Virus record (IMG/VR): IMGVR_UViG_3300030109_003899
Span: 1-23,132 of that record
Length of the DNA stretch: 23,132 bases
Origin: a virus
Direction: 5' to 3' (one strand)
Within the stretch, counting starts at the first letter, position 1. Each line of letters opens with the position of its first letter. This document shows positions 1 to 23,132 of the stretch, in pieces. The notes beneath the pieces are model-generated. The model saw only the letters and a program-made list of their open reading frames with translations, was not told where the DNA came from and ran no database searches. The position numbers were made by a program, and so were the translations under genes.

Positions 1-1276
1 TTGATTCTTTAGTTTCTCTGTTAAACTCATCTGCAGCTAGAGGTCCTGAGTATCTTTTTTCAAGCTTTCGAGCAAACTCATCTGGTAGTCCAGCCATACT
101 TATTAAGTCTTGATCACTTACCGTACCGTCTGCTCCTTCTATAGGTGATTGGTTTTTTGTTAAAAGTTGATATTTACCTTTACCTATATACTTAGCGTAA
201 CCACCATCAGGCATAACAATTAAATCAGCGTCTTGTGACTTTGCAGCTTCGTATGTTTCTATAAATCTATTGAAATCATTTTCTCTATCTTTAGTGAATG
301 ATCTTTCTCTAGAGCTTGATTTTACTTCTCTTCGGCCTTTAGCATCGTTGTAAGCGATTTTAGCGGCAGCTAAATAATCTCTTTTAAACTCATCCTTAAA
401 CTCTTGAGGATTCTTCGCTACCATTTCTTTTAACTTCTCTAGATTTTCAAGATACTTAGCTTTATCACCTTCTTCACCATCTTCGTTACCAGCGTCTTCG
501 CCAAAATATTGTTTCATGTTTTCTTTAGCCCAATTAAATGGACCTATATCGTCAAATAATAAAGAATCAAAATTATCTGCATCTAAATATTTATTTATTT
601 CGCTTTCAGCTTTTACCCTAACTTTTCCTTCGTAGGGTAGACCATTTTCCCCAGCAGTTTGAATTACGCCGAATACGTTACCCATACCATCAATACCTTC
701 AGTATAGATTTGTTTTGGTTGTTTGTATTCGTCTAAAGGTATTTCTTCGCTGTTACTATTAAGAAAGTAAAGTCCATCATCTTTTATTATAAGATTATCT
801 GCTAACGTTTTATCTCTAAAAAGAACATCATCTGCCTGTGTTTGCATGTTGTTAGCTTTAGAAATATTGTCAGGACCAACTTTATTTAAATCTACAGCTC
901 TTAACTGTTTCTCGTATTTTTGTAATTGAGCAGATATTAAGTTGTTAGCTTCAACAGCGTTAGCTGCTTTACTCCCTTCTTTTTTAGACCTAAATAAACC
1001 TTCAGATATTTTTAAGTTTTCAGAATATTGATCTTGAAGCTCTACTAGCTTTGCTGTAAGCTCTGGTCTAATTTTAGGATTTTCTAACAGTATATCTTTA
1101 AACGTCTCTGTAGTTTTACCAGCCCTACTCTTTTGATCTTTTCTTTTTGCACTTATTGCTTCTTGTACTTTAACAATACCTCCAGATACAGATTTAAGCA
1201 AAGGATCTATATTTGTTACTTTCGCTTTTGCGGAGTACATCCTTTGTGCTGCTTGTATTAATGCTTGATTTGCCAT
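1..1276 (-). CDS. Hypothetical virion-module protein, 3' end beyond window
   Basis: An open frame runs without a stop from an ATG at 1274-1276 to the left edge, giving 425 codons and an incomplete protein. It begins MANQALIQAAQRMYSAKAK. The first 150 or so residues are Lys/Glu/Gln-rich and look helical, with possible coiled coils. A mixed segment follows (for example GVIQTAGENGLPYEGK), then an acidic stretch and another charged helical region. I see no transmembrane segment, signal peptide or catalytic motif. The start lies 5 nt after the stop of the preceding gene, so the two are probably co-translated. Its place after the tail genes and next to a possible ejection protein makes an internal virion or tail-associated protein plausible, but I do not recognise the family. 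The gene itself is well supported by its long uninterrupted frame. Confidence 0.85.
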   Translation of the reverse strand, partial: MANQALIQAAQRMYSAKAKVTNIDPLLKSVSGGIVKVQEAISAKRKDQKSRAGKTTETFKDILLENPKIRPELTAKLVELQDQYSENLKISEGLFRSKKEGSKAANAVEANNLISAQLQKYEKQLRAVDLNKVGPDNISKANNMQTQADDVLFRDKTLADNLIIKDDGLYFLNSNSEEIPLDEYKQPKQIYTEGIDGMGNVFGVIQTAGENGLPYEGKVRVKAESEINKYLDADNFDSLLFDDIGPFNWAKENMKQYFGEDAGNEDGEEGDKAKYLENLEKLKEMVAKNPQEFKDEFKRDYLAAAKIAYNDAKGRREVKSSSRERSFTKDRENDFNRFIETYEAAKSQDADLIVMPDGGYAKYIGKGKYQLLTKNQSPIEGADGTVSDQDLISMAGLPDEFARKLEKRYSGPLAADEFNRETKES

Positions 1277-1281
1277 GTTTA

Positions 1282-1890
1282 TTAAGGGTTTAAAAATCCA
1301 TCTGGAGCTAAGCCTGCACCTAGTATATCGGTGGCGCCTCCGACAATCGTGCTAGCTAGCTGCATGTTTCTATCTTTTCTTGCTTGCTCTTTTTGTTCAA
1401 TACCGGTAACTTTAGCCATATCCATACCCATCATAGTACCCATTCGGTCAAGTTGAAATTGTTGTCTTGCTTGTTCTTGCTGAATCATCATCGCTTGATT
1501 AGCAGCGTCTTGTTGCGCTACTTTCATTTGTATTTGTTGCTCTTGTTTGCCTATGTCTGCAGATATAGCTCTTTCTTTTTCAGCAGCCTGTCTTGACATT
1601 GCCGTTGCTAAAGAAGCTGCGCCAGCAGATCCTCCAGCACCTCTCAACGCTTGTAATGTGTCAGCTTGAGCTTGAGCTTGCATGTCTCTTTGGAACTCTG
1701 CGGCCTGAGTGTTGACCGTCATGTCTTCGTAAGGATTTGATGGTTTGAATGTTTCAAACTCAAAGTCTTCGTAACTCTGCATCCTTGTATCGAGCTGACC
1801 TTGAGCAGCAGCTAAATCACGCTCGTACTGCCTTTTCTTTTTCCCTATACCAAAAATTTTAAATGGGGTCGTTAAACTTCCTTTTGCCAT
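1282..1890 (-). CDS. Ala/Gln-rich putative internal virion (ejection-like) protein
   Basis: This 202-residue protein has a basic start (KIFGIGKKKRQYERD, residues 11-25) and the motif SNPYEDMTVNTQAAEFQ (51-67). A Gly/Ala patch (84-95) and a long Gln/Ala/Met-rich helical stretch (about 96-175) follow. The C-terminus is weakly hydrophobic and Gly-rich (LASTIVGGATDILGAGLAP, 178-196) and could touch a membrane. Length and composition recall T7 gp14-type internal virion proteins, and similar proteins occur near the ends of structural modules in many environmental phages; this is resemblance, not demonstrated homology. The ATG is preceded by a 38-nt A/T-rich gap with no Shine-Dalgarno sequence. It follows a small virion-associated gene and precedes a large helical protein by 5 nt, which fits a cluster of virion-internal proteins. 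Confidence 0.8.
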   Translation of the reverse strand: MAKGSLTTPFKIFGIGKKKRQYERDLAAAQGQLDTRMQSYEDFEFETFKPSNPYEDMTVNTQAAEFQRDMQAQAQADTLQALRGAGGSAGAASLATAMSRQAAEKERAISADIGKQEQQIQMKVAQQDAANQAMMIQQEQARQQFQLDRMGTMMGMDMAKVTGIEQKEQARKDRNMQLASTIVGGATDILGAGLAPDGFLNP

Positions 1891-1928
1891 AATTTAATTT
1901 ATTTATATATAGTTACATTCTAAGCGCT

Positions 1929-2294
1929 CTATTTACTGCTTATATCAGCACCTAGCGCTATCTGAAATAGTTCAGATCTTTTACTATATTCATTGTTTAT
2001 CATCTTAACCTCAGCATAATAACCTTTCACCGAGCTTAAGTTTGCTAAGTTATCTTTAGAGAAGAATAGATAGCTATTTGCTCCTGGCGGTTCTACGTTC
2101 AAACTACCGCTTATCCTTATGAACCCTAAGTTTCTGTTTATAAAACTACAAGTACCAAGCTTAGTTATATCTTCCCATGAGCCATTATTTACGTTAAATC
2201 CTCCAGAAGGGTTTGAAGAGGTGTAATACACCGTGTCACCAATCTGTAAAGAATCGTTTATATTATCTATTTGCATTTGTAGTACGTATGGCAT
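1929..2294 (-). CDS. Small conserved virion-associated protein, function unknown
   Basis: The protein has 121 residues and a mostly beta-strand pattern. It contains a GDTVYYTSSNPSGGF segment (residues 19-33), the sequence SYLFFSKDN (74-82), and the C-terminal part GYYAEVKMINNEYSKRSELF (91-110), ending in SSK. From memory, small proteins with a 'GD-VYYT', then 'FSK', then 'GYYAEVK...AELF' layout recur beside tail and fibre genes of marine phages. I know of no assigned function. It has no signal peptide, membrane segment or catalytic motif. It starts 16 nt after the BACON-type gene and lies 38 nt before the next gene, within the same unbroken minus-strand series. A minor virion or tail-tip component is the most likely role, by context only. 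Confidence 0.75.
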   Translation of the reverse strand: MPYVLQMQIDNINDSLQIGDTVYYTSSNPSGGFNVNNGSWEDITKLGTCSFINRNLGFIRISGSLNVEPPGANSYLFFSKDNLANLSSVKGYYAEVKMINNEYSKRSELFQIALGADISSK

Positions 2295-2310
2295 ATTGTA
2301 TATTTATTGA

Positions 2311-5300
2311 TTAGAATGGGTCAATGTTAGGTGGTTGTTGAATTGAAAAAGTATCTAGCGGTGGGGTAACATCACTAATCGGCGTACCGTTCCAAACTCC
2401 TAGCTGAGCAGTTCTTGTAAATTGAGTGTTATTTGCTTCTACAAGGGTAAAATATGCTTGATTTTCCTCAGCGCCATTTTCTCCAACACCGCTAACAGTA
2501 GCCCAATTAAGGTAAACATTACTCAATGGAAAGCTATTAGCACCGTCCCAAATTCTAAGCACCGGTTGGGTTCCATCTGTTCCAACAAAGTGAATAATAT
2601 AGACTCCACCAGTTTCTGCACTTATCTGAGCAATTAAATCATTTTGAGATGTTACTAGCGAATCAGGGCTAGCAATACTACTAGTTAAAGCACCACCGTC
2701 ATATTCTTGAGAAAAACTTAATCCAGGTAAAGATGGCGCATGGATAATTTTTATTATATCATTTGGCTCTCTTTCATCGCTCGCGATACCAGTCTGTAGA
2801 TCAACTTTATAATTTAAATTAGAGCCAGGTCTTAATACTGTCTCGTCGTCAATCTCCCAAACTTTTATATTGCTAAAAGTACATCTTACGCCAGCTCTTA
2901 CAATGAAATGAACCGAATTATTGTTAAGTTTTACTCTACCCGAGCAGCTACCATTACTATCAATTTGCAATTCATTTTGCATTAGAGTGTTTACACTTAA
3001 TCCGCCAAGTGGTCCTGGAGCTCCTTGCTCTGCGCTCCAAGATGCATACTGATATGGTACTATACCTACAGTTAGCGGCACTTGATAATCACCATTAGCC
3101 GCATAATCTTCAACATCAAAAGATATACCAACAATCTTACCTTGCCCGTAAGTGTTATCAACTGATGCAGCATTAAAAGCGTTATCTCCAGTTGGGTGCA
3201 TTATACCAAGAGATATAAACCCAAATCTACTAGCTTCACCTGCTCCAGCAGAGTCTTGCCATAGGTTGTACGCGGCGGAACCGTTAGATGGTTGGGATAC
3301 TGCTCCGTAGTTCCACTTTATTTTATCTGTTCCTTCTGTCTCAATTAACCAGGTGTTTATATCGTTGAAAGCATCAACGGAACCACCAGGCATAGCGGGG
3401 CTTAATCCGGTGTTATTTGTTCTAGGTGTTATTCTATTAAAACCCGTAAGAGGTGGGTTCTGTGTGTTGCCGTTATTAGTAAAGTCTTGAGAAACATCTA
3501 TTAGATTAGTCTTTGGAGATCTTTTGCCAGTCCATATAGCTACGTATTGTTCAGTTGGGTATCCTGTTTTGTTTTTACCAACGCGTATCTGCACTGTATG
3601 ATTTTGATTAGGCCAAGCTCCAAAGCTAGCAGTATTAATATCTTCATCACTAGCATAACTACCTTCTGATGAGTTAAGATGATTCCATCTTGATTTAGAC
3701 TTAGTAGGAGACTGAATTACGTGAGCACTGTTTTCTTCATCAAGCCCTACGTTGTTTAGTCCAGTAGCCACCCAGAAACTGTGAGGTATATCGTAGCTTT
3801 GCCCAAAAGAATTTATTCCATTAATAAACATTTCAGTATTATTCTCATCACTACCGTTTACATGTACTTTATTATTACCAGAAACCCATCTAGCAACAAT
3901 ATAGTCTGGCGGTAAATGATAAAGCGGTTGGTTCTCATCTGAAGCTTCTCCGCCTAAATTCGTGGCAATTGAAAGAGTAAAATTAGATACTTCCGCTGGC
4001 ACGTTTATAGTTTTATTTTCTTCGTTTAGTGCGTACGTTTCGGAGCTAAAGTTTTCGTCATTTTGAAACCAACTAGCGTCAGAAAAGAACATAGTTTCTC
4101 CTTCTTGAATTGTTACAAATACCGTGTTGTTATTATCAAACTGAGCGTTGTTTTCGTGTCTCATTCTTAAACCAAAATAAAACTGTGCCCCGGTAGTGTT
4201 TTCACTATAGTTGATGACAACTTGATGTGTATGTTGTCCGAGTTGAAATATTGGATTAACCTCTATGGTGTAAGGAGGTATTCCGTCAGGTAATATATTG
4301 TCTGTGTCTTCAATAACAACACCGTTAATATTTGGCGCATCTAGTGCAACAAGCTCTAGCACCGGAAAGTTTTGCTCATTGTTAGCAAACGCAAAGTCAG
4401 TTGCGTCATAATCTGAAACCGTAAGATTAAAGGTTACAGATCCAGCAGCACTTGATTGAACAGAACTTCCGTCAAAAATTACTCCAGTCACATTGTATAC
4501 AACTGGGTCCACCCAAGCTCCAGGTTGGAAAAAAGAAATAATGTCCGTTGGAGGGTCAACTCCAGCGGTTACTGAGTCATGCCAAAAACCAAGAGTTTTA
4601 CTTCTCTCTGGGTCTCCAGCAGGGTTTTCTTCAAATCCAGCAGTTAGAGTCATTTGATAACCACCGTTTACATTAGTTATAATAGTAGCACTTGGAGTAG
4701 TATAATAAAATCCATCTACCACGCCAGCAAGCCCAGCGCTCATAGCCGTGTAAGTTTGCGTGTCTACATCCCATAAGCCTATTACTGGCGTAACATCTCC
4801 CGCTGGATTAGTTGGCTTATTAAAATCTAAATTTATATATCTCTGTTGTCCTTCAGGAAGAATATAAGCAGATTGAGAAGTGTCGTAAGTATCTGGGTCT
4901 ACAGGCCAAATATAAGCCTGCAGCTTGTTTGCAGCTTCTTGAATAAAGAAGTATTTTCCATTGTTATTAAAGCTAAAAGCAGGTGCGTGTTCGTTGTAAG
5001 AGTGAAAACCCCAAAGAGTTACTTTTCTATCACTGAAAGAATTATTACCAGTATTAGCTATTATAGTTTTAGTATATTGATGTATTTCATCTGCGACCGC
5101 TATATTGTAGTCGCTGTTATATGCTAAGCCACTTACAGAAACCCAAGTGTCATCGTTATACAAAATTTGATTTACTCCATCAGGTCTATTTAACTCACCA
5201 TAAAAAACATTACTATATTGAACTAAAACTGTTGGTCTAGGATATTGTTTAAAAGTGTCTGCTTGAGTATCGTCAGTAGTTATTTGGTTATATAGATTAA

Positions 5301-7068
5301 ACGTTCCTTGTGGCCAAGCGGTAACACCTGGATCTCTATCTTGGTTTATTTTTACAAACGTAACTAAACCATCTAACAAAGCACTTTCACCCGTAATGGT
5401 AGTTGTGAAAGATGTTGATGGGGTAGAACTTGTAGTAGAAAAGAATACTTCATCTCCATCGAATCTTCTTTCGTCTTGCTCTATAGTAACTGTGCTAGAA
5501 ATAGCGTTATCAAACGGGTGAAGCATCGTTAACGTAGCTGTTCTATTTGTAGAGTTCGCAACGCCGGGATCGATAGAAGTGCCTTGATAATTAAATGCAT
5601 CTTGGTTTCTTATATGAAAGTATCTTCTAAATCGCAGTGTAGAATCGTTATCTATACCACCGACTTGTTGCCATAAGAATCCAGAAAAATCTATAAAGCT
5701 ACTATTCTTATAGTCGTCACTAGGTATTATTGCGTCAGTAGGAAAAAATTCTGGCACTTGAGAAAATTGAAAATAATCGCCATTATTAAGTAGTGCTGCG
5801 GTAACAACTCCTCCTGAGTTAGATACATCTAAGATCAACTCGTAAGTTAACGCATTTTCACCTCCATAGTAAGGAACTTGGTAATAAGATTGAACACCAT
5901 TAAAGTTTACTTCAAACGCATTTTCAATAGCGTTTGGTCTACCTATAACTTTAGCTGATTGAGTAGTAACCACGTCTTCAGGCGCGTCGTTAATAACATA
6001 TTCACCAGGTGGGCTAGACTTAATAAACATGTTTATTGAAGCAGCAATTGCTTGGTTAACAGTTATAGTGTCTCTATTTATAGCGTATATTTGATCGCTT
6101 AAAGTTACAGTTTGATTCCTAGGATTTGCATCTGGCAAAGCGTCTAGATCTATATATAACGTGTAATAAGGGTTGCCTAAATCATCATTTCCATTAGAGC
6201 TAACAGCTGTCTCGCCAGCGTTTGCCCAACCAGAAGCAAATGCTAGTTGCCAAGTGTTGGTTGGTATATTCGTATTAATTAGCAATGTCTTCTCCTCTTG
6301 AGCTAGCGGTCCATAAGTCACTGAGTCAAGCTCAAAATTAGCAAAATACTTAACCTTACTAGAAGGGTGCACTGTTATAATTATGTCATCACTTTCCTCT
6401 ACGTCTGGATCAGCTGTATATGCTAGATAGTGTTTTTTTCTCCAACAATTACCATAGTCATCATTAACTTCATCTTGATATATAAAGTCCCATGTCCCTA
6501 CAGAGTTTTCCACTGTTATCTCTGGCTCTTCAAGATAGTAATAAGTTCCTGGAGTTGTTAGCGTTTCTATACATAGAATATTAGTTTGTTCATACCCAAA
6601 AATTGTTTTCTCTACGTTAAAAACAGTATTACCATTGTTTACGTTGTTAATTTCTGCCAGTGGAATAACTCCATCTATATTTTGAACACTAAGGGTAGAG
6701 TTCAGCCAATCAATTGATCCACTAGCTATAACAGTGAATTTTAATTCTGTAGCACTGTTAGAGTAGTTTTCAAAAGAGTCGTCAAATGTTATATCTATTT
6801 CATAGATAGTAGCTTCTACAATAGCAGGAGTAGCGAGCCACGTTACAACAGCATTAACTTCGTTTCCAGGTTCACCATAGCCAATAGTGTCTACAAAAGA
6901 AAGATTATATAAACCTTCTATGCTAGTTCCAGAAAATTTTGTTGCATCAATAGAATATCCTTCGTTTGGAGTTATTAGCAAAGTACTAGTAGGACCAGTA
7001 GTAGACTCTGTTCCCACCTGAGTTATATTGTAATATACTTTGTCTTGTGCTGTTATTATATTAGGCAT
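2311..7068 (-). CDS. Giant tail/adhesin protein with BACON/Ig-like repeats
   Basis: This protein of 1585 residues is almost wholly beta-strand, rich in Asn, Thr, Ser and aromatics, and poor in Lys. At least eight segments share one pattern: a short Arg/Lys-led strand, a hydrophobic strand often with Trp/Phe, a loop, then a final strand ending in a Gln- or His-containing motif. Examples are NQTVTLSDQ...DTITVNQA (residues 318-340), NRTATLTML...STVTIEQDE (508-533), DRKVTLWGF...YFFIQEA (680-712), RSKTLGFW...IISFFQPG (822-850), YFGLRMRH...VFVTIQEG (964-990) and RTAQLGVW...TFSIQQP (1552-1579). This resembles the C-terminal strands of BACON domains, known from Bacteroidota surface proteins and from crAss-like phage tail proteins, where glycan or mucin binding has been proposed. 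A different jelly-roll-like segment lies at about 1200-1409. No signal peptide is present. It follows the muzzle-like gene by 11 nt. A tail appendage or host-recognition role is inferred. Confidence 0.85.
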   Translation of the reverse strand: MPNIITAQDKVYYNITQVGTESTTGPTSTLLITPNEGYSIDATKFSGTSIEGLYNLSFVDTIGYGEPGNEVNAVVTWLATPAIVEATIYEIDITFDDSFENYSNSATELKFTVIASGSIDWLNSTLSVQNIDGVIPLAEINNVNNGNTVFNVEKTIFGYEQTNILCIETLTTPGTYYYLEEPEITVENSVGTWDFIYQDEVNDDYGNCWRKKHYLAYTADPDVEESDDIIITVHPSSKVKYFANFELDSVTYGPLAQEEKTLLINTNIPTNTWQLAFASGWANAGETAVSSNGNDDLGNPYYTLYIDLDALPDANPRNQTVTLSDQIYAINRDTITVNQAIAASINMFIKSSPPGEYVINDAPEDVVTTQSAKVIGRPNAIENAFEVNFNGVQSYYQVPYYGGENALTYELILDVSNSGGVVTAALLNNGDYFQFSQVPEFFPTDAIIPSDDYKNSSFIDFSGFLWQQVGGIDNDSTLRFRRYFHIRNQDAFNYQGTSIDPGVANSTNRTATLTMLHPFDNAISSTVTIEQDERRFDGDEVFFSTTSSTPSTSFTTTITGESALLDGLVTFVKINQDRDPGVTAWPQGTFNLYNQITTDDTQADTFKQYPRPTVLVQYSNVFYGELNRPDGVNQILYNDDTWVSVSGLAYNSDYNIAVADEIHQYTKTIIANTGNNSFSDRKVTLWGFHSYNEHAPAFSFNNNGKYFFIQEAANKLQAYIWPVDPDTYDTSQSAYILPEGQQRYINLDFNKPTNPAGDVTPVIGLWDVDTQTYTAMSAGLAGVVDGFYYTTPSATIITNVNGGYQMTLTAGFEENPAGDPERSKTLGFWHDSVTAGVDPPTDIISFFQPGAWVDPVVYNVTGVIFDGSSVQSSAAGSVTFNLTVSDYDATDFAFANNEQNFPVLELVALDAPNINGVVIEDTDNILPDGIPPYTIEVNPIFQLGQHTHQVVINYSENTTGAQFYFGLRMRHENNAQFDNNNTVFVTIQEGETMFFSDASWFQNDENFSSETYALNEENKTINVPAEVSNFTLSIATNLGGEASDENQPLYHLPPDYIVARWVSGNNKVHVNGSDENNTEMFINGINSFGQSYDIPHSFWVATGLNNVGLDEENSAHVIQSPTKSKSRWNHLNSSEGSYASDEDINTASFGAWPNQNHTVQIRVGKNKTGYPTEQYVAIWTGKRSPKTNLIDVSQDFTNNGNTQNPPLTGFNRITPRTNNTGLSPAMPGGSVDAFNDINTWLIETEGTDKIKWNYGAVSQPSNGSAAYNLWQDSAGAGEASRFGFISLGIMHPTGDNAFNAASVDNTYGQGKIVGISFDVEDYAANGDYQVPLTVGIVPYQYASWSAEQGAPGPLGGLSVNTLMQNELQIDSNGSCSGRVKLNNNSVHFIVRAGVRCTFSNIKVWEIDDETVLRPGSNLNYKVDLQTGIASDEREPNDIIKIIHAPSLPGLSFSQEYDGGALTSSIASPDSLVTSQNDLIAQISAETGGVYIIHFVGTDGTQPVLRIWDGANSFPLSNVYLNWATVSGVGENGAEENQAYFTLVEANNTQFTRTAQLGVWNGTPISDVTPPLDTFSIQQPPNIDPF
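2839..3471 (-). other. Jelly-roll-like module inside BACON-type protein
   Basis: Residues about 1200-1410 of the 1585-residue protein break the BACON-like repeat rhythm. The segment contains an NDINTW motif, several Gly/Ser loops and a closing strand (CTFSNIKVWEID, residues 1396-1407). That closing strand resembles the end of family 4/9 carbohydrate-binding modules and the end of the insert in the connector protein (FSNVSVKEV). By hand count, 3001-3420 is about 45% G+C, against 30% and 37% in two sampled lines elsewhere in the gene. The boundaries are approximate and the fold is inferred from pattern only. Confidence 0.4.
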
Positions 7069-7079
7069 ACTTATATGTG

Positions 7080-10000
7080 TTATACTTCTTCGTCAGATAA
7101 ATAAGAAAAGTCAGGGGTTACAATAACCGTAAAACCTTCTTGAGGCGAATCTCCATCTACTAGAGTTACATTAGAGTTAGCCATACCTAAACCTTGTACT
7201 GAAAACTCAGAAATGTCTATGTTTGTGGTTAGTTCTGTACCTCCGTCAATTAGATTCGTATGTGTTGTTTCTTTTCCTTTTATATAAGAGAACCACTTGC
7301 CTTCTTTATCCTTAAACCCTTTTGACGTAGCATCTTGTAAATCTGTGTTAATATAATCTATGTACCACCCATCTTTTTGTTCTAGATTATAATATTCTCC
7401 GTCGTTGTAAATAACATCATCTAATACAACATCATTAAACGCGTCGACATTAGCTTGAGTACCTTCGTAGTTTATAGTTCTAAAAGTCTTAACATTACTA
7501 ACAGAATCGTTAAACAAACATGTAATGCTCGAGTTATACTGCTTAGTATAAAAATTATTCCAGCTTTCATTTGTTGCAGTTTCACCGTGTGAAAACATAG
7601 TTCCGTTCTTAAAAGTATAGTAAACGTTATTTAAAGTGACACCAGCTTCTTTAGTGTAAGATTTAAAACTAGACCAACCATCTATAGTTTCATTAAAAGA
7701 TAAAGTATACACGTTCTTAGTATTATTACTATTTAAAACTTCATGTAATGTTAAGTTATACTCTTCTTTGCTGCTATCAAAACTTCCTATTATAGCCTCT
7801 GTATTTACCATTTGATCTTTAAACCAGTCTTTCATGCCAGCGTCAGATATTGGAGTTATGCCGTCCATAGACAGTCTAATGACAGCAGATCTATTTTTGT
7901 CTGTAAAATAACATCTATACTCATCAGCTGTAAAGCTTTCTGGATTTTTAGATATACCATAGTCACCAGCAAAAGGTATAGCTTGACCTAGTACGCTTGT
8001 TGAAGACAGTAATTGCGGATTTCCATCAGCGTTAAATAAAGCGTCTTTTTTAGATAAAATTTTCAAACATTTTCTTTCGCAAAGAGTTAGTAAGTCACTA
8101 TCTCTAGAATACAACTTTTGAATACTGCCATAGTCTTCGTTTATCTCTTTAATTATGTTATCAGCTAGTAAAAACTCATTGAATCTATTAGATCCAATTG
8201 TTTCATTATATATTTGAGAGAATATTATTTTATTTAGATATGTATATTCAGCGTAATTCTCAGACGTTAAGTTAGCTTTAAACCCACTTTGTTTACCACT
8301 AGCAGTATATTTAAACAATTCAGTTCCATTAAAATCATCTCTGATAGTGTCAGATTCAACTCCATTTCCAAAAGAGATACAGTTATACCAAGGAAGTCCA
8401 ATTTCAACATTTGGATCACTACCGTTAATCTTGTGAACGGCTGGTCTAAGTTTGATAAATGTATCTCCAGGCTGTATACTGCCAAATAGTCTAGCTTCTA
8501 CAAACTCTCTATCATTCTTAAATCCAAACTCATCGTTGTATATTCTAACTATATGTCCTAAAGCGGTAGGGCCAATGTAAACGTCTGCGGCAGAATCTAA
8601 ATGTATAGTACAACACGCATCTTCAGAAAAATTTAAACTTTGTTGAGCACCAAATGTTAAAGCCCCAACAACTCTTGTTATTTTTGGATTATTGTTAGCT
8701 CCCCAAGCTAAATTGCTATTTAAGTTATACCCTTGTATCATAGAAACACGCATTCCGTTTCTAATGTGTTTAGTTGCGTTTCTTCTATCTAGTCTTATAG
8801 CGTAAGAATCACTAGCTTCATAATATAAGTCTAAATCTAGCTGCGAGTCTGGTTCAACTTCAAATACCGCCCCGTTGTTAGAATCAAAAGCAGTATAAAA
8901 AACATCCTGGTCGTCATTTTCTGGATTTTCCAGTTGACCTAAAATGTTCTGTTCGCCTACAAGATCTATATTTCTAACCTTAACAAAAAACTTACCCTCT
9001 AACTCATCTGTTGATGCGCTAATAGCTGTTGGTACAATATCACCTCTAACAGTTCCATCTTCATCAACATCACCAATTATAGAAATTATTCTCCACTTAG
9101 AGTTCGCGTCATCAACATAGCTATTTGAATTATGCACTTTTTTACCTACTAAATAGTCTCCAACCTTAACCTTGTTTCTATCAACAGAGTTAAAAACAAG
9201 ATACATGTAGTTTTGTCCTTGGCTACCAAAGGCAGCTTCCATAACTAAGTTTTCAAATTTAGCAGTATTTTCTTTTATAAAAAACTTATAGGTTTCCGCC
9301 CACTCAGGAGCGTTGTTATTTGCTTTAGTAATTAAAGAATTATGATCCTTAGATAATGCCTTCCCTAGAGAAAAGTCGTTCTCCTTACCTATCAGAACAG
9401 AGGATTCTCTACCTAGCTTATCTCTATATACTACTCCTAGGTTGTAATTTCTCAAAGATTTAATTGAGCGTTCACCTTTCATAGCACCGCCTATTTCCGT
9501 TTGCTCAGAAGGAGCCGCCGTGACTCTAAACGTAACGTCACTGATTTGGCTTTGGATCATGCTTGTGTCCTGTTCAGTTTGGGCAAAAAGTCCAATATGC
9601 CCTAAGTCACCCGCGTGAAGATATACTGTTGTCGGTGGTATTTCCAAAACCCAAGACTCGTGATCAGCACCAGGGGCCCACCTATATAAATGTGGTCCGC
9701 CAAGATCAGCAGGGTTTGGGTTGCTTTCAAAAAACTCATAAAACTGAAGTTCAAAGCTTGGTGAATTGATATAGTCAAGGGCTCCCGCTGCCTGTAAAAC
9801 ATCAGTTTGAGAAACCCAAGGACTAAACACGGTGTTTGACGCATCTTGAGGGTCTGTATTTATAGCGAAGCCAGGTAGGAATGTAGCTTGTTGACCGCCA
9901 GCATTACCATTGCCACCGCCAAAAATTGGTAAAACAGCTAATCTAGTTGTAGCTCTTTGTGCTTCCAAATGATCGTAGGTGCCGCCACCAAAATACTTAG

Positions 10001-12383
10001 AAACAAATCTAGCTTCGGCTTCTATCGTGTAGTAGCCTGACACAGGTACTGTATATATACTACTTCCAACACCGTTTCCTAAGTTGTCGGTGAAAGAGTC
10101 AAAGTTATTCCCTGGGTCATACTCCCCAGACATTTGTATATTTAAGCTAGTGTAGAAGCCTCCTTGAGGATTATTACTTATAACTTGATTGTTAATAGGA
10201 AATTCACTATAAACAAAAGGATCTTCTGCAGTACCTTCACCACCTTCCTCGCCGCTCAAAATTGAGAAGTCTCTATAGTCAGTGTAAGCACCCATTACGT
10301 TTGGTGAATTAACCGTTGATGTATTATTGTCGTGACTATTTTGTCTTACCCTGGTGTTTATATCCGCAATTATAAGGTTGTGAGAATGATCTAAAAGATC
10401 GTAATCTTGAGTATAGTTACCATACATTAACCTATTGGCCTGTATTTCTTGAGCCACTGCTTTTTTAGGAACAGCATCGAAAACTCTCGTCTGCTGGTCA
10501 GTTGGCAATGTGAAACCAAAAACTTTTTCTTTTATTTCAAACGATATGACATCCCAACCGCTAGCATCTATATTACTGAAGTCTCCTAGGCCTCTAAGGA
10601 CATAATCGCTAGTATGGCCTTCGTTACAATCAACTGTCTTAAACGAGTACATATTATCCGACTTTTGTGACTTAAATATAAGTTGAATTTTTACTACGTC
10701 TCTAGGCGTGTGGTCGTGCACATAGTCAAATACTTCTATCTTATCTGCTCTATTTGCCATACCTAAGTTAAAGCCGTCTCTAGCTTGGTAAGAGTAGTCT
10801 CCAGCAATAAATGCGGCTGGGGTAAAAGGAGCAAAAGCTGAGAATTCGCCATCTGTGTAGGCGTATCTATAAGAAAATCTTATAAAATCTCTATCGTATA
10901 ATTTATCTTTATTAACAGTTCTAGCAAACCAATTCTCGTCACCTTGATTAAGGTTATAATCTACTCCGCTATCTAAATCGTTGAGGTTAGTATTTATATC
11001 TGTAATTCTATGTATGGTATAGTATCCGGCGCCAGGCCCAGGATTGTCACCGAAAACATCTACTACTTTTACACTTATCGTAGTGCTACTATCTTGTCCT
11101 GTTAGTTCTATTATTTGATTCACCTCCCATGGTGCATCTAAAGGAGTCTGCGGTTGTATATAAATGTTAGTGTTTGCTTGGTACAGTTGGTCACTGCTAT
11201 TAGTGAAAGCCCAAGGGCCATAAACTTGATTTCCTGTAATATCATTGTTTTCAGCACCCCAAACTAGTATTTCTTGAAGATTAGCTCCTGATTGTCCTCT
11301 AGGTATAGCTCTAGGTGAAAGATCTGGGTTTGGTTTAAGAACAGTTATATGCTCTTCTTTAAGATAGTCTCTAGCATATAAACGTTTGTTTTTCTCAATA
11401 ACTAAAAGAGTGTGTGAGTTTAGTCCAATACTTGGATTACCAGCTATAGATCTTTTTATATTTATTTTTTTCGGCTCTGTTCTGCCGTCTGTAAAAAACA
11501 AAAAATCTCCTATAACATTGATAGCGCTTATGTAAGAGTTTTTAGGCGTTCTTGTAACTAATGGGTAGTCTGTGTTTTGCTCTAACTCAGAAGAACTTCC
11601 AGGATTAAAATTTAAAATTCTTTCTTCGCTAAATTTAAGCACAACACCCGCATCAGACATTGCTTGAGTGAACAGGCCTTGTTGATCGTATATTTCAGTA
11701 CAAACGATATTACACGTGCCTACTAACCCGCCTAAAGTAATAGATTTTACAAATATTTTATTTTGCGCGCCATAAACATCATTACCAGCAATATCTATAG
11801 CTTGAACTCTCATGCCAACTCTTACACCTTGTATCGATGAAAAACTTGGAGAACCGTCAAGATTAGAGTATAAGTATGAATCTCTAGTAAAGCTATATAT
11901 AGTTGTAGTGCTATCACCTGGAAATCTAGGTCTACGTCTAACCTCATACAAATCCCTAACTACAAGTTTAGTTTCTGTCAAATCAGGATTAGATTTGTGA
12001 GGTTTAATTTGCCATATAGCGTCAGATTTTTGTCCAAGTAAAACGTTTACAGGTCCTTGATCAAGTTCTATTATAGTGTTAGCAAGATCACTATCTTTTG
12101 CTACAAAATTATACACGTGATTATTTTCTTCATCAGAGTAAACACCTACTGTTTGAGATGTTGTTGATTGCTTATATATTAATTCTGATATAAAACCATA
12201 TTGTAATCCTTGGCGCTGCCACCAGCTATTGCCTCTCAAGGTTTGAGCAGATCCAACATCACTATCATCTGAAGTAGTTATTTCTATGTTTAAAGCGTCT
12301 CTATACTCTCCATTAGGAACTAATCTTTCATCAAGATCTTTGTTCATCTTCCCTTTAAGAAAATTTCTTTTTAACTCAGCCAT
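7080..12383 (-). CDS. Muzzle / tail-stabilisation-like protein with inserted module
   Basis: This protein of 1767 residues starts with the conserved-looking motif DLDERLVPNGEYRDALN (residues 16-32), followed by DVGSAQTLRGN (42-52). Large neck-to-tail 'stabilisation' or muzzle proteins of Bacteroidota phages, including crAss-like phages, begin in this way and form beta-propeller-rich tail barrels. The rest is beta-rich, with WQIKPHK (124-130), a conserved-looking stretch ANRLMYGNYTQDYDL (649-663) and another, SIKSLRNYNLGVVYRDKLGR (973-992). Between those two lies an apparent insertion (about 700-965). Cys residues occur in pairs (1257-1258, 1435/1439). The C-terminal part (after about 1450) includes propeller-like repeats (CYFTDKNRSAVIRLS). 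It starts 3 nt after the second connector gene and precedes the BACON-type gene by 11 nt, matching the expected connector, muzzle, receptor-binding order. The family call is from motif memory; a tail structural role is more certain than the exact name. Confidence 0.8.
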   Translation of the reverse strand: MAELKRNFLKGKMNKDLDERLVPNGEYRDALNIEITTSDDSDVGSAQTLRGNSWWQRQGLQYGFISELIYKQSTTSQTVGVYSDEENNHVYNFVAKDSDLANTIIELDQGPVNVLLGQKSDAIWQIKPHKSNPDLTETKLVVRDLYEVRRRPRFPGDSTTTIYSFTRDSYLYSNLDGSPSFSSIQGVRVGMRVQAIDIAGNDVYGAQNKIFVKSITLGGLVGTCNIVCTEIYDQQGLFTQAMSDAGVVLKFSEERILNFNPGSSSELEQNTDYPLVTRTPKNSYISAINVIGDFLFFTDGRTEPKKINIKRSIAGNPSIGLNSHTLLVIEKNKRLYARDYLKEEHITVLKPNPDLSPRAIPRGQSGANLQEILVWGAENNDITGNQVYGPWAFTNSSDQLYQANTNIYIQPQTPLDAPWEVNQIIELTGQDSSTTISVKVVDVFGDNPGPGAGYYTIHRITDINTNLNDLDSGVDYNLNQGDENWFARTVNKDKLYDRDFIRFSYRYAYTDGEFSAFAPFTPAAFIAGDYSYQARDGFNLGMANRADKIEVFDYVHDHTPRDVVKIQLIFKSQKSDNMYSFKTVDCNEGHTSDYVLRGLGDFSNIDASGWDVISFEIKEKVFGFTLPTDQQTRVFDAVPKKAVAQEIQANRLMYGNYTQDYDLLDHSHNLIIADINTRVRQNSHDNNTSTVNSPNVMGAYTDYRDFSILSGEEGGEGTAEDPFVYSEFPINNQVISNNPQGGFYTSLNIQMSGEYDPGNNFDSFTDNLGNGVGSSIYTVPVSGYYTIEAEARFVSKYFGGGTYDHLEAQRATTRLAVLPIFGGGNGNAGGQQATFLPGFAINTDPQDASNTVFSPWVSQTDVLQAAGALDYINSPSFELQFYEFFESNPNPADLGGPHLYRWAPGADHESWVLEIPPTTVYLHAGDLGHIGLFAQTEQDTSMIQSQISDVTFRVTAAPSEQTEIGGAMKGERSIKSLRNYNLGVVYRDKLGRESSVLIGKENDFSLGKALSKDHNSLITKANNNAPEWAETYKFFIKENTAKFENLVMEAAFGSQGQNYMYLVFNSVDRNKVKVGDYLVGKKVHNSNSYVDDANSKWRIISIIGDVDEDGTVRGDIVPTAISASTDELEGKFFVKVRNIDLVGEQNILGQLENPENDDQDVFYTAFDSNNGAVFEVEPDSQLDLDLYYEASDSYAIRLDRRNATKHIRNGMRVSMIQGYNLNSNLAWGANNNPKITRVVGALTFGAQQSLNFSEDACCTIHLDSAADVYIGPTALGHIVRIYNDEFGFKNDREFVEARLFGSIQPGDTFIKLRPAVHKINGSDPNVEIGLPWYNCISFGNGVESDTIRDDFNGTELFKYTASGKQSGFKANLTSENYAEYTYLNKIIFSQIYNETIGSNRFNEFLLADNIIKEINEDYGSIQKLYSRDSDLLTLCERKCLKILSKKDALFNADGNPQLLSSTSVLGQAIPFAGDYGISKNPESFTADEYRCYFTDKNRSAVIRLSMDGITPISDAGMKDWFKDQMVNTEAIIGSFDSSKEEYNLTLHEVLNSNNTKNVYTLSFNETIDGWSSFKSYTKEAGVTLNNVYYTFKNGTMFSHGETATNESWNNFYTKQYNSSITCLFNDSVSNVKTFRTINYEGTQANVDAFNDVVLDDVIYNDGEYYNLEQKDGWYIDYINTDLQDATSKGFKDKEGKWFSYIKGKETTHTNLIDGGTELTTNIDISEFSVQGLGMANSNVTLVDGDSPQEGFTVIVTPDFSYLSDEEV
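9504..10181 (-). other. C1q/TNF-like beta-sandwich insert in muzzle protein
   Basis: Residues about 735-960 of the 1767-residue protein contain IYTVPVSGYYTIEAEARF (777-793), then TTRLAVLPIF (812-821), and near the end VYLHAGDLGHIGLFAQ (920-935) and ISDVTFRVT (947-955). The order 'YTVP-SGYY-I', then 'V-L-AGD-G-I-LF', then a final strand is typical of C1q/TNF-like jelly rolls. The bases 9601-10020 are about 45% G+C by hand count (190 of 420), against about 28% (51 of 180) in three sampled lines elsewhere in the gene. Boundaries are approximate and the fold is inferred. Confidence 0.5.
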
Positions 12384-12386
12384 TCA

Positions 12387-13259
12387 CTAATGTTTTATTT
12401 GTTTGCTTTTACCTCTTAATACTTGAGTTATTTCTTCAATTTTTATATTAGATAATCTTAACTTAGCTTGACGTTTTGTTGCTCTAGCTTCTTTCTTCAA
12501 CCTATTAACTAAGTTGACTGACATATTAGCTCTTGTAGAAACTATAGAATAAGCTATGTGCTTGTATAGTGCTTCTTCAGCAAACTTATGTACTTGCATT
12601 TCGGCATCAGTTCCTAAACTGTCACTTATATACTTCAATATTATAGTAACACCAGAAAGATTTGAACTAAAATGTATTTTACCTCTTAATTCATCTATAT
12701 AGAAAGATCCATTAGTTTGAGCAAATTGAGGATCTAAACCAAATCTTTGACCTAAATTATAATCTATTATATCATCATCGTAGTCAAAATCATCTTGAGT
12801 ACTTTCAGATGGTTGACTAGACTGATAATTAGTCCAAGTATCTGAATCAGATGTTTGTATTTCATTATTACTAAACGTGTAGCTACCGTCAGCACCTTGT
12901 GTTATTTTTTCTGGATTACTACTAACTCTAGCTGGATATATAACGTGTTCTATGCCGGCTCCATCTGACCAAGTCAATTTAACGTAGTTAACATAGTCTT
13001 GAGGCAAAGTCATCTGTAGTGTTGTTGGAACAGATATTTCAAAAGCTTTTGTTGATTTAAACGTATCAAAGCTAAACTCTTGTAATCCTCTTTTCGCATG
13101 AAAAACTACATCTGTTCTTTTTATCTTACTTATTATCTTATCTTCTCCAACGTATGCTATTATAAATTGATCAATAACATCTTTTAAAGAAGTAAATTGA
13201 TAACCACCTAAGTTGTTACCTCCGTAATACGCACTACCTGTTTCGTTAATTAAAGGCAT
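12387..13259 (-). CDS. Neck connector / ring-type structural protein
   Basis: This protein has 290 residues. The N-terminal part is mixed helix and strand, with the stretch VVFHAKRGLQEFSFDTF (51-67) followed by LQMTLPQDYVNYVKLTW (81-97), which leads into VIYPA (106-110). This layout, a helical start and then a 'LP-DYV-YV-L-W-D' strand, is common in head-to-tail connector proteins of environmental Bacteroidota phages. An acidic, disordered-looking loop (DDFDYDDDIIDY, 156-167) follows. The C-terminal third is helical and strongly basic (about 220-290, ending GKSKQIKH), perhaps for contact with DNA or the portal. The ATG lies 3 nt after the stop of the upstream connector gene, and the muzzle gene starts 3 nt after its own stop, so the three are likely translationally coupled. 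The exact ring position cannot be told. Confidence 0.8.
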   Translation of the reverse strand: MPLINETGSAYYGGNNLGGYQFTSLKDVIDQFIIAYVGEDKIISKIKRTDVVFHAKRGLQEFSFDTFKSTKAFEISVPTTLQMTLPQDYVNYVKLTWSDGAGIEHVIYPARVSSNPEKITQGADGSYTFSNNEIQTSDSDTWTNYQSSQPSESTQDDFDYDDDIIDYNLGQRFGLDPQFAQTNGSFYIDELRGKIHFSSNLSGVTIILKYISDSLGTDAEMQVHKFAEEALYKHIAYSIVSTRANMSVNLVNRLKKEARATKRQAKLRLSNIKIEEITQVLRGKSKQIKH

Positions 13260-13262
13260 ATA

Positions 13263-14435
13263 TTATGATTTTTCTTGTTGAACTTCTTTGTTATCTTTGC
13301 CTGTAGCAAATCCTTGTATATCTTGTTTCTGCATAGCTACACCTGCTATTTCTAGAATTTTATTAACTAGCGTAACTTCTTCAGATGGATGAAGCATAAA
13401 GTTCACCGCGTTAGCACTATTAAATATAGCTTTTTCATTAACTATGTTATACGCCCAGTTTACTCTTCTTGGTTTTATTATATAATTTACTGATAAATTA
13501 CCTTGAGTTAAAGATGAAGGGTATATTGATAAAGATCTATCTTGTTGAACGTACGCAGGGCTTATTTCATCAGGCTTTGTTAAAGCTGATGAGTTTACAT
13601 ATATAAGCTCGTTAGGCAAAAGTCTTTGCAACTCAACAAACCTTCCAGTTGAATCTGTGTAAAGAACACTTCCAAGTCTATATATATCATCAGCGGTAGA
13701 TATTAAAACCTTTTTACCAGTAACTTCCTTAACAGACACATTAGAAAAAACAGCAAAATCTGCAGTGTTATTTACCATATTTGCATGTAGTGTCAAGTTT
13801 GTCGACGCTGCAACAGCGGAAAAGTATAACACTAACGAGAAAGATCCTTGGCCTGGTAAAGCTATATTAGAAACTGAACCCCCAAAACTAATAAAAGAAT
13901 TTGAATTTGGTTGTGTTAAACTAGCGTTAACTTGAGATGTGTCTACAGTCGCAACGACTTTATATAAAGTGCCAGCTACAGTATCTACGGCCTGAGTAGA
14001 GCTTGTTCCAGTGGCATCTTCGTCGTTGTTAAGTTGAATACCAACTAAACCATCAACGTTATAACTGGCTTGACTACCACCTGAGCCCGCGTCTAACGCC
14101 CAGTTAGCAAGTCCAGAGCTAAAATCACCGTTTGTAACTAATTCACTTCCGAATGTAGCTGCGTAAGCTGGATTATTTGTTGTAGTTAGATTTACTTCTT
14201 GAAGCTTGTTAAATACAGATGTTTTTTCATTTATAACATCTAGCATGTCAGAATACTCAGTATCATTCCCGTGTAGTCTGCCAAATTGGTTGATGTCGTA
14301 GAAGTATTGATCGAATATTTCTAACTGAGCTTGATTAGCAAATAAATTGAATTCTTGAGGCGTTACATAGCCTCTTTGTTCTTTGTTGGCGATTGCCAAA
14401 ACTCTTTGATATATTGTATCTATGCTTATCGCCAT
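13263..14435 (-). CDS. Neck connector protein with CBM-like insertion
   Basis: This protein of 390 residues is in three parts. Residues 1-85 carry the connector-like start YVTPQEFNLFANQAQLEIFD (23-42). Residues 240-345 continue in the same style with DDIYRLGSVLYT (249-260), ELIYVNSSALTKP (276-288), LSIYPSS (302-308) and YIIKPRRVNWAY (318-329). Between them (about 97-238) lies a separate beta-rich domain starting ELVTNGDFSSGLANW and ending FSNVSVKEV, the signature layout of family 4/9 carbohydrate-binding modules. The C-terminus is helical and charged. The position after the capsid and a further head gene, and before a second connector, supports a neck or ring role, like tail-tubular or adaptor proteins of short-tailed phages. 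The start is preceded by an A/T leader and, 23 nt further up, by a stable hairpin. The connector role is fairly secure; glycan binding is inferred. Confidence 0.8.
   Translation of the reverse strand: MAISIDTIYQRVLAIANKEQRGYVTPQEFNLFANQAQLEIFDQYFYDINQFGRLHGNDTEYSDMLDVINEKTSVFNKLQEVNLTTTNNPAYAATFGSELVTNGDFSSGLANWALDAGSGGSQASYNVDGLVGIQLNNDEDATGTSSTQAVDTVAGTLYKVVATVDTSQVNASLTQPNSNSFISFGGSVSNIALPGQGSFSLVLYFSAVAASTNLTLHANMVNNTADFAVFSNVSVKEVTGKKVLISTADDIYRLGSVLYTDSTGRFVELQRLLPNELIYVNSSALTKPDEISPAYVQQDRSLSIYPSSLTQGNLSVNYIIKPRRVNWAYNIVNEKAIFNSANAVNFMLHPSEEVTLVNKILEIAGVAMQKQDIQGFATGKDNKEVQQEKS
13722..14147 (-). other. Carbohydrate-binding-module-like insert in connector protein
   Basis: Residues about 97-238 of the 390-residue connector. 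The entry motif (LVTNGDFSSGLANW) and exit motif (FSNVSVKEV) match the usual edges of CBM 4/9-type galactose-binding-like domains. When the segment is removed, the flanking parts read as one connector-like protein. By hand count, 13741-14100 is about 41% G+C (146 of 360), against about 29% (53 of 180) in three sampled flanking lines. Ligand and exact boundaries are unknown. Confidence 0.6.
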
Positions 14436-14458
14436 TTATTTATATTTTTATTATAGAT

Positions 14459-14486
14459 GTTGAGCCACCTGAATAGGTGACCCAAC
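14459..14486 (-). promoter_or_regulatory. 12-bp hairpin between head and neck genes
   Basis: The minus-strand transcript of these bases can fold into a 12-bp stem with an AUUC loop, every position paired if two G-U wobbles are allowed. In the plus-strand copy those two positions become mismatches, so the stem suits the transcribed strand. It lies 15 nt after the stop of the 292-residue gene and 23 nt before the next ATG. No U-tract follows, so it is not a standard intrinsic terminator; a partial terminator or an mRNA-stability or processing element is possible. Confidence 0.5.
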
Positions 14487-14501
14487 TCTATAAATAATCA
14501 C

Positions 14502-15380
14502 TTAGTTTAACCGCTTTTCAATATTGGAGTATATCTCCATACCTTCGTCAGTTTTAAACCATTGTGCCAAAGCAGAATAAGGGTGCTCGTCAAATGGCAC
14601 GGTCATTAACTTTCTGTCATTAGAAGCCCAGTTAAAAGTTCTTTGATCTGAAGATAATTTTATTATACCCATCTCAGTTGCTCTAATACCAAAGTTTCTA
14701 AGAATAACATTTTCATCATTAGCTAATTCTAAGAATAATTTAGGATTTTTCTTAGCATATAGTAACAAATCTCTTCTTAGCTCCTTAGAACTCATGTCTG
14801 AGACCTTAGATCCAATCTCTACTCTCATAATAGCCTCAGCCATATCAATATCTATAGATTTAGCAGCTGTTAGCGCTTCTATTTCCATTTCTAACACTTC
14901 TATTTCACTAGCAGCATTAGCTACTGGTTTTTCCTCATAAAACATTGAATCTCTATCCGGGTGATATAAAGAAAGTAGTTTCTGTAAAACTGTTTTTTCT
15001 TTCCCAACAATTAACATACCGTTTCTAAAGATAATATGTTCTAATCTTTGGTCTCCTTTCATTTCGTCTACAAACACTGTTTTTTGGTTTTGACAATATT
15101 TAAGCTCTCTTTCGTAGCCTTGCTCTTCATCAAACCAATGGATGTTTGCCGACTTTATAGATCTTGATAAAGGTTTTTTACCACCTTTCAATCTATATAT
15201 TCTGTCTTTCATTTCCCAACCATCATTAAGAGTTTTGTATTTTTTCTCTACTCTTTTTGGTTTTTCTTTAACGACAGGTGTTTCTTCAATAGCTACTTCT
15301 TCAACAGCTATTGGTTTCATTTCGTTAGTAGCTTTTACTTCAGGTGCTACTTCAACCTTCTTTGTTTGCTTTTTAGCCAT
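14502..15380 (-). CDS. Hypothetical head protein downstream of major capsid gene
   Basis: This protein has 292 residues. A low-complexity Lys/Glu/Val-rich N-terminal arm (1-47) looks disordered. Residues 48-150 form a beta-rich core with IYRLKGGKKPLSRSI (61-75), KTVFVDEMKGDQRLEHIIF (100-118), the turn RNGMLIVGKEK (119-129) and YHPDRDSMFYEE (139-150). A helical region (155-215) follows, with a run ELRRDLLLYAKKNPKLFLEL (200-219), and then a C-terminal domain ending SNIEKRLN. I recognise no family with confidence. A gene at this place, between the capsid and the connectors, could encode a decoration, head-completion or head-interior protein. The start codon lies inside the end of the capsid gene, an overlap of 34 nt in another frame; this ATG fits because the coding style and the Lys-rich arm begin there. 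Confidence 0.8.
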   Translation of the reverse strand: MAKKQTKKVEVAPEVKATNEMKPIAVEEVAIEETPVVKEKPKRVEKKYKTLNDGWEMKDRIYRLKGGKKPLSRSIKSANIHWFDEEQGYERELKYCQNQKTVFVDEMKGDQRLEHIIFRNGMLIVGKEKTVLQKLLSLYHPDRDSMFYEEKPVANAASEIEVLEMEIEALTAAKSIDIDMAEAIMRVEIGSKVSDMSSKELRRDLLLYAKKNPKLFLELANDENVILRNFGIRATEMGIIKLSSDQRTFNWASNDRKLMTVPFDEHPYSALAQWFKTDEGMEIYSNIEKRLN

Positions 15381-16885
15381 AATATAATATACTTCATCAT
15401 CATAAAGTTGTTAGCACCTTGAGTAACTAAACATCTTTCTGATAAGTAGTGAACTTGCATTGCATCAAGTGCAGATGTAGTAGCACCTACAGAACCAGTA
15501 ACCCAAGTTTTCATTTTTCGGTTATCAGTTTGAGAAGCTCTATAACGTACGTGTAAGAAAGGACGTTTCATGTTCTTTCCTAAAGCTTGATCATAAACAG
15601 AAGATACACCAGCTGGTATAATCATACCACGGATAGCTGCGCTACCTGCTCTATCATTAATACCACCACGAGTAGAAGCATCGTTTAAGTATTTCATGTC
15701 AGACTTATAGAAGTCGTAAGATCCTCTACGGAATCCAGAAAAACCTAAGTTTAATGCCATATCTTCAGAGTTGTCGAATACTCCGTAAGAAGTACCACCA
15801 GCACCGTAAGAATTCATAGAAGCTAACATATCGTCAATAGCCAAGCTTGTAGCACGGTTAACAAACATCATGTTTTCTTCAATAGCACCTTGACGATCGA
15901 ATTCAGCTAAGATAGCGTCAAATTCAGCTAAGTCAGTAGCAGGGTTAATACCTGTAACACCAGAAGTAACATTACCTCTTGAAGTGATAGCAGCGAATAA
16001 ACCTTCAGTACCAGCGTTAGTGCCAGCATCAGCAGCGCCTCTAATCTGACCGTTATCACCGAAACCAATTAAAGATGCAGCAACTGTTCTCTCAGCTTCT
16101 AACATAGACATCTCTAAGTAATCAGTGAAACGAGCACGAGTATCGCCCTCAGCTTTCAAGTACCAGAAGTAACCGTTTTGACCTTCTTCGCCAGAAACTT
16201 CAACCCAACCAATTTGAGAAGCATCAGATCCAGAGATCTCGTAGTAATCCTTCATTATGATTGGCTTGTTAGAGAAAGATCTGAAAGTAGGTGTCAAAGC
16301 TGTTCTTTTGTCAGCTTCAAAAGTACCAGTGTTATCAGTGTATTTCTGACCTTTACCGTACTCAGAACCTACAACTAATAATGTTGCTGTACCATCAGCT
16401 AAAGCTGAAGCCGCTGAACCGTAAGGCTCAAAGCTTACAACAGCAGATTCTGGAGTTTCAACGATTAACGCTCTCTCTACAGTACCAGCTTGTGCAATTA
16501 ATACAACGTCGTTAGTTCTAATACCGTGACTAGCCACAGCAAAACCATCACCAGCAATATTTCCGTCAATGTCAGATACTACAGTAAAAGTACCGTTAAC
16601 ATCTCCATCAGCATCAATAGTTCCGATATAAGATAAGTGTAAACGTGATTGTTCAGACCAGACAACTTGATCAGATGTCATAGCCTCTTCAGCACCTACT
16701 TGAGCAAGAAATCCTGAGATAGTTCGGTTTCCGAAAACCTCAGCTTCTTTTTCCATAAGTTCTGGTAAATATTGTTGCGCCCAGTCGTTTCCTGCACCAG
16801 ACGTAAAATCGATATAGTTGCTAGCAAGTGTTTGTTGCTGCGGTGCAGCTACACTATTTAACAACGGTCCATTAGTAATTGGCAT
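15347..16885 (-). CDS. Major capsid protein (HK97-type fold)
   Basis: This protein of 512 residues forms the icosahedral shell. Evidence is the position right after a scaffold-like gene and the sequence style: an N-terminal arm (1-60), a long helix-like segment ARFTDYLEMSMLEAERTVAA (251-270), a Gly/Ala-rich loop, the motif EENMMFVNRATSLAIDDML (336-354) and FLHVRYRASQTDNRKMKTWV (443-462), typical of P- and A-domain strands in capsid proteins of Bacteroidota phages. Residues about 85-178 are a separate beta-rich Asp/Gly/Val segment (for example FTVVSDIDGNIAGDGFAVAS) that may be a surface insertion. The last residues are unusual: after QGANNFMMM the frame continues for 15 more residues (KYIILWLKSKQRRLK) into the next gene. 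Hand count of one line gives about 38% G+C, higher than many neighbours, as expected for a highly expressed gene. The ATG at 16883-16885 follows an A/T-only leader. Confidence 0.9.
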   Translation of the reverse strand: MPITNGPLLNSVAAPQQQTLASNYIDFTSGAGNDWAQQYLPELMEKEAEVFGNRTISGFLAQVGAEEAMTSDQVVWSEQSRLHLSYIGTIDADGDVNGTFTVVSDIDGNIAGDGFAVASHGIRTNDVVLIAQAGTVERALIVETPESAVVSFEPYGSAASALADGTATLLVVGSEYGKGQKYTDNTGTFEADKRTALTPTFRSFSNKPIIMKDYYEISGSDASQIGWVEVSGEEGQNGYFWYLKAEGDTRARFTDYLEMSMLEAERTVAASLIGFGDNGQIRGAADAGTNAGTEGLFAAITSRGNVTSGVTGINPATDLAEFDAILAEFDRQGAIEENMMFVNRATSLAIDDMLASMNSYGAGGTSYGVFDNSEDMALNLGFSGFRRGSYDFYKSDMKYLNDASTRGGINDRAGSAAIRGMIIPAGVSSVYDQALGKNMKRPFLHVRYRASQTDNRKMKTWVTGSVGATTSALDAMQVHYLSERCLVTQGANNFMMMKYIILWLKSKQRRLK

Positions 16886-16908
16886 AATTAAATGTTTTTA
16901 AAGTTAAA

Positions 16909-18111
16909 TTATTTTTTGTTTTTAATTTTAAACTTAAAATCATTGGAATTTTCACCTAACACTCTAACTTTTAAGCCGCCAGCTTCTATTTCACCATGAG
17001 CCTGTCTTGGCTTCATGTTTACATTTTTGCTTTTTGCAACACTCTCCTTGAGAGCATCTGCTTTTCCTTGTTCGTAAAAGTGTTTTGCAACAGCGTCAGG
17101 ATTCATTGCTGTAAATAAAGATTTGTGATAACCCTTAGCATCTGACATCGTATTATCTTCTGCCAAAAACTTTTTGACAAAGTTATTGATGTCGCTTTGA
17201 GTATCTTTAACCTTTTCAGCATCCTTTACGTTAAACCTATACTTTTTTTCTCCGACGCTATATTCAAAACCTTTGAACTTGTCGTTAAAGACTTCATTAG
17301 TCTTTTTGTTAAACTTAAGCTTAGCGTTTTCTGCTACTTTTTGATTCTCCTTTGATTCCTCGTTATATCGATTAAAGAAGTCCCAAGCTTTTTGCTGTTC
17401 AGCTGTTAAGCGTGATCCTGCTTTAATCTCATCATAATATTTAGACTTTTGCCCGTCTAAGTAGGCTTTAGCACTGGCAACTTGCTCTTTTAGCGCTATT
17501 TTTTTCTTTTTAATATCTTTTTCATCGTCTACTTCTTCATCAAAGTTAAACTGATCTTCAATTAAAAAATCTATTTCATCAACCGACAGATGCGGTTTTG
17601 TTACTTTATAGTACTCTGTTAAAGCAGTTAAATTGTCTAGCTCAGAGTAATCTCTATTTAAATCAACGTAATCTTGAAGAGAACCACCGGTTTCTTCCAT
17701 AAAGTCAATTAACTTTTGGATATTTTCAGGTAGTTCTTCTCCAGTCTCTTTAGCTTCAGATACAGCCTCTTGAACTTCTTCAGCAAGCTCTTTAACTTCC
17801 GCTGTTGATTCTTCTGTGATCTCTTCTAAAACCTCTTCGAGTTCTTGTGTTTCTGCTTGCGGTTGTACGTCTTCTTGCTTATCCGCGGCATCGGTGTCTT
17901 CATCGCTTCCAACCACTCCTGCGTCGTCAGTTCCACTTCCATCAACTTCAGGTTCTGTTGTTTCTTCTTGGGTTTCATTATTATTTATTGGTTTACTTAA
18001 GTCAATCTTAATAACGCTGTCGTCTCCAGCGGATTCAAATTTACTTTCGTCAACTGCTTCAACAGTTTCTTTTTGTGTAGTTTCTTCAACTACGTTTTCA
18101 TTTTCTTCCAT
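16909..18111 (-). CDS. Putative capsid scaffolding protein
   Basis: This protein of 400 residues begins with a very acidic, disordered-looking region (1-130, rich in Glu, Asp, Thr and Val) and continues with a charged, helical part containing likely coiled coils (about 130-300). The C-terminus is basic (ending FKFKIKNKK). The acidic N-terminus, helical middle and basic tail match the usual build of phage scaffolding proteins, in which the basic C-terminus binds the capsid interior. It lies directly before the major capsid gene (23-nt gap) and after the portal gene (22-nt gap), the standard scaffold position. An octapeptide, KFESAGDD (24-31), recurs with one change near the portal C-terminus. 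No protease motif is visible, so nothing suggests a fused prohead protease. The role rests on composition and context. Confidence 0.75.
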   Translation of the reverse strand: MEENENVVEETTQKETVEAVDESKFESAGDDSVIKIDLSKPINNNETQEETTEPEVDGSGTDDAGVVGSDEDTDAADKQEDVQPQAETQELEEVLEEITEESTAEVKELAEEVQEAVSEAKETGEELPENIQKLIDFMEETGGSLQDYVDLNRDYSELDNLTALTEYYKVTKPHLSVDEIDFLIEDQFNFDEEVDDEKDIKKKKIALKEQVASAKAYLDGQKSKYYDEIKAGSRLTAEQQKAWDFFNRYNEESKENQKVAENAKLKFNKKTNEVFNDKFKGFEYSVGEKKYRFNVKDAEKVKDTQSDINNFVKKFLAEDNTMSDAKGYHKSLFTAMNPDAVAKHFYEQGKADALKESVAKSKNVNMKPRQAHGEIEAGGLKVRVLGENSNDFKFKIKNKK

Positions 18112-18133
18112 AATATAAAATATAAATTAGTAA

Positions 18134-20551
18134 TTATCTAGGGTCAAATCCACCTAAATCAAATCCACCAAGTGTATCATTACCTGCTGATTCAAACTTT
18201 TTAGGTGAACTACCTGTTTTCCTTTGGTCTATAAGCTCACTTTGTTGAGAGGCCTGTATTTTGGTTCTTTCGTCTTTCCTATCTTCTTTCTCTTTTTCTT
18301 TACCTTTCAAAGCTTCAACTTCCATTTGTCTAAGCTGCATGTTCATTTGGAACTCCAATTGCATAAGATCTTTTTTTACCTGAGCTTCTTGATTTAGCTT
18401 TTGAGCATCTAATTGACCTTGCAGTTGAGCTAGTTGAGCTTTTGATTGTGTTATAGCTTGATTTTTTTGAGCTTCAATCTGAGCTGCGTTTTGAGCGGCT
18501 TTAGTATTAGATTCTGTTTGTAGTTGTATATTTCTTTCTTGGATTTTTTGATCTCTTTCTTGTTTTTCTTTTCTTCTTATTTTTAAAAGCTTATTAGCTA
18601 AGGTCGTATTTCTTATTTCGCGTATATCTATAGCATCTTCAAGATCTATGTTTTGTTGAGATAAGGCAACTTGTATGTTATTTTCAAGCATAGCTTTTTC
18701 TTCCTCGTCAGGTGCTAATTCTAAAAATATACCAAAGTCATATAAGTGAAGACTACTCATCTCTTCTAGTGTAGCTACATTATGAGCTCCTATAGCTTCT
18801 ATAAAAGCGTCTTTAGTTGGAGAGTACTCTATTACGTCTGATATTCTAAGAGATAATGATTCAGCTACATCCGTAGAAAGAAACAGTCCAGCTTGCAATA
18901 TATGTCTAGTAGCAGTATTACTGTTTGCCGCCGCTAGTTTTTGAATACCAACTAACGCATTTTTATCAGGCGTACTACCATCTCTCGCTTCGTTAAGACC
19001 GGTAGTATCACGTATCATTTGTAAGTAATAGTTGTAGTTACCTATAAGAGCGTTTATTTTATTACCACCAGAACCACTCGTTATTTCTTGAATAGGAACT
19101 TTTCCAGGATTCATATCTCCATCAGCAGTCATTGATCTACCAATAACAGAACCTGTTTGGAAAAACATGTTTAAAGCTTCCTGAGGATTATAGTTTGTTC
19201 CGTTGCCAAGATCAACTTCTGCCAAACCGTCAGCATCAAGATAAACACCATCAGGTACCATGCGTGACATTACTTGCTGTATCTTTAAGTGAGTAAGTTG
19301 AATCATATCAGCAAATCCAGTAATTCTACTAACTAAAGATTCAATGCGACCCTTGTACATTCTAGGTGCTACTATAGAGTAATTCATCTTTACTTTTGTG
19401 TAATCACTTTTTGGTCGCATCATATTTTTTGACATCTCCCATTTTAAAAGCTTTTTTGTACCTAACACAAGAGCTCCTTCATATAGACACTCTACGTTGC
19501 TTTGTAATTTAGAAAAGTTTGCCTCAGAGTTTTCTGGAGGATTAAACGTATCATCTTTTTCAATAGCTTTTTCCATACCAGAACCTGTTTGTTTTATTTT
19601 GTAAACTTGGTTCATGTATGTCTTGTAGTTAAAATACAAGACTTTAACTTTATTAGCGTCTGGTCTTTCTTGAGAATAATTATCTGATCTTTGATTAGGA
19701 CCTTTTTGTATTTCTTCTAAATCCTCTTGTGTTAAATGCGGGAATTGCTTAGCTAGTTCATTAATCGGTATACTTTTTACTTCACCAACATAGTATATGT
19801 CATCAAAATAAGGGGATTCAGTATACGAGTAAACAAGATCTGCGGGATCAACATAATCTATAGTTATTCCTTCGGAAGTATTAAAGTTTGTTTTTACAGC
19901 TCCAATACCAAGCACAGCTAAGTCATAGTAAAAACGTTTCTTTGTTAGTTCATATTTGTTTCCTTCTAGTAAAACGTTTATAGCTTGCTCTTCGGCTAAC
20001 TCTACGGTTTGCTTGTATGAAAGCTGCATGTGAAGCTTTAACTCCTCTTCATTTTTTGGTAAAGTTTGCGGATCGTTCTCATACATGTTTATTCCAAAAG
20101 CTTCACCTACATAATCGTTGAAGTCTTGAGTCTTCATGTCTTTTAACACAGAGTCCATATATTCTGTTCTCATAGTAACTCCGTACGGATCTTGAGAGTA
20201 AGCTTTAATATCGTAAGTTCTTTCAGCAATACCATTAACTACAATATCTACAAACTTAGGTATAATAGGAACTGGCTTCCAGTCTAGATTTAAATAAGAC
20301 AAATCACCATTTATAGATAATTCATCTTTATACTTCTGTATTGACTGCTCACCTCTAGCGTATAATCTTAAATTATGAAAGTGTCTCTGACTATGACCAT
20401 GCATATTGTAATTAGACCCTTTATTAGAGGTGTTATCACCATACCACTCATCTTCTATCGCCTGAGCTACTTTTAATCCGTATTCGTAGCTTACTTTTTC
20501 TACGTCACTTACCACTTGGCTTGGAAAATAATTATGAGATATATTAGCCAT
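18134..20551 (-). CDS. Portal protein
   Basis: This protein has 805 residues and would form the dodecameric ring at one capsid vertex through which DNA enters and leaves. Features seen are the N-terminal helical region with HFHNLRLYARGEQ (57-69), the segment NLDWKPVPIIPKFVDIVVNGI (88-108), characteristic of the portal wing/stem in crAss-like and related phages, ALVLGIGAVKT-like text at 212-221, the DPADLVYS motif (235-242), and the crown-side motif MIRDTTGLNEARDGSTPDKN (512-531). A long Gln/Lys/Glu-rich helix (about 655-775) and a Gly-rich tail with repeated GGFD (FESAG then LGGFDLGGFDP) end the protein. The length of about 800 matches crAss-like portals. The gene starts 4 nt after the terminase stop, and portal directly after terminase is the usual order. 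Confidence 0.9.
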   Translation of the reverse strand: MANISHNYFPSQVVSDVEKVSYEYGLKVAQAIEDEWYGDNTSNKGSNYNMHGHSQRHFHNLRLYARGEQSIQKYKDELSINGDLSYLNLDWKPVPIIPKFVDIVVNGIAERTYDIKAYSQDPYGVTMRTEYMDSVLKDMKTQDFNDYVGEAFGINMYENDPQTLPKNEEELKLHMQLSYKQTVELAEEQAINVLLEGNKYELTKKRFYYDLAVLGIGAVKTNFNTSEGITIDYVDPADLVYSYTESPYFDDIYYVGEVKSIPINELAKQFPHLTQEDLEEIQKGPNQRSDNYSQERPDANKVKVLYFNYKTYMNQVYKIKQTGSGMEKAIEKDDTFNPPENSEANFSKLQSNVECLYEGALVLGTKKLLKWEMSKNMMRPKSDYTKVKMNYSIVAPRMYKGRIESLVSRITGFADMIQLTHLKIQQVMSRMVPDGVYLDADGLAEVDLGNGTNYNPQEALNMFFQTGSVIGRSMTADGDMNPGKVPIQEITSGSGGNKINALIGNYNYYLQMIRDTTGLNEARDGSTPDKNALVGIQKLAAANSNTATRHILQAGLFLSTDVAESLSLRISDVIEYSPTKDAFIEAIGAHNVATLEEMSSLHLYDFGIFLELAPDEEEKAMLENNIQVALSQQNIDLEDAIDIREIRNTTLANKLLKIRRKEKQERDQKIQERNIQLQTESNTKAAQNAAQIEAQKNQAITQSKAQLAQLQGQLDAQKLNQEAQVKKDLMQLEFQMNMQLRQMEVEALKGKEKEKEDRKDERTKIQASQQSELIDQRKTGSSPKKFESAGNDTLGGFDLGGFDPR

Positions 20552-20555
20552 ATTG

Positions 20556-22772
20556 TTATTTTATTATTTTAGAAGTAAAGCCATCGTTTTTATATCTAGC
20601 TATACCTAGGTTTAATTTTTGTTTTCTCCTACTAGCTGTTGGTTTGTATAAGTTTTTATTACAGGCCATTATAGCCAAACCTGAGCTTATAGAAGCATCG
20701 TGTTTTGTTCTCTTATTTATATCAAACTTAGCCCAATCGTTTAGTGTTTCGTTAAAGTAAACGCTACCATAATTACCATTTTGCAAATGACCAACATGAT
20801 CATTTATATACATTTCGATAGCGGCCGCGTGAGCTTGTTTTATGTCCTCACTAGAGTTTGGTATTCCACCCACCTCTTTTTCAGCCGTACTCAGTTTACT
20901 CCATATTTTATCTGGTCTGTTCATGCTAAAACCTCTATACCCTCTTCTTTTAAAATAATACAGAAGTCTAGGCTTATTGTTTTCCGCTAACAATGGCATT
21001 CCATAAAAAATACAAGCCATCAATACGTCTTCAAAAAATATTTCAGCGGTTTGTGGTCTAGCTATATATTCTAAAAATAATTGGTTGATTGGAGCGTTAT
21101 CCATACTAAATTTAGTTAGTCCATGGAGAGATCCATTAGATCCTCTACCATCTACCGTACCACTAATATCATAGCTGTCGCACCCAAAAGCACCAATATG
21201 TTCGTTTCCAGGATATTTTATTCCATTTTTAAGTATTACTCGGTTTTGTAAATTTCTATCAGGAATCCAGCTAACTTTAAACCTACCGCTTGGATCTGGA
21301 TGAAATACTACTTGAGTATCTTTAACCCCGTTCGCCCACTGAAAAGATCCTTTAGTTACAACAGATGAGTTTCTATTGCCTTCATTGTAATCAATTTGCT
21401 CGTAAATTTTTACTAAATTAAATAGACTATTTTTTGTTTCATCTCTAAAAGCGTGCTCTGTAGTTCTTGGGAATTGACGATAAAATTCATTCAAAGCATC
21501 TTGATCTTCTTTTAAGCCTTCTACCTCGTTTTCCCAGTGATTGATAACACCTACATCTATTAATTCACCGTCTGGTCCATAAACGTCGGATACTGGAGTA
21601 GTGAATACAGGTCGTCCGTATTCGTCAATAAATCCTTCAAAGTTCCATTCCATTGGGATAAACAAAGAATATAAACCAGATTTTGTTTGACCATTTTTAT
21701 TTCTTTTATTTACATCACTGTCGTTATACAGTCTCTTAAAATTATCGCCACCTTTGTCGAGAGCGTTACTCGTTGAACCCATCATACACTTACCTATAAT
21801 CCTACTACCTAGTCTTAAGCAAGTTTTAGTTACTCTCCAATTGTTTAATATATTATCAGGTCTTTCCCACTTACCACTTTCATCATGAACTAATAGCGCT
21901 AGTTTTTCACCATCATAACTGTTGTCTCCAGTATTCTTCCAATCAATAGTAGTATCTAAACCTTTAATCTCTTCCAACTTTTCATTGGTATCTATTTTTT
22001 TACGAGTAAACTTGCTAGCTGGAACACGGTATGCTAATTCTGATTTCGGTCTATCCATACCGTCTTGTATTGGTTTAAAAAAGAAAGGATAGTTTATAGA
22101 AATAGGTACCACTTTATCTGTAAACATTTTTTTCGCATCACTACCACTTTTTGATAGTATACCATATCTACTATCGCTTGAAATTGTAGCTTGATTAACT
22201 GTTTCAGCAGAAGACATAAAAGAAAAACCAGAACGTCTGTTCTTAAGATAACACATTCCGTAGCACCTTTGATCAATTTTACAGGCCTCCCAAAAAATAA
22301 AAAATAATCTATTAGCTTCACGAAAGTCTGGAGCACCAACGTCAATCTTGCTCCATTGTAAATACATATAATGTGCACCTGTTATATAAGTTGGATCTCC
22401 ATTATTGTTAAACCAAAATCCTTGCTCTCTTCTATTAAACTCTTCGTCTATATAGTCGTACCACTGTTCTTTGTTTTCTTCAGGATAAGATTTCCAATCG
22501 AATATAGTTTTTATTTTTTTAAGTATATCAGGCTTTGTTATTTGCTTCCATTTATTATATTCATTAGAGTAAGCTTGCTTAGGGGGTTTTGGTAAAGCAA
22601 TTTTAAGTCCTTGAATATCGTATATTTCACCAACTTGACCATCGCTACTAAGCACGATAAGATCGTGTTCTTTATTATAGCCTCGCTTCCACTTTTTGCT
22701 CCTATTCATTCTAGACAAAGTGGTTTTCTTTACGGGCTCAACTACACTATATAAAGTTTGTTCGTAACTCAT
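20556..22772 (-). CDS. terL: Terminase large subunit (ATPase and nuclease)
   Basis: This protein of 738 residues pumps DNA into the prohead and cuts the concatemer. The ATPase domain shows a deviant Walker A (KNRRSGFSFM, 177-186) whose lysine is at the front of the loop, as in lambda gpA (KSARVGYSKM). Walker B is LLVHDE (293-298), with the catalytic Glu298, and a coupling motif GSTSN follows at 332-336. The RNase H-like nuclease domain has FGCDSYD (529-535) with Asp532 as the probable first metal ligand. EIFFEDV (577-583) may hold the second, and KHDASISSGLA (690-700) has Asp692 as the likely third. The residues between 20 and 170 include an aromatic-rich N-terminal extension (YITGAHYMYLQW, 129-140). 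The ATG overlaps the stop of the small upstream gene in an ATGA, suggesting translational coupling. The portal gene follows after 4 nt. Confidence 0.95.
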   Translation of the reverse strand: MSYEQTLYSVVEPVKKTTLSRMNRSKKWKRGYNKEHDLIVLSSDGQVGEIYDIQGLKIALPKPPKQAYSNEYNKWKQITKPDILKKIKTIFDWKSYPEENKEQWYDYIDEEFNRREQGFWFNNNGDPTYITGAHYMYLQWSKIDVGAPDFREANRLFFIFWEACKIDQRCYGMCYLKNRRSGFSFMSSAETVNQATISSDSRYGILSKSGSDAKKMFTDKVVPISINYPFFFKPIQDGMDRPKSELAYRVPASKFTRKKIDTNEKLEEIKGLDTTIDWKNTGDNSYDGEKLALLVHDESGKWERPDNILNNWRVTKTCLRLGSRIIGKCMMGSTSNALDKGGDNFKRLYNDSDVNKRNKNGQTKSGLYSLFIPMEWNFEGFIDEYGRPVFTTPVSDVYGPDGELIDVGVINHWENEVEGLKEDQDALNEFYRQFPRTTEHAFRDETKNSLFNLVKIYEQIDYNEGNRNSSVVTKGSFQWANGVKDTQVVFHPDPSGRFKVSWIPDRNLQNRVILKNGIKYPGNEHIGAFGCDSYDISGTVDGRGSNGSLHGLTKFSMDNAPINQLFLEYIARPQTAEIFFEDVLMACIFYGMPLLAENNKPRLLYYFKRRGYRGFSMNRPDKIWSKLSTAEKEVGGIPNSSEDIKQAHAAAIEMYINDHVGHLQNGNYGSVYFNETLNDWAKFDINKRTKHDASISSGLAIMACNKNLYKPTASRRKQKLNLGIARYKNDGFTSKIIK

Positions 22773-23044
22773 TTAGATCTTCCTTCAGCAAAACCTTTAA
22801 ATACACGTTCTTGCTTTTTCTCAGGTTCTTTACCGTTAAGTAAATTTTCTTCTTCTTGTATTCTGTTTAGTATCTCAAAAGCGTCAAATATAGCTAGCTT
22901 TTTAGTGGCTGCAGCATTCTTAAGTCTATCAGCTGTAATGTCATCGCCACTATCAACTATAGCTTCTTTAGCTACTTTAATCAACTCTTCTACAGCTCTA
23001 TGCCCAGCTTGGATTATACTCTTCTTCGTTTCCTTGATATTCAT
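22769..23044 (-). CDS. Putative terminase small subunit
   Basis: This protein of 91 residues looks wholly helical and highly charged: MNIKETKKSIIQAGHRAVEE at the start, TADRLKNAAATKKLAIFDAF (37-56) in the middle, and a Lys/Glu tail ending FKGFAEGRSK. Small helical proteins right before terL usually are the DNA-recognising terminase subunit, and the 'LKNAAATKKLAIFDAFEIL' stretch recurs, as I remember it, before large terminases of marine Bacteroidota phages. No helix-turn-helix can be assigned with certainty, and 91 residues is short for the family. Its stop overlaps the terL start by 4 nt. Its own start lies inside the preceding gene, giving a 47-nt overlap in another frame. The coding call is firm; the function is inferred from position. 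Confidence 0.75.
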   Translation of the reverse strand: MNIKETKKSIIQAGHRAVEELIKVAKEAIVDSGDDITADRLKNAAATKKLAIFDAFEILNRIQEEENLLNGKEPEKKQERVFKGFAEGRSK

Positions 23045-23132
23045 ATTTTATTGTAATAAATTTAGAGTAAACTCTATATAGTCTTTCTCCATCAACGATA
23101 AACTCATATTCACTACTTGGTGTAAAGCCTAC
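22998..23132 (-). CDS. 3' end of a gene, possibly GroES-like co-chaperonin
   Basis: Only the last 44 codons are in the window; the 5' part lies beyond the right edge. The visible protein end includes VGFTPSSEYEFIVDGERLYR and then ITIKYEYQGNEEEYNPSWA before a TAG at 22998-23000. The 'GFTP-SEYEF-DGERLYRV' pattern resembles the C-terminal strands of phage co-chaperonins of the GroES/gp31 type, which help fold the capsid protein and are often encoded close to head genes. With so short a fragment this is a weak match, and another small beta-rich protein is possible. The frame is open to the window edge and ends inside the next gene. Confidence 0.5.
   Translation of the reverse strand, partial: VGFTPSSEYEFIVDGERLYRVYSKFITIKYEYQGNEEEYNPSWA

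Follow-up and report, generated by a model that had tools for sequence, protein, structure and literature searches.

Gene order and affiliation

The stretch of DNA analysed here (the window) is a virus record of 23,132 bases from IMG/VR, in which the structural genes form one minus-strand block. The features that matter for the following discussion are listed below; "slot" denotes the position directly behind the muzzle gene.

20556-22772, minus strand: TerL
18134-20551, minus strand: portal
15347-16885, minus strand: virion structural protein according to PHROGs, taken as the major capsid protein
13263-14435: virion protein of 390 aa, matched by phrog_14543 in two stretches
7080-12383, minus strand: muzzle protein of 1767 aa, with PF25729 (crAss_MUZ_C) at residues 1609-1702
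2311-7068, minus strand: muzzle-adjacent protein of 1585 aa, with a putative docking module and a BACON-like array
6487-7017, minus strand: N-terminal module of that protein (residues 18-194), the proposed docking domain, common to other slot proteins and to fused muzzle C-termini
1929-2294, minus strand: 121-aa gene after the slot, with a similar-sized gene in the same place in many loci

Past the 121-aa gene lie a 202-aa gene and then one cut gene, and further virion proteins are encoded elsewhere in the block. The 390-aa virion protein may carry an inserted domain between its two phrog_14543 stretches. The muzzle protein scores 35.3 bits with PF25729 against a cut-off of 27 and is, by this domain, a Crassvirales muzzle. 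The 1585-aa ORF starts 11 bases behind the muzzle gene and has exactly the extent given in the earlier note, on the minus strand.

In tblastn, the TerL of the window is nearest to that of MW202828.1 from Manatee Spring (64% identity), followed by the Flavobacterium elemo phages from a Baltic Sea mesocosm (46%) and then by Cellulophaga phages such as phi13:2, which the cited part of PMC10172136 terms the outgroup, and phi19:3; Tenacibaculum and Maribacter phages are also among the further matches. The window virus is a crAss-like phage of an apparently aquatic lineage, its aquatic origin being suggested by relatives from the Baltic Sea and a freshwater spring. The earlier view of BACON-like repeats in a tail protein from a crAss-like phage that is probably aquatic is supported by the profiles, relatives and predicted folds described below. 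The Asn and aromatic richness also ascribed to this protein turns out not to be special, as it contains 9.4% N and 11.4% FYW, compared to 8.3% and 11.3% in the neighbouring muzzle protein.

In two of the named relatives (L002 and L003), genes annotated as GroEL and GroES lie ahead of the structural block on its upstream side. TerL and muzzle genes of this phage group also occur inside a 1.05-Mb contig titled as an Aenigmatarchaeota chromosome (L125, CP070801.1), which may be due to misassembly, faulty binning or a more unusual cause.

The slot behind the muzzle and its N-terminal module

We surveyed the slot in at least 100 IMG/VR muzzle loci (L004-L103), MW202828, elemoA and the window, 103 loci in all. 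In many of the listed loci the muzzle gene is followed by an ORF of about 400-1000 aa and then by a gene of nearly 120 aa; others have a far longer muzzle ORF with the small gene directly after it. The 1585-aa protein is the longest among the 65 complete slot ORFs listed (median 526, next 1040). Its nearest relative is L005, whose truncated slot ORF matches residues 4-534 in BLAST (E 1.8e-21); the L025 slot ORF and the L007 muzzle extension give weaker matches (E 0.002 each). Among 71 slot ORFs, Pfam domains at E 0.1 or better include Big_9 in 10 and Cadherin_5 in 9, and BACON in a single ORF, left unnamed in the output, at E 0.088. One of the 71 contains DUF285 repeats (E 1.3e-242), by eye the one in L083; in that locus (12297-13493) and in L061 (11598-12731) an additional ORF lies between the muzzle and the slot protein.

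What many of these proteins have in common is the N-terminal module. An iterated profile started from residues 1-200 converges on 51 of the slot and muzzle entries, and a profile of 19 slot proteins, built without the window or L005-L008, finds residues 18-194 at 34.4 bits, a score reached by none of 1000 shuffles; the same profile also recovers L005 and the fused forms in L006-L008. The module occurs in 51 of the 103 listed loci, in 36 as a separate gene (window included) and in 15 within the muzzle ORF, while among the 52 loci that lack it, 18 have no ORF behind the muzzle in the fetched stretch. A quick tree with many weak forks, built from 98 muzzle cores after 5 of the 103 rows had been dropped as too short, requires at least six changes of state. 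Further contigs (L149-L152), 63-97% identical to the L008 extension, have the module fused likewise, with four BACON-like units each. A second slot family was considered, but its iterated profile merged with the docking family and was not used.

Given its fusion to the muzzle elsewhere and the order of the genes, the module most likely sits on the muzzle, and the fact that it exists both fused and separate provides natural evidence of its location. As judged from sequence comparison, it marks a variable slot at the presumed tail tip. This muzzle-docking module and the variable slot go beyond the text of the earlier note and are the larger finding of this work.

Beyond the module, relatives are scarce. 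In viral contigs no confirmed relative was found of the whole window protein, of residues 537-1196 or of the 222-residue stretch past unit 6 (see below), and the L005 slot ORF matched itself only. The window protein and the proteins of three relatives retrieved nothing at E 0.01 by tblastn from 50,697 phage records, and P0001 nothing at E 1 from the 12 genomes behind the MAG loci in a search run without a positive control.

BACON-like units

The repeated part of the protein is summarized below, with scores from two profiles that contain no sequence of the window (the first one and its re-derived version).

6046-6279, minus strand: BACON-like unit 1, residues 264-341 (8.4 bits first, 5.8 re-derived; matched about 270-342)
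5464-5736, minus strand: BACON-like unit 2, residues 445-535 (13.3 bits first, 12.4 re-derived; matched core 505-533)
4930-5184, minus strand: BACON-like unit 3, residues 629-713 (5.2 bits first, 7.0 re-derived; matched 635-693)
4516-4743, minus strand: possible BACON-like unit 4, residues 776-851 (motif only; missed by both profiles)
4090-4332, minus strand: BACON-like unit 5, residues 913-993 (7.8 bits first, 5.2 re-derived; matched 947-989)
3475-3744, minus strand: weak BACON-like unit 6, residues 1109-1198 (1.9 bits first, -0.2 re-derived; matched 1126-1183)
2569-3474, minus strand: stretch of ~300 residues between units 6 and 7, residues 1199-1500
2320-2568, minus strand: BACON-like unit 7, residues 1501-1583 (4.5 bits first, 4.8 re-derived; matched 1517-1561)

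The Pfam BACON models PF13004 and PF19190 match nothing in the window at E 10 and nothing in the protein, and comparison of the whole protein with Pfam, PHROGs and PDB by sequence gave chance-level matches or nothing (FokI_cleav_dom at E 0.047, one PDB chain at E 0.31). By the curated Pfam cut-off the protein is therefore not a BACON member, and we call its units BACON-like. The strand motif [VIFLY][TSFE][VIF]xQ occurs in it 6 times against 1.09 expected, a count equalled by 2 of 2000 shuffles.

As a bacterial reference we used 13 BACON domains, some of which share one protein; they come from 8 genomes out of 61 sampled in the phylum to which G001, the bin of L104, belongs. The profile made of these domains alone places L006, L008 and L007 at the top, with L072 and L005 behind them, and scores 3.1 bits on the window, which 9 of 1000 shuffles also attain; L072 outranks both L005 and the window here, yet it is no BACON carrier according to the later profiles. 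When the 13 domains were combined with 11 repeats of L006-L008, and with no sequence from the window or L005, five window units scored above 4 bits and a sixth 1.9, and the top-1, top-3 and top-5 scores were reached by none of 1000 shuffles. The boundaries of these 11 repeats came from a profile iteration at E 0.05 that contained window hits; this iteration had drifted into cadherin-like entries and once placed a shuffled decoy at E 0.018, so it is not regarded as evidence, and the repeats were found anew without window or L005 sequence. The result was the identical 11 repeats with near-identical boundaries, and the same five window units. The re-derived profile scores 12.4 (residues 506-532), 7.0 (635-693), 5.8 (270-342), 5.2 (948-986) and 4.8 bits (1517-1561) on the window, with the sixth at -0.2, and again the best, top-3 and top-5 scores were reached by 0 of 1000 shuffles. 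Among 174 slot and muzzle entries, ranked by their top three units, the window comes fourth (25.2 bits) and L005 fifth (15.0), the next entry having 6.6; with the first profile the values are 29.5, 16.1 and 9.1. Only L006-L008, the relatives from which the profile was built, outrank the window. Judged by homology to a profile that excludes the query, five units of the protein can be linked to BACON through its relatives.

The same connection appears in profile-profile comparisons, for which the Q motif had helped to pick the window units and L005 was counted among the relatives: the window matches the relatives' repeats with P 84.3% and E 7.2e-6, these match bacterial BACON with P 91.2% and E 9.9e-7, and the window matches bacterial BACON directly with P 15.5% and E 0.0017. 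A search against all of Pfam (E up to 1) names BACON alone in the muzzle extensions of L006 (E 0.0046), L008 (0.0076) and L007 (0.36), and names FKBP26_C in L005 (E 0.16). In L006 and L008 the PF13004 scores are 23.8 and 20.0 bits, both under the 25-bit cut-off. At E 1 or better this model matches 3 of the 50 other records with the docking module (those of L006, L008 and L073), and it exceeds the cut-off in one, L073 (L145), in a separate 200-aa frame that was not counted; since 7 of 14 control genomes also match at this lax limit, one of them over the cut-off, the weak rows of this search mean little by themselves. On the muzzle tree, the five carriers of BACON-like units group into a single clade with support 99*, with one change. 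Thus, as far as sequences can tell, the link of the window protein to BACON runs through its relatives.

These results modify the description of the array in the earlier note, which had proposed at least eight BACON-like repeats starting from about residue 203. Eight are not borne out, as five units are supported, one is weak (1126-1183) and one is indicated by its motif only (776-851); the array begins near 256-270, and residues 18-194 form a different conserved module. That the repeats are highly divergent is correct, as self-BLAST finds no internal repeat at all. Structure prediction indicated an Ig sandwich in units 1 and 7, but did not resolve residues 536-716 or most of 1195-1475. The BACON likeness as such is upheld by the profiles, by the relatives and by the fold predicted for two units, although the protein itself lies beyond the reach of the Pfam BACON models. 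Of the BACON hallmark residues in the seven units, W is found in 5, N in 4, R in 5 and Q in 7 (the last count is circular, because Q was used for choosing the units), and all four occur together in two units.

The AF2 model of residues 1-716 (37 rows) has a mean pLDDT of 57, with good regions at about 21-100, 161-280 and 301-345 and poor quality beyond 535. For residues 1195-1585 (14 rows) the mean is 47; the last unit is mostly at 66-84 and shows seven predicted strands, and the rest is mostly below 50. VIA-align superimposes the model of unit 1 (242-343) on residues 42-130 of 3zmr with Z 8.2, rmsd 2.6, 83 aligned residues and 17% identity, where 3zmr ranks 7th, with TDE_0362 structures (Z up to 9.6) among those ahead of it. 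Unit 7 matches 3zmr with Z 6.2, rmsd 3.2, 82 aligned residues and 21% identity, the highest identity among the best 50 rows; it also matches 4zmh with Z 6.2, in a part that may or may not be the BACON portion of that structure, and Ig-like chains with Z up to 7.4. According to the cited part of PMC11216935, 3zmr and 4zmh were the two BACON or BACON_2 proteins among crystal structures in February 2024. The best Foldseek rows against PDB are generic Ig-like chains, none of them under E 0.001 for unit 7, and a fold search against viral models returned, besides general Ig-like and tail proteins, two hits with the name BACON domain-containing. The two units with confident models are hence predicted to be Ig-like beta-sandwiches of a kind not specific to BACON; as the fold matches include generic Ig-like proteins, the BACON identity is supported mainly by sequence.

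The stretch between units 6 and 7 stands apart. Nothing in the fetched loci is related to residues 1196-1460, and residues 1195-1470 have no Pfam match. Visual inspection had suggested a carbohydrate-binding jelly roll at about 1205-1440, but no analysis backs it. The stretch 1199-1500 could be the true receptor-binding part.

A putative host-recognition arm on the muzzle

Among known systems, the closest counterpart is the crAss-BACON of p-crAssphage, described as an eight-unit array near tail genes, with W, N, R and Q hallmarks and a function given as unproven (de Jonge 2019, PMC6949934, in the part cited here). Like it, the window combines several divergent units, here BACON-like, in one ORF with adjacent crAss-like tail genes; this comparison uses the published description of crAss-BACON rather than its profile or domain tree. 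Unlike crAss-BACON, whose contigs are largely from human gut or sewage (same source), the window apparently lies outside these environments, its units are too divergent for PF13004 and PF19190 and are separated by wide linkers and the stretch 1199-1500, and the gene immediately follows that of the muzzle, its N-terminal module being part of the muzzle protein in other loci. The BACON domain of BoGH5A (PDB 3ZMR) is an Ig-like sandwich that the models of units 1 and 7 resemble, but it is a single N-terminal domain, proposed in the cited portion of PMC11216935 to be the spacer of a membrane-bound enzyme, whereas the window has an array. The domain of the crAss001 muzzle gp44 (PF25729) is found in the upstream neighbour; the window ORF itself is no muzzle, but carries the module that other loci append to the muzzle C-terminus. 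Finally, the Big_9 and Cadherin_5 slot proteins of related viral contigs occupy the same slot, with other Ig or cadherin-type domains instead of BACON-like units. The parts of openly accessible texts on crAss-like phages, marine phages and BACON that we drew upon describe no aquatic BACON array, which does not imply its absence from print; PMC10136315, PMC7886860 and PMC12386605 served, in part, as general background.

We consider it fairly probable that the 1585-aa protein is a host-recognition arm docked on the muzzle at the tail tip, with BACON-like Ig units as spacer or binder. Residues 18-194 would be seated on the muzzle hexamer that gates the crassvirus tail (in crAss001 the muzzle is hexameric and has been proposed to act as a gatekeeper, PMC10172136, in the part cited); this placement is suggested by the 15 listed loci in which this module belongs to the muzzle polypeptide. 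Behind the docking module, five to seven divergent BACON-like Ig sandwiches, with linkers and one ~300-residue stretch between them, would form a long, flexible spacer, bind a polysaccharide or protein on the host surface in a weak and multivalent manner, or do both. The target cell would probably belong to Bacteroidota, and contact at the arm could be passed on to the muzzle. Presence of the protein in the virion, its docking and copy number, the host, the ligand and the signalling to the gate are what we infer from the gene order and the homologies. We have counted against the arm the missing Pfam BACON hit, the weak bacterial-only profile, the full hallmark set in only two of seven units and the non-specific Ig fold matches. 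Against docking on the muzzle speaks the arrangement in crAss001, where the tail fibres are anchored to hubs that surround the barrel and not to the muzzle (PMC10172136, cited part).

That same arrangement favours an interpretation in which the BACON-like units only distance the muzzle tip or stiffen the tail and other fibres recognise the host; bacterial BACON has likewise been argued to be a spacer unlikely to bind carbohydrates (PMC11216935, cited part). We regard a purely structural spacer as unlikely, because the slot differs widely among relatives in length and domain type (Big_9, Cadherin_5), as expected of host recognition, and because residues 1199-1500 could bind. It is less likely still that the repeats are generic, non-homologous Ig-like domains that resemble BACON by a common strand pattern alone: the blank Pfam result, the weak direct comparison with bacterial BACON and the other Ig-like proteins in the best Foldseek rows would suit this explanation, but the transitive chain of profile-profile matches, the recognition of five units by window-free profiles and the naming of BACON alone by Pfam in three relatives contradict it. 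An enzyme or depolymerase with accessory domains could be hidden in the stretch 1199-1500 among the repeats, for which no family was found; we find this very improbable, since no notable enzyme family was detected by sequence in Pfam, PHROGs or PDB and the match to FokI_cleav_dom is far below its cut-off.

The favoured reading, that of a muzzle-docked arm, may tentatively be extended to the aquatic crassvirus relatives as a group, although we would not yet rely on it: they might possess a variable adhesin slot on the tail gate, where the module switches between standing as its own gene and extending the muzzle at its C-terminus, and presents Ig-type arrays that can be exchanged (BACON-like, Big_9 or cadherin-like). 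If the scenario is true, the recognition of the host would act directly on the gate through which DNA and cargo proteins leave, in contrast to crAss001 with its barrel-hub fibres. It is also of interest for BACON itself, on which published views conflict, at least in the parts of the sources cited: a spacer according to PMC11216935, and an adhesin according to PMC13370021 (2026), where BACON-carrying proteins of gut phages were displayed on another phage as epithelial adhesins. BACON-like arrays are now extended to a lineage with named relatives from the Baltic Sea and a freshwater spring, in which gut mucin is no obvious ligand, and the question of spacer or binder becomes testable.

A MAG contig (L104/L174) has the TerL closest to that of the window (82%). 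At E 1 the docking profile does not match its slot ORF, nor does the BACON-like one, and its muzzle has at most about 50% identity within the matched pieces. With the closest TerL combined with a different slot ORF and a distant muzzle, the tail modules look exchanged.
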